Positions 1 to 55,736 of a stretch of 55,736 nucleotides of DNA are shown in pieces. Numbering within the stretch: the first letter of the stretch is position 1; each line of letters starts with the position of its first letter. The stretch is from Alphaproteobacteria bacterium (GTDB taxonomy: Bacteria; Pseudomonadota; Alphaproteobacteria; DSM-16000; Inquilinaceae): the NCBI GenBank assembly GCA_009909005.1, contig JAAAOG010000201.1, positions 1 through 55,736 on the forward strand, written 5' to 3'. A program made the translations under genes and the position numbers. The notes beneath the pieces are model-generated. The model was given only the letters and a program-made list of their open reading frames with translations. It searched no databases and was not told the DNA's origin.

Positions 1-186
1 CCGCTGCCCCCAGGCCTTCGCCCCCTGTTCGACCACTGTCCCGCCCCCGTCGACATCGGCCCGCCCGCTCCCACCACGTCCGCTGCCTCCTGCACGGCGG
101 CGCGCCGACCTCATGGTAGGCTGGCGGTAAGCGACCCGAACCCCGTCATGTCAAAGCCGATGGCGATTTGCTCAAGGTCATTTATT

Positions 187-1254
187 TCACAAGAAAAGGG
201 TTGGCACCTCTGCAGCACAACCCGTCGATATTGAATGTCTTATTGCATGTGTTACTGCTACGACTTCGCATCCAAATCGGAAAGAGACGCGAGGCTTCGC
301 TTTTTTTTGTATAACATCAATGAAATGCTGGAGTTGTCTTTCCAGTGGGTCTTCGCTCGAAACCGCAAAGATACCCTTATCCACTACAGAATTCCATGAT
401 TCTGGCTGACCTTCTGATGGGCCTATAAAAGTCATTGACGGAATCTTTATAGAAGCTTTGGTCCCAGATATTTCATAGCAATCAGAATCAACATCATTCC
501 AAAAATATTGATTTTCACCCGACGTTTGCTCCCAACTTTCTGTTGACATAGCGCAGTCAGATATTACGAAACTGCCGAGAACACCATTCTTGAAAACCAT
601 GTTGACCACCGCTGTATCTTCAACAGTAAAATTTCTTGCATGATTTGAAGAAAACGCATGCACCAAAGAGATTTGTCCAAGAATTCTGATCATGCTTGCT
701 ATATCATGGACGAAATTAATATTCAATGGTCCGCCACCTTCAACGACCCGCCATGCTTGAGCTTCGAAGTATGAAGCGGGCTTAAAAAATTTGCTTGATC
801 CTCGTACACACACGATTTTTCCCAGTGCCTTTTTTTCAAGAACTTGACAGGTTGCGTCAACTATTGGACTAAAAAGACGATGATGGCCAACTAGTACAAT
901 ATCTTGGATACCCTTGTCATCGTGATAAAGTTTTAATGCCGAATATAAATCTGCTGACAACGGTTTTTCCACTAAAGTAGGTAGCCTTAATTTCAAACAA
1001 CTCCTCATATTTTCTATGTGCGTTTGAGTCGGAGATGCAATTATAACGGCGTCAACCTTCGTGTTCTGCATTAGTTCTTGGATTGACGTCGCGCAGTATA
1101 CATGATTGAGACCCTCACCGTGAATAGCTCGTCCTTTAGGATGAACGAAGCCGGCGAGCTCGGCTCGATTGGAACGCTTCAATCGCCCCGCGTGCTCTCT
1201 GCCTATTGCACCGGGGCCGATAATCGCTATTCTAACAGGGTGACTCTCATCCAT
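187..1254 (-). CDS. Gfo/Idh/MocA-family NAD(P)-dependent oxidoreductase
   Basis: The 355-residue protein has a Rossmann nucleotide-binding start (GPGAIG at residues 13-18) and the family's EKP motif at 95-97, where the lysine normally takes part in catalysis or cofactor binding. Length fits the family (about 330-390). Members oxidise or reduce sugars, inositols or related polyols, and the substrate cannot be read from sequence. The gene is clearly richer in A+T than the chromosome around it. It is divergent from the unknown gene at 1331, with only 76 bases between, so the two probably share a control region. No strong Shine-Dalgarno sequence is visible before its ATG. With the ATP-grasp gene at 3048-4100 it may form a small biosynthetic cassette; that link is inference. 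Confidence 0.85.
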   Translation of the reverse strand: MDESHPVRIAIIGPGAIGREHAGRLKRSNRAELAGFVHPKGRAIHGEGLNHVYCATSIQELMQNTKVDAVIIASPTQTHIENMRSCLKLRLPTLVEKPLSADLYSALKLYHDDKGIQDIVLVGHHRLFSPIVDATCQVLEKKALGKIVCVRGSSKFFKPASYFEAQAWRVVEGGGPLNINFVHDIASMIRILGQISLVHAFSSNHARNFTVEDTAVVNMVFKNGVLGSFVISDCAMSTESWEQTSGENQYFWNDVDSDCYEISGTKASIKIPSMTFIGPSEGQPESWNSVVDKGIFAVSSEDPLERQLQHFIDVIQKKAKPRVSFRFGCEVVAVTHAIRHSISTGCAAEVPTLFL

Positions 1255-1290
1255 GACGTGCGGTGGAATGCTGAGTTGCTGCCTCGGGTC

Positions 1291-1311
1291 CTCTCTCTGC
1301 CGTGGAGAGAG
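1291..1311. promoter_or_regulatory. Inverted repeat in the divergent control region
   Basis: CTCTCTC (1291-1297) and GAGAGAG (1305-1311) are perfect 7-base arms around a 7-base spacer. They lie between the divergent starts at 1254 and 1331. This could be an operator for both genes or an RNA hairpin just ahead of the 1331 ribosome-binding site. No protein family can be assigned. Confidence 0.35.
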
Positions 1312-1312
1312 A

Positions 1313-1328
1313 ATAAATAGGAATTATC
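1313..1328 (+). promoter_or_regulatory. Ribosome-binding leader shared with the ATP-grasp gene
   Basis: ATAAATAGGAATTATC ends two bases before the ATG at 1331. The identical 16 bases occur at 4104-4119 on the other strand, three bases before the ATP-grasp start. AGGA sits at ribosome-binding distance in both, which fixes both start codons. Confidence 0.6.
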
Positions 1329-1330
1329 GC

Positions 1331-2989
1331 ATGTCTTCTCTGGGCTACGCTCAAGTAGATCAATTCGTCTTTACGCCATGTGATACTCCAGAAATTCGAG
1401 TTTTACTATTGCGAGATGAAGATGCGCGCCCAATTATTGGCAAATTTTTTAAGGAATTTAGCCCTCACAAGGCAATTATAGGAACCAATGAGAAACTCTC
1501 TTCGCTCCATGCCGAGATACACAAGCGAATCAGATACGAAAAGCCGGCTAGGAAAATTGGCAATTACGTTAATACTGTATTAAATGCGGCATCATTGACT
1601 GAGACAGGATTTTCCTGGTCTTTGGGCGGGTTACTCAATCACCAGAATCCGGCAGCCGCTGTCGTCACATTGCCCCGTCTGCTGCTAATCTATGAAGATG
1701 ATTTATCAGTAGAAAATCTATCATCATTTTTTTCCCTTTTTAAACAAGTAGATTCAGAAACTCGTCCAGCTATTATTTTTATCGCAAGATCAGATATTCC
1801 GTCGGCAGCGACGAAGCTTGCTGCTTGTGGTGATGAAATTGCTGTTCTCACTTTGGCCCCTTCTGGAATTCAAGAGCTTCCCGTGAGCGCAGTGGGTTCG
1901 GCCGAGTTACATGAATTTTTAAAGCTCTTCATTGCCGAGGCGGATGGTACATGCATAGCAACTGATCGCGATAGATTGAAATTTACAGGTAATAATAGGG
2001 GCGCTCTTACTAGTATAGCGGTCGAAATGCTTAAAATACAGTCTCTATTTCGTGTCGGGCGAAAATTTGACGCCAAAGCAAAAATAGAAAATGTTGAGAA
2101 AGAATTAGCCATGCTGAGTGAATTTAAAGAAACATCCATAGACCGTGAATTGCTTTACATTAGAGGTCTTCTTGACCTTTGGTATGTGTACGTCACAGAG
2201 GATTGTATTTCGAGAATTCAGAATGCGGTTAGCATCGCTGACAGGCTTAAAGATGAACTTCTTTTGGCGCATGCCTTGAAGCAGGTCCCAATGCTGCATG
2301 GATACGGAGAACTAGCCCGCCAACATTTAATGAGAGCAAAAAATATCTTTTTATCACACGCTGAGACAGAACATGCCTTATTTGTCGATAACAACGCAGT
2401 GGTGAATGATCTTTATACTGTAGATGATTGCTCTCCACAAGCGACGAGAATGAGTAATTATATTGTCGAATTCTGTCCCTATATCCGTCGATCAACAACC
2501 TTCCACTCCAATGCCGGAATTTCTTGTCTCATTACTGGACAAACAGCTAAAGCACTCGAGTTTTTTGAACGCGCTGTCGCGGGGTCTGGGCCGGCGGTGA
2601 ATAAGCTGACCTCGGAGATCAATCGCTTCATCGCTCGATACATTGATGGAGAAGAGATAGATAAAGAAGAGGCTTACCGCTTTCTACGAAAGCTGGAGAG
2701 GTCAAATGTCCCGAAGGGCTTTGATTACCATCAGACTGTTATGCTAGCAAATCTGTGGAAGATATTTCATACGGACCTAAGCGTTGCGTCGGAAATTTTG
2801 AATGTTCTTCGAGGCAAACAGTTTCTCCCCTATGACAAGTTTTTGGATTCGCCTGATAGGCTTATACGATTTTCTCTGTCGTACATGCAGGCAGTCAGCA
2901 AGACAGCCAGGGGAAATCCACCGGGCCGACTGGGTGCGTTTTTTGAACAACATGGCCTCTGGTTGTCTGCACATGTATTTTATAGGTAA
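1331..2989 (+). CDS. Unrecognised 552-residue protein with a helical-repeat-like C-terminal half
   Basis: I do not recognise this protein. The start is placed at ATG 1331 because AGGA lies eight bases upstream within a leader shared with the ATP-grasp gene; an in-frame ATG at 1253 lacks that support. Roughly residues 1-200 look alpha/beta with hydrophobic strands, but no convincing Walker A motif is seen. From about residue 230 to the end it is mostly amphipathic helix with short TPR-like stretches (for example the segment with AKALEFFERAV), suggesting a superhelical scaffold. No signal peptide or membrane segment is evident, so it is probably cytoplasmic. The gene is AT-rich like its two neighbours and converges with the ATP-grasp gene, 58 bases apart. 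The TPR-like reading is weak. Confidence 0.75.
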   Translation: MSSLGYAQVDQFVFTPCDTPEIRVLLLRDEDARPIIGKFFKEFSPHKAIIGTNEKLSSLHAEIHKRIRYEKPARKIGNYVNTVLNAASLTETGFSWSLGGLLNHQNPAAAVVTLPRLLLIYEDDLSVENLSSFFSLFKQVDSETRPAIIFIARSDIPSAATKLAACGDEIAVLTLAPSGIQELPVSAVGSAELHEFLKLFIAEADGTCIATDRDRLKFTGNNRGALTSIAVEMLKIQSLFRVGRKFDAKAKIENVEKELAMLSEFKETSIDRELLYIRGLLDLWYVYVTEDCISRIQNAVSIADRLKDELLLAHALKQVPMLHGYGELARQHLMRAKNIFLSHAETEHALFVDNNAVVNDLYTVDDCSPQATRMSNYIVEFCPYIRRSTTFHSNAGISCLITGQTAKALEFFERAVAGSGPAVNKLTSEINRFIARYIDGEEIDKEEAYRFLRKLERSNVPKGFDYHQTVMLANLWKIFHTDLSVASEILNVLRGKQFLPYDKFLDSPDRLIRFSLSYMQAVSKTARGNPPGRLGAFFEQHGLWLSAHVFYR

Positions 2990-3047
2990 ATATTTTAGTT
3001 TGTACAAACAAAACTCCTCTTCTCGGCCATCCCTTTACAATTGGACG

Positions 3048-4100
3048 CTAAGTTGCGATCTCTGAGGCATAGAGCATCAAACCAACTATTGCCGCTTCTT
3101 CTTTTAGAGATTGCAAAAGTTTTACAAGACAAGGATCCAATTCGTAATGTTCTTTACAGTTTAATGATAATAAGTGTTTCAACATATGACCGAAACCGCT
3201 TTCTCGGCTCACTGTTGGTGTAGGGTTTGCTTCAAGGAAAAATGAGTTATCAAGGGACATCTGTTCCGGTATTGATTTATTTCGTGAGTCTATACGAAAA
3301 TCTATTCTATAGATAGACGAATACCCGATTTTTTCACATAGAGCATAGATTTCACGCCGCAGAGCTGGGTCAACTGCAACATTTCGGCGCACAAAAGTCG
3401 GTTTTGTACTTTCAGATAGTTTTTCTTCTTCAGAAAAAGTCCAGGAAGCCCGTTCTGTCTCTTCTGGGATAAGGAGTTGCGCACCAATTACACTATATTG
3501 AAGATTAGGCTGCAATACAATAGCAACTGTTGCATCAAAACCTTCGATAAACTCTTGAACGATATCTTTTCCGAATGTGACGTCATGGAGTTCTTTGCCA
3601 CGAAGCAATTGAAGGCCGCGACTCATGCCTAAATCCCTTGGTTTTCTAACATAGATTGCGCCACCTCCATCAGATTTCCATGGTTTTGGTAACCTTAGTT
3701 TTGTCGTCGCTGCAAGCGCGTTAGCAAGATCCTTGCGCTCACCAACAATATGAACGTCTGACGCACATGGGGCGACAGGTATTCTTGCCCAGCTAGCGCC
3801 GGACGCAATTATTGGCCAGCTTGCTATCTGAAGTAAACCCGAATGTAAATTAAGTATATAGTCTCCCATCGTTTCGGGGGAATGTGCCATTTCCTTTAAA
3901 TAAAGGTCAACATCGATATAGCGTGGGCTAGCACCTAATTTTTCTATACCTGCCCCAAAAAAGAAGACGACATCAGATCGCCAACGGTCGTACCATGTTA
4001 ACTTGGGTTCGACGCGATTGCTAAAGCTGTAGACTACAGCAACGGTCTTCCCGTGTAACGAATCAAGGAAAGACGAGAAACCTTGAATCCAGTCAGCCAT
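3048..4100 (-). CDS. ATP-grasp family carboxylate-amine ligase-like protein
   Basis: The 350-residue protein has ATP-grasp landmarks: a basic, glycine-rich loop (KSDGGGAI, about 142-149), a VQEFIEGFD strand at 181-189 that resembles the adenine-binding hinge of D-Ala-D-Ala ligases, and acidic/Asn metal ligands D267, E290 and N292 in DFRID...FFLEANP. An extra loop separates the last two motifs. Such enzymes activate a carboxylate as acyl phosphate and join it to an amine or similar nucleophile. Neither substrate is predictable here, and it is not an obvious housekeeping Ddl. The start is fixed by a leader shared with the 1331 gene. Base composition is AT-rich, unlike the transporter operon next door, suggesting acquisition by transfer. 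Confidence 0.75.
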   Translation of the reverse strand: MADWIQGFSSFLDSLHGKTVAVVYSFSNRVEPKLTWYDRWRSDVVFFFGAGIEKLGASPRYIDVDLYLKEMAHSPETMGDYILNLHSGLLQIASWPIIASGASWARIPVAPCASDVHIVGERKDLANALAATTKLRLPKPWKSDGGGAIYVRKPRDLGMSRGLQLLRGKELHDVTFGKDIVQEFIEGFDATVAIVLQPNLQYSVIGAQLLIPEETERASWTFSEEEKLSESTKPTFVRRNVAVDPALRREIYALCEKIGYSSIYRIDFRIDSRNKSIPEQMSLDNSFFLEANPTPTVSRESGFGHMLKHLLSLNCKEHYELDPCLVKLLQSLKEEAAIVGLMLYASEIAT

Positions 4101-4103
4101 GAT

Positions 4104-4119
4104 GATAATTCCTATTTAT
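4104..4119 (-). promoter_or_regulatory. Ribosome-binding leader of the ATP-grasp gene
   Basis: This is the reverse-strand copy of ATAAATAGGAATTATC, three bases upstream of the ATG at 4100. It is identical over 16 bases to 1313-1328. The downstream coding sequences are unrelated, so the match marks common origin or common translational control of the two genes. Confidence 0.55.
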
Positions 4120-4246
4120 AACCTCCTTCATCTCCGGTTGATTTTTCAGACCGCTTAATGAAATTTTGCGAGCTCCGGTTCAAAAGAAAGTCTAGATGGA
4201 CGGCGCCGCGCCTACTTACCCCTCTGCGGAGGGCAGCCGAGCCCTC

Positions 4247-5065
4247 TCAAATCATCCGCTTGCGCAGTGTGGCGGAGATCCATTCGCTGGCGGCGACGAT
4301 GGCGAAGATGGCGATCAGGATTACCGTGACTTCGCGCCAGGCGAAGCTGTTCATGGCGGTGTTCAGGGTGATGCCGATGCCGCCGGCGCCGACCAGGCCG
4401 ATGATGGCCGACTGGCGGATGTTGATGTCCCAGCGGAAGGTCATGACGCCGACGATCACCGGCATGATCTGCGGCAGGATGCCGTAGATCAGCACCTTGG
4501 CCGGGCCGGCGCCGGTGGCGCGGATCGCCTCGACCTGGCCGGGTTCGATCTCCTCGATGCCCTCGGCCACCAGCTTCGCGGTGAAGCCGATCGAGGAGAC
4601 GGCGATCGCCACCATGCCGGCGGCCGGGCCGGGCCCGAAGACGACGGCGAAGATCAGCGCCCAGACCAGCTCGTTGACCGAGCGCGAGCCGACGACGATC
4701 ACCCGCGCCAGCCACAGGGTGGCCTTGTTGGGCGTCAGGTTCTGCGCCGCCAGCAGCGCCACCGGGATCGACAGCAGCCCGCCCACCAGCGTGCCGATGG
4801 TGGCGATGTTGATGGTCTCGATCATCGGGTCGACGATGTCGAGGAAGAACGGCCAGTCGGGCGGCACCATGCGGCCGGCGAGATCGCCGATCTGCTCCGG
4901 CGCGTCGAGGACGAAGGGCCAGTAGATGTCCATCGCCGTGGCGGCCCAGACGATCGCCATGACCCCGCCGAGATAGGCCGCGAACTGCCACATCCGCTGG
5001 CGCCGGGAATAGCGCTCCCAGACCCGCGGCGGCCGCCCGCCCGCCTCCTGCCGCGTGCCGGTCAT
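4247..5065 (-). CDS. phnE: Phosphonate/phosphite ABC transporter permease (second PhnE)
   Basis: Integral membrane permease of a PhnCDE-type importer. It shows several hydrophobic segments and the binding-protein-dependent permease EAA-type loop (GIEEIEPGQVEAIRATGAG), which contacts the PhnC ATPase. The start is the ATG at 5065, overlapping the TGA of the upstream permease as ATGA, which signals translational coupling; an in-frame start 11 codons earlier is less likely. This gives 272 residues, the usual PhnE size. It is the last gene of the operon, and the two PhnE paralogues probably form a heterodimeric channel. No C-P lyase or phosphonatase gene is present in the window, so the substrate could be phosphonate, phosphite or another phosphorus compound. 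Confidence 0.9.
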   Translation of the reverse strand: MTGTRQEAGGRPPRVWERYSRRQRMWQFAAYLGGVMAIVWAATAMDIYWPFVLDAPEQIGDLAGRMVPPDWPFFLDIVDPMIETINIATIGTLVGGLLSIPVALLAAQNLTPNKATLWLARVIVVGSRSVNELVWALIFAVVFGPGPAAGMVAIAVSSIGFTAKLVAEGIEEIEPGQVEAIRATGAGPAKVLIYGILPQIMPVIVGVMTFRWDINIRQSAIIGLVGAGGIGITLNTAMNSFAWREVTVILIAIFAIVAASEWISATLRKRMI

Positions 5066-5880
5066 GTGATGCGCGCCCGGGCGACGCCGCTCGCCCATTC
5101 CGCCACCAGCACCACGGCGATGATCGACAGCAGGATCGCCGCGCTGAAATCGTACTCATAGCGGGAGAAGGAATTGTAGAGCACCGCGCCGACGCCGCCG
5201 GCGCCGACAATGCCGAGGATGGTCGATTCGCGCAGATTGATGTCGAGCCGGTAGATGCACAGGCCGATGAAGCGCGGCATGACCTGGGGGAGAATGCCGA
5301 AGAGCAGCACATGCACCGGGCCGGCGCCGGTGGCGCGGACCGCCTCGACCTGGCCGGGGTCCATGGCCTCGATCTCCTCGGCCAGCAGCTTGCCGACAAA
5401 GCCGGTCGAGGCGATGAACAGGGTCAGCACCCCGGCAAAGGCGCCGAAGCCGAAGGCCTTGACGAAGAAAATGGCGATGAGGACTTCCGGAAAGGTGCGC
5501 GAGAGGCCGATATAGCCGCGCGACAGCCAGTAGACCGGGGCCGGGGCGACATTGGCGGCGGCGCCGAGGCCGATGGGGATGCTGACCACGGCGCCGGCCG
5601 CGGTGGCGACGATCGCCATCTGCAGGCTCTCCACCAGGCCGTCGAGCAGCAGCTCCCAGCGGGCGAAGTCCGGCGGCACCATCTGCCCCAGCATGTCGAA
5701 TGCCCTGGGAATGCCGCGGGCGATGCGCTCGAGATCGAACTCAAGGTCGCCGATGCCCCAGACCAGATAGGCAAGGACCGCCACGATCAGGCCCCAGCGC
5801 AGCGCCGGGTTGGGGATCAGCGGCGGCTTGCGCCAATGGCGCGGTCGGGCGGGCCGGGCCGCCCCGGCCTGGGCCGTCAC
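5062..5880 (-). CDS. phnE: Phosphonate/phosphite ABC transporter permease (first PhnE)
   Basis: A 272-residue multi-spanning permease. Its EAA loop ([19 protein letters not shown]) is nearly the same as that of the following gene, showing the two are paralogues. The cytoplasmic N-terminus is basic and proline-rich, followed by the first membrane segment near residues 29-46. Translation starts at a GTG at 5880 that overlaps the TGA of the ATPase gene (GTGA). The gene order ATPase-permease-permease after a binding protein is the classic phn/ptx transporter layout. It works in the inner membrane with the ATPase and the periplasmic binding protein encoded upstream. Confidence 0.9.
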
Positions 5881-6686
5881 GAGGCCGCCTCCCGCCGCGC
5901 CGACCCCGCCCCGGCCTCCGGCTCCTCGCGGCGCAGGGTCTGGCGCCAGTCGGCGGCGCCGTAGATGCGGGTGAGCACCGCCTCGTCGACGGCCGCCGGC
6001 GGACCGTCGAACACGACATGGCCGCGGGCCAGCCCGACGACCCGCTCGGCGAACATCAGGGCCAGCCCGACATCGTGGATATTGATCAGCGCCGGCAGGC
6101 CGCGCTCGCGCGCCAGGCCGCAGATCAGCTCGAAAATGGTGCGGGCGGTCTTGGGATCGAGCGCCGAGGTCGGCTCGTCGACCAGCAGGATCTTCGGCTC
6201 CTGCATCAGGGCGCGGGCGATGCCGACCCGCTGGCGCTGGCCGCCGGAGAGCTGGTCGGCGCGGCTGTTCTCGAACCCCTCCAGCCCGACCCGGTCGAGC
6301 AGGGCGAAGGCGGCGTCGATATCGTGCGGCGGAAAGCGGCGGAAGGCCGCCTGCAGGATGGAGACATAGCCGAGCCGGCCGGACAGGACGTTCTCCATCA
6401 CCGTCAGCCGCTCGACCAGATTGAACTCCTGGAAGATCATCGCGATTTCGCGGCGGGCCCGGCGCAGCTGCCGGTGGCTCATCGCCGTCAGGTCGCCGCC
6501 GTCCAGCACCACCCGCCCGGCCGTCGGTTCGACCAGGCGGTTGATGCAGCGGATCAGGGTGGACTTGCCGGCGCCGGAGGGGCCGATGATCGCCACCACC
6601 TCGGCCCGGGCGAACTCCAGGCTGCAGGAGTCGAGGGCGGCAATGCCGCCCTCATAGGTCTTGCTCAGGCCCTCCAGGCGCAGCAT
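5877..6686 (-). CDS. phnC: Phosphonate/phosphite ABC transporter ATP-binding protein PhnC
   Basis: The 269-residue ATPase has Walker [10 protein letters not shown], the ABC signature [15 protein letters not shown], Walker [13 protein letters not shown] and a switch histidine in the NIHDVGLA segment. [20 protein letters not shown] is typical of PhnC. It hydrolyses ATP on the cytoplasmic face to drive uptake through the two permeases. It sits 15 bases after the binding-protein gene and overlaps the first permease by four bases. An unusual C-terminal tail of about 20 residues is rich in Glu, Ala and Arg and is probably unstructured. Confidence 0.93.
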
Positions 6687-6701
6687 CGGGTCAGACCCGG
6701 C

Positions 6702-7703
6702 TCACTCGGACAGGCCTTCCTGGGTGTATTCGACGTCGTTCTGGTTCTGGATGGTGCGGATCGTAGCCCAGTTCTCGCGATAGCTGATGGGGATGAAGCG
6801 GTCGGCGTCGCTGAATTCCTCGCCGACGGTGGTGCCTTCGAAGTCGAAGGTGAAAAAGGCCTTCTGGATCAGCAGCTGCAGCACCGGATCGAGATTGTGG
6901 GCCATGCCGAAGGCGGTGGTCGGGAAGGGCTGGCTCTCATAGACGACGCGCAGATCGGCGCGGTCGACGACGCCGCGGTCGGCCATGCGGTCGAGCACGC
7001 TGGAGGCGATCGGCGCGGCGACATAGTCCTGGTTGGCGACGCCGAGGATCGACTGGTCATGGCCGCCGGAATAGACGACTTCGTAGTCTTCGTCCGGCAC
7101 CACGCCCAGGGAGGCGAGCAGCGCCCGCGGCGCCTGGTTGCCGGAGTTGGAGGCCGGCTCGGTGTGGGCGACGGTCTCGCCCGCCAGGTCCTCGATCGAC
7201 TGGATGTCGGTGTCGACGTGGGTGATGACCTGCATGCGATAGCCGTACTGGCCGTCCTCGGTCCCCATGATGGTGAAGGGGTTGAAGCCGGCGATGTTGA
7301 CGCCGAAGGGGGTCGAGCCGGTGGACAGGCCGGCGACGTGCAGGCGGCCGCTGCGCAGCGCCTCGATCTGGGCGGCATAGGACTGGGCCGAGAAGTACCG
7401 CACCTCCTTGCCGGTCACCTCTTCGAGATGGGCGACGAAGGGGGCGAAGACGTCCACATAGATCGCCGGATCCTCGACCGGAACATAGGAGAAGAACAGC
7501 GTGTCGGGATCGGTCCACTCGCCGCGGTCCATCGGCAGGTCGGCGACAAGGTCGCGGTTCTCGTCGCAATAGCGCTCGGCAAGATCGCCGCGATGGCTGC
7601 AGCTCATCTCCTGGGCGGGTGCGGCACCGGCCGCCAGCATGGTGCCGGCGGCAATCCCGGCGGCGAGCACGGTGCGCACCGTGGTGATGGGGTGGAGCGT
7701 CAT
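6702..7703 (-). CDS. phnD: Periplasmic phosphonate/phosphite-binding protein PhnD
   Basis: The start is the ATG at 7703, preceded by GAGAGGA seven bases upstream; upstream in-frame starts would put 39 unlikely residues before a signal peptide. The 333-residue product has a cleavable signal (hydrophobic core about residues 10-25, AAPAQE at the cleavage region) and then a type II periplasmic binding fold with PhnD-like features such as YFSAQSYAAQIEALRSGRL and SNSGNQAPRALLASLGV. It captures the phosphorus substrate and delivers it to the permeases. Two early cysteines (CSHRGD and YCDEN) in the mature N-terminus could form a disulphide. It is the first gene of the operon. Confidence 0.9.
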   Translation of the reverse strand: MTLHPITTVRTVLAAGIAAGTMLAAGAAPAQEMSCSHRGDLAERYCDENRDLVADLPMDRGEWTDPDTLFFSYVPVEDPAIYVDVFAPFVAHLEEVTGKEVRYFSAQSYAAQIEALRSGRLHVAGLSTGSTPFGVNIAGFNPFTIMGTEDGQYGYRMQVITHVDTDIQSIEDLAGETVAHTEPASNSGNQAPRALLASLGVVPDEDYEVVYSGGHDQSILGVANQDYVAAPIASSVLDRMADRGVVDRADLRVVYESQPFPTTAFGMAHNLDPVLQLLIQKAFFTFDFEGTTVGEEFSDADRFIPISYRENWATIRTIQNQNDVEYTQEGLSE

Positions 7704-7835
7704 GGGGTTCCTCTCCGCGTTTTCGATCGGGTCAGTCTTCGATCGGGTCAAACGAACGCGTGACAGGAACCCGGCGGGTCCCTGCCGACGCCGCTCCCCT
7801 GGGTAAACGCACTTCTTCAAACCTTCGTGTCAGAC

Positions 7836-7857
7836 GCATTTCATTCGTATGACAAAT
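7836..7857 (-). promoter_or_regulatory. Possible degenerate Pho box upstream of phnD
   Basis: Read on the reverse strand this is TTTGTCATACGAATGAAATG. It carries a good TTGTCAT half-site followed, at direct-repeat spacing, by a weak second half (ATGAAAT). PhoB boxes are two CTGTCAT-like repeats, and phosphorus-uptake operons are usually PhoB-controlled. The site lies about 130 bases before the start codon. The second half is poor, so this is a suggestion only. Confidence 0.25.
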
Positions 7858-8004
7858 CGGCAAAGAAGGGGCTCGGCGCGGCTCCGGTCAGTCTGGGCGG
7901 TCGAGGAAGTGGTCACGCCAGACCGGACCGGCGCGAGCCGCCGGTCGCGGCGCCCGACTGCCGGTCTCCGTACAGGACATAGCTCTTTTGACGCGTCTCG
8001 CGGC

Positions 8005-9627
8005 TCAGAACATCACCCGGGCCTTGGGGAAGTGGAGGGTGACATCGGTCCCGATGCCGACCTGGCTGTCGAAGGTCAGGGTGCCGCCGTGCTTTTCCAC
8101 CAGGACCTTGGTCAGCGGCAGGCCGAGGCCGGTGCCGTCATGCTTGCGGGTCAGCAGGCCTTCGACCTGGCCGAAGGGGGTGAGGGCCTTTTCGATGTCG
8201 GATTGAGAGACGCCGATGCCGGTGTCGGAGACGATGACCGCCATGCGGCCGTCGGCCTCCAGTGCCGCCATCACCGTGACCGAGCCGCCGCCGGGCGTGA
8301 ACTTGATGGCGTTCGACAGCAGGTTGATCAGGATGCGGTCGAACAGATGGCGGTCGCCATAGAGCCGCAGGCCCGGCTGGGCGTAATGCGCGGTGAGGCG
8401 GATCTGCGCCACCTCCGCCTGGCCGTGCAGCAGGTCGAGACATTCCCCGACCGCCTGTTCGATGACGATCGGTCCTTCGCGCAGGTCCAGGCGCCCGGCC
8501 TCGACCTTCGACAGGTCGAGGATGTTGTTGATCATCTCGAGCAGGCGCTTGCCGCTGCCGTGGATGGCGTTGACATAGTCCTCATGGCGCTGGTTGTTCA
8601 GCTCCCCGAACACCCGCTCCAGCATCATCTCGGAAAAGCCGATGATGGCATTGAGCGGCGTGCGCAGCTCGTGGCTCATCATGGTGAGGAATTCGCTCTT
8701 CGCCCGGTTTGCGGCTTCCGCCTGCTCCTTGGCCGCCAGCAGCCGGGCTTCGTCGCGGCGGCGGACGCTGATGTCGGTGAACGTCCCGATGGTGCTGTGC
8801 AGGCTGCCATTCGGAGCCCAGAGCGGCGCCCCCGTAACCAGCATATGGCGCCGAGTGCCCTTGCGGCCGATCAGCTCGACCTCATAGGTCGACCGCTCGC
8901 CGCCGGTCCGCTTCGCCCGTTCGGCCTGCAGGCGTTGCCAGCTCTCGGCCGTGAAGAACACCTGGTAGCCATAGGGGTCGATCTCGTTGGCGCTGCGGAT
9001 TTCCAGGATTTCGCACATTGCCGGGTTGATGTAGAGCGTCCGTCCGTCCGGCGCGGCCTGCCAGATGCCGACCTGGGCGGTTTCGGCGAGGACCCGGAAC
9101 CGCTCCTCGACCTCCTGAAGGGCCGCTTCCGCCTGCCGCCGGGCCTTGCGGCCGGAATAGGCCTTGATCTCGCGCTCCAGGGCCGGGACGAGGCGGCGCA
9201 GATGCGCCTTGTGGACGAAATCCCGCGCGCCCTGGCGCATCAGGTCGACGGCCACCTCCTCGCCGATCTTCCCGGAGACGACGATCAGCGGGACATCCAG
9301 CCCCAGATCCTCCAGGACCTTGAGCGCGGCAAAGGCGCTGAAACGCGGCATCGCCTGGTCGCAGAGCACAACGTCGAAGACGTCGCGATCCAGCGCCGCG
9401 CGCATCCCGGCTTCGGTGTCGACGCGTTCCTGCGTCAGCGCGAAGCCTTCCTCCTGCAGCCCGAGCACCAGAAGCTCCGCATCGTCGGCCGAGTCCTCGA
9501 CGATCAGGGCCCGCAGTTCCGTGTTCATGGCGGTCAATGCCGGCCCGGCGGATGGCCGCGGCAGGTCGCCGTCCTTGGTGAGAGCTTTCCCGGTACTCCG
9601 CTGGTTCCCGCTCATGCCGTCGTGCAC
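8005..9627 (-). CDS. Response regulator receiver-PAS-histidine kinase hybrid
   Basis: Domain order: a receiver domain at the N-terminus (LIVEDSADDAE about 41-51, phospho-acceptor D90 in VVLCDQAMPR, conserved lysine about K140), a PAS domain (about 175-290), then HisKA with SHELRTPLN (H319) and a HATPase domain with N, G1 and G2 boxes (LLSNAIKF, SDTGIGV, GTGLGLPLTK). No membrane segment is seen, so the 540-residue protein is cytoplasmic. A GTG at 9627 is used here; ATG 9615 is an alternative. It follows the small response regulator by 21 bases, and its N-terminal receiver suggests it takes phosphate from a relay and passes the signal on. Confidence 0.88.
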   Translation of the reverse strand: MHDGMSGNQRSTGKALTKDGDLPRPSAGPALTAMNTELRALIVEDSADDAELLVLGLQEEGFALTQERVDTEAGMRAALDRDVFDVVLCDQAMPRFSAFAALKVLEDLGLDVPLIVVSGKIGEEVAVDLMRQGARDFVHKAHLRRLVPALEREIKAYSGRKARRQAEAALQEVEERFRVLAETAQVGIWQAAPDGRTLYINPAMCEILEIRSANEIDPYGYQVFFTAESWQRLQAERAKRTGGERSTYEVELIGRKGTRRHMLVTGAPLWAPNGSLHSTIGTFTDISVRRRDEARLLAAKEQAEAANRAKSEFLTMMSHELRTPLNAIIGFSEMMLERVFGELNNQRHEDYVNAIHGSGKRLLEMINNILDLSKVEAGRLDLREGPIVIEQAVGECLDLLHGQAEVAQIRLTAHYAQPGLRLYGDRHLFDRILINLLSNAIKFTPGGGSVTVMAALEADGRMAVIVSDTGIGVSQSDIEKALTPFGQVEGLLTRKHDGTGLGLPLTKVLVEKHGGTLTFDSQVGIGTDVTLHFPKARVMF

Positions 9628-9648
9628 ATCCCTGTGTTCCGCCCGTCA

Positions 9649-10104
9649 TCAGCCGTTATAGGGGCCGACCGATGGCGGCATCATGTTCAGCGACAGCCAA
9701 TAGCGGCCCACCTGCTTCACGGTCTCGCTGAACTGATCGAAGTCAATAGGTTTTCGGATGTAACTGTTAACGCCCAGTTTGTAGGCAGAGACGATATCGT
9801 CCTCCTCGTCCGACGTTGTCAGCGCCACGACCGGGATCGGATCGGGCCGGCCGGCATCCCGGATGGCACGGAGGACCTGCAGCCCGTCGATGCGCGGGAG
9901 TTTGAGATCGAGGAGGATCATCACGGGGCGGTCCCTTGTATCGCGATTTGCGTAGATGCCGCGACCAAAGAGATAGTCGAGCGCTTCTTCCCCGTCGCCG
10001 GCAACCACGATCGGGAAGCCAAGGCCGCACTCTTTCAAGGCATGCAGCGTCAGCTCGACATCGTCGCGATTGTCCTCGACCAGCAGGATCGGCGGACGCT
10101 TCAT
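9649..10104 (-). CDS. Rcp1-like single-domain response regulator
   Basis: The 151-residue protein is a stand-alone CheY-type receiver: acidic pocket VEDNRDD (9-15), phospho-acceptor D66 in LLDLKLPRIDG, TTSDEEDD switch region and the IRKPIDF lysine. The C-terminal helix ending in YWLSLN is characteristic of the Rcp1 family, which partners bacteriophytochrome-like kinases. The ATG at 10104 starts one base after the TAG of the upstream kinase, so the two are translationally coupled; longer in-frame starts would overlap the kinase gene heavily. It probably shuttles phosphate between the membrane kinase and the cytoplasmic REC-PAS kinase. Confidence 0.88.
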   Translation of the reverse strand: MKRPPILLVEDNRDDVELTLHALKECGLGFPIVVAGDGEEALDYLFGRGIYANRDTRDRPVMILLDLKLPRIDGLQVLRAIRDAGRPDPIPVVALTTSDEEDDIVSAYKLGVNSYIRKPIDFDQFSETVKQVGRYWLSLNMMPPSVGPYNG

Positions 10105-10105
10105 C

Positions 10106-11596
10106 CTATTGCTCTCCAATATCGCCGAGCGTGAAGTAAAAAGTCGCGCCCCGGTCGATAGCGCCTTCGGCCCATATCCGCCCGCGATGACGGCGGATGA
10201 TGTTGTTGACGGTGGCCAGGCCGATGCCGCTGCCCTCGAACTCGCTGGCATTATGCAGCCTTTGGAAAGGTCTGAAAAGCTTGTCGGCATAAGCCATATC
10301 AAAACCGGCGCCATTGTCACGGATAAAGAAAATCTGCTTCCCGTCCTGCTCGAAGTTACCGAACATAATCTCGGGCCGCTCAGATCGGCTTGTGTATTTG
10401 AAGGCGTTGCTCAGCAGGTTCTCCAACGCCAGCTGCAAATAGCGCGCGTCGCCGCGAGCAGTGACCTCTTCTTCAATTTTCAGGGTCACCTGCCTTTCCG
10501 GCATCTTGTTCTGGAACTCTGCCGCCGTGCTCCGGACAATATGCGACAAATCCAGGGTTTCGGGGTGCAAAACTCCCCGGGTTGCACGCGAGAGACGCAG
10601 AAGATCATCGATCAATCGACTCATTGTCTGGGTGCCGGCGCGGATCCGATCGATAAAATGCCGCCCCTGTTCATCCAGTTGCCCGGCATAGGAACTCATC
10701 AGAATTCGCGAGAATCCGTCGATGGTGCGCAGCGGCGCCCGCAGATCATGGGACACCGAATAGGTGAAGGCGGCCAGCTCGCGATTGGCGGCATCGATTT
10801 CGTCAGTGCGCTTGGCGACCCGCTCCTCCAGCTCGGCATTCAGCCGCCGCACCTCGGTCTCGGCCTTCTGCCGTTCGGTCATGTCGATCGAGACGCCGAG
10901 AATGGCGGCGGCGTCGCGGTCCGGCAGGCGGATCGGCACCTTGCTGGTCTGCAGGAGCAGCCGGCGGCCGGCCGCATCCTCGAAATCCTCCTGGGCGACG
11001 AACAGCGGGGCATCGCTTTCCAGCACCCGCCGATCCTGCTCGCGCACCAGGGTCAGGCGCGGCTCGGGCGTCCCCAGGGCCTCCAGGGACTGTCCGCTGA
11101 TGGCATCGGCCGCGATCCCGAAGGCTTCCGCCGTGGCCCGGTTGGCGATGACGAAACGTCCGTTCTCATCCCGGACATAGATCATATGGGGGACGACATC
11201 GATGATCCGCCGCATGAACTCATGCTCCGCCCGGGCCGCCGCCGTCGCCTGCCGGACGCCGCGCCGCAGGGCCCAGAGCCAGGCGGCGAACACCGCCGAG
11301 GCCGCGGCCACGCCGCCGGCCGCCCACAGCCCGAGTTCCGCCAGCCGGGCGAAGAGCAGGGCGGCTTCACTTTCGCCGGGACACGGTGCCGCGGCGTCGC
11401 CCTGATCCTGTGCCGCGGCATTGCCGGCACCGGCGGCATCCGGCCGCTCCGTCTGCGCCGCGACAGGGTTTGCCGTCAGTCCCAGCATGGCGCAGACGAG
11501 TGCGGCCGCCGCAAGAGCGCGAAGCGGCGCCGTTCGGGCCGGGCTTCGCGCGCCCACCGGTCCCCTTGTTCTGCGCCCGCACCCGGTTGCTTTCAC
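10106..11596 (-). CDS. Membrane-bound PAS sensor histidine kinase
   Basis: The 496-residue protein (GTG start, GGGGG eight bases upstream) begins with a basic stretch and a hydrophobic segment (about 26-47), then a short periplasmic loop, a second membrane segment (about 88-110), a PAS domain (about 125-240), a helical linker and a phytochrome-type HisKA motif YSVSHDLRAPLRTIDGFS with H283. The HATPase boxes follow (NLLSNAFKY, DNGAGFD, GSGIGLATV). The periplasmic loop of about 40 residues is too short for an obvious sensor domain, so sensing may be by the PAS or by an interacting protein. It is the first gene of a three-gene signalling operon. Confidence 0.88.
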   Translation of the reverse strand: MKATGCGRRTRGPVGARSPARTAPLRALAAAALVCAMLGLTANPVAAQTERPDAAGAGNAAAQDQGDAAAPCPGESEAALLFARLAELGLWAAGGVAAASAVFAAWLWALRRGVRQATAAARAEHEFMRRIIDVVPHMIYVRDENGRFVIANRATAEAFGIAADAISGQSLEALGTPEPRLTLVREQDRRVLESDAPLFVAQEDFEDAAGRRLLLQTSKVPIRLPDRDAAAILGVSIDMTERQKAETEVRRLNAELEERVAKRTDEIDAANRELAAFTYSVSHDLRAPLRTIDGFSRILMSSYAGQLDEQGRHFIDRIRAGTQTMSRLIDDLLRLSRATRGVLHPETLDLSHIVRSTAAEFQNKMPERQVTLKIEEEVTARGDARYLQLALENLLSNAFKYTSRSERPEIMFGNFEQDGKQIFFIRDNGAGFDMAYADKLFRPFQRLHNASEFEGSGIGLATVNNIIRRHRGRIWAEGAIDRGATFYFTLGDIGEQ

Positions 11597-11821
11597 GGCC
11601 CAACCCCCATCAACAGCCCGGTGGCACGACGCCCAAATCGCAAATTGCCGCTGCTGCGGCCCATGGTTGATTCAGGCGTCCAATTCGTCAACGGGCATCG
11701 CCCGCGGCCGATCGTTTTGTTCCCCGATCCATGCCCCATGCGCATGACAGGCAATTGCGATCAGGGCAGCATAAGTCCCTATGTTATGCTATGGTAAGTA
11801 AGATAATAAGGGGGTCGGGTT

Positions 11822-12040
11822 ATGATCAGTCCATACCTCAACCGTCCGACCCGCACTCTGGAGGACGCCTGCGAACAGCTGCACTGCAACCATGGCGGCA
11901 AAAAGTGGGCGTGCACAGATTGCGAATTTCGCGAGATCTGCCCGCTGGCCGGCAAGGTCGGAACCGTCCTGGCGTTCAAACGTCCGACGCATCGCCAAAC
12001 CCGGTACGGTCCCTGCCGCGTGACGCAATCGGACGAATAG
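11822..12040 (+). CDS. Small cysteine-rich protein of unknown function
   Basis: The 72-residue product carries six cysteines. CNHGG, CTDC and CPLAG cluster within 24 residues (C22, C31, C34, C40) and could bind a zinc ion or a small Fe-S centre. The start has a GGGGGTCGGG purine run just upstream. Small alphaproteobacterial proteins beginning with a similar MISPYL..P.RTLEEA segment seem familiar to me, but no function is known. It is divergent from the signalling operon and converges with the PPK2 gene 12 bases later. Confidence 0.6.
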   Translation: MISPYLNRPTRTLEDACEQLHCNHGGKKWACTDCEFREICPLAGKVGTVLAFKRPTHRQTRYGPCRVTQSDE

Positions 12041-12051
12041 CGGGTCCAAAA

Positions 12052-13647
12052 TCAGACCGGCGGACAGCGGGGGTGACCGGGGTCCGACAGCGCCGCCTCC
12101 AGCCGGTCGCAAAGAGTCCGTACAACCTTGAGACGGGCCGACGGCTTGTCGTCGGCTTCGACAAGGATCCAGGGGGCCGTACGTGTGCTGGTCCGCTGGA
12201 CCATGTCGTTGACCGCGGCTTCGTACGCCGGCCATTTCTCCCGGTTGCGCCAATCCTCCTCGGTCAGTTTCCAGCGCTTGTACGGGATTTCCGCCCGCCG
12301 CTCGAAGCGGCGGAGCTGCTCCTCGGGCGTGATGTGCAGCCAGAACTTGACGACAAGAATGCCGTGCTCGGCAAGATCGCGTTCGAAGTCGTTGATCTCG
12401 GCATAGGCGCGCGACCATTCCTCGACCGCGGCATAGCCCTCGACCCGTTCGACCAGCACCCGGCCGTACCAGCTGCGGTCGAAGATGGTCACCCGGCCGG
12501 CCCGCTGCAGGTGCCGCCAGAAGCGCCAGAGATAATGGTGCTGCCGCTCCTCGTCGGTCGGCGCGGCCGTCTGGATGACCAGATAGTCGCGGGCGTCGAT
12601 GGCGGCCGTGAGCCGGCGGATCGCCCCGCCCTTGCCGGCGGCATCCCAGCCCTCGAACACCACGACGGTTGAAATGCCTTCGGTCCGGGCCTGGCGGTAA
12701 AGGCTGTTGAGCCGCGCCGTTTCCTTGCGCAGGCCCTTCTTCGCCTCCTTGGCCGTGACCGCCGGGCGCATGTCGAGGACGTGCAGCACCGAGGGCTGAT
12801 GCGGCGGCGCGATGGTCCGCTCCCGGCCGGTGGCGGCGGCAAGATCGGCGGCGAGGCTTGCGGGCTCGCCGTCGGCCCCGTTGCCGTTCGCCGCGCGGCG
12901 CTCGCTCAGGGCGCGGGCGGTGCGGCGGCGCGTCTCCGCCCGCTCGAACTGGTGGACGAGGGCGTCGCGGATGGTGGTCAGCACGGTGATCTCGCGATAG
13001 CGCTGGTCCTCGCCCTCGACGATGTGCCACGGCGCCGATCCGGTGCTCGTCTTGATGATGGTGCGCTCCGCCGCCTCGGTGAACTTGTCGTACAGGCGCC
13101 AGTGTTCCCAGTCGGTGTCCGAGACCCGCCAGCTCTCATGCGGGTCGGCTTCCCATTTGCGGAACAGGCGCTTCTGGGCATCGCGGCTGAGATGCATCCA
13201 GAACTTGACGATGAGCGCGCCGTCGGCGGCCAGGCATTGCTCGAACCGGGCGATGCGGTCGAGCCGGCCCTCGAAGCCGCCATCGTCGCTGCGGCCATGC
13301 ACCCGGTCGAGGACGGGCCGCGAATACCAGGAGCGCAGGAACAGGCCGATGCGGCCCTCGGGCGGCAGGTCGCGCCAATAGCGCCAGAACTCCGGCCGTT
13401 CCCGCTCCTCGTCGGAGGGCGGGCCATAGGCGCGGCTGACGATCCAGCGGGGGTCCATCCACTCGTTGATCAGGTTGATGGTGCGGCCCTTGCCGGCACC
13501 GTCGACACCGGCAAAGACGAAGATCGCCGGGAAGTCGGCAGCACGCAGGCGCTGCTGCAGCTCGATCAGCTCGATCCTGAGCGGCGGCGCGATCTCCTCG
13601 AAATCCGTCTTGCCGATCTTGCGGCCGATTTCGGCGGTCCGGAACAT
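12052..13647 (-). CDS. pap: Two-domain PPK2: polyphosphate:AMP phosphotransferase
   Basis: This family transfers phosphate from inorganic polyphosphate to AMP. The 531-residue protein is a fusion of two PPK2 domains. Each has a P-loop, GVDGAGKG at 47-54 and GWDAAGKG at 333-340, followed by DRSWY/RSWYSR lid-type and VKFW motifs. A flexible Ala/Gly/Asn linker lies around residues 250-285. The second domain keeps the fuller motif set (IFDRSWYGRVLVERVEG), while the first has LFLRSWYSRPV, so the C-terminal domain is probably the catalytic one, as known for class II PPK2. It acts in the cytoplasm in energy recycling or polyphosphate turnover. It appears monocistronic. Confidence 0.9.
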   Translation of the reverse strand: MFRTAEIGRKIGKTDFEEIAPPLRIELIELQQRLRAADFPAIFVFAGVDGAGKGRTINLINEWMDPRWIVSRAYGPPSDEERERPEFWRYWRDLPPEGRIGLFLRSWYSRPVLDRVHGRSDDGGFEGRLDRIARFEQCLAADGALIVKFWMHLSRDAQKRLFRKWEADPHESWRVSDTDWEHWRLYDKFTEAAERTIIKTSTGSAPWHIVEGEDQRYREITVLTTIRDALVHQFERAETRRRTARALSERRAANGNGADGEPASLAADLAAATGRERTIAPPHQPSVLHVLDMRPAVTAKEAKKGLRKETARLNSLYRQARTEGISTVVVFEGWDAAGKGGAIRRLTAAIDARDYLVIQTAAPTDEERQHHYLWRFWRHLQRAGRVTIFDRSWYGRVLVERVEGYAAVEEWSRAYAEINDFERDLAEHGILVVKFWLHITPEEQLRRFERRAEIPYKRWKLTEEDWRNREKWPAYEAAVNDMVQRTSTRTAPWILVEADDKPSARLKVVRTLCDRLEAALSDPGHPRCPPV

Positions 13648-13919
13648 GGGGTAGCGGGTCGATGATGGTGGCGGGGCGCGATGTCACCCCATTGAAACGC
13701 ACCTGTCACCATTCCGCAAACCCCGATTCGCGGAACGGCCCGGACCGGCATCAGCCGCGGGCAGGCGAAGGCGTCGGGCTTCGACGCGTCCGTCTGCATA
13801 CAGGCGCCCGATCAACCTTACCAGGGATCAAGTCAATGCCGACAAAACAGGTCAGGGGCTCGCGTTCTCAGGCATCGCCGTCGCCATCTTCGGTAAGCTT
13901 CTGGCTCACAGTCCCAGCC
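13648..13919. other. Non-coding gap between PPK2 and the AT-richer patch
   Basis: About 270 bases with no frame showing convincing coding character or a ribosome-binding site. The composition changes from GC-rich to AT-richer near 13840. It should contain the PPK2 promoter, but no clear -35/-10 pair was seen. Confidence 0.4.
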
Positions 13920-14261
13920 TCATGATGGCTTGGAAACGCGCCCATTGTTCGCCGGCCTCTCCTCGCTAGTCAATGAATCAATTGTCCTTTCAACTTTTTC
14001 TATGGTCTTGACAACACTTTCATTCAATGCTCGGACATGGTCATGCATGATCTGCAGCAGCTGTTCATCATCGATCGAGAGTTCGGGGCGATCCTGTGCC
14101 GGTTCTTGGTTCCCATATCCTAAAATTCCTCCTTGAGGAAAAACGCTTTCTGCATCCTTAACCAAGACAACAGCCCTTGGATCAGCCTGAATACGGCTAA
14201 CATTTTGTTGGTGCCGCAGTATCTGGATCGTCGAAGCCACTTCCTCTCTTGAGCCTGTCAT
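13920..14261 (-). CDS. Small protein of unknown function, partner of the repeat fibre protein
   Basis: I do not recognise this gene. The ATG at 14261 (113 residues) follows a GGGGCGG purine run; a longer form starting at 14390 is possible but adds an unlikely N-terminus. The C-terminal half is predicted mostly helical and acidic/basic (ALNESVVKTIEKVERTIDSL) with coiled-coil character, which could dock onto the coiled coil of the next protein. It lies 212 bases downstream of the membrane fibre gene on the same strand and shares its lower GC content, so the two probably arrived together. Confidence 0.5.
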   Translation of the reverse strand: MTGSREEVASTIQILRHQQNVSRIQADPRAVVLVKDAESVFPQGGILGYGNQEPAQDRPELSIDDEQLLQIMHDHVRALNESVVKTIEKVERTIDSLTSEERPANNGRVSKPS

Positions 14262-14473
14262 CTCCAAACCGCCCCTTCTATCGGGCCCATTGGGGTTGGC
14301 GTGCGAAACTGTCCAAAGGCTGGCCCCCGAGGAAATAAGATGCCCTTTATGGGCTCTCATATAAAGTATATCCGGCGCTGGGCAGCGCATGAATGTGCGG
14401 AAACGGATTGCACTCCGATCGGCGCCTTGGACCGGGATAGCTTGGCCGAAGGCGCTCCCCTACAAGGGCAGTC

Positions 14474-16273
14474 CTAACGGAGCATTACGAACATGCGGAT
14501 TAGTCCTTCCTCGTCAGGGCTTTCGGCGGAAAATCCGTGGATGGCTTTCCCAATCACTGCACCCAAAGTACGCTCCGGGTCCGACGCACGCATAGCGACG
14601 CCAGGCACGCTTGAGGCCACCAGCAAGTCCCCGGCCTCGATTGCTCCGCCTTCCGAGTTGACACGAACATTCACCTGGCCAGCGATCGCCAGCTCACGAT
14701 CTCCCGTACCATCACCACGGGATCCCAGACTTATGCCGCCGGTTACGTCGCCAGCACCGGCTATAACCCCAACGACCATCGGATCATAAGGTTGGGCCGA
14801 CAATCCCAGGCTTCCATCTTCGGGCATCAAACCGACCACAGAGCCCGGACGGATTTCTTCGTCAGGGGTAAGGCTAGTCTCTGTCACCAGGGTAATGGTT
14901 CTCCTTGAAGATCCCAGGATTTCGAGAAAGCCATGACCGGTGGAGTTCGTCCCCATTGACGCGACTTCAACACCATCTGCATTAAAGAATTCTGCAATAC
15001 CTCCCCCAGATGTGTTTTCGGCTGCAATTATAGACAACTGGTCCCCGGAAGCATTTTCAAGCTGAAAAAACCCGTGGCCAGTACTTGAGGTTCCTATAGC
15101 CGCAACTCGCGATTGGCCCGAAAAATACTCTGTAAGACCGCCCCCTGATGTGCTTTCCGTAACCATTCTTCCAATTAGATTTCCTTCGCTGTCATACAGT
15201 GATAAATGCCCATTTCCTGTATTATCTGTTCCAAAAACACCAACCCGGCCGTTTTGAGAGAAAAATTCTGCAAGCCCCCCGTGCGACTCTCTTTCGAAAG
15301 AAATTCTGGTTCCCAAAAGGCCGTTACTATTAAAAAGGTCAAGGCTGCCATTATTATCTATAAATGACCCTATTCTTGCTACCCGCACCGCATCAGAGTT
15401 GAAAAAGCGAGCAAGCCCTCCGCCATCACTCCGCTCGTGAACTGAGAATACTTGTTGTCCAGTCAGGCTATCCATTCGCAGAAAAGGAAGATCGGAACTT
15501 GAGACTCCAAGCTCTAATTGCTCTTGCCCGTCAAAATTAAAAAAAGTCAAGCCGCCATTGCTTGTGTTTCTGTCAATAGTAATTTGTACAACCGTTTCTC
15601 CTAGGGAATTGGAGATACCAAAGTACCCTCCAGTATTCTGGGAACCCATTATCGACCCCCAGCCGCTATCTTCCCCGCCTTCGTTAAGAACAGAGATTGA
15701 ATCTTCTTCGAACACTATCCGTTCAAGATGTTCGATCATGGTCGGACCCGGGCGCCCGCGCGCTCCTTGCTCTCCCTGAGGTCCCCTTAATTCATCAATA
15801 TATTCAGAAACAAGGATGGTTGCGACCGATTGAGGCAGATTATGATCCCGCACAATCGAACGTGCAATTTCCTGCAAACCCGCCTCCACAGTTCTCACCA
15901 CCTCTGTCTGCGCAACCTCAACTGCGTGCTCGAGTATTTCGTCAGCATGCCTTTCAAGAGTTTCTTCCAATTCTGAAGCAGTCCTCAAAGACAAATTTTC
16001 AATTTCTTGATCGATATGGTCAGAATTCGCTTCCCTCATCTGTTCGAGGCTGTCAGCATTCGCCTGAATAGCTTGGTCAAGCCTATCTTCAATATATCTT
16101 TCCTGCTGCGAAAAATAATTCACAATTACTATTATCCCCGCGGTGATTGTAACTACCAGGGCTATTGCATTGATCACAGAAAGCGACATCCAGCGACTAC
16201 TGGGTTTTTCGTTTTTAACCTCTGATTCTGTCTCGCCGGACATAGCCGAGGAATTCGAATTGTTATCTTCCAT
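14474..16273 (-). CDS. Membrane-anchored coiled-coil, collagen-like, 46-residue-repeat protein
   Basis: The 599-residue protein has an acidic cytoplasmic N-terminus, one membrane segment (about 30-53), a long coiled coil (about 57-140), five collagen-type Gly-X-Y triplets (164-178) and then five tandem repeats of about 46 residues, marked by a Gly-Gly pair near 240, 285, 332, 378 and 424. Typical repeat landmarks are GGGLxEFF and GTxxTGHG. The final 130 residues form a compact Gly-rich domain with IAGQVNVRV and GDLLVASSVPG, like C-terminal domains on trimeric fibre-like proteins. The topology predicts a trimeric stalk projecting from the inner membrane into the periplasm. Function is unknown. 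The lower GC content than flanking genes suggests transfer. Confidence 0.7.
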   Translation of the reverse strand: MEDNNSNSSAMSGETESEVKNEKPSSRWMSLSVINAIALVVTITAGIIVIVNYFSQQERYIEDRLDQAIQANADSLEQMREANSDHIDQEIENLSLRTASELEETLERHADEILEHAVEVAQTEVVRTVEAGLQEIARSIVRDHNLPQSVATILVSEYIDELRGPQGEQGARGRPGPTMIEHLERIVFEEDSISVLNEGGEDSGWGSIMGSQNTGGYFGISNSLGETVVQITIDRNTSNGGLTFFNFDGQEQLELGVSSSDLPFLRMDSLTGQQVFSVHERSDGGGLARFFNSDAVRVARIGSFIDNNGSLDLFNSNGLLGTRISFERESHGGLAEFFSQNGRVGVFGTDNTGNGHLSLYDSEGNLIGRMVTESTSGGGLTEYFSGQSRVAAIGTSSTGHGFFQLENASGDQLSIIAAENTSGGGIAEFFNADGVEVASMGTNSTGHGFLEILGSSRRTITLVTETSLTPDEEIRPGSVVGLMPEDGSLGLSAQPYDPMVVGVIAGAGDVTGGISLGSRGDGTGDRELAIAGQVNVRVNSEGGAIEAGDLLVASSVPGVAMRASDPERTLGAVIGKAIHGFSAESPDEEGLIRMFVMLR

Positions 16274-16540
16274 TGTGTCGATCCCCTAAGTCGTTTCGTC
16301 TCACGAAAGTGGCATCTGGCTATCCCATTAGAAGAATATTATCAACAGAAAACTGCAATTAGTTAGCCTGCTAAGCATCAATTTCCTATGCAGGGATAAG
16401 GTGAAGCTCGCGGGTTATCCGCCAAGCGCCATCGCGCGCCGCATCTTTTCAGGAAGCAGGCCGTGCCCGGCATCTGCCCAGGCTTCTGAGCCCGGGGCGG
16501 CCCGGCGGGGTCACCACCGCCGGGCCGCTATTGCGATGGT

Positions 16541-17836
16541 TTACCCGCCCGAGCTGCGCAAGGCCTGGTCGATGTCGGCGATGATGTCGGCGACGTCCTC
16601 CAGGCCGATCGACAGGCGCACCACGTCCGGGCCGGCGCCGGCCGCCACGCGGGCGGCGTCGTCGAGCTGGCGGTGGGTGGTCGAGGCCGGGTGGATGATC
16701 AGCGAGCGGGCATCGCCGATATTGGCGAGGTGGCTCAGCAGCTCGACGCCCTCCACCACCTTGACGCCGGCCTCGAAGCCGCCCTTGACGCCGAAGGTGA
16801 ACACCGCCCCGGCGCCGTTCGGCAGGTACTTCTTCGCCAAGGCGTTGTGGGGCGAGCTCGGCAGGCCGGCATATTCCACCCAGTCGACATTGGGGTGGCC
16901 GGTGAGGAACTCCGCCACCTTCTCGGCATTGCGGCAGTGCTTTTCCATGCGCAGGCCGAGCGTCTCCAGCCCGAGCAGCGTCAGGAAGGCGTTCATCGGC
17001 TGCTGGTTGACGCCGAGGTCGCGCAGGCCGACGGCATGGCCGTGGAAGGTATAGGCGAGCTCGCCGAAGGTCTCGTGGAAGGCCAAGCCGTGATAGCCGG
17101 GGTCGGGCGCCGTCAGGCCGGGGAACTTGTCGCTGCCGGCCCAGTTGAAACGGCCGGAATCGACGACCACGCCGCCGATCGAGGTGCCGTTGCCGCTGAG
17201 GAACTTGGTGGTCGAGTGCACGATGATGTCGGCGCCGTGATCCAGCGGCCGGCAGAGATAGGGCGTCGCCATGGTGTTGTCGACGATCAGCGGCACCCCG
17301 GCCGCGTGGGCAATGCCGGCGATCGCTTCCATGTCCATGACGATGCCGCCGGGATTGGCCAGGCTCTCGATGAACACCGCCCGCGTCTCGGGGGTGATGG
17401 CGCGGCGGAAAGCCTCGGGGTCGGTCGCCTCGACGAACACCGGCTTCCAGCCGAAGGCGCGCGGGAAGCTGTTGCCGAGCTGGTTGACGGTGCCGCCATA
17501 GAGCTTGTTGGCGAGGACGATTTCCGCCCCCGGCTTCATGATCGGGAACAGCGCCAGCAGCTGCGCGGCATGGCCGGAGGAGGTCGCGGTGGCGCCGATA
17601 CCGCCCTCCAGGCTGGCCATGCGCTCCTCCAGCACCGAGATGGTCGGGTTGGTCAGGCGCGAATAGATGAAGCCGAGCTTTTCCAGGTTGAACAGCGCGG
17701 CGGCGTGGTCGACATCCTCGAAGACATAGGACGTCGTCTGGTAGATCGGCGTCTGCCGCGCCCCGGTGACGGGATCGGGCTTGGCGCCGGCATGGATGGC
17801 GCGGGTGGCAAAGCCCGGCCCCTTTGTCTCGGTCAT
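16541..17836 (-). CDS. metY: O-acetylhomoserine aminocarboxypropyltransferase / sulfhydrylase
   Basis: A PLP enzyme of the Cys/Met metabolism family, making homocysteine (or methionine) from O-acetylhomoserine and sulfide or a thiol. The ATG at 17836 is preceded by GAGGAGGG and gives 431 residues, the usual MetY length. Visible landmarks are YSRLTNPT near the N-terminus, the SSGHAAQ phosphate-binding turn, D in LIVDNTMATPY, and the PLP lysine in HSTTKFLSGNG. NIGDARSLIIHPASTTH near the C-terminus is typical of MetY. It overlaps the TGA of the upstream CoA-binding gene (ATGA), so the two are co-translated; the same pairing is common in alphaproteobacteria. Confidence 0.92.
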   Translation of the reverse strand: MTETKGPGFATRAIHAGAKPDPVTGARQTPIYQTTSYVFEDVDHAAALFNLEKLGFIYSRLTNPTISVLEERMASLEGGIGATATSSGHAAQLLALFPIMKPGAEIVLANKLYGGTVNQLGNSFPRAFGWKPVFVEATDPEAFRRAITPETRAVFIESLANPGGIVMDMEAIAGIAHAAGVPLIVDNTMATPYLCRPLDHGADIIVHSTTKFLSGNGTSIGGVVVDSGRFNWAGSDKFPGLTAPDPGYHGLAFHETFGELAYTFHGHAVGLRDLGVNQQPMNAFLTLLGLETLGLRMEKHCRNAEKVAEFLTGHPNVDWVEYAGLPSSPHNALAKKYLPNGAGAVFTFGVKGGFEAGVKVVEGVELLSHLANIGDARSLIIHPASTTHRQLDDAARVAAGAGPDVVRLSIGLEDVADIIADIDQALRSSGG

Positions 17837-18348
17837 TGTGGGACCCTCCTCTTTTTGCTTGAGATGACGCCGGCATTGAAGCCGGCCCAGCCGAGTTCGC
17901 CGTTGAGCCGCGCCCATTCCACCTTGGGGCAGCGGTCCATCACCACCCGCACCCCTTTGGCCTCGGCGCGGGCGGCGGCGGCGTCATTGCGGACGGAGAA
18001 CTGCATCCAGATCGCCTTGGGCAGCGGGTCGAGGGCAAGGGCCGCATCGACCACCTCGCCGGCGGCCTCGGAATTGCGGAAGATATCGACCATGTCGACC
18101 GGCTCGGGGATGTCGGCCAGGGCGGCATAGGCGCGCTCCCCCAGCATCTCGCGACCGGCCAGGACCGGGTTGACCGGGATCACCCGATAGCCCTTGCCGG
18201 TCATATAGCTCTGCACGAACCAGCTGGGCCGGATGCGCCTGGCGCTGGCGCCGACCATGGCGATGACCCGGCAGTCGTCGAGAATGCCCTGCAGATAGGC
18301 GTCGCTGTAGTGCCCGTGATCCATGGGAGCGCTCGCGGCTCTCGTCAT
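17833..18348 (-). CDS. CoA-binding domain protein (YccU-like)
   Basis: The protein of about 171 residues has a single Rossmann-type CoA-binding domain: VIAMVGASARRIRPSW near the N-terminus, GYRVIPVNP in the second strand, and VDMVDIFRNSE and DRCPKVEW later. Stand-alone members (COG1832) bind nucleotide or CoA and have no firmly assigned reaction. The ATG at 18348 is used; ATG 18324 (163 residues) is equally plausible. Its stop overlaps the metY start, so it may serve methionine or sulfur metabolism; that is inference from context. Confidence 0.85.
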   Translation of the reverse strand: MTRAASAPMDHGHYSDAYLQGILDDCRVIAMVGASARRIRPSWFVQSYMTGKGYRVIPVNPVLAGREMLGERAYAALADIPEPVDMVDIFRNSEAAGEVVDAALALDPLPKAIWMQFSVRNDAAAARAEAKGVRVVMDRCPKVEWARLNGELGWAGFNAGVISSKKRRVPQ

Positions 18349-18419
18349 AGCTTGCAATGGCCGCCGACAATGATCCGCCGGCCCGGCAAATTCAACGGCC
18401 TTGCCCATGGGCCGCCGCC

Positions 18420-18863
18420 TCAGGGCCAATACTCGTCGTCGAGCAGCTGGTCGAGCGTGAAGGGGCAGTCCTGCGGAAAGCGGTCGCGATCGATCCCCGT
18501 CTCCCGCAAGGCCAGGATCAGCCCGTCGCCCCAACCATCCAGAAGGACCTCCTCGGCGATCGCCGGGTTTTTCAGGCCGGGATTCCTGTCCAGCAGGCGA
18601 CGCAGGCGCCGGCGCTGTTCCGTGATGGTGGTGATCCAGCTCTTCTCGTTGGCTTCGCTGCGCTCGGTCTGCACCATCAGCTTCAAGAGGTGAGCCACGA
18701 CAAGGCCGAGCCGCGCGGCAAATTGATCGACCTGGGAGCGGCCCATATCGGAAATCTCGTCGGCGAGGTGCGCAAGATCCAAAAGGTCGATACGACCCTG
18801 CTCAAGAAAGCGCGCCTGTTCCTGCGTCCAGGAGTAATAGTCTTCATCATAGGCGACGGACAT
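18420..18863 (-). CDS. DUF29 domain-containing protein
   Basis: The 147-residue protein starts at ATG 18863 behind GGAGGAGCCC. It shows the DUF29 pattern: YDEDYYSWTQEQARFL, then IDLLDLAHLADEISDMGRSQ, a helical middle, and a C-terminal segment with FPQDCPFTLDQLLDDEYWP. DUF29 proteins are helical, very common in alphaproteobacteria and cyanobacteria, often in multiple copies, and have no established role. A truncated copy lies directly upstream at 18847-19005. Confidence 0.85.
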   Translation of the reverse strand: MSVAYDEDYYSWTQEQARFLEQGRIDLLDLAHLADEISDMGRSQVDQFAARLGLVVAHLLKLMVQTERSEANEKSWITTITEQRRRLRRLLDRNPGLKNPAIAEEVLLDGWGDGLILALRETGIDRDRFPQDCPFTLDQLLDDEYWP

Positions 18864-19005
18864 GGGCTCCTCCGTCCGATTTCCCCATGCTCTCGACCTC
18901 GTCGGCGAGATGCGCGAGGTCCAGAAGCTCCAGCCGGCCCTCGCGCAGAAAGCGGGCCTGCTCCTGCGTCCAGCTGTAGAAGTCTTCGTCATAGGCGAGG
19001 GGCAT
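18847..19005 (-). pseudogene. Truncated tandem copy of the DUF29 gene
   Basis: From ATG 19005 (with its own GGAGGAGCGCC leader) this frame encodes 52 residues. The first 42 match the start of the full DUF29 protein closely (YDEDFYSWTQEQARFL, LLDLAHLADE, ESMGKS), and then the reading frame runs through the ribosome-binding site of the full copy and stops. The break falls at a GACGGAGGAGC sequence found in front of both copies, which points to recombination between the two leaders deleting the rest of the first copy. It may still be translated as a short peptide. Confidence 0.75.
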
Positions 19006-19188
19006 GGCGCTCCTCCGTCTTTCCCGTCTCCATTAACATGGGACCGGACGCCGTCAAAGCACCGGTCACGCGGGGGCGAAAGCGGGCAAAATTTGCAGAG
19101 CACGCTAGTCAGGATTGCTGCAGCGGCGGCGACGGATTAGTTTGGCGCTGCCTCGCCCACCCCTCTTGTCCATATCGGTCGCGCCGCC

Positions 19189-19680
19189 ATGCCCCCGGAT
19201 CACAGCCCCGCTGCAGACGACCTCGCGCTCGGCATTGCCGGCCGTGCCCAGCCCTTCGCGCTTGCCGGCAGGGAGACGCTGCTGGTCGGGCGCGGCACCC
19301 AGGCGGATATTCGGTTCCCGCAGGACACCGGCTGCTCGCGCGAGCAGCTGCGCCTCGTGCGTCGCGGCGGCGGCTGGTGGGTCGAGCCGCTGTCCGGCAG
19401 CATCGCCACCCTGGTCAACGGCCGGGCGATCGGCGAGCCGGTGCCGCTGTCGCCGGGCGACCAGCTGGCCGGGGTGATCGTGCCGGACCTGCCCTGGATC
19501 CCCGACCTGATCGCCCAGACGGCGATCAGCGGCTTCTGGACCTATGACGGCATGATGGCGGTGCTGGCCGACGGGATGGGCGACGCGCTGGGCGCGCTGT
19601 CCATGCTGGCCGCACACTTCGTGGCCTTCATGGGCGCGGCGCTGGGCATCCTGGTCTTCCGCGACCGACGGGGCCGGTAG
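19189..19680 (+). CDS. Tail-anchored FHA domain protein
   Basis: The 163-residue protein has a forkhead-associated domain (about 23-100) with the expected GRG at 34-36, Ser-Arg at 50-51 and Asn-Gly at 77-78, which in this fold bind a phosphothreonine peptide. A hydrophobic segment follows at about 136-157, then RDRRGR at the end, so the domain should sit in the cytoplasm held to the membrane by its tail. No kinase gene lies nearby in the window. It converges with the HEPN-DUF499 gene, whose end is 72 bases away; a functional link is not shown. Confidence 0.75.
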   Translation: MPPDHSPAADDLALGIAGRAQPFALAGRETLLVGRGTQADIRFPQDTGCSREQLRLVRRGGGWWVEPLSGSIATLVNGRAIGEPVPLSPGDQLAGVIVPDLPWIPDLIAQTAISGFWTYDGMMAVLADGMGDALGALSMLAAHFVAFMGAALGILVFRDRRGR

Positions 19681-19752
19681 GAAAATTGCCGGCGGGGCGG
19701 GCCGGCCCGGCCGAAGAGGATCGGCGTGACCCCGGATCCGGGCTCTGCGACT

Positions 19753-22700
19753 TCAGGAGGAAAACTGTTTCTGCGTAAAGCCCAGGGCCTGGGCGTTGTC
19801 GCCGACCACGTCGGCCACATCCTTGGAGAAGCCGCCCGGGCATTCGGCCTGGATTTCCAGGACGATCCGGAAGGACGTGCCGTCGTCGCGGTCCAATTCG
19901 GCGATGATGCTTTCGAAGACCTGCGAGACTTTCATCGCGCCGCGTATGGTGTCGAGCTCGACGACGCCGTTGAAGCGGCGGGGCCGGCTTTCGATGGGTT
20001 CACCCGGACCCGGCGGCTCGGATGAGGAATCGGCAGCGGCCGGTCCGGGCCCGGCATCGGCCCCGGCCCCGGTGCCGGGAGATCCCGGGCCGGAACTTGC
20101 CGTGCCGCCGTCCGCGGGGGCCAGCTGGCGGTCGGCGACGCTGCGGACCACGAGAAGCATGCCTTCCCCGAAGCGCACCGGCACCGACCGGGCCGCCTGC
20201 AGGCCCTCATAGCGGCCGTCCGCCTTGCCGGCGGCCAGGGCGAACCTCGCCCCCTGGGCATCGAGATCGGCGACCGCCTCGGAGATCGTCCGGGCCAGCA
20301 CCGTTTCGTCGCGCAGCCGCGCCATATGCAGGAACTTGAAGTACCAGTCGCGCACCAGGTCGACCGGCAGATCGTCCCGGCCGTCCGGCCACAGCTCCAT
20401 CAGCCGGCTGGTGAAGGCCTGCTTGCCGAGCACCGGGGCGACGGCGCCGGCTTCCTTCGCCTTGTCCCAGGCGGCCTCGGCCGGGCTGCGTTGTCCGCTC
20501 GGCCGCATGCCGACCGTGTCGAGGGCCACCTTGCTGGCATCCGCCGATGACTGGATGGGAATCAGCAGGTGGTTCCAGGACTTTCGCACAAGCTCCCTGG
20601 CGACCGTTTCGGCCTGGGCCCGGCGGGTCTCGGCATCATGCTTCTGGCTCTCTTTCAGGTCGAGGCTTCGGTCGTCGACAATGTCCTGCCAGGCCAGCAG
20701 GCGCTTGACGGCGCGGCGGGCATCGTCGCGGCCGCGGGTGTCGCTGGCGAGGAAGATCAGGGCATTGCGGAAATCGCGCTGGCCGCCGGCCCGCCGGTCG
20801 ATGCCGTCCAACGCCTCGATCTCGGCGCTTGAGCCGCCGCCGCCGCCGCCGGCATGGACGAAGCGGGGGCCCAGCAGCACCAGGCGCGCGGAGGGCTCGT
20901 CCGCCACATCGGCGGCCCGGTCCGGCGCGGTGTGGACCCGCGTCCATTCGCCCCTCTGCCGTTCGTCGGCCCTGAGAAAGGCGACGATCCGGTCGTTGGC
21001 CCGGTCGTCGTCGATATCGGCCTGCCGGTTCTCGGCCAGCCGGTTGAGCGTCGGCGTCGGCCCGTACCAGTAGCGCCCGCCGGCGGTGTAGAGATGCGCC
21101 GAGCCCTCGGCCAGCTGGCGCAGCGCGTCGCCGAAAACGGAGATCTGCTCGCCCGGCCTGACGCAGGCCAGCCGCAGTTCCGGTCCGGTCAGGCCGCCGC
21201 GGGCATCGCCGGCCGGGGCCGTGCTGACGAAGACGGCCCGGGCCGCCCGCCGGCAGATCTGGTCGGCGCGATAACGCTGATAGCCCGCTTCCATCCGGGC
21301 CGGCAGCGACAGATCGCCGTCGACCTCGCTTTCGATGATCGACCCCCAGGCGGGGCTGCTCAGCGGCTCCAGCAGCCCGCCGCGCACCGCCGGATCGTTG
21401 ATCCTGAGCGAGCTCGGCAGGATCAGCGGCTCGGTGCTGCCGTCGCGATAGCTGGCAAAGATCGTGCGCGCCAACAGCGCCAGAACCCCGCGGGTGCGCT
21501 GAAAGCGCTCCAGCGCCCCCCATTCCCCGGACAGCTTGTCGAACAGCATGGGATGGACGGGATAGGCTTCCAGCATCCGGTCGGCATAGTCGCGCTCGCC
21601 GGTGCCGGCCGGGAAATCCGCCTTGTGCTGGCGGTAATACTGCCGGAAGGCGTCGATGGTGCGCTTGCGCTCGGTCTCGCCGCGGGCATCCAGCTCCTGG
21701 AACAGCCGGCGGCGTACCACCGAATAGGTCTCCGCCCCCTGGGCCGGCTGCCAGGCCGATTGCGTCCGGCCGAACAGCTTTTCCAGGATGCGCAGAGCCT
21801 CCCGACCGCGTTCGCCGCCCACCTCGATATCGCTTTCCGGCAGCGAGCCGACGATCAGCGCCCGCGGCACCCGCGCCGCCGCCTCGGTCAGGCTCTGCAG
21901 AAAGGACAGATGCGCGTTGAACCGTTCGCCCGACAGCTGGCGGATGAAGGCGACCAGTTCGTCCAGCAGGATCAGCGCCGGCCGGTCGCCGAGGCCGAGG
22001 ACCTTCTGAAACACCTCGCCGCCCGGGCTGGTGCCGGCGGTCTCCGAGGCTTCGACCAGCCCCAGCCCGTCGCGCCCGGCCAGCCGCCAGGCGAGATAGC
22101 CCCACAGCGTGCGCACCGGCCGGCCTTCGGCCACCGCCAAAGGCTGGTCCGGCCCCTTGTCGCTGCCGCTGAAGACGGCGATCGCGATGTCTCCCAGGCG
22201 GGACTGCCCGACCACGTCCTCGATCGGCGCCAGCGCCTCGACGGTGCCGAGATCGCCCAGCCGCGCCATGTGGTAGAGCGACAGCAGGGTGTGGGTCTTG
22301 CCGCCGCCGAAATTGGTCTGCAGGCCGATGGTCGACGGCCCGCCATCGCCGATCAGGCGCCGGGCCGCATTCTCCAGGGTCAGTGCCAGGCCGGCCGTGA
22401 GATAGGTGGTGCTGAAGAATTCCAGCGGGTCGGCATAGGGGTCGACGGCGCCGTCCTGCGGCGTCTCCGCCGCGCGATCGACCGACGCGAGGTTGGCGGC
22501 GAAGGTGTCCTTGTCGAGCCGGCCGGTCAGCACGTCCTCGCGCGGCGGGCAGACGATGCGCCAGGGCTTCAGGCCCGTGACCTCGCCGCCCTCGAAAAAG
22601 CTCTCCTGCCGGGCCGGCGCCGCCGCAGGGACCGCCGTCTCGCCCGCCTTTTGCGCGGAGTCGGGCCTGGGGCCGGAAAGCGTCAGGGTCGGCCGCCGGG

Positions 22701-23205
22701 CCGCAGCCTCCTCGCCCGGGGCGGCCGGGGCGGCCTGTGCGGCCGGCGGAGCTTCGGCCGGCGCCGCCGGTTTCGGCGCCGCGGCGCGGGCCATCTCGGC
22801 GATCAGGGCGTCGAGCAGCTGCCTGGCTTCGGCCACCTCCTCCTTCGCGCCCATGGCCTTCAGCAGCTCGACCCCGCCGGACAGGGCGCGCAGCGTGGTG
22901 TGCTCGTCGAGCGGGCCGGAGGAATGCGCCAGCTTGTTGCGGCCGGTCAGCGCCGCGGAGGCGGCGTCGCGCATCTCCATTTTCAAGATGTTCTCGAAGA
23001 TATCCCGCCAGTTATGGATGATGATGTAGAGGACCGCATAGGCGTCGAGATCGCGCATCGGGGTCAGCGATCGCGGCACCCGCACCTCGTCGCGCCAATC
23101 GGTGCCGAAGCGCTTTTTGAGGGTTTCGTGCAGAAACGTCTTGCCGACCCGGTCGATCAGGCCGAGCAGCCCGTCCATGCGCTCGCGATTGGTCGCCATA
23201 GCCAC
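19753..23205 (-). CDS. HEPN (Swt1-like)-DUF499 ATPase, probable anti-phage component
   Basis: The 1150-residue protein has an N-terminal helical domain (about 1-125) ending in RNKLAH (R89-x4-H94), which fits the HEPN ribonuclease motif and resembles Swt1-type HEPN domains (DAYAVLYIIIHNWRDIF). A low-complexity Ala/Pro linker (about 141-200) leads into the DUF499 region with WRIVCPPREDVLTG, a P-loop NFGGGKTHT (298-306) and a Walker B-like LILLDELVAFIRQL. The C-terminal part has another Gly/Pro-rich linker before a terminal beta-rich domain. It is the last of three co-directional genes with the DUF1156 methyltransferase and the helicase. DUF499 proteins are recurrent in predicted phage-defence loci. 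Whether the HEPN domain cuts RNA here is inference. Confidence 0.85.
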   Translation of the reverse strand: MAMATNRERMDGLLGLIDRVGKTFLHETLKKRFGTDWRDEVRVPRSLTPMRDLDAYAVLYIIIHNWRDIFENILKMEMRDAASAALTGRNKLAHSSGPLDEHTTLRALSGGVELLKAMGAKEEVAEARQLLDALIAEMARAAAPKPAAPAEAPPAAQAAPAAPGEEAAARRPTLTLSGPRPDSAQKAGETAVPAAAPARQESFFEGGEVTGLKPWRIVCPPREDVLTGRLDKDTFAANLASVDRAAETPQDGAVDPYADPLEFFSTTYLTAGLALTLENAARRLIGDGGPSTIGLQTNFGGGKTHTLLSLYHMARLGDLGTVEALAPIEDVVGQSRLGDIAIAVFSGSDKGPDQPLAVAEGRPVRTLWGYLAWRLAGRDGLGLVEASETAGTSPGGEVFQKVLGLGDRPALILLDELVAFIRQLSGERFNAHLSFLQSLTEAAARVPRALIVGSLPESDIEVGGERGREALRILEKLFGRTQSAWQPAQGAETYSVVRRRLFQELDARGETERKRTIDAFRQYYRQHKADFPAGTGERDYADRMLEAYPVHPMLFDKLSGEWGALERFQRTRGVLALLARTIFASYRDGSTEPLILPSSLRINDPAVRGGLLEPLSSPAWGSIIESEVDGDLSLPARMEAGYQRYRADQICRRAARAVFVSTAPAGDARGGLTGPELRLACVRPGEQISVFGDALRQLAEGSAHLYTAGGRYWYGPTPTLNRLAENRQADIDDDRANDRIVAFLRADERQRGEWTRVHTAPDRAADVADEPSARLVLLGPRFVHAGGGGGGSSAEIEALDGIDRRAGGQRDFRNALIFLASDTRGRDDARRAVKRLLAWQDIVDDRSLDLKESQKHDAETRRAQAETVARELVRKSWNHLLIPIQSSADASKVALDTVGMRPSGQRSPAEAAWDKAKEAGAVAPVLGKQAFTSRLMELWPDGRDDLPVDLVRDWYFKFLHMARLRDETVLARTISEAVADLDAQGARFALAAGKADGRYEGLQAARSVPVRFGEGMLLVVRSVADRQLAPADGGTASSGPGSPGTGAGADAGPGPAAADSSSEPPGPGEPIESRPRRFNGVVELDTIRGAMKVSQVFESIIAELDRDDGTSFRIVLEIQAECPGGFSKDVADVVGDNAQALGFTQKQFSS

Positions 23206-23382
23206 GCCCTGACGGAAAAAGGGAAGCCGTATGCCGCTTGTCCTCTTTTAGCAGTCCGGCGCCGCGACCGGAAGAGAGGAGGCGCGCCCGCCCTTCTTCC
23301 CTGCCGGCAGGTCCGGCCCTTGTGCTTTTGCCCACACGCCGTGACGGCGCCTCGCAGGGGTCCGAGGGCGCGCCGAGGACGC

Positions 23383-26307
23383 CTAAAGCAAAGCGGTCTG
23401 GGCGGGGGTGGGGTCGGGGGTGGTGCGGGCGCGGTCGGCGGCGCGTTCGATTTCCGGCCAGGCGGTCTGCAGCTGGTTCCAGACCAGCGCCTCCTCCGCC
23501 TCGCCGCGGGCCGTGGCCATGTCGAACAGGCGTTCGGCCAGCAGCAGCACGTCCGGGCCGGCCAGCGCCTTCTCCGCCAGCAGGGCGCCGGCGGCATCGA
23601 TGCCCCCGTCCGGGGCGAGGAAGACCCGGGCCAGGTGCTGGGCCATCTCCCAGATGGTGAAGGTTTCGTCGCGGCCCGGCCGCCAGCCGGGGTCGGCGGC
23701 CTGCATTTCCGCGCGGCTCAGCAATTTGGCCTCGCCGCCGCGGGCGCGGAACAGGCCGGAGCGGTTCATCCGCGCCTCCGACAGGTTGAAGCCGAGCAGC
23801 ATGCCGATGGCGCTGCCGGCGCCGCCCTTGACGGATTTCATGCCGTGCAGCGCATACCAGTCGAGGGCGAAGCGGGTCTCGGCGTCCAGCGCCTCCGTCC
23901 CCTCGCTCAAGACCGCGTCGATTTCCTTGTTGATGATGGCGAGCGCCTCGGCCACCGACATTTCGCGGTCGTCGATGGCGCGCACCGCGGCATATTTCGA
24001 GAAGACGCCGATGCCGGGCCCGATCGCCGCCTGACGCCGGTCGGGCAGCGGCACGCCGGCCTTCTGATGCGCCTCGATGGCGGCCTTCATCACCGGCTTC
24101 AACTCGCGCAGAAAAGCCTGGCGCGTGGCCACCGGCGCCTCGTCCGGCCGCCTCCGGCACACCAGCACGACGGACGACGCGAGCGCGTTGGCGCCGGAGG
24201 CGATCATCCGGTTCGACAGCTCGGTGCGCAGCGGCCAGGTGCCGTCGACCTGCAGGCCCGACTGCACGATCGCCTGCAGAAAGGCCGCCCAGCCGGGCGA
24301 CAGCACGCCGTCCTCCTGCGCTTCTGCCTGCTTGAAAGCGTAATAGACGGCGAGCGGCGCATCGGCCGACGCCTCGCGCATCGCCATCAGCGCGCCGCTG
24401 ATTCCGTCCATGAAATGCTTCTCGGCCGCCTCCACCCCGCCATGGCGATACGGTGTCGCGACAAGCTCCTCCGCTTTCGGCGTCAACAGCCGCCGGAACA
24501 AATCCGGATGAATGTCCTTCAGACAGCGTCGCAGCCAGACATAAAAGAAATCGGCTAAATCCGAATACCCGATATTATCGTAATATGGAGGGTCTGTTGA
24601 AATTGTCGTTGCCTTCGTTGGATAATTATTTTTTGGCGCATCGATAAATACTGAAGAACCGAAACAGCGCAGGGAGGGAATAGATTCGATGCTTTCTGCT
24701 GTCCAAGTCACGGCGCCTGAAAAACTACCTGTTCCTGTCAACAACGTATTCAGTTCTGCAAAATCCCATGACATCGGGATAGACTGGCGAGCAAACGTAG
24801 GACGCGTCGAATCTCGTTCTGTAAACCATGTACATATTGATGAGCCGCGATCGGCCATTTTGGAAATAGCAAATGCTATATATGTTACAATTGAATCGGC
24901 ATATGCGGCCGGTCCTGTGCCATCGCTGGCTAAAGGCCGGTCCGGACTGGCATGGTGGAGAAAGCACTGTGCCTTCCGAGCGTCAACCCGGACTTTTTCG
25001 CGCGCTTCGCTGACCAAATCCGAGAATGTCGTCAATGCCGTCAGCTGCCGCGGGGTGAAAAGATCAATCCAACGTGACAAACCATAATCTACCGTCCAAA
25101 AATTCCGAGGATCGTCCGGCAGGCCTTGCTCCAGCTCCGGTGCGGCAGGCGGGGGAACACGCGCCGCAGCGGCATGCCCTGCCGTTGGCGCCAGGTACAT
25201 GCGTTTGCGCGTGCCCTCGGCGACGACGGCCATCAGCCGGGCCCCGATGCGGCCGGCCTTGCCTTCTGCCTTGATGTGGCGGGCGGCGATGGCATTGCCG
25301 CTGAGCACGCAGATGAAGTTCGAGCCGCGCGCCGTCTTGGTCCCTTTTTTGGCTTCGGTCAATTCGGCGGGGGTGATGTCGCCGGTCTTGATGGTGAAGC
25401 GCCAGCCGTCCGGGGCGTCCGGGTCCTTGACCGGGACGACGATCGTCTCCCGGCCTTTTTTCGAGGAGAGGACGAAGGAGGAGGCGAGGGGGACATGGGC
25501 GCCTTTCTGCGCCGGGTCGGGGGAGGCGACGGTGCGCGCCCACAGCCAGGCGATCACCGTGGCCTCGCTGCCGTCGGGCAGGACCGCCTTGGGATAGAGA
25601 TGGCCGATGCGCTTTTCCGCCTCGTCCCGCATCCAGCGGCCGTAGCGGCGGACGTCTTCGGCCAGGCCCTCGGCCCCCTGCCAGGTGCGGCCGGCGAGGT
25701 CCTTGTCCCGGGCGACGTCGGGATGGACGGGCGGCAGGCCGGCGAATTTCGGCGGGAATTCGATCAGCGCCTTGGTGATCAGCACCGCCACGGGGTTGAG
25801 GTCGGAGCCATAGGCGCGCAGGCCGAGGCGCTGCGCCTCCAGCGGGATGGAGCCGCCGCCGCAGAACGGGTCGTAGACCGGCGGCCCCGCCTTCTGGAGA
25901 TAGGCGAGGACGGCCTGCGGGTCGGAGGCCGGGGGCGGCTCCTCGTCCCGGTTCCAGGCGACCGAGCGGGCGATCTCCCACCGTGCGGCGGCGATGGCGT
26001 CGGCGAAGCGCCGGCGGTCGGCACGGTCGGATTTCGGCCATTCGACCATCTCTTCGATGATCTTGTGCAGGCGGCGGCGCTCGCGCGCCTGGTCGTCCTC
26101 GCCGGGAAAGCGCGCCGGCCAGGCGGAGGGGTCGTCGACCAGCTGGGCGAAGAGCACGGCGCGGCAGGCGGCCAAAGGCCGGCGCGCCCACCACAGATGC
26201 AGGGTGGACGGGTGGCCGTGGCGGATCGACTTCTCCCGGGCCGAGGCGGCATTGATCGCCTCCAGCGGCAGGGAATGCTCGATCAGCTTCATCCGCCCCG
26301 GCCGCAT
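23383..26307 (-). CDS. DUF1156 adenine-type DNA methyltransferase, probable anti-phage component
   Basis: The start is ATG 26307, behind GGAGGATGCC; the frame is open further upstream but runs into an intergenic repeat. The 974-residue protein begins with the DUF1156 pattern (IEHSLPLEAINAASAREKSI, STLHLWWARRPLAACRA), has the SAM-binding motif DPFCGGGSIPLEA (from 146), and the catalytic DPPYYDN at 572-578 typical of N6-adenine or N4-cytosine methyltransferases. It probably marks host DNA as self. A segment of about 585 bases (24530-25115), including DPPY, is visibly AT-rich compared with the rest of the gene. The gene lies between the helicase and the HEPN-DUF499 gene, all on one strand. Confidence 0.88.
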   Translation of the reverse strand: MRPGRMKLIEHSLPLEAINAASAREKSIRHGHPSTLHLWWARRPLAACRAVLFAQLVDDPSAWPARFPGEDDQARERRRLHKIIEEMVEWPKSDRADRRRFADAIAAARWEIARSVAWNRDEEPPPASDPQAVLAYLQKAGPPVYDPFCGGGSIPLEAQRLGLRAYGSDLNPVAVLITKALIEFPPKFAGLPPVHPDVARDKDLAGRTWQGAEGLAEDVRRYGRWMRDEAEKRIGHLYPKAVLPDGSEATVIAWLWARTVASPDPAQKGAHVPLASSFVLSSKKGRETIVVPVKDPDAPDGWRFTIKTGDITPAELTEAKKGTKTARGSNFICVLSGNAIAARHIKAEGKAGRIGARLMAVVAEGTRKRMYLAPTAGHAAAARVPPPAAPELEQGLPDDPRNFWTVDYGLSRWIDLFTPRQLTALTTFSDLVSEAREKVRVDARKAQCFLHHASPDRPLASDGTGPAAYADSIVTYIAFAISKMADRGSSICTWFTERDSTRPTFARQSIPMSWDFAELNTLLTGTGSFSGAVTWTAESIESIPSLRCFGSSVFIDAPKNNYPTKATTISTDPPYYDNIGYSDLADFFYVWLRRCLKDIHPDLFRRLLTPKAEELVATPYRHGGVEAAEKHFMDGISGALMAMREASADAPLAVYYAFKQAEAQEDGVLSPGWAAFLQAIVQSGLQVDGTWPLRTELSNRMIASGANALASSVVLVCRRRPDEAPVATRQAFLRELKPVMKAAIEAHQKAGVPLPDRRQAAIGPGIGVFSKYAAVRAIDDREMSVAEALAIINKEIDAVLSEGTEALDAETRFALDWYALHGMKSVKGGAGSAIGMLLGFNLSEARMNRSGLFRARGGEAKLLSRAEMQAADPGWRPGRDETFTIWEMAQHLARVFLAPDGGIDAAGALLAEKALAGPDVLLLAERLFDMATARGEAEEALVWNQLQTAWPEIERAADRARTTPDPTPAQTALL
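24530..25115 (-). other. AT-rich patch inside the DUF1156 methyltransferase gene
   Basis: This part of the gene, covering roughly residues 398-592, is far richer in A+T and in codons such as AAT, TAT and ATA than the flanking coding sequence, which has the usual high GC at third positions. The reading frame is intact across both borders. It suggests recombination that swapped the catalytic/target-recognition part of the enzyme. Confidence 0.6.
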
Positions 26308-26462
26308 GGCATCCTCCGGGTCCTTGCCGTGCCTGTCTCTGCCGGTCGTGAATGCACGGACCCTGCGGCCGTTGCAAGCCCGACTCGGCACGCGGCAGCC
26401 TTGCCGCCCTTCTTGCGTTTGTCTTTCCCGGCCATTCCTGCTCTCGCCTACGCGCCCAACGG

Positions 26463-26530
26463 TCATCCCCGCGAAAGCGGGGATCCAGAAGACCGGCCGC
26501 TGACAGGAGATTCCCGCTTCCGCGGGACTG
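26463..26530. repeat. Pair of oppositely oriented REP-like palindromes
   Basis: CCCCGC-GAAA-GCGGGG (26467-26482) and CCCGC-TTCC-GCGGG (26513-26526) lie in inverted orientation about 30 bases apart. The first, with flanking GTCAT and ATCCAG, belongs to a dispersed intergenic repeat common in proteobacteria. The 323-base space between the helicase stop and the methyltransferase start holds these hairpins and no gene. They may stabilise or attenuate the operon transcript. Confidence 0.7.
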
Positions 26531-26630
26531 ACCGGAATGGGTTCAACGGCGTGACTCGGCCTCAAAGCCGGGAGCGACAGATCTGTGCATGTTCTCCCGG
26601 CAAGCGGGGAGGCCCGGAGTCGCGCGGGCG

Positions 26631-29600
26631 CTATGGCGAAAACGGGGCCGGGGTGGCCAGCGCGCGGATGGTGGCGACGGAAAAATGCCGGCAGGTGTCC
26701 ATGAAGGTCCCCTCGTTCCAGAGATGCCGGCCGGGATCGGGCAGGTAGAGCGGCTGGCCGGCGAAGCCGTTGTCGATCGGCACGAAGACCAGGCAATAGC
26801 GATCGGCCTTGTTGAGGGCCCGCAGCATCTCGTTCTTGGTGACGATGATGTCGCGGCCGGCGGTGACCCGGCCCTTCACCTCCAGGAACAGCAGGCTGCC
26901 GTCCGGCGCGGCGCTTTCGATGTCCCAGCCTTCGTTGCGGGCCGAGACATCGCGCGGCCGGCGCCCGGCCGCCCGCTCGGCCGCCATGACGGCGTCCATG
27001 GCCAGCCTCTCGGTCTCGCCGGTGTCCTCGGCCAGGCCGTCGGGGGTTGCGTCAACGCCGGTCAACCGCGCCAGCAGTCCGGCGGGGACGATCAGCGCGC
27101 CGCCATGGACGGCCGGCGCGGCGGCGGCGATATCGCGCTCGCGGGCCAGCTCCGCCAGGCGCAGTTCCAGCCGGTCGGCCAGCCGGGCGGCGCGGTCTTC
27201 CGCGGTCTGCAGGGCGAGCCGTTCGTCCTTGCCGGCCCGGACATTCAGCCGATGCCGGTCGGCCCGGCGGCTCCAATAGGCGATCTCCTTTTTCAGACGG
27301 ACCCGGACGGCATCCTCGACCTTGCGGATGTGAGCGAGCCGGCGGTCACGCACCTCCTCCAGATGGCGCATGGCCAGATGCCCGGCCGCAAAGGCGCGGG
27401 CGCGGGCGAGGAGATCGCCCTGCAGCCAGCCGGCCCCGGCCAAGGTCCGGCACGCCGCGTCCTCTGCCGCGGTCGGCGGGCGCAGGTCGAGATAGGGCGC
27501 GCTGCCGGCATCGGCGGCACGGCCGTCGGCGGCGAGGCGAATGAACTGCAGGCGGCGGGAGATGGTGCGCGGCGCACCGTCGGGGGCCATGACGCCGTCG
27601 CGGATCTCGTGTTCGGCCATGACCAGCAGCTGAGGCGTCTCGCCGGGGTCATCCTCCGCCACCAGGATCGTTCCCTGACGCAGCGCCGCCCCCCAATACT
27701 CGCCGACCAGGTCGATCACCGCCTCCAGCAGCGGGTGGCCCGGAGCGATCAGCGCCGCATCGGGGGTGCCGGCCGGGCTGCGGGTATCGGCCTTGTCGAA
27801 GCAGATGCGGGCATAGCGTTCCAGCACCGGATCGCCGCGGCCGGCCAGGTGGTCGCGGCTGCGGATCAGCGCCGGCACGCGCAGGATCTCCCAGCGCCCT
27901 GGCTCGCGCATTTCCATGACGCCGCCCAGCCGGCCGAAGGCCTCGGCGAAGAACTGGCGAATGAAATGCGGCTGCAGCCGGCGGGCCCGGGCCCGCTCCA
28001 TCTCGTGCCGGAGTTCCGTCACCTGATCCGGTCCCAGGCTTTCCTGCACCAGGCGGGCGCGGGCGGTCAGGGCGTCGAGCCGGGCCCGGTCGACGGCGCC
28101 GTCGACGCTGTGGAAAAGGCGGGCGCGCACATCCGGCCGTTCGCCATAGCGGACCGCCTCCATCAAGAGGTCGCTGAGGCTGCGGTCCTCGAACGCTTCG
28201 CCCAGCACATCGTAGACCTTGCCGCCCAGGGCGGTCCGTGCCTCCTCCAGCTTTTCCAGCAGCCGCTGGTAGACCGCACCCTCGCGGGTCTCGCCGGCGA
28301 CCAGGTTCCAGAGATGGCAGGTGACGGTCTGGCCGATGCGGTGGATACGGCCGAAGCGCTGTTCCAGCCGGTTGGGGTTCCAGGGCAGGTCGTAATTGAC
28401 CATGAGATGGGCGCCGCGCTGCAGGTTGACGCCCTCTCCGGCGGCGTCATTGGCGATCAGCACCCTGAGCACCGGGTCATTGTTGAAGGCGGCGACGATC
28501 GTTCGACGCTGCTGGCGCGGCACGCCGCCATGGATCAGGGCGACCGCCCTGGGATCGCCGAGCCGGGCTGTCGTTTTTTCGGCCAGATAGGTCAGCGTGT
28601 CGCGCGGCTCGGTGAAAATCACGATCTTGCGCTGGTGGCCGCCCTCGGGGTCGCGGACCGGCGGCCGGTCGAGAATGGCGGCAAGCTGGGTCCATTTTGC
28701 GTCGGTGCCGGCGCGGCAGAGGGCATAGGCCTTGTCCTCCAGCACCTGCAGGCTGGCAATCTCCGTCCGAAGCTCGGCCAGGGTGCGCGCGGTCGAGGCG
28801 CCGTCGATGGCGGCGTCCTCCAGCGCTTCGCGTTCCTCGTCCGGCAGCTCGGCCAGATCCTCCTCGTCCGGCAGCGCCAGGCCGTCACCGGAGAGGGTTT
28901 CCGCGCGCGCCCGCAGCGCCTCTTCCTCCAGGCGCTTTTGCAATCGCTCGCGGCGGCGTTTGAGCGAGGTCCAGATGGCGCGCGGCGAGGAGGCGAGGCG
29001 GCGCTGCAGCGACTGCAAGGCGAAGCCGACGGCGGTGCGCCGGTTCTTTTCGCCGGCAGCGAAACGCTCGGCCCGGTTCATCTCCTCGCGCACATAGTCG
29101 GTGACCGCGGCGTAGAGGTCCGCTTCGGGCGGCGACAGCGGATAGGTGACGGTGTAGGCACGGCGTTCCGGGAACAGCGGCCGGCCGTCGAACCAGTAGA
29201 GCTCCTCCTTGACCATTCGGCGCATCAGGTCGGCCGGGTTGGCGGTGCGCACGCCGTCCCGCCAGGCCCCCTCGAACCGGTCGGTATCGAGGAGGGACAG
29301 GAAGAGCTGGAAGTCGTCGTCCTTGCCATTGTGCGGGGTGGCGGTCATCAGCAACAGGTTGCGCGCCCGCTGACCCAGCAGACGGCCGAACAGGAAGCGC
29401 CTTGTGTATTTCACCTCGCCGCCGCGATAGCTGGCGGACAGGCGGTGCGCCTCGTCGCAGATGACCAGGTCGTAGTCCGGCGCCGCCTTGATCAGCGCCT
29501 CCATCTCCGGCGAGCGGGCGCCCATGTCGAGCCGCAGGATCAGGCGGTCGGCATCGGCGAAGGGATTGCCGCCATGGATGCTGCGCATCGCCTCGCGGCT

Positions 29601-30158
29601 GACGAGGCGGAAGTCGAGGCCGAATTTCTCCTGCAGCTCGTCCTGCCATTGCTCGACCAGCGATCCCGGCGCGACGATCAGGCAGCGCCTGAGGTCGCCG
29701 CGAATGATCAGCTCCTTGATCAGCAGGCCGGCCATGATGGTCTTGCCGGCACCCGGGTCGTCGGCAAGCAGAAAGCGCAAAGGCTGGCGGCCCAGCATGT
29801 CGCCATAGACCGCCGTGATCTGGTGCGGCAGCGGCTCGATGTCGGAGCTGGTGAGCGCGAGATAGGGGTCGAAAAGGTGGGCGAGGGCGATGCGGCGGGC
29901 CTCGGCGGCCAACCGGAAATCGGCGCCGTCTGCCGTGAAGGAAAAGGGCGGAGCCGGTGCGGCGGCGTGCAGGCGGGGCTCGTCCTGTCGATCAAGAATG
30001 CGCTGGTCGAGGCCCTTGACACTGCGATACGTGACTTCGAGCCGGTCGCTGCCCAGCCAGACGACGGCGATCACTTCGGCGGGGCCGGCCGGGGTCAGGC
30101 CGGAGACGGTGACGCCTCTGTCGATCGACTCCAAAGCGAGCACTGCGGCACCTGCCAT
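26631..30158 (-). CDS. SNF2-family helicase with C-terminal DUF3883 domain, probable anti-phage component
   Basis: The 1175-residue protein has an SNF2-type superfamily 2 motor: DPGAGKT (134-140), ICDEAHRLSAS, MTATPHNG, and the C-terminal helicase motif QRFGRIHRIGQ. Arg/Ala-rich helical segments lie between and after the two motor lobes. Near the C-terminus, GWDIES and FLEVKGR match DUF3883, a domain with a PD-(D/E)xK nuclease-like core often found on defence helicases. This motor resembles the DISARM helicase DrmD, but drmA, drmB and drmC are absent. It probably translocates on invading DNA. It is the first of the three co-directional genes, starting 171 bases after the tRNA-Pro 3' end. Confidence 0.88.
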   Translation of the reverse strand: MAGAAVLALESIDRGVTVSGLTPAGPAEVIAVVWLGSDRLEVTYRSVKGLDQRILDRQDEPRLHAAAPAPPFSFTADGADFRLAAEARRIALAHLFDPYLALTSSDIEPLPHQITAVYGDMLGRQPLRFLLADDPGAGKTIMAGLLIKELIIRGDLRRCLIVAPGSLVEQWQDELQEKFGLDFRLVSREAMRSIHGGNPFADADRLILRLDMGARSPEMEALIKAAPDYDLVICDEAHRLSASYRGGEVKYTRRFLFGRLLGQRARNLLLMTATPHNGKDDDFQLFLSLLDTDRFEGAWRDGVRTANPADLMRRMVKEELYWFDGRPLFPERRAYTVTYPLSPPEADLYAAVTDYVREEMNRAERFAAGEKNRRTAVGFALQSLQRRLASSPRAIWTSLKRRRERLQKRLEEEALRARAETLSGDGLALPDEEDLAELPDEEREALEDAAIDGASTARTLAELRTEIASLQVLEDKAYALCRAGTDAKWTQLAAILDRPPVRDPEGGHQRKIVIFTEPRDTLTYLAEKTTARLGDPRAVALIHGGVPRQQRRTIVAAFNNDPVLRVLIANDAAGEGVNLQRGAHLMVNYDLPWNPNRLEQRFGRIHRIGQTVTCHLWNLVAGETREGAVYQRLLEKLEEARTALGGKVYDVLGEAFEDRSLSDLLMEAVRYGERPDVRARLFHSVDGAVDRARLDALTARARLVQESLGPDQVTELRHEMERARARRLQPHFIRQFFAEAFGRLGGVMEMREPGRWEILRVPALIRSRDHLAGRGDPVLERYARICFDKADTRSPAGTPDAALIAPGHPLLEAVIDLVGEYWGAALRQGTILVAEDDPGETPQLLVMAEHEIRDGVMAPDGAPRTISRRLQFIRLAADGRAADAGSAPYLDLRPPTAAEDAACRTLAGAGWLQGDLLARARAFAAGHLAMRHLEEVRDRRLAHIRKVEDAVRVRLKKEIAYWSRRADRHRLNVRAGKDERLALQTAEDRAARLADRLELRLAELARERDIAAAAPAVHGGALIVPAGLLARLTGVDATPDGLAEDTGETERLAMDAVMAAERAAGRRPRDVSARNEGWDIESAAPDGSLLFLEVKGRVTAGRDIIVTKNEMLRALNKADRYCLVFVPIDNGFAGQPLYLPDPGRHLWNEGTFMDTCRHFSVATIRALATPAPFSP

Positions 30159-30329
30159 TCCAGAAATGACAGCGCAGGATTGCAGATTACGCGACGTAAT
30201 GCCAGTTTTTCAGGCAATCAAAGGGTTCCGGTCTTCGCGCAATGGGACCCGTCACCGCAATCTGTCGCCCCAAGGTTCATCCGAACCATGGGGTGCGGTC
30301 CCGAATTCCGGCAAGTCCTTCAAAAATGT

Positions 30330-30406
30330 TGGTCGGAGTGGCAGGATTCGAACCTGCGGCCCCTGCCTCCCGAAGACAGTGCTCTACCAGGCTGAGCTAC
30401 ACTCCG
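30330..30406 (-). tRNA. tRNA-Pro (anticodon CGG)
   Basis: The 77-base gene folds as a full cloverleaf with CGGAGTG/CACTCCG acceptor arms, the D-arm AGCTCAGCCTGGTAGAGC, an anticodon arm CTGTC-TTCGGGA-GGCAG giving anticodon CGG, and T-arm GGTTCGAATCC. The terminal CCA is encoded. It reads proline codon CCG. Its 3' end points at the helicase of the putative defence locus, the usual geometry for island insertion at tRNA genes, although no direct repeat or integrase was found. Confidence 0.95.
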
Positions 30407-30481
30407 ACCGGGGTCCACGGTTTATAAGGCCTCGACGGCCCGGCTTCAAGGCCGGTCACCGACGCGGCCCGGCCTCATGTC

Positions 30482-32815
<2,334 letters not shown>

Positions 32816-32978
32816 GCGATCCTCGTCCTCGAATGGTTCAAACGGTCACCGGCCGGTAAAGTCCTGCGGGCGGACCCGCCGGCAAGCCGTTGTCCGTCAT
32901 GCTCGCGATACCGGTCGGTAGAAAAGCCCCAACGCCGTATGAACCCGGCTGGGGTCGGGCGGGCCTATCACCGTCATG

Positions 32979-34811
32979 TCAGCCGCCATCCCCGTCGGTC
33001 TCGATTCGTCCCGTCCGCATTGCCGCGACGCCGGCCCCGTCCGGTCCGCCCGCCATGGCTTTCAGGGCCGGTTGCCGGTCCTGCCGGTCGCGGTGTTCCT
33101 GAAGCAAATCCCACTGTTCCCGCCAACTGGCCCGCACATGCTCAGGATCCACCGATTCGCGCGCGAATGGAGCCTGCGTATAGATACGGTCCGACAGGAT
33201 CCGGTCAAGAGTCTGCGTAAAACCGTGCTCGGTGAGTTGGCTTTTCAACCCCCCTGAATCAAGATCGGGATTGGCGGAAAGGCAGCCCAGCACAGCCTGT
33301 CGCAGCGCATGCAGGCCGGGATCGGCGATTTCGAGCATGGCGACCTGCTCGGCGACCTCATCGAACAACCAGGGGTGGTTCAAAAGGCAGGGCAGAAAGC
33401 GTTCCCGCGCCAGGGTTTCATCGTCGCGCGGCCTTGGCAGCGTCAGCGCCGGGCCGATGACCGGTCCGGCAGGCGGCCGCCCCCCCTGCACCCCGCCGCG
33501 GCCCCGGTTTCCGTTCCGCCCGCCGGGGTGTCTCGCCGCCGGACGCCAGGGAAAGGCGGCGTCGAGGCGCAGGCGGAACTCCCGCCGGTAATGTGCCCGC
33601 ACGCCGTCATCGGCGATTCGGCCCGCGACGGCCTCCAGCGCCGCCTTCAGCCCGGCCCGCGATTCCGGCGTGTCGAAGGGGCGCCCCGCGACATGCTGCC
33701 GCCAGACCATGTCGGCCAGCGGCTGGGCGCCCTCCAGCACCCGGCGCATCGCCGCCGCGCCGCCGCGGCGCACCAGGCTGTCCGGGTCCTCGCCCGCGGG
33801 CAGCCAGGCGAAGCGCACCGAATGGTCGGGCTTCAGATGCGGCAGCAGCCGCTCCGCCGCCCGCCAGGCGGCCCGCACACCGGCAGTGTCGCCGTCGAAG
33901 CACAGCACGGGCACCGGCGCCAGGCGCCACAGTTCGGCGATCTGCTCTTCGGTGAGGGCGGTGCCGAGGGGCGCCACCGCCGCCTCGAACCCGGCGCGCA
34001 CCAGGCTGATCACGTCCATATAGCCCTCGACGACCAGAACGGTCTGGCCGTCGCTCGCGGCCTGCCGGGCCCGCGCCAGATTGTAGAGCAGCCGGCCCTT
34101 GTGAAAATGCGGCCCGTCGGGGCTGTTGATGTATTTGGGGCCGTCGCCCTCCAGCAGCCGGCCGCCGAAGGCGACGACCCGGCCGCGCCGGTCGGTCACC
34201 GGAAACAGGATGCGGTTGCGGAAGAAGGCATAGGGCGGGCGGCCGTCCTCCGGCCGTTTCGCAAGGCCGGCCGTCACCATCGCCTCTTCGTCGAAGCCCC
34301 GGGCCGCCAGCGCCCGCACGAGGGCCCGGCTGTCGGCCGGCGCCAGGCCGAGGCGGAAGCGGGCCATCGCCTCCTCGTCCAAGCCGCGGCTCTGCAGATA
34401 GGCCCGCGCCGCCCCGCCGGCGGGTCCGGCCAGCGTATCCTCGAAGACCCGCGTCGCCGCCTCGATCAGCTCGAGCAGCGATTTTTCCCGGGCGAAGCGT
34501 TCCCGTTCGACGGGAGCGGCGGCCGGCACCTGGAGCCCCGCCTCTGCGGCCAGCGCCTCGACCGCCTCGGGGAAGGACAGGTTGTCGTGGCGCATGACGA
34601 AGCCGACGACGTCGCCATGCGCACCGCAGCCGAAGCAGTGGAAGAACCCCTTGTCGTCGCTGATCGTGAAGGAGGGCGTCTTTTCCTTGTGGAACGGACA
34701 GCACGCCTTGTGCTCGCGCCCGGCCCGCACCAGCCGGACATGCCGGCCGACCACCTGGGAGACCGGCAGGCGGCTGCGCAACTCGTCAAGAAAGGCGGGG
34801 GGGAAGGGCAT
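32979..34811 (-). CDS. dnaG: DNA primase DnaG
   Basis: The 610-residue protein makes RNA primers at the replication fork. It opens with the CHC2 zinc-binding domain (CCPFHKEKTPSF and FHCFGCG at about 37-63), followed by the TOPRIM catalytic domain with VVEGYMDVISL and CFDGDTAG carrying the metal-binding acidic residues, and a C-terminal DnaB-interacting helical domain. A Gly/Arg/Pro-rich linker (NGNRGRGGVQGGRPP) separates the last two. It precedes rpoD by 163 bases, and the yqeY-type gene lies 15 bases upstream of its start, so the three are probably co-transcribed. Confidence 0.97.
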   Translation of the reverse strand: MPFPPAFLDELRSRLPVSQVVGRHVRLVRAGREHKACCPFHKEKTPSFTISDDKGFFHCFGCGAHGDVVGFVMRHDNLSFPEAVEALAAEAGLQVPAAAPVERERFAREKSLLELIEAATRVFEDTLAGPAGGAARAYLQSRGLDEEAMARFRLGLAPADSRALVRALAARGFDEEAMVTAGLAKRPEDGRPPYAFFRNRILFPVTDRRGRVVAFGGRLLEGDGPKYINSPDGPHFHKGRLLYNLARARQAASDGQTVLVVEGYMDVISLVRAGFEAAVAPLGTALTEEQIAELWRLAPVPVLCFDGDTAGVRAAWRAAERLLPHLKPDHSVRFAWLPAGEDPDSLVRRGGAAAMRRVLEGAQPLADMVWRQHVAGRPFDTPESRAGLKAALEAVAGRIADDGVRAHYRREFRLRLDAAFPWRPAARHPGGRNGNRGRGGVQGGRPPAGPVIGPALTLPRPRDDETLARERFLPCLLNHPWLFDEVAEQVAMLEIADPGLHALRQAVLGCLSANPDLDSGGLKSQLTEHGFTQTLDRILSDRIYTQAPFARESVDPEHVRASWREQWDLLQEHRDRQDRQPALKAMAGGPDGAGVAAMRTGRIETDGDGG

Positions 34812-34826
34812 GGCCTCAGGCCCCGG

Positions 34827-35282
34827 TCATTGCAGGGACGCCTTGACCAGATAGCTGGCCCTGGCGAAGTCCATACGGCCGGGATAGCGCCGGCGCAGCT
34901 CGGCCATGGTCCGGCCCATGTCCTTGAGGCTGCCGGCGCCGAGATCGGCGATCACCGCGTCGATGGCCCGGCGCATTGCCGCCTCGTCCATCTGCTGCGG
35001 CAGGAACTGCTCGATCAGGGCGATCTCGCCGCGCTCCTGTTCGACGAGGTCGACGCGGCCGCCCTGCTCGTAGAGCTCGATGCTTTCCTTGCGCTGGCGG
35101 ATCATGGTCTGAAGGAGGCCGAGGATCTCGTCGTCGCTGATGCCTTCGGTATTGCCCTTGCCGCGGGCGGCGATGTCGCGGTCGCGGATGGCGGCCAGGA
35201 TCAGCCGCAGGGTCGAGATGGCGCGCTCCTCGCGACTGCGGATGGCGGCCTTCAGCGCCTCGTTCAGACGGTGACGGATCAT
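34827..35282 (-). CDS. GatB/YqeY domain protein
   Basis: The 151-residue protein matches the stand-alone YqeY family related to the tail of GatB: RHRLNEALKAAIRSREE at the N-terminus, TLRLILAAIRDRDIAARGKG, and SLKDMGRTMAELRRRYPGRMD near the C-terminus. GatB tails help recognise tRNA in the amidotransferase complex; the role of the free protein is unknown. ATG 35282 gives the normal family length. The gene order with dnaG and rpoD is conserved in alphaproteobacteria, and it is divergent from carA. Confidence 0.9.
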   Translation of the reverse strand: MIRHRLNEALKAAIRSREERAISTLRLILAAIRDRDIAARGKGNTEGISDDEILGLLQTMIRQRKESIELYEQGGRVDLVEQERGEIALIEQFLPQQMDEAAMRRAIDAVIADLGAGSLKDMGRTMAELRRRYPGRMDFARASYLVKASLQ

Positions 35283-35504
35283 GCGCGGGCTTGCCCCGGT
35301 GCGTGGATCGGTAAAGTGCGCGACTCTCGCGTCGGCGGGCCGGCACAGCCATGGTGCACCGCCCCGTCCCGCGCCTATATAACCTGCCGGCGCTGCCTCA
35401 GGATATGGCCGGGCGGGCGGCGCGGAGCAACCGCAGCCGGACATCCGGGCGCCGCAGCGGGCGCCGCACCGGGCGGCGGCCGGGACAGGACGAGGAGAGG
35501 ACGC

Positions 35505-36674
35505 ATGTCGAAGCCGGAGGATCAGCTGCCGGGCCCGCCGCCCGGCGCCACCGCCTGCCTGGTGCTCGCCGACGGGACGGTGATCTGGGGGCGCGGCATC
35601 GGCGCCGCCGGGACGGCGGTGGGCGAGGTCTGCTTCAACACGTCGATGACCGGCTATCAGGAGATCCTGACCGATCCGTCCTATGCCGGCCAGATCATCA
35701 CCTTTACCTTTCCCCATATCGGCAATGTCGGGGCGAATGTGGAAGACGTGGAGACGGTGACGCCGGCCGCCCGCGGCCTGGTGCTGCGCGCCGACATTTC
35801 CTCCCCGTCGAACTGGCGGGCCACCCGGTCGCTCGACGACTGGCTGAAGAGCCACGACCTGCCCGGCCTTGCCGGGATCGACACGCGGCGGCTGACCCGG
35901 CGCATCCGCGATGCCGGGGCGCCGAATGGCGTGGTGGCGCACGCACCGGACGGCCGCTTCGATGTCGCGGCGCTGTTGCAGCAGGCCCGAGACTGGCCGG
36001 GACTGGCCGGCATGGACCTGGCCCGCGAGGTCTCCTGCCGCCAGACCTATGAGTGGACCGGCACCGGCTGGACCCTGGAGGGCGGCTATGGCCGGCTGGA
36101 GAGCCCGCGCTTTCACGTCGTGGCGATCGATTACGGCGCCAAGCAGAACATCCTGCGCTGCCTGGCCAATGTCGGTTGCCGGGTGACCGTGGTGCCGGCG
36201 ACCGCGACGCCGGAGGACGTGCTGCGCCATGACCCCGACGGCGTCTTCCTGGCCAATGGCCCGGGCGACCCGGCCGCGACCGGCGAATACGCCGTGCCGA
36301 CCATCCGGGCCTTGATGGACGCCGGGCTGCCGATGTTCGGCATCTGCCTCGGCCACCAGATGCTGGCCCTCGCGCTGGGCGGGAAGACCGAAAAGATGCA
36401 TCTCGGCCATCGCGGCGCGAATCACCCGGTCAAGGACCTGGAGACCGGCAAGGTCGAGATCACCAGCCAGAACCACGGCTTCTGCGTCCTGCCGGAAAGC
36501 CTGCCGCGCTCGGTCGCCATCACCCATGTCAGCCTGTTCGACGGCAGCAATGAGGGCCTGAAGGTCAAGGACCGGCCGATCTTCTCGGTCCAGTACCATC
36601 CGGAGGCCTCGCCCGGCCCGCAGGACAGCCATTATCTGTTCGAGCGCTTCGTCGCGATGATGGACGCCCGCTAA
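35505..36674 (+). CDS. carA: Carbamoyl-phosphate synthase small subunit CarA
   Basis: The 389-residue glutaminase subunit supplies ammonia to CarB for carbamoyl phosphate, the precursor of arginine and pyrimidines. The N-terminal CarA domain is clear (VCFNTSMTGYQEILTDPSY), and the class I amidotransferase domain has the nucleophilic cysteine in FGICLGHQML, QNHGFCV, and the His/Glu pair in QYHPEASPGPQD. ATG 35505 is preceded by GAGGAGAGGACGC. carB is not adjacent. It is divergent from the yqeY-type gene, sharing an intergenic control region of about 220 bases. Confidence 0.97.
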   Translation: MSKPEDQLPGPPPGATACLVLADGTVIWGRGIGAAGTAVGEVCFNTSMTGYQEILTDPSYAGQIITFTFPHIGNVGANVEDVETVTPAARGLVLRADISSPSNWRATRSLDDWLKSHDLPGLAGIDTRRLTRRIRDAGAPNGVVAHAPDGRFDVAALLQQARDWPGLAGMDLAREVSCRQTYEWTGTGWTLEGGYGRLESPRFHVVAIDYGAKQNILRCLANVGCRVTVVPATATPEDVLRHDPDGVFLANGPGDPAATGEYAVPTIRALMDAGLPMFGICLGHQMLALALGGKTEKMHLGHRGANHPVKDLETGKVEITSQNHGFCVLPESLPRSVAITHVSLFDGSNEGLKVKDRPIFSVQYHPEASPGPQDSHYLFERFVAMMDAR

Positions 36675-36691
36675 GCCGGGGCCACACAACG

Positions 36692-36988
36692 ATGCTGTCG
36701 AGAGACGAGATCATCCGACGCCTGCGCCGCCATCAGCCGGAACTGCGCGCGGCCGGCATCGTCCATCTCGCCCTGTTCGGCTCGGCAGCGCGGGGCGACC
36801 CCATGGCCCGGGACATCGATCCGGCGGCACGATTCGACCCGGCAAGGGTGCGCTCGCTTCTTGATCATGCCCGGGCCTGGGATGTGGTCGCCCACATCCT
36901 CGACCACGAGGTCGACCTGATCGACCTCGATTCGACACGCCCGGATTTCCGCCGCACCATCGACAACGAGCGGGTCGATGCCTTCTGA
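36692..36988 (+). CDS. Orphan MNT-type minimal nucleotidyltransferase
   Basis: The 98-residue protein has the minimal nucleotidyltransferase core: LFGSAARGDPMARDID matches GSxxRG...DxD with the two metal-binding aspartates, and HEVDLIDLD supplies a third acidic strand. In MntA/HepT modules such proteins modify a HEPN toxin, but no HEPN gene follows here. It lies 17 bases after carA on the same strand and may be transcribed with it. GC content is normal for the region. Confidence 0.8.
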   Translation: MLSRDEIIRRLRRHQPELRAAGIVHLALFGSAARGDPMARDIDPAARFDPARVRSLLDHARAWDVVAHILDHEVDLIDLDSTRPDFRRTIDNERVDAF

Positions 36989-37083
36989 TGCCGCGGCCGT
37001 TATTGTCTTGGTCCGGAAGCGGATCGATAATCGGCGGAGAACGGCGGCCATCGCGCCGGAGATCGCGACAGGAGGACATTGCG

Positions 37084-37434
37084 ATGCGGCATTTTCTCAC
37101 CGCCGCGCTGGTTGCGCTGCTGCTTGCGGCCGGACCGGCGCCGGCGCAGGACCTGAGCGGCGTCTATGCCACCGAGGGCACCAATCCCGGCGATGGCGGC
37201 CGCTATACCGGGCAGACGGAGATCCGGCGGACCGGCGACACCTATCGCGTGACCGCCCAGGTCGGCGGCATGGCCGAGGGCACCGGCATTTTCCTGAACG
37301 GCGTCCTGTCGGTGATGTTCCGGGAGCAGGGCTGGATCGCCACCTATGCCCTGCAGCAGGACGGCTCGCTCCGCGGCATCTGGGCCCAGGACGGCGGCCA
37401 GCAGCTGGGCCAGGAGATCCTCACTCCCCAATAG
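37084..37434 (+). CDS. Small secreted protein of unknown function
   Basis: The start at ATG 37084 follows AGGAGG, eight bases upstream. The 116-residue product has a clear signal peptide (HFLTAALVALLLAAGPAPAQ) and a mature domain of about 95 residues with alternating short beta strands (GVYATEGTNPGDGGRYTG, YRVTAQVGG, YALQQDGSLRGIW), consistent with a small lipocalin-like or beta-sandwich periplasmic protein. I cannot name the family. It follows the nucleotidyltransferase by 95 bases. Confidence 0.75.
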   Translation: MRHFLTAALVALLLAAGPAPAQDLSGVYATEGTNPGDGGRYTGQTEIRRTGDTYRVTAQVGGMAEGTGIFLNGVLSVMFREQGWIATYALQQDGSLRGIWAQDGGQQLGQEILTPQ

Positions 37435-37654
37435 AGGGCAAGGCGCTACGCCATCCGTTCTTCTTCGCCTATGGTATTACCCTGGGCACTCTTGCAATTC
37501 GTGCCGTCCAGGGTTCTGCAATTGCATCCGGCGAGTCCGTTGGTCGCCGGTGCGCTGATCGCCAGTGACGTTCGAGCTTTATGGGCACAATTGGCAATGC
37601 CACGGAAGAGAAAATCAAAACTTTAGTATGCCGAGAACGGCGTCAGGGAAGGCC
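37435..37654. other. Gap between convergent genes
   Basis: No convincing frame is seen. It lies between the secreted-protein gene and the DUF2442 gene, which converge. The middle (about 37465-37625) is less GC-rich than its surroundings and may be decayed DNA. No clear terminator hairpin with a T-run was found. Confidence 0.35.
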
Positions 37655-37930
37655 TCAGTCCGACCAGGTCCAGACCCCTTTCCGGCGGATCGCCGCATAG
37701 AGCCCCTCGGGTGCCAGATCGGCACCGTTGGGCCATGTCGGGGCACCATGGTCGAGGTGCACCTGTCGGAACAGGGCGGGATCACGAAGATCGGCAAATA
37801 TGCCCGGCTCCGGATCGTCGAACAGGTCCGACAGATCGACCGTCCCGGTCAGACCGTCCGCAAACTGCAGGGAAAGCCGGCGGTCGTCGACGATTTCGAC
37901 CGATCGGACACGCCATGCCGGCCCCGTCAT
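37655..37930 (-). CDS. DUF2442 domain-containing protein
   Basis: The 91-residue protein matches DUF2442: an N-terminal strand pair (VRSVEIVDDRRLSLQFADG), GTVDLSDLFD, FRQVHLDHGAPTWPNGADLAPEGLY. Proteins of this kind are found paired with DUF4160 proteins, often within toxin-antitoxin-like or mobile contexts, with no established activity. Its ATG at 37930 overlaps the upstream gene's TGA (ATGA), so the two are translationally coupled. Confidence 0.85.
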   Translation of the reverse strand: MTGPAWRVRSVEIVDDRRLSLQFADGLTGTVDLSDLFDDPEPGIFADLRDPALFRQVHLDHGAPTWPNGADLAPEGLYAAIRRKGVWTWSD

Positions 37931-38190
37931 TCCAGGGGCGGGATCACGTTCGGCAACTGTTTTCGCCGGCATAGCTCCCAATTCTCCAGTAACGCGTCGC
38001 GATGCTCTTCGGCCCATTCGAGGACAAGTGCCAGCGCCCGCCGCGGCAGGTGCCCCTCCAAAACGTCCACGTTTCCTATGTCGATGAGCGCCTCATCGTC
38101 TCCATACATAGCATGAAAATGCGGTGGGTTATGCTCGCCGCGCAGATACATTCGGATGATGATGCCGAAGAACTGACTGACGGTCGGCAC
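37927..38190 (-). CDS. DUF4160 domain-containing protein
   Basis: The 87-residue protein shows the DUF4160 signature: PTVSQFFGIIIRMYLRGEH, NPPHFHAMYGDDEALIDI and LEGHLPRRALALVLEWAEEH. The conserved HNPPHFH segment could bind metal. It is the first gene of a two-gene unit with DUF2442. The pair is often suspected to be a toxin-antitoxin-like module because of its small size, coupling and patchy distribution; that is not proven. Confidence 0.87.
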   Translation of the reverse strand: MPTVSQFFGIIIRMYLRGEHNPPHFHAMYGDDEALIDIGNVDVLEGHLPRRALALVLEWAEEHRDALLENWELCRRKQLPNVIPPLE

Positions 38191-38283
38191 AGCCCAGCCT
38201 CGTCGTGATGGGACCGCTCTTGTATGATATGGGCCCGTGCGATGTCGAGTGGGCTGCGGCGGCTCTGTTGCCGTGCCGCATGC

Positions 38284-39098
38284 CTATGCCAGGCCTGTCA
38301 GCTGCAGGCTGAGGTCCCAGAGCTGCCGGCGCGCCTCGGGGTCCTCGGCCTGCGGGTGCGCGCGGCCCGGCCGGGTCTGGTCGAAATAGCGGCCGGTGAC
38401 GGCCTGCAGCTCCGGCGCGGTGGCCAGGAACAGCTCGGCCTCGATGCCCTCCTCGACCGGGCCCTGCGGTGCGCCGAATCCCTCCCGCACCATCTTGGTG
38501 TCGAGCAGCGAGCCGGGGTGCAGGGCGTTGACCGTCACCTCCTCGGGATTGACCTTTTCGGCCATCTCCAGGGTGGCCATCAGGATCGCCAGCTTGCTCT
38601 GGGCATAGGCGCGGTAGCCGGAATAGTCGCGCTCCAGCATGACGTTGTCGAAGTCGATCGGCCGCTGCGCCGCCGAGGAGACGTTGACGATGCGGGCGGG
38701 CGCGCCGCGCTTCAACTGCGGCAGCAGCAGGTGGTTGAGCAGGAACGGCGCCAGGTGATTGACCTGGAAGCGCAGCTCGACATTGGCGCTGTTGACCGCC
38801 CGGTCCGCCTGGTCGCCGTCGACCGTGCCCAGGCCGGCATTGTTGATCAGCACCGTCAGATACTCGTGGGCGGTGCCGACCTGGCCGGCCAGCCGGCGCA
38901 CCTCGTCATTCTCGGCGAAATCGGCGACATAGGTCTCCAGCCGGTCATTGCCGGTGGCGGCGGCGATTTCGGCCCGCGCCGCGTCGAGCTTGTCCGGGTT
39001 GCGCCCGTGCAGCAGCACCCGGGCGCCCTGTTTGGCCAGTGCGCGAGCAGTGCCCTTGCCGATGCCGTCGGTGGCGCCGGTTACCAGGATGATGGGCT

Positions 39099-39111
<13 letters not shown>
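38284..39111 (-). CDS. Short-chain dehydrogenase/reductase
   Basis: The 275-residue protein is a classical SDR with TGATDGIGK near residues 11-19 for cofactor binding, NNAG in the middle, the catalytic serine in IVNVSSAAQ, and YAQSK as the YxxxK motif. The overall pattern (LHPGSLLDTKMV, extended C-terminus) resembles retinol-dehydrogenase/WWOX-type SDRs. Substrate is unknown. The ATG at 39111 overlaps the end of nuoN by 13 bases, so it is co-transcribed with complex I genes, though no role in respiration is implied by its sequence. Confidence 0.9.
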
Positions 39112-40605
<1,494 letters not shown>

Positions 40606-40616
<11 letters not shown>

Positions 40617-42120
40617 GGCTGGCGACCTCTCCGGCGAGGATGGCGGGTTCGGACAGGCGCAGCAGGGCCTCCAGGGCCGGGGCCGTGGTGTCGAGCACCG
40701 GCTGCGGCGCCAGGCCGAGCCCGGCCAGCAGCAGCACCAGCACGGCCAGCAGGCCGACGGCGCGCGGGTCGAGATCGCGCACGCCCGGATTGCCGTGCGG
40801 AGCCCCGTGGAAGGTCCGCTGGATCAGCGCCAGGGCGTAGATGACCGCGCCGACCATGCCCAGCGCCGCGAAGGCGGCGGCCCACACGCTGCGCTCCCAG
40901 GTGCCGAGCAGCACCAGGAACTCGCCGACGAAATTGGCCAGCCCCGGCAGGCCGAGCGCCGCCACCGCGAAGATCAGCGTCAGCGCGCCCAGCCGCGGCA
41001 TCCCGGCCCACAGCCCGCCGAAGCGCTGCATGTCGCGGGTGCCCAGCCGGTGCTGCAGCAGCCCGGCCATGATGAACAGCCCGCCGGTGCTCAGCCCGTG
41101 CGCCAGCATCTGGATGACGGCGCCCTGCAGGCTCCACAGCGTCGCGGCGAAGACGCCGAGCAGCACGAAGCCCATATGGCTGACACTCGAATAGGCGACC
41201 AGGCGCTTGAAGTCGCTCTGGGCATAGGCCAGCACCGCCCCATAGAGAATGCCGAAGACGCCCAGCGCCATGGCATAGGGGGCGAGCAGCTGCGCCGCCT
41301 CCGGGAACAGCGGCGCGGTGAAGCGGATCAGCCCATAGCCGCCGGTCTTCAGCAGCACCCCGGCCAGCACCACGCTGCCGGCGGTCGGCGCCTCGGTATG
41401 GGCGTCGGGCAGCCAGCTGTGCAGCGGCACCATGGGCAGCTTGACCGCGAAGGCGATGACGAAGCCGAGCAGGATCCACAGATTGCCCGGCCAGGATCCC
41501 TCGGCAGCGAGCAAGGTCAGATAGTCGAAGGTCCACAGGCCGGTGTCGCCGTAATGGGCGAAGACCAGCGCCAGGATCGCCGCGAACAGCAGCAGGCCGC
41601 TGCCCTGGGTGAACAGCACGAATTTCAGTGCCGCCGCCCGGCGCTTCTCATGCCCCCAGAGGGCGATGATCAGCGCCATCGGGATCAGCATCGCCTCCCA
41701 GAAGACGAAGAACAGGAACAGGTCGAGCGCCGTGAACACGCCGACGGCGCCGGCCAGCGTCCACAGCAGATTGAAATGGAAGAAGCCGACCCGCTCCTTG
41801 ACGTCGATATTGGCGGCGATGACGGCGGCGAAGCCGAGGATGATCGTCAGGACCACCAGCACGAGGCTGAGGCCGTCGGCACCGAAATGAAAGGCGATGC
41901 CGAAGCGCGGGATCCAGTCGGCCTCGACATGGGCGATCCACGGGCCGCCGGGCGTCACCACGCCGGTCGCCGCCCCCGACCAGAGGCCGAGCACCATGAC
42001 CAGGGCGATCAGCATCACCGTCACCGCGATGCTGCGCGGCCAGGCGCTGCCGAAGCGCTCCCCGCCCCAGGCCACCACCCCGCCGGCCAGCAGCAGGCCG
42101 ATCAGCCACACCAGCGTCAC
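40606..42120 (-). CDS. nuoM: NADH-quinone oxidoreductase subunit M
   Basis: The 504-residue antiporter-like subunit. It has the KLPMVPLHSWLPDAHTEAPT segment and RLVAYSSVSHMGFVLLG, the standard NuoM landmarks, and a conserved glutamate in the FVFWEAMLIP helix that is part of the proton path. It begins with GTG at 42120, overlapping the TGA of nuoL (GTGA). It acts in the inner membrane as one of three proton pumps. Confidence 0.96.
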
Positions 42121-43976
42121 GACAGCACCCCCAGGGCCAGGGCGGCCGCCATGCCGCCGGCCAGGCTCGCCGCGTACCAGCGCACCCGGCCGGTCTGGGT
42201 CTCGCGCAGCAGCCGGTAGCCGCCCAGGCTCAGCCCCGCCAGGCCGGCGGCCGGCCGGTCGGCCGGGTCGTCACGGAGGGTCCGGGCCAGAGCGTGCCAG
42301 GGCCGGACAAAAAGCCGCTCATAGAGCGCGTCGAAGCCGAAGCCGGCTGCCGCAACGGGGGCGGCGCGGGCGACCGCCCGGGATGCCGCGAGCCCCGTGA
42401 GAGGCCCGCGCCGGCCGACATAGAGCGCCCAGGCGATGGCCAGGCCGAGCAGCGGCAGGGCGGCGGAGACCAGCGCGAAGGCGAGCGGCGGATGGCCGGG
42501 AGCGCCGGCCAGCGGCGGGGCCGGCAATGTCCCGGCCAGCTGCGCCGGCACCGCCAGCCCACCGCCGAACACCGCAAGCACGGCCAGCACGACGATCGGG
42601 CCCAGCATGGCCGGGGAGGCCGGGGCCGGCTCCGGCGCGGTCTGCATCGGGCCGAAAAAGACCAGGAACACCGCCTTGAAGATGTAGAGCGCCGTCAGCA
42701 CCGCGCCGATGGCGCCGGCCAGCCAGAGCAGCAGACCGCCTTCGGTCGAGGCCGCCACCTGCCAGAGAATGAGGTCCTTGCTGTAGGCCCCGGCCGTCAC
42801 CACCGGCAGCGCCGCCAGCGAGGCGGCGCCGGCCAGAAAGCCGGCGAAGCTGACCGGCAGCTTCATGGCCAGCCCGCCCATGCGGCGGATGTCGTGCTCC
42901 TCATGCAGGCGCAGGATGACCAATCCGGCGGCGAGGAACAGCAGCGCCTTGAAAAAGGCGTGGGTCATGAAATGGAAGATGGCGGCACCCCAGGCACCGG
43001 CGCCGAGCGCCATGACCATGTAGCCGATCTGGCTGATGGTCGACCAGGCGAGCACCCGCTTGATGTCGCTCTGCCCCAGCGCGCTGATCGCCGCCAGCAA
43101 GAGGGTCAGCGCGCCGATGGCCGCGACCGCCGTCTGCACGGCCGGGGCCAGGGCGTACAGGCCATGCATACGGGCGATCAGATACACGCCGGCCGTCACC
43201 ATGGTGGCGGCGTGGATGAGAGCGCTGACCGGGCTGGGGCCGGCCATGGCGTCGGGCAGCCAGACCTGCAGCGGCAGCTGCGCCGATTTGCCGACCGCGC
43301 CGGCCAGCAGCAGCGCCGCCGCGGCGACCGGCAGGGTGCTCCCCGCCGTCCAGGCCTCCGGCGCGCGGTCCTGCAAGACCGGGATGTCGAGCGTCCCGAG
43401 GCTGGCGACGATCAGCACCAGGCCGAGCAGCAGGGCGGCGTCGCCGATCCGGGTGACCAGGAAGGCCTTGCGGGCCGCGGCGCCATTGGCCGGCTCGCGA
43501 TACCAGAAGCCGATCAGCAGATAGGAGCAGAGGCCGACGCCCTCCCAGCCCAGATACAGGAACAGCAGATTGTCGGCCAGCACCAGCACCAGCATCGAGG
43601 CGACGAACAGCGTCATTGCCGCGAAATAGCGCCGCGCCCCCGCCTCGCCGCGCAGAAAGCCGACGGAGTAAAGAAGGATCAGCGCGCCGACGCCGGTCAC
43701 CACCAGCATCATCACCAGCGACAGCGGGTCGAGCCACAGGCCGATATCGGCGGAAAAGCCGCCGGTCGCCATCCAGCGCCAGAGGGTCTGGCGATAGCTC
43801 TCGCCCTCCAACCCGGCAAAGCCGATGGCCACCAGCACGGCGACGGCAAAGGACAGGGCCACCGAGCCGACGCCGATCGCCTCGACCGCGCGGCGCGGCA
43901 GGCGTCCGCCGCCGACCAGCAGCACCAGAAAGCCGAGGAAGGGCAGAAGCGGCACCAGGAACAGCAGCCCGACCAT
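42117..43976 (-). CDS. nuoL: NADH-quinone oxidoreductase subunit L
   Basis: The 619-residue largest antiporter-like subunit. It contains LYLGWEGVGLCSYLLIGFWY, KSAQLPLQVWLPDAMAGPSP and RVLAWSTISQIGYMVMALG, all typical of NuoL, and a long C-terminal part that forms the lateral helix bracing the membrane arm. ATG 43976 is chosen because it lies five bases after the nuoK stop; the frame is open upstream through nuoK. Length is normal for the family. Confidence 0.96.
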   Translation of the reverse strand: MVGLLFLVPLLPFLGFLVLLVGGGRLPRRAVEAIGVGSVALSFAVAVLVAIGFAGLEGESYRQTLWRWMATGGFSADIGLWLDPLSLVMMLVVTGVGALILLYSVGFLRGEAGARRYFAAMTLFVASMLVLVLADNLLFLYLGWEGVGLCSYLLIGFWYREPANGAAARKAFLVTRIGDAALLLGLVLIVASLGTLDIPVLQDRAPEAWTAGSTLPVAAAALLLAGAVGKSAQLPLQVWLPDAMAGPSPVSALIHAATMVTAGVYLIARMHGLYALAPAVQTAVAAIGALTLLLAAISALGQSDIKRVLAWSTISQIGYMVMALGAGAWGAAIFHFMTHAFFKALLFLAAGLVILRLHEEHDIRRMGGLAMKLPVSFAGFLAGAASLAALPVVTAGAYSKDLILWQVAASTEGGLLLWLAGAIGAVLTALYIFKAVFLVFFGPMQTAPEPAPASPAMLGPIVVLAVLAVFGGGLAVPAQLAGTLPAPPLAGAPGHPPLAFALVSAALPLLGLAIAWALYVGRRGPLTGLAASRAVARAAPVAAAGFGFDALYERLFVRPWHALARTLRDDPADRPAAGLAGLSLGGYRLLRETQTGRVRWYAASLAGGMAAALALGVLS

Positions 43977-43981
43977 GGCGC

Positions 43982-44290
43982 TCACCCCCTCAGCCGCATG
44001 GCGGCATCGGCGTCGACGCTGCCGGTGCGGCGGAACAGCTGCAGGGCCAAAGCGAGGCCGACCGCCACCTCGGCCGCCGCGACGGTGAGGATGATCAGGA
44101 ACATGACCTGGCCGTCCGCGTCGCCCCAGCGCGCCCCGGCGACCACGAAGGCGAGGCCGGCGGCGTTCAGCATCACCTCCAGCGATACCAGCATGAAGAG
44201 GATGTTGCGGCGGACCAGCACGCCGAGCAGGCCGAGCACGAAGAGGATCGCCGCAAGGCCGAGGCCCCAGATCATCGGCAGCCCGGTCAT
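43982..44290 (-). CDS. nuoK: NADH-quinone oxidoreductase subunit K
   Basis: A 102-residue protein with three membrane helices. It carries the two buried glutamates of the NuoK proton path in [13 protein letters not shown] and [12 protein letters not shown]. The start overlaps the nuoJ stop by four bases (ATGA). The C-terminal tail (after [10 protein letters not shown]) is hydrophilic, as expected. Confidence 0.95.
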
Positions 44291-44831
44291 GGCGCCTCCC
44301 CCTCCTCCTCGCGGGCGGGAGAGCCCTGCCAGGGCCGCCGGCCGAGATGCCAGGCGCCGACCAGCCCGGCCAGCAACAGGAAGGAGGCGAGCTCGACGGC
44401 CAGCAGGTACGGCCCGAACAGCCGGATGCCGACCGCCCTGGCCTCGACCGCCCTTGTGCCGGCCGGCCCGACGACACCGGCCGCGGCCGCACTGCCATCC
44501 GTCAGCAGGACCGCGAGCTCGACCAGCAGCACCGCGGCCAGCAGGCTCGGGCCGACCCAGATGTCGGGCTGCAGCCAGCGCCGCTCCTGCTCGGTCGCCT
44601 CCGGCCCGAGATTGAGCATGATGACGACGAAGACGAACAGGACGATGATGGCGCCGGCATAGACGATGATCTCCAGCGCCGCGGCCAGGGGCGCGCCATA
44701 CAGGAAGAACACGACGGCGACGGCCAGCAGCGACACCACCAGATAGAGCAGCGCATGCACGGCATTGCTGCGGGTCAGCGCCAGGGCCGTGGTCAGCACG
44801 GCGACCGCGGCGGCGATGAGGAAGGCGGCGG

Positions 44832-44835
<4 letters not shown>
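44287..44835 (-). CDS. nuoJ: NADH-quinone oxidoreductase subunit J
   Basis: The 182-residue membrane subunit has five hydrophobic segments, and the pi-bulge helix region is visible as [25 protein letters not shown] start at 44835 overlaps the nuoI TGA. The last 15 residues are acidic and Gly/Ala-rich. Located between nuoI and nuoK as in all canonical operons. Confidence 0.95.
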
Positions 44836-45347
<512 letters not shown>

Positions 45348-45380
45348 GACGGCGCCTCCGTTTGTGTCGTCTGGGCGCGG

Positions 45381-46340
45381 TCAGCCATCGAGCGCCAGCG
45401 CCACGCCGCCGGTGACGACGAGATTGAGCAGCGACAGCGGCAGCAGCACCTTCCAGCCGAAGCTCATCAGCTGGTCGTAGCGCGGCCGCGGCAGGGCGGC
45501 GCGCAGCAGCACGAAGACCGCCAGGCAGACCGCCAGCTTGAGCACGAACCAGACCACCGGCGGCAGCAGCGGCCCGTGCCAGCCGCCCAGGAACAGCGTG
45601 ACGATCAGGCCGGAGACCACCACCATGCCGACATATTCGCCGACGAAGAACATGCCGAACTTCATGCCGGAATATTCGGTGTGGTAGCCGGCGACCAGCT
45701 CGGTCTCCGCCTCCGGCAGGTCGAAGGGCAGGCGGTGGGTCTCGGCGATGCCGGCCACGGCGAAGATGAAGAAGCCGAGGATCTGCGGCACCACGAACCA
45801 CATGTCCGCCTGGGCGGCGACGATGGCGCGCAGGTCGAAGGAGCCGGCGAGGATCACCACGCCCATCAGCGACAGGCCCATATAGACCTCGTAGCTGATC
45901 ATCTGCGCGGCGGCGCGCAGCCCGCCGAGAAAGGCGTATTTGCTGTTCGAGGCCCAGCCGGCCAGCACCACGCTGTAGACCGCCAGCGACGCCATGGCGA
46001 GCACGAACAGGATGCCGACATTCAGGTCGACCACGCCGATGCCGGGCGCGATGGGCACGACGGCAAAGGCCAGCACCGTGGCGATCAGCACGATCGCCGG
46101 GGCCAGGATGAACACCCCCCGGTCGGCGAAGGGCGGCACCCAATCCTCCTTGAACAGCAGCTTGACGCCGTCGGCCACCACCTGCAGCACCCCGAACGGC
46201 CCGACCCGGTTGGGCCCCCGCCGCTCCTGCCAGAAGCCGAGCAGCCGCCGCTCGACGAAGACCAGCCCGGCCGACACCACGACCAGCGCCGCCAGAATGC
46301 CAAGCACATTGGCAATGCCCGCCAGAATGTCGGCGCTCAT
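45381..46340 (-). CDS. nuoH: NADH-quinone oxidoreductase subunit H
   Basis: The 319-residue subunit links the peripheral and membrane arms and forms much of the quinone site. Landmarks are [47 protein letters not shown] split across the third loop, and several acidic residues in membrane helices. ATG 46340 follows GGAGGCCGGC. It is the first complex I gene seen here; nuoA-G are not upstream. The sequence beyond it changes in composition within a few hundred bases. Confidence 0.95.
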
Positions 46341-46700
46341 GCCGGCCTCCGGCGATACCGGCTTCCGCTGCGATGGGAATGTCGAGCCATGGAGCGATCG
46401 GATTGCGGGGCGAAAGGGCGCTGTCGCACCTGCGGGAAACCGCGGGACCGGCCAAGGTTCCAAGGAGCGCTGTCGCGGCGTATGCCGGCTTCAGCAAGGC
46501 GCGTTCTGTCGACGACAACCTGCCTCAACCAACCTCGCGAATCAGTCAGTCTTGCAATAGCTTTTGGCGCACAAGGCCAGAAAACCTTTGATATCAAAGC
46601 ATAATTTCTAAGACAGGATGATGAAAGCAATGTTGCATCAGCCCCTATTTTCCCATATGTATCAAAAATGTCCAGGGAACGATAAAAAAACGGGCAGAAA
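46341..46700. other. 360-base gap between nuoH and the protease gene
   Basis: No convincing gene is seen. The first 200 bases are moderately GC-rich and the last 130 are AT-rich. It holds the divergent control regions of the nuoH operon and the protease, including a perfect palindrome at 46586-46599. No trace of nuoG coding sequence was recognised. Confidence 0.45.
46586..46599. promoter_or_regulatory. Perfect 14-base palindrome upstream of the protease gene
   Basis: CTTTGATATCAAAG is its own reverse complement. It lies 102 bases before the protease start, next to a -10-like CATAAT (46600-46605). It is the right size for a dimeric repressor site, but no regulator is encoded nearby. Confidence 0.3.
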
Positions 46701-47702
46701 ATGCGATACGATAGCGTGCAGGACGTCAAGGCAGAAGTGTTCGAAAAGGTATTGAAATCATTGGCTGCGCCCGAGCGACGCGCAGAAACCCTTTCTTTAT
46801 CCGCACAACGCCTTCTAAGAAAGCGGCCACCCTTTGCAAGGACCATGGCTCTCGGTATCGCCGCGAAAGAGCCTGATGAATATCAATTGGCTGTCCGCAT
46901 TCAGCAAAGAATGCTTGAAAGAGAAACTGTTGTTGAAAACATCCGTAGTATTGCCAAGGATGAGGTGGATATCCAATACATAGGCCGTGTTTTGAAGCAA
47001 GACTGCAACTGGTTCAGGGAAAAGAATCGTCCCCTGGTCATTGGTTGTTCCGTGGGTCATTTCGACATCACTGCAGGGACCCTGGGCTGCTTTGTTTATA
47101 TCGATGGAGACCCGGTTCCGCATATCCTCTCGAACAATCATGTACTTGCCGACGAAAATCAGGCAAAAATCGGCGATGCGATCATCCAGCCAGGGAATCT
47201 CGACCAGGGGAAAAACCCGGACGATGAGGTCGCGCATTTAAAAAATTACATAAAGCTTTCGAAATCAAAGACCAATCATGTAGATTGTGCAATCGCCAGG
47301 TTGGCTGATGGAATTCCCTTTGAAGGCAATCAAATGGGAGGCTTGGGGCAACTGCGTGGGCAGCTGACGAGGGACCTCATGCCCGGTGACAAGGTGCGAA
47401 AGATCGGGAGAACTTCCGGCATCACCCACGGCCGCGTCACGGCGATTGAGCTCGAGAACATCGTCATCGGCTTCGAGATGGGGAAGCTCCGTTTCGACGG
47501 CGTCCTGGAGATAGAGGGAGAAGGCCGTCGGCCGTTCAGCTATGGTGGCGATAGTGGGGCGCTGATCGTCGACGAAGAGCTTCGTGCGGCGGGATTGCTA
47601 TTCGCCGGCGGGGATCAGGGCGGGACCAACCGCGCCGGTCTCACTTACGCCTGTCCCATCGGAAGCGTGATGGACGCGTTGGGCGCCCGCATTATATGTT
47701 AA
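46701..47702 (+). CDS. Trypsin-like serine protease with an N-terminal regulatory-type domain
   Basis: The 333-residue protein has a chymotrypsin-fold triad: H147 in LSNNHVLA, D195 in NHVDCAIAR and S285 in YGGDSGALIV. The N-terminal 100 residues are separate: a short helical start, then ALGIAAKEPDEYQLAVRI...VDIQYIGRV, a beta-alpha-beta pattern like the domain preceding trypsin modules in NAL1-like proteins. No signal peptide is seen, so it should be cytoplasmic. Its composition is AT-richer than the flanking genes. The following small gene encodes a stand-alone version of the N-terminal domain. Such cytoplasmic trypsins are known from bacterial conflict systems, but the role here is inferred. 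Confidence 0.82.
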   Translation: MRYDSVQDVKAEVFEKVLKSLAAPERRAETLSLSAQRLLRKRPPFARTMALGIAAKEPDEYQLAVRIQQRMLERETVVENIRSIAKDEVDIQYIGRVLKQDCNWFREKNRPLVIGCSVGHFDITAGTLGCFVYIDGDPVPHILSNNHVLADENQAKIGDAIIQPGNLDQGKNPDDEVAHLKNYIKLSKSKTNHVDCAIARLADGIPFEGNQMGGLGQLRGQLTRDLMPGDKVRKIGRTSGITHGRVTAIELENIVIGFEMGKLRFDGVLEIEGEGRRPFSYGGDSGALIVDEELRAAGLLFAGGDQGGTNRAGLTYACPIGSVMDALGARIIC

Positions 47703-47780
47703 TGAGGGGTTCATGACCGTTTGGTTACAGTGGTCAATGAGGATGTGCGTTGCGAGCAGCCGGGATCAGGGGGCAGGTCA

Positions 47781-48002
47781 ATGTCGGGTCCATCACTTGA
47801 GAAGGCGCGTGCGGCGAAGGCGCACACGATCGATATGATCGACGAGAGCGATGATGTCGTCGGTGTGGGCATTACCAAGGCCAATGACGGCTTCGCCGTA
47901 AAGGTCAATTACCGGACGGACGATTTAATAAATAGATTGCCCGACATCATTGACGGCGTGCCAATCGTTAAAGAAGTGGTGGGAGATTTACGAAAGTTAT
48001 AG
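47781..48002 (+). CDS. Small protein resembling the protease's N-terminal domain
   Basis: The 73-residue protein starts at ATG 47781 behind GGGGGCAGG; an in-frame TTG at 47721 is less likely. DVVGVGITKANDGFAVKVNY followed by LPDIIDGVPIVKEVVG matches, in order and spacing, the strand-helix-strand pattern near residues 48-96 of the protease upstream (ALGIA..., QLAVRI, VDIQYIG). It lies 78 bases after the protease on the same strand. It could act as an inhibitor, a chaperone or a bait subunit for the protease; this is inference. Confidence 0.7.
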   Translation: MSGPSLEKARAAKAHTIDMIDESDDVVGVGITKANDGFAVKVNYRTDDLINRLPDIIDGVPIVKEVVGDLRKL

Positions 48003-48075
48003 GATATGATTTCGTCGGCAGGCGCAGCGGGCCGTCGAAGACTGTCGACAGCTGGTGCATGCGGGACAATGCAGG

Positions 48076-48249
48076 CTAATCGCGGCGCTCGCCTTCCGGG
48101 GCGCGCCGGTAGGTTTCGGCAAGCTCGTCATTGTCGTCAAAGACGCCTTCCTTGCGGAGGAATGCCCGCGCCTTTTCCGGCGTCGCCGTGTGCTCGCGCG
48201 TCACGTCCCGCATGGCTTCAAGCATTTCCTCAAGCTCTGCCTTGGTCAT
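48076..48249 (-). CDS. Small acidic helical protein of unknown function
   Basis: The 57-residue product starts at ATG 48249 with AGGAGG six bases upstream. It is helical and highly charged (MTKAELEEMLEAMRDVTREH) and has a KARAFLRKEGVFDDNDELAETYR segment that looks like a small folded unit found in other short alphaproteobacterial proteins. No family name is known to me. It converges with the small protein after the protease, 73 bases apart. Confidence 0.6.
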   Translation of the reverse strand: MTKAELEEMLEAMRDVTREHTATPEKARAFLRKEGVFDDNDELAETYRRAPEGERRD

Positions 48250-48380
48250 TCGCATCCTCCTCCGGCCCACGAACTCAATGTCACCCGGCGAGCCCCCCGG
48301 CGCAAGAGCGGCCCGAGAGCAGCCCACTACGGGGTTTTTCAAATCTTTGTCATCAAGGCATGCAGTTTGAATTTTCGTTT

Positions 48381-48440
48381 GAGCATTCGTGGCTTGGTGG
48401 TGAAAATTTTTTCACCACAAAGGCACAAATGCACAAACAA
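48381..48440. repeat. Dispersed hairpin repeat, copy 1
   Basis: A perfect palindrome GTGGTGAAAA (48397-48406) and TTTTCACCAC (48409-48418), flanked by ATTCGTGG before it and AAAGGCACAAATGCACAAA after it. The same arrangement occurs at 49069-49127. This type of repeat is scattered in many proteobacterial genomes and may act as a terminator in both directions. Confidence 0.75.
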
Positions 48441-48468
48441 TAAAAAAAATTTTATTATTCTGTTACTA

Positions 48469-48918
48469 TTATGGGGCGTCGGTGAGTGGGGTGCCGAGGG
48501 TGGTGGCGGTTGTGAGAGCCGGCAAGAGATCCGGGATGCCGGACGTGTTTTCGCCGGTGATGGCCCAGATCAGAAGAATGCCGAGAATCGGATAAACGAA
48601 GGCGAGGCGCAGGCACCAGTCATAGCTGCCGGGTCCCCAGGGGTGCGGGCCGAGGCGGGCATCCAGCCAGCCCAGCACCGCGGCAAGCCGGCGGCGATAG
48701 CTGTCGACGGCAACGAGCGGGCGGCTTCGGGCCTTGTCGATCTCCTCCCGTTTGCCCGGCTCGCCCATCTTTTCGAGCAGCTTGATGTGGTGAGCATGCA
48801 GGCGCCAGACGGCAACCAGGGCGCCGAGGACAAGCAGCACGACCCAGGCCGGTATGCCCAGATAGGCAATCCATGCCTCGACCGCGGCCCGCACGTCCTC
48901 GCCCAACCAGTCTTCCAA
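48469..48918 (-). CDS. Small inner-membrane protein of unknown function
   Basis: The 149-residue protein has one hydrophobic segment at about 23-40 (IPAWVVLLVLGALVAVW) and a second at about 107-121 (FVYPILGILLIWAI), with a charged cytoplasmic-type loop between (HHIKLLEKMGEPGKREEIDK, DSYRRRLAAVLGWLDARLG). No family is recognised. The gene lies between two copies of a hairpin repeat, both just outside its ends, and its own promoter was not identified. Confidence 0.7.
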   Translation of the reverse strand: MEDWLGEDVRAAVEAWIAYLGIPAWVVLLVLGALVAVWRLHAHHIKLLEKMGEPGKREEIDKARSRPLVAVDSYRRRLAAVLGWLDARLGPHPWGPGSYDWCLRLAFVYPILGILLIWAITGENTSGIPDLLPALTTATTLGTPLTDAP

Positions 48919-49068
48919 AACGGGCAGCTCCTCTCCCCGGACGCCCGCTTTCTAGCACGCTCCCCCCGCTCCGACCACGCCGGGTTTCACCGGTCCGCCC
49001 GCCTACAGAAATCGAGAATAATCTGCTGCCCGCATCGGGTCGCCGGCGCAGCGCTTCAACTTTTTTTC

Positions 49069-49127
49069 GAGTATTCGTGGTTTGGTGGTAAAACATGTTT
49101 TTACCACCAAGGCACCAAGACACAAAA
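49069..49127. repeat. Dispersed hairpin repeat, copy 2
   Basis: TTGGTGGTAAAA (49082-49093) and TTTTACCACCAA (49099-49110) form a perfect 12-base stem. The flanks match copy 1 at 48381-48440. The arms differ from copy 1 in a way that keeps base pairing, suggesting selection on the structure. It lies between the membrane-protein gene and the end of the thioredoxin-fold gene. Confidence 0.75.
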
Positions 49128-49137
49128 ACTCCAGAAC

Positions 49138-49902
49138 CTACCCCCCGTAGGTTTCGACCAGATAGTCGCAGATCTGGGCGGATTCGAACATTTCCTTGCC
49201 GGTGTTGGGGTCGATGAGATAGGGGACCATCATCCGGCCGGCGCGGGCGACGAAGGCTTCGCGCTTTTCGCCGCTGACCGGGATTTCGAAGGGCATGAAC
49301 CGCCGCACCGCCGGCGGGATATAGTCGGTCGGCCGGGTGCGGCCGAGATTGTGCAGCATATAGGCGATTTCCAGCTCGCTCAGCGTCTCCCGCACCACCC
49401 GGGCGAAGGGGCTGCTTTCGATGCTGTAGAGCGCCAGCGGCTCCTGCGGCGAGTGCGAGGGCCGGGCCCGCACCCCGCGCTGCGGCCGCGACAGCGAGGC
49501 GATCATCGAGGTGCCGACATTCAGCGCCCGCGCCCGCCAGAAGGCGGGCACCGGCCGCTTGCCATAGGTCTCGAACAGATAGCGGATGATGTCGCCGGAC
49601 TCGTAAAGCTGCGTGCCGGTATTGGCGTCGACCAGGAAGGGGAACTGCGCCTTGCCGCCCAGCTGGATGGCCACCGGCCGGAAGCGCTGGCCGCCCTTGG
49701 GGCAGGGATAGATCATGGCGTCGAGGTCGAGCTCGGTCAGCACCTCCCGCACCAGCCGGCAGAAGGGGCAGCCCTCGAACTCGTAGAGCGCCAGAGCGCG
49801 CTCGGGCTTGACGGCGGCCGGTTTGGTCTGGATGCCGCGGCCGAGCCGGCTGAACGACGCGGCGGTGGAGGTGGCGACGTCGAAGGTGCGGGCGAGGCGC
49901 AT
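49138..49902 (-). CDS. Tandem thioredoxin-fold (GST-N/glutaredoxin-like) protein
   Basis: The 254-residue protein contains two copies of a glutathione S-transferase N-terminal or glutaredoxin-type domain. The first (about 37-115) has a redox CPFC motif at C45/C48; the second (about 156-254) has SPFA in the same place, so it has lost both cysteines. Matching strands are FLVDANTGTQLYESGDIIRYL in the first copy and YLIDPNTGKEMFESAQICDYL in the second. Similar duplicated proteins occur in plants and bacteria. No GST C-terminal helical domain is present, so it is probably a thiol-redox or glutathione-binding protein rather than a transferase. Confidence 0.85.
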   Translation of the reverse strand: MRLARTFDVATSTAASFSRLGRGIQTKPAAVKPERALALYEFEGCPFCRLVREVLTELDLDAMIYPCPKGGQRFRPVAIQLGGKAQFPFLVDANTGTQLYESGDIIRYLFETYGKRPVPAFWRARALNVGTSMIASLSRPQRGVRARPSHSPQEPLALYSIESSPFARVVRETLSELEIAYMLHNLGRTRPTDYIPPAVRRFMPFEIPVSGEKREAFVARAGRMMVPYLIDPNTGKEMFESAQICDYLVETYGG

Positions 49903-49937
49903 GGGCGAAAGAGGCTCCTGACGGATGAGGAAAAGGA

Positions 49938-50213
49938 TCAGCCGGACCCGGCATCGGGCCGGCGCTGCACGGCCGTGACATCGGCGGCGAGACGGGCGAT
50001 CTCGTGCTCGGCCACGGTCAGGGCATCGGCCGCCTGTTGCAGCCCGGCGGCATCGGATTCGGCGCTGAGATGGCGGGCCGTCTCCATCGCCAGGGCGAAG
50101 GCGAGATGTTCGCACAAATCCCGAGGCGGGCAGCCGGCTTCCACCGCCTCCCGCACCACGCGGGCAACGGCATCCTGAAAGGGCGACACCAGGGCGGCGG
50201 CATAGGGGTTCAT
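49938..50213 (-). CDS. Small helical protein of unknown function
   Basis: The 91-residue product starts at ATG 50213, 35 bases upstream of the GST-like gene on the same strand. It is predicted almost all helical (FQDAVARVVREAVEAG, LAFALAMETARHLSAESDAAG, ALTVAEHEIARLAADVTAV). No motif is recognised. Only a weak AAGG lies before the start. Coding character is good (GC-rich third positions, amphipathic helices), but the gene call rests on that alone. Confidence 0.5.
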   Translation of the reverse strand: MNPYAAALVSPFQDAVARVVREAVEAGCPPRDLCEHLAFALAMETARHLSAESDAAGLQQAADALTVAEHEIARLAADVTAVQRRPDAGSG

Positions 50214-50336
50214 GCTTGCCGAACCTTGAAAAGGGGCTTGCCAGAGGCCAGCGACACCGGATGAAATAGAGCGGAACGCCGCCGCTGGCCAGCCCCCGCG
50301 CGCGGCCGGCCGGGCCGAAGGAACAGGCACAAGACG

Positions 50337-50540
50337 ATGATCCAGTTTCGCGTTTCCGGAATGACCTGTGACGGCTGCGTGCGGGCGGTGACCCGCGCCA
50401 TCCACCAGCGCCGTCCGAATGCCGATGTCAGCGTCGATCTCGGCCAGGGGCTGGTGTCGATCGCCGACAATGCCGACGCCGAAATCCTTTCCGAGGCGAT
50501 CGAGGATGCCGGCTTCAGCGTCGAGGGCCGGCTCTCCTGA
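50337..50540 (+). CDS. copZ: Heavy-metal-associated (HMA) domain protein, CopZ-like
   Basis: The 67-residue protein is a single HMA domain with the metal-binding GMTCDGC motif near the N-terminus and the ferredoxin-like strand-helix order (VSVDLGQGLVSIADNADAEILSEAIEDAGF). It binds Cu(I) or a similar soft metal with the two cysteines and passes it to a transporter in the known cases. No copper ATPase gene lies in the window, so the metal and partner are not fixed. Confidence 0.85.
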   Translation: MIQFRVSGMTCDGCVRAVTRAIHQRRPNADVSVDLGQGLVSIADNADAEILSEAIEDAGFSVEGRLS

Positions 50541-50556
50541 GTGAATGAGCCGGCGG

Positions 50557-51069
50557 TCAGATCGACTCGCTGAGGAAGGCGGGCCGGGGCGAAGAGGCCG
50601 CGGCCTTGTCGGTCCCATAGGACAGGCGGATGGCCCGCTCCCGCTCGATGAAGCGGCTGAGCTTGCGGTAGAAGTCCGGCTCGCGGGTGACATAGACGGC
50701 GACAAGGCCCTTGCCGTCGACCCGCAGGACGCGGCCGCGCGCCTGGAACGGCGTGACCTCTCCATCCACGGCAAGCCGCATCATGAAGTCGAAGTCCCGG
50801 TCGACCGTCAGGGGGCCGTCATAAGGGGCGACCCGGAAGCCGCCAAGGCTGAGATCCTGTAACGAGAAGCGCCGGCCGTCGATGTCGATCGACAGGCCGA
50901 AGGTGGGGATGCGATCGTGACGGCGGCGGTCGCGTCCGCCATCCGCGTCGCCGTCCCTGTCGTCGCCACGCCCGGGGCGGCGTCCGGGTTTCTTGCGCGC
51001 CTGGGGATCGGCCGGCCGTCCCAGGGCGCCGCCGGTGGCCGCGGAGGGTGTGATTTCGCGCGCCGACAT
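50557..51069 (-). CDS. PilZ domain-containing protein
   Basis: The 170-residue protein starts at ATG 51069, with GTGAGGCGG upstream. A basic, glycine-rich disordered N-terminus (about 25-52) precedes a PilZ domain whose c-di-GMP-binding residues are visible: RRRHDR as the RxxxR motif and DLSLGGFRV as D/NxSxxG. A beta-barrel core follows (FDFMMRLAVDGEV, FQARGRVLRVDGKGLVAVYV). Such proteins act as cytoplasmic c-di-GMP receptors controlling motility, polysaccharide or secretion. No effector gene is adjacent. Confidence 0.85.
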   Translation of the reverse strand: MSAREITPSAATGGALGRPADPQARKKPGRRPGRGDDRDGDADGGRDRRRHDRIPTFGLSIDIDGRRFSLQDLSLGGFRVAPYDGPLTVDRDFDFMMRLAVDGEVTPFQARGRVLRVDGKGLVAVYVTREPDFYRKLSRFIERERAIRLSYGTDKAAASSPRPAFLSESI

Positions 51070-51074
51070 CGCCG

Positions 51075-51106
51075 CCTCACTCTCTGCCTGCCTCACTCTC
51101 TGCCTG
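51075..51106. repeat. Two exact copies of a 16-base unit in the PilZ gene leader
   Basis: CCTCACTCTCTGCCTG occurs twice in tandem, at 51075-51090 and 51091-51106, ending six bases before the PilZ start codon on the reverse strand. The repeat overlaps the ribosome-binding region, so a change in copy number could alter expression. Confidence 0.7.
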
Positions 51107-51226
51107 ACCGCCTCACACGATCGCAGCCACTGTAATGCTACGCTGGCTGGCAGGGCATGGCAAGAACATCGTGGAACGCGGCGCGGCCGCGAATCGTGGT
51201 GGTTGGCGCCTCGTACAACGAACGGC

Positions 51227-52342
51227 TCAATCCTTCCGCGCAACCCGACGCGCGCCGTTTTCGGGAAGGCCCCGCCAATCGACCCAGCGGCCGTGAAAAT
51301 CGGCACGCCCGAGCGCGTGCTCCGTCCCGTCCGGCCAGACAGTGAGGCTGAGGGCGGCGCCGGGTCTCTGCCCGTCCACCTCCATGCGCAGCCAGGCCAG
51401 CGGGGCGCCGCCGGCCGCCCGCGCGCCGGCCGCAGCGATCGCGGCGCGGCAGCGGTCGCGGTCCTCGGCGCTCAGATACTGCCAGACAATGCTGTGGCAG
51501 ACGACATGCACGGCGCCCGGCCGGGCCTGCCGCAGCCGCTCTTCCAGCCAGTCGCCGGCTGCGGCGCGGGCGACCCGCACCGGCCGGTCGGCGGCCACGG
51601 CCAGAGCCGCCCGGATGCGCGCCAGGCGGTCGCGCTGGTTGGCCCAGATGAAGGAGAGCAGCCGCGTCCGGTCGGCCGGATTGCCGGGGTCGAGCGGCGC
51701 GACGTCGCAGCCGGCGCGTTCCAGCACGGCGATGGCGGCATCAGGTGCCGGCTCGCCCCGCCAGTCGGGCTCAAGCTGGACGGGCGATGCGGCGTCACCC
51801 CAGGTCCGGTCTCCCAGGCGGTAGCCCCAGACATCCCAGAGCAGATTGAGACCGGCGCTGGCGCCGATCTCCGACACCACCAGCGGCAGGCCGCAATGCC
51901 GGGCGATGGCGAGGAAGCCGGGCAGCAGAGCGCCGCTCCGCGCGACCTCGTTGGTCTGCGGCGCCACGGCCAGCCGGCCCAGCATGAAATCCTCATGCGC
52001 GGCCAATGCCGCCGCAATCGCCGCCCACAGCGCGTCGTCGTTGCACGCCGTCTCGGAAGGCGGATAGACGGCCGCCAGGTCGGGCGCCAGCCGGTCGAGG
52101 ACCAGGGCATGCAGCGCGCCCAGCAGCCGCAGCGGCAGGTTTTCGCCGGCGGCGGTGGGGTCGCCCGGCCAGCCATAGGCCGCCGCGGCGAGCCGTGGAG
52201 CGGGGATCGGCCGGTCGGCGAAAAGCTCGCAGAGCCGGGCGGTGAAGGGCGAGCCGAGCTCGCGGCAGGCTTTTGCCTGCCCCCGAAAGGCCCGGCCGAT
52301 CCGCTCCGGCACCGCGTCGCCCGCGACGCCATCAGGCAGCAC
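51227..52342 (-). CDS. DUF2332 family protein
   Basis: A protein of about 371 residues if the GTG at 52342 is the start; the open frame reaches 52498, but the added residues look non-coding. It matches DUF2332: FRGQAKACRELGSPFTARLCELFAD at the N-terminus broken by short gaps, QTNEVARSGALLPGF, a SAM-methyltransferase-like EIGASAGLNLLWD, and VCHSIVWQYLS. The last two suggest a Rossmann-type fold that could bind a nucleotide-like cofactor, but no activity is known for the family. It is monocistronic. Confidence 0.8.
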   Translation of the reverse strand: MLPDGVAGDAVPERIGRAFRGQAKACRELGSPFTARLCELFADRPIPAPRLAAAAYGWPGDPTAAGENLPLRLLGALHALVLDRLAPDLAAVYPPSETACNDDALWAAIAAALAAHEDFMLGRLAVAPQTNEVARSGALLPGFLAIARHCGLPLVVSEIGASAGLNLLWDVWGYRLGDRTWGDAASPVQLEPDWRGEPAPDAAIAVLERAGCDVAPLDPGNPADRTRLLSFIWANQRDRLARIRAALAVAADRPVRVARAAAGDWLEERLRQARPGAVHVVCHSIVWQYLSAEDRDRCRAAIAAAGARAAGGAPLAWLRMEVDGQRPGAALSLTVWPDGTEHALGRADFHGRWVDWRGLPENGARRVARKD

Positions 52343-52517
52343 GGATGCCGTTCCGCTTGATCCCGCAAGTCCGGGTGATGTCTGCGGCCGAGGCCGCCGC
52401 GTGCGTCTCCATGGCGGCCAGAGTGGCCGGGCCGGCCCGGCAAGGCAAGCGGAACCGCACAACGGGAGAGAGCTCTGCAGGGATGGAGCCGGCCGCACGG
52501 CCGGCCCCGTGACTCAC

Positions 52518-52973
52518 TTACTGCACATAGGCGCCGACGCCGACATAGTACTGGTCGTCGACTTCCACGACATAGCTGCGCTTGGGAGCCGGCTCGCCGG
52601 TCTGCGGGTCTTCGAACTCGTAGTCGACCCAGCCTTCGCCCTCGACGCTGACGATGTCCTGAATGAAGTGATTGCCGGCGCTGTCGGTGGCGTCGATCAG
52701 GTTCTCGCCGATCAGGTCGTGATTGGCGCCGTGCGCCAGGGTCTCGCCCTCCGGCCCGAAGACGAAGACATACAGGTCGCGGTCGTGCCAGGCCTCGCCC
52801 TCATTGAAGTCCTGGAAGGCGGCGTCGGCACCGGCCTCCTGGAGATGGGCGGCGGCCGCTTCGGCCATCGCCCGGGCTTCGTCCGGGGTGCCGCGATCCT
52901 GGGCCAGGGCCGGACCGGCAGTGAGCACCACAAGGGCGGCACCGCAGGCGAACAGACGCGCAAAACGGGTCAT
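52518..52973 (-). CDS. Secreted single-Cache-domain protein
   Basis: The 151-residue protein starts at ATG 52973 behind GGAGGAACGACCC. It has a signal peptide (LFACGAALVVLTAGPALAQ) and a Cache-type domain: AFQDFNEGEAWHDRDLYVFV, GANHDLIGENLIDATDSAGN, WVDYEFEDPQTGEPAPKRSY. Cache domains bind small organic acids or amino acids and usually sit on chemoreceptors or kinases; here the domain is free in the periplasm, so it may deliver its ligand to a separate receptor. It appears monocistronic. Confidence 0.85.
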   Translation of the reverse strand: MTRFARLFACGAALVVLTAGPALAQDRGTPDEARAMAEAAAAHLQEAGADAAFQDFNEGEAWHDRDLYVFVFGPEGETLAHGANHDLIGENLIDATDSAGNHFIQDIVSVEGEGWVDYEFEDPQTGEPAPKRSYVVEVDDQYYVGVGAYVQ

Positions 52974-53217
52974 GGGTCGTTCCTCCGATGATGGGGTTAT
53001 AGCCGTCCCGTGGGTCCGGGACCGGCCGGCGCTTTGATGCGCCCCTCGTCGTTTCCCGGTTCGGCGCGAGCGTTTCGCGCAAAACCATGCCAACGGTATT
53101 GAAATTTCCCGCCCCTGTCAAAGCCCATGGGGCGGGACGCCCCGGCGAAGCTCTTGATTTTGTTTCGTTTTCAATTGTCTCGTCTGAAACTGGCCGGCAA
53201 GCGCTGCCCCCTCGCCA

Positions 53218-54030
53218 CTAACAGCCCTGCCAGACCGGCGGGCGCTTTTCCAGGAAGGCGTCGACGCCCTCGCCGGCATCGCGGGCCAGCATGTTGCGGG
53301 TCATCACCTCGCTGGCATAGGCATAGGCGTCCTGCAGGCTCAGCTCCGCCTGCCGGTAGAAGGCCTCCTTGCCGAGCCTGAGGGTCAGCGGCGACTTCTC
53401 CGCGATCTGCCGGGCGAGCGCCCCGGTCGCCGCGTCGAGTTCGGCCTCCGCCACCACCCGGTTCACCAGGCCGAAGTCGCGCGCCTGGGCGGCCGGGATC
53501 ATGTCGCCGGTGAGCAGCATTTCCATCGCCGGCTTGCGGCCGACGGCGCGGCTCAGCGCCACCATCGGGGTCGAGCAGAACAGGCCGATATTCACGCCGG
53601 GCGTGGCGAAGCGGGCGGTCTCGGCGGCGACGGCGAGGTCGCAGGTGGCGACCAGCTGGCAGCCGGCGGCGGTGGCGATGCCGTGCACCTTGGCGATGAC
53701 CGGCTTGGGCAGGCGGGTGATCGCCATCATCATGCGCGAGCATTGCCGGAAGATGGTCTCATAGGCCTGGCGCTCCGGCCGGCTGCGCAGCTCCCGCAGA
53801 TCGTGCCCGGCGCAGAAGGCCGGGCCGGCGCCCTGGATGACCACCACCTTCGCCGTCTCGTCGTCGCCGAGTTCCTCCAGCCGCTCGTGCAGCGCCGCCA
53901 TCATCCCGGTGGACAGCGCATTGCGGGCCTTGGGCCGGTTGAGCGTCAGCACGGCAACGCCATCGGCGTCGTCGCGCAGAACGAGCGGCTCGTTGGGGCG
54001 AAGGCTGGTATCCTCGGGCGCAGACGACAT
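53218..54030 (-). CDS. Crotonase-family protein, ECHDC3-like
   Basis: The 270-residue protein has the enoyl-CoA hydratase fold: AFCAGHDLREL supplies the oxyanion-hole region, followed by ATAAGCQLVATCDLAVA and FATPGVNIGLFCSTP. Compared with true enoyl-CoA hydratases, both catalytic glutamates appear replaced (GCQL instead of GCEL, TPGV instead of QPEI), as in the ECHDC3 group. It therefore probably does not hydrate enoyl-CoA by the usual route; thioesterase, isomerase or a binding role is possible. It lies divergent from rplM, an arrangement I associate with alphaproteobacteria. Confidence 0.85.
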   Translation of the reverse strand: MSSAPEDTSLRPNEPLVLRDDADGVAVLTLNRPKARNALSTGMMAALHERLEELGDDETAKVVVIQGAGPAFCAGHDLRELRSRPERQAYETIFRQCSRMMMAITRLPKPVIAKVHGIATAAGCQLVATCDLAVAAETARFATPGVNIGLFCSTPMVALSRAVGRKPAMEMLLTGDMIPAAQARDFGLVNRVVAEAELDAATGALARQIAEKSPLTLRLGKEAFYRQAELSLQDAYAYASEVMTRNMLARDAGEGVDAFLEKRPPVWQGC

Positions 54031-54191
54031 GACGGGGCGATCCTCCGGTGTTTCTGGCAGCTCTCTTTCCGCAGTCTACACAGGGTCTTGGCGGGACGAA
54101 AGCCCGGCGCCGCCGTGCGGCCGCGGCGCGGGTGGTCTGCCCGCAGCGCCCGATTCCGCGGTCGGACGGCACCGCGGGCGGTCATCGGCGC

Positions 54192-54220
54192 TTGACGCGG
54201 CGCGCCGGGGTGCTTAATTA
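54192..54220 (+). promoter_or_regulatory. Sigma-70 promoter of rplM-rpsI
   Basis: TTGACG (54192-54197), exactly 17 bases, then TAATTA (54215-54220). Both boxes are near consensus and stand out in GC-rich DNA. Transcription would start near 54227, leaving a leader of about 95 bases before rplM, long enough for ribosomal-protein control, although no binding structure was worked out. Confidence 0.7.
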
Positions 54221-54322
54221 CGCGGTCTTCCCGTCAAGACCCATCGCATGAGGCCTTGCGGCCGGGCCGGCAGCGCGCATCGGCAGGGGCCGGTTTACAA
54301 AAACGAACGAGGATAAGCCGAA

Positions 54323-54787
54323 ATGGCGACCTATTCCGCCAAGCCCACCGAGGTCGACCGCAAATGGCTGGTGGTCGACGCGGAGGGCGTCGTTCTGGGG
54401 CGGCTGGCGAGCATCATCGCGCACCGGCTGCGCGGCAAGCACAAGCCGCTGTTCACCCCGCATATCGATTGCGGCGACAATATCGTCGTCGTCAATGCCG
54501 AAAAGGTGCGTCTGACCGGCCGCAAGCGCCGCGACGACTTCTTCTATTGGCACACCGGCTATCCGGGCGGCATCAAGGGCCTGTCCAAGGGCCATATCCT
54601 CGCCGGCAAGCACCCCGAGCGGGTGGTCTACAAGGCCGTCGAGCGGATGATCCCGCGCGGGCCGCTGGGCCGCCAGGTGATGCGCAAGCTGCGGGTCTAT
54701 GCCGGGCCGGCGCACCCGCACGAGGCCCAGCAGCCCGAATCGCTGGACATCGCCGCGATGAACCCGAAGAACAAGAGGGACTACTAG
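54323..54787 (+). CDS. rplM: 50S ribosomal protein L13
   Basis: The 154-residue protein matches bL13 throughout: [20 protein letters not shown] at the N-terminus, [65 protein letters not shown], and HPHEAQQPE. It binds 23S rRNA early in large-subunit assembly. It is followed after three bases by rpsI. Confidence 0.98.
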
Positions 54788-54790
54788 GCC

Positions 54791-55276
54791 ATGGCCGAAG
54801 CCCAGCAGACGCTGCACGACCTCAAGGACCTGGGCGCGCCGCCGGAGGGGGCCGCGGAGCCCGAGCCGCGCGAGCCGGTCATCGACGCCTTCGGCCGCTC
54901 CTATGCCACCGGCCGGCGCAAGGACGCGGTGGCGCGGGCCTGGATCAAGCCGGGCAGCGGCATCATCACCATCAACGGCAAGGCCTTCGAGACCTATTTT
55001 GCCCGCGCCACCTCGCGCATGGTGATCACCCAGCCCTTCCTCATCGCCGACCGGCTGAACCAGTTCGACGTCTATGCGACGGTCACCGGCGGCGGGCTGT
55101 CGGGCCAGGCCGGCGCCATCCGCCACGCCATCAGCCGGGCTCTGACCTATTACGAGCCGGGCCTGCGGACGATCCTGAAGCGCAGCGGCTTCCTCACCCG
55201 CGACAGCCGGGTGGTCGAGCGCAAAAAGTACGGCAAGGCCAAGGCCCGCCGCAGCTTCCAGTTCTCCAAGCGGTAA
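54791..55276 (+). CDS. rpsI: 30S ribosomal protein S9
   Basis: The 161-residue protein has the S9 core: [51 protein letters not shown], and the conserved C-terminus [19 protein letters not shown], whose final basic tail reaches the ribosomal P site. The 40-residue N-terminal extension rich in Glu, Pro and Ala is usual for alphaproteobacterial S9. Confidence 0.98.
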
Positions 55277-55281
55277 GGGGG

Positions 55282-55298
55282 GCGGGCGCAACGCCCGC
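55282..55298 (+). terminator. Hairpin after rpsI
   Basis: GCGGGCG (55282-55288) and CGCCCGC (55292-55298) form a 7-base perfect stem with a CAA loop, six bases after the stop codon. No T-run follows, so it is a weak or Rho-assisted terminator at best. Confidence 0.45.
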
Positions 55299-55433
55299 TT
55301 CGCATGCCGTCCGGATGCGGTGGGGTTGGTGGCGCGGGGCATATTCCCCGCCCAGCCGGCCGGTCGCGACCACTCTCTCGGCAAGGCGTTCCGGCCGGCC
55401 GAAAGCCAACCCGCCCGTGCTGCGCCATGGAGC

Positions 55434-55476
55434 GGCGGCATCCTTGCCGCCGAAAGGGTCGGCTGGAAGCCGACCC
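55434..55476. repeat. Double hairpin between rpsI and nrdJ
   Basis: GGCGGCA-TCCT-TGCCGCC (55434-55451) is followed directly by GGGTCGGC-TGGAA-GCCGACCC (55456-55476). Both stems are perfect. The pair lies between two convergent genes and looks like a dispersed intergenic repeat serving as a two-way terminator. Confidence 0.6.
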
Positions 55477-55499
55477 TCCATGCGGTTTCACCTACAGCC

Positions 55500-55736
55500 T
55501 CAACTACACCCCGATGTCGACCCGCAGGTGTCGCACTTCATGCAGGTGCCGTTGCGGACGAGGGTCAGGTTGCCGCATTCGGTGCAGGGGTCGCCTTCAT
55601 AGCCGCGGGCCCGGGCCTCGCGCCGCCGGTCGGTCTTTGAGGGGGCCGGGCGGCGGGAGAAGGCGAGCGGCGTGACGGTGCCGCGGGCCTCTCCGGCCGG
55701 CTCGCGGGCCGGCGGGGCGGTCGGCTGCGGGGCCGC
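55500..55736 (-). CDS. nrdJ: Adenosylcobalamin-dependent ribonucleotide reductase, C-terminal part
   Basis: Only the last 78 codons are in the window; the gene continues beyond the right edge. ARGYEGDPCTECGNLTL and RNGTCMKCDTCGSTSGCS at the end match the cysteine-rich C-terminal tail of class II (B12-dependent) reductases, which re-reduces the active-site disulphide. The preceding residues form the Ala/Pro-rich flexible linker of alphaproteobacterial NrdJ. The enzyme makes deoxyribonucleotides without needing oxygen. Confidence 0.88.
   Translation of the reverse strand, partial: AAPQPTAPPAREPAGEARGTVTPLAFSRRPAPSKTDRRREARARGYEGDPCTECGNLTLVRNGTCMKCDTCGSTSGCS

Follow-up and report, generated by a model that had tools for sequence, protein, structure and literature searches.

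A complete, intact-looking Hma (helicase-methylase-ATPase) system, classed as Type-1 BREX-related and expected to act as an RM-like defence, is very probably encoded by the three genes located at positions 19753-30158 of the analysed window, i.e. the whole stretch of 55,736 nucleotides. The domains, the motifs, the conservation of the gene order and the family membership were observed directly for these three genes, and from the family and the literature we infer a function of this copy in anti-phage defence.

The fusion of a HEPN (Swt1) domain to DUF499 in an operon with SNF2-DUF3883 and restriction-modification components was described in 2013 (PMC3710099). Payne et al. 2021 introduced the name Hma for a putative three-gene system present in 26 phyla (PMC8565338), and Rakesh and Krishnan 2026 redefined Hma as the Type-1 BREX-related (BR) system, which they report from 2446 taxa, the HEPN fusion being present in 1370 of these (PMC12839542). 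As the system type is already named, profiled and widespread, the trio carries little weight as a discovery. The window contributes an intact Hma copy that bears the HEPN domain and has no embedded genes, and the same genome also harbours a DISARM-type DrmD/DrmMI pair. The mechanism of Hma has so far been thinly tested, and the compact copy described here could serve as an experimental model.

Organization of the operon and its three proteins

The three large genes on a single strand that a preliminary description of this DNA had listed were recovered as open reading frames at 19753-23205, 23383-26796 and 26631-30158 of the reverse strand, all of them with a GC3 bias of the coding type. On this strand they are transcribed in the order SNF2 helicase, methyltransferase, ATPase, with intergenic gaps of 323 nt (hmaA-hmaB) and 177 nt (hmaB-hmaC). 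All three frames are intact, as are the catalytic motifs read in each of the translations. A search against defence-system profiles, as the preliminary description had proposed, returned PADLOC HmaA, HmaB and HmaC as top matches at near full length (1439.7, 1028.7 and 701.9 bits, respectively), which bears out its assignment of the trio to defence. Rival PADLOC profiles scored much lower on the same proteins (DrmD 363 bits, DUF499 87 bits). The domain composition given in that description, a HEPN-DUF499 ATPase, a DUF1156 methyltransferase with DPFCGGG and DPPY motifs and an SNF2 protein with a DUF3883 tail, agrees with the Pfam matches and motifs reported below.

The gene hmaA (26631-30158, reverse strand, 1175 aa) was assigned by Pfam, the PADLOC HmaA profile, aligned over residues 7-1142, and conserved motifs. 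Pfam matches above the gathering score were obtained for SNF2-rel_dom, Helicase_C and NOV_C (62.4 bits; DUF3883-type). The protein is a RapA-like Swi2/Snf2 enzyme with a helicase core at about residues 100-650 and a C-terminal NOV_C/DUF3883 PD-(D/E)XK nuclease domain at 1050-1127, and it contains the motifs DDPGAGKT, DEAH, QRFGRIHRIGQ and D1079...E1093-V-K1095; in an alignment with 25 relatives the Walker A motif, DEAH, motif VI and D...EVK were invariant. The structural model of HmaA (mean pLDDT 71.2, pTM 0.56) was weaker than that of HmaC. Its top whole-chain fold match was RapA (E 1.6e-25), as would be expected of a RapA-type Swi2/Snf2 protein, and its C-terminus was REase-like. A small all-beta domain at residues 17-56 of the model is compatible with the N-terminal Tudor fold of Type-1 helicases and gave no specific match.

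The reading frame of hmaB opening at 26796 is over-long, and the true start was placed at ATG 26307 on the basis of the homology of relatives and a GGAGGA Shine-Dalgarno sequence. The gene thus extends over 23383-26307 (reverse strand, about 974 aa) and was identified by Pfam (DUF1156, 109.8 bits, above the gathering score) and the PADLOC HmaB profile. Its motifs DPFCGGG (motif I) and DPPYYDN (motif IV) were conserved in the comparison with 22 relatives, in which the start position was compared as well. HmaB is predicted to be a DNA methyltransferase, most likely of the N6-adenine type, contrary to the PADLOC authors, who labelled it an m5C enzyme (PMC8565338).

The hmaA-hmaB spacer (26308-26630, reverse strand, 323 nt) holds no gene of its own. 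It contains a single copy of a palindromic repeat that is dispersed in the genome and has its core at 26462-26487, which reads 'FWIPAFAGM' when translated through and so gives the spurious N-terminal extension of HmaB. In the whole genome 27 copies of this repeat were counted at up to 2 mismatches, in comparison to 0 for the reversed-pattern control, and on contig C82 the copies form tandem-like groups. The possibility that the spacer hides a gene was considered and rejected, the sequence being this repeat.

The gene hmaC (19753-23205, reverse strand), starting at GTG 23205 or at ATG 23199, was identified by Pfam, the PADLOC HmaC profile and its structural model. It encodes a HEPN_Swt1 domain (residues 22-119, 45.7 bits) with the motif RNKLAH, fused to a DUF499 AAA+ ATPase (residues 212-1149, 72 bits) with the motifs FGGGKTH and LLDE; both Pfam scores are above gathering. 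The PADLOC HmaC profile does not span the N-terminal HEPN region. Among 43 aligned HmaC proteins, HEPN_Swt1 is present in 33, including the one of the window, and RNxxxH occurs in all 33 proteins with the N-terminal extension, while in the other 10 the N-terminus is no more than about 30 residues away from the ATPase part. The HEPN domain is therefore common but optional, and judged by these sequences the HEPN-fused HmaC is the commoner form.

Sequence searches of solved structures with HmaB and with HmaC gave no match. For the model of HmaC (mean pLDDT 84.6), structures of BrxC of BREX were the sole PDB matches at E 0.001 or better (best E 1.2e-5), followed by ORC-type AAA+ proteins, and this fold match provides independent support for the published view of these systems as BREX relatives. 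A beta-alpha-beta-alpha-beta arrangement at residues 1077-1149 of the model resembles an incomplete four-strand version of the C-terminal RRM fold of Type-1 DUF499 proteins, with no specific match.

Relatives and putative mode of action

In a scan of species genomes, 80 relatives of the helicase were found in many phyla at 49-73% identity. A methyltransferase gene lies within reach in 73 of these 80, and all three genes are held by 56. The preliminary description had suggested comparing the neighbourhoods of homologues, where genes not found together would speak against a system; the helicase-methyltransferase-ATPase order and the strand were identical in 56/56 relatives holding the complete trio. 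The key catalytic residues of the three proteins are invariant or class-conserved among the relatives. Embedded genes are a known habit of Hma loci. The gap between helicase and methylase genes amounts to at least 350 nt in 40 of the 56 relatives, an approximate figure due to mechanically set ORF starts; such gaps are often long enough for embedded genes, and many relatives seem to carry an extra gene. The Hma copy of the window contains none.

With respect to the mode of action, Rakesh and Krishnan 2026 proposed that the system works in an RM-like manner and that HEPN is the effector of last resort. They also reported an active-type PD-(D/E)XK nuclease at the C-terminus of the helicase in 79% of the published Type-1 taxa, and according to them the helicase-nuclease HmaA of Halomonas was shown by Liu et al. 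2024 to defend against phage (PMC12839542). This extra C-terminal domain is present in HmaA of the window. From the protein families and this literature we infer, for the copy at hand, the methylation of self DNA and its target, the cutting of non-self DNA, the formation of a complex and the role of HEPN. HmaB would methylate the host DNA, most likely at N6-adenine, within a motif that its target-recognition region specifies. HmaC, as a BrxC/ORC-like AAA+ ATPase, would assemble with the Swi2/Snf2 motor of HmaA and license it on unmethylated incoming DNA, which would then be cut by the C-terminal PD-(D/E)XK (NOV_C/DUF3883) domain of HmaA. The N-terminal HEPN domain of HmaC, with its intact RNxxxH, may act as a back-up RNase for infections escaping restriction. 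A two-tier version, in which the HEPN RNase is restrained by the ATPase and fires only upon failure of restriction by HmaA, leading to abortive infection, is put forward tentatively, as a possibility with less than an even chance. The two-tier idea has been proposed in the literature already, where it has the status of a hypothesis, and the intact, insert-free copy of the window would offer a clean test case for it. The effector roles of HEPN and DUF3883 suggested in the preliminary description are likewise a hypothesis already published.

The system might instead act mainly by abortive infection, with the HEPN RNase as main effector and the methylase and the helicase merely sensing or regulating. 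The intact RNxxxH within HEPN_Swt1 of 33/43 proteins is what would be expected of an active RNase, but about one quarter of the relatives dispense with HEPN and yet hold all other parts, and NOV_C is present in nearly all helicase relatives, with D...EVK invariant in the 25 aligned. A near-universal NOV_C with this invariant motif next to an optional HEPN suggests that the DNA nuclease is the core effector, and abortive infection as the main activity is considered unlikely. Still less probable is a non-functional remnant or a housekeeping operon for DNA repair or epigenetic functions without any role in defence. The repeat element within the hmaA-hmaB spacer could be taken as a sign of it, but all three frames are unbroken and their catalytic residues conserved, the distribution is patchy, and the system type is classed as defence in PADLOC and as antiphage in the literature.

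The patchiness was observed in related genomes. Helicase searches gave matches in 10 of 143, some of them to weaker, more distant helicases, and within the same family one of the 16 other genomes was matched. The HmaC profile gave matches in 7 of the 143; an occurrence of this kind appears similar to that of horizontally moved defence genes. In genome G081 (locus L011) a full-length HmaA relative (54%) was seen; the HmaC profile had no match in this genome at E 1e-30, and the HmaA is possibly divergent or solitary.

Comparison with DISARM and other BREX-related systems

With Hma/Type-1 BR the window shares the three proteins, their order and strand, the domain architecture and the profile matches. 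Nothing essential differs; the window merely lacks an embedded gene and carries the dispersed repeat in the hmaA-hmaB spacer. The minimal variant that the preliminary description had held possible thus turns out to be the canonical composition of Hma/Type-1 BR (PMC8565338, PMC12839542), with a HEPN fusion known since 2013 (PMC3710099). Its remark that the operon is devoid of DISARM drmABC, DUF3780 and PLD holds.

The ATPase, methylase and helicase are homologous to BrxC, BrxXI and BrxHII of Type-3 BREX (PMC12839542), and the model of HmaC is closest to BrxC structures. Unlike Type-3 BREX, the operon of the window contains neither PglZ nor other Brx genes, and PglZ had no match across the genome assembly (230 contigs, 96% completeness) in a search with a positive control.

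The motor had been called DrmD-like, which is correct only at the level of the superfamily. A minimal or degenerate DISARM(-like) locus, in which a DrmD-like helicase and a methylase are kept and HEPN and DUF3883 replace DrmABC, would draw on the 363 bits of the window helicase against the PADLOC DrmD profile and on its 382 bits against NCBIfam DISARM_DrmD. The latter value is below the cut-off of 610, and the HmaA profile reaches 1440 bits on the same protein. A genuine DrmD is available for contrast on contig C205 of the same genome (G000), where the DrmD-DrmMI pair (L129:7441-15997), separate from the operon of the window, is followed by an XRE/ImmA-like regulator gene with weak RmrA matches. 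This helicase scores in reverse (DrmD 982 bits, HmaA 208 bits) and adjoins a DrmMI of 1257 bits. The PADLOC profiles therefore cleanly separate the DrmD and HmaA helicase types and place the window with Hma. HmaB gave no match to the PADLOC DrmM profiles, none of the operon genes is best matched by Drm profiles, and drmA, drmB and drmC are absent, so that the likeness to DISARM is limited to the superfamily of the SNF2 helicase. DISARM membership was rejected due to the profile scores, the reverse pattern on contig C205 and the lack of a best Drm match, and its probability is negligible.

The same negligible standing is given to a member of Type-2 BR (the DUF3780/PLD branch, NCBIfam NF042962-NF042964) after loss of DUF3780 and of the PLD domain: the DUF499 ATPase and the DUF1156 methylase are common to both and give weak NCBIfam matches, but the anti-phage models reached only 113 of the 1200 bits required for DUF499, 131 of 1000 for DUF1156 and 161 of 1100 for the helicase, HmaA has the N-terminal beta domain and the C-terminal REase typical of Type 1, with a DUF3883 nuclease instead of PLD, and gaps of 323 and 177 nt are too short for a DUF3780 gene. 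On account of the scores far below the cut-offs Type-2 membership was rejected, and the 'anti-phage-associated' labels of DUF499 and DUF1156 mentioned in the preliminary description belong to that other branch. A genome search for DUF3780 gave no match, with a control that was itself silent; within the operon the gaps are too small for such a gene.

Genomic surroundings of the locus

A tRNA-Pro(CGG) gene (30330-30406, reverse strand) lies just upstream of the operon, between rpoD (30482-32815) and hmaA, and is a possible island boundary. No second copy of its 3' end was found elsewhere in the window, and no clean empty site for an Hma insertion in relatives of the same family. In these relatives the DNA after rpoD differs, without this tRNA-Pro where the contig allows a look, and the region is thus variable. 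Genes of a phosphonate-type ABC transporter (4247-7820, reverse strand; also at L128 and L126) are about 22 kb away from rpoD here and directly follow rpoD in the relative G006; due to this different placement the region downstream of rpoD is regarded as rearranged within the family.

Concerning other defence genes adjoining the Hma locus, only weak matches to the PADLOC PDC-S09 nucleotidyltransferase were found, for a small minimal-nucleotidyltransferase-like gene (Polbeta/NTP_transf_2) at 36692-36988 on the forward strand. At 14474-16273 (reverse strand), in a dip to 51% GC, a protein of 599 aa without a Pfam match is encoded. It combines a coiled region with a collagen-like GPQGEQGARGRPGP segment and repeats, and resembles a surface protein. 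The beginning of the window (1-4100), with ORFs at 1253-2989 and 3048-4100 that gave no Pfam or PADLOC match, has a GC content of about 45% within a window of 65-70% GC and was possibly acquired recently.
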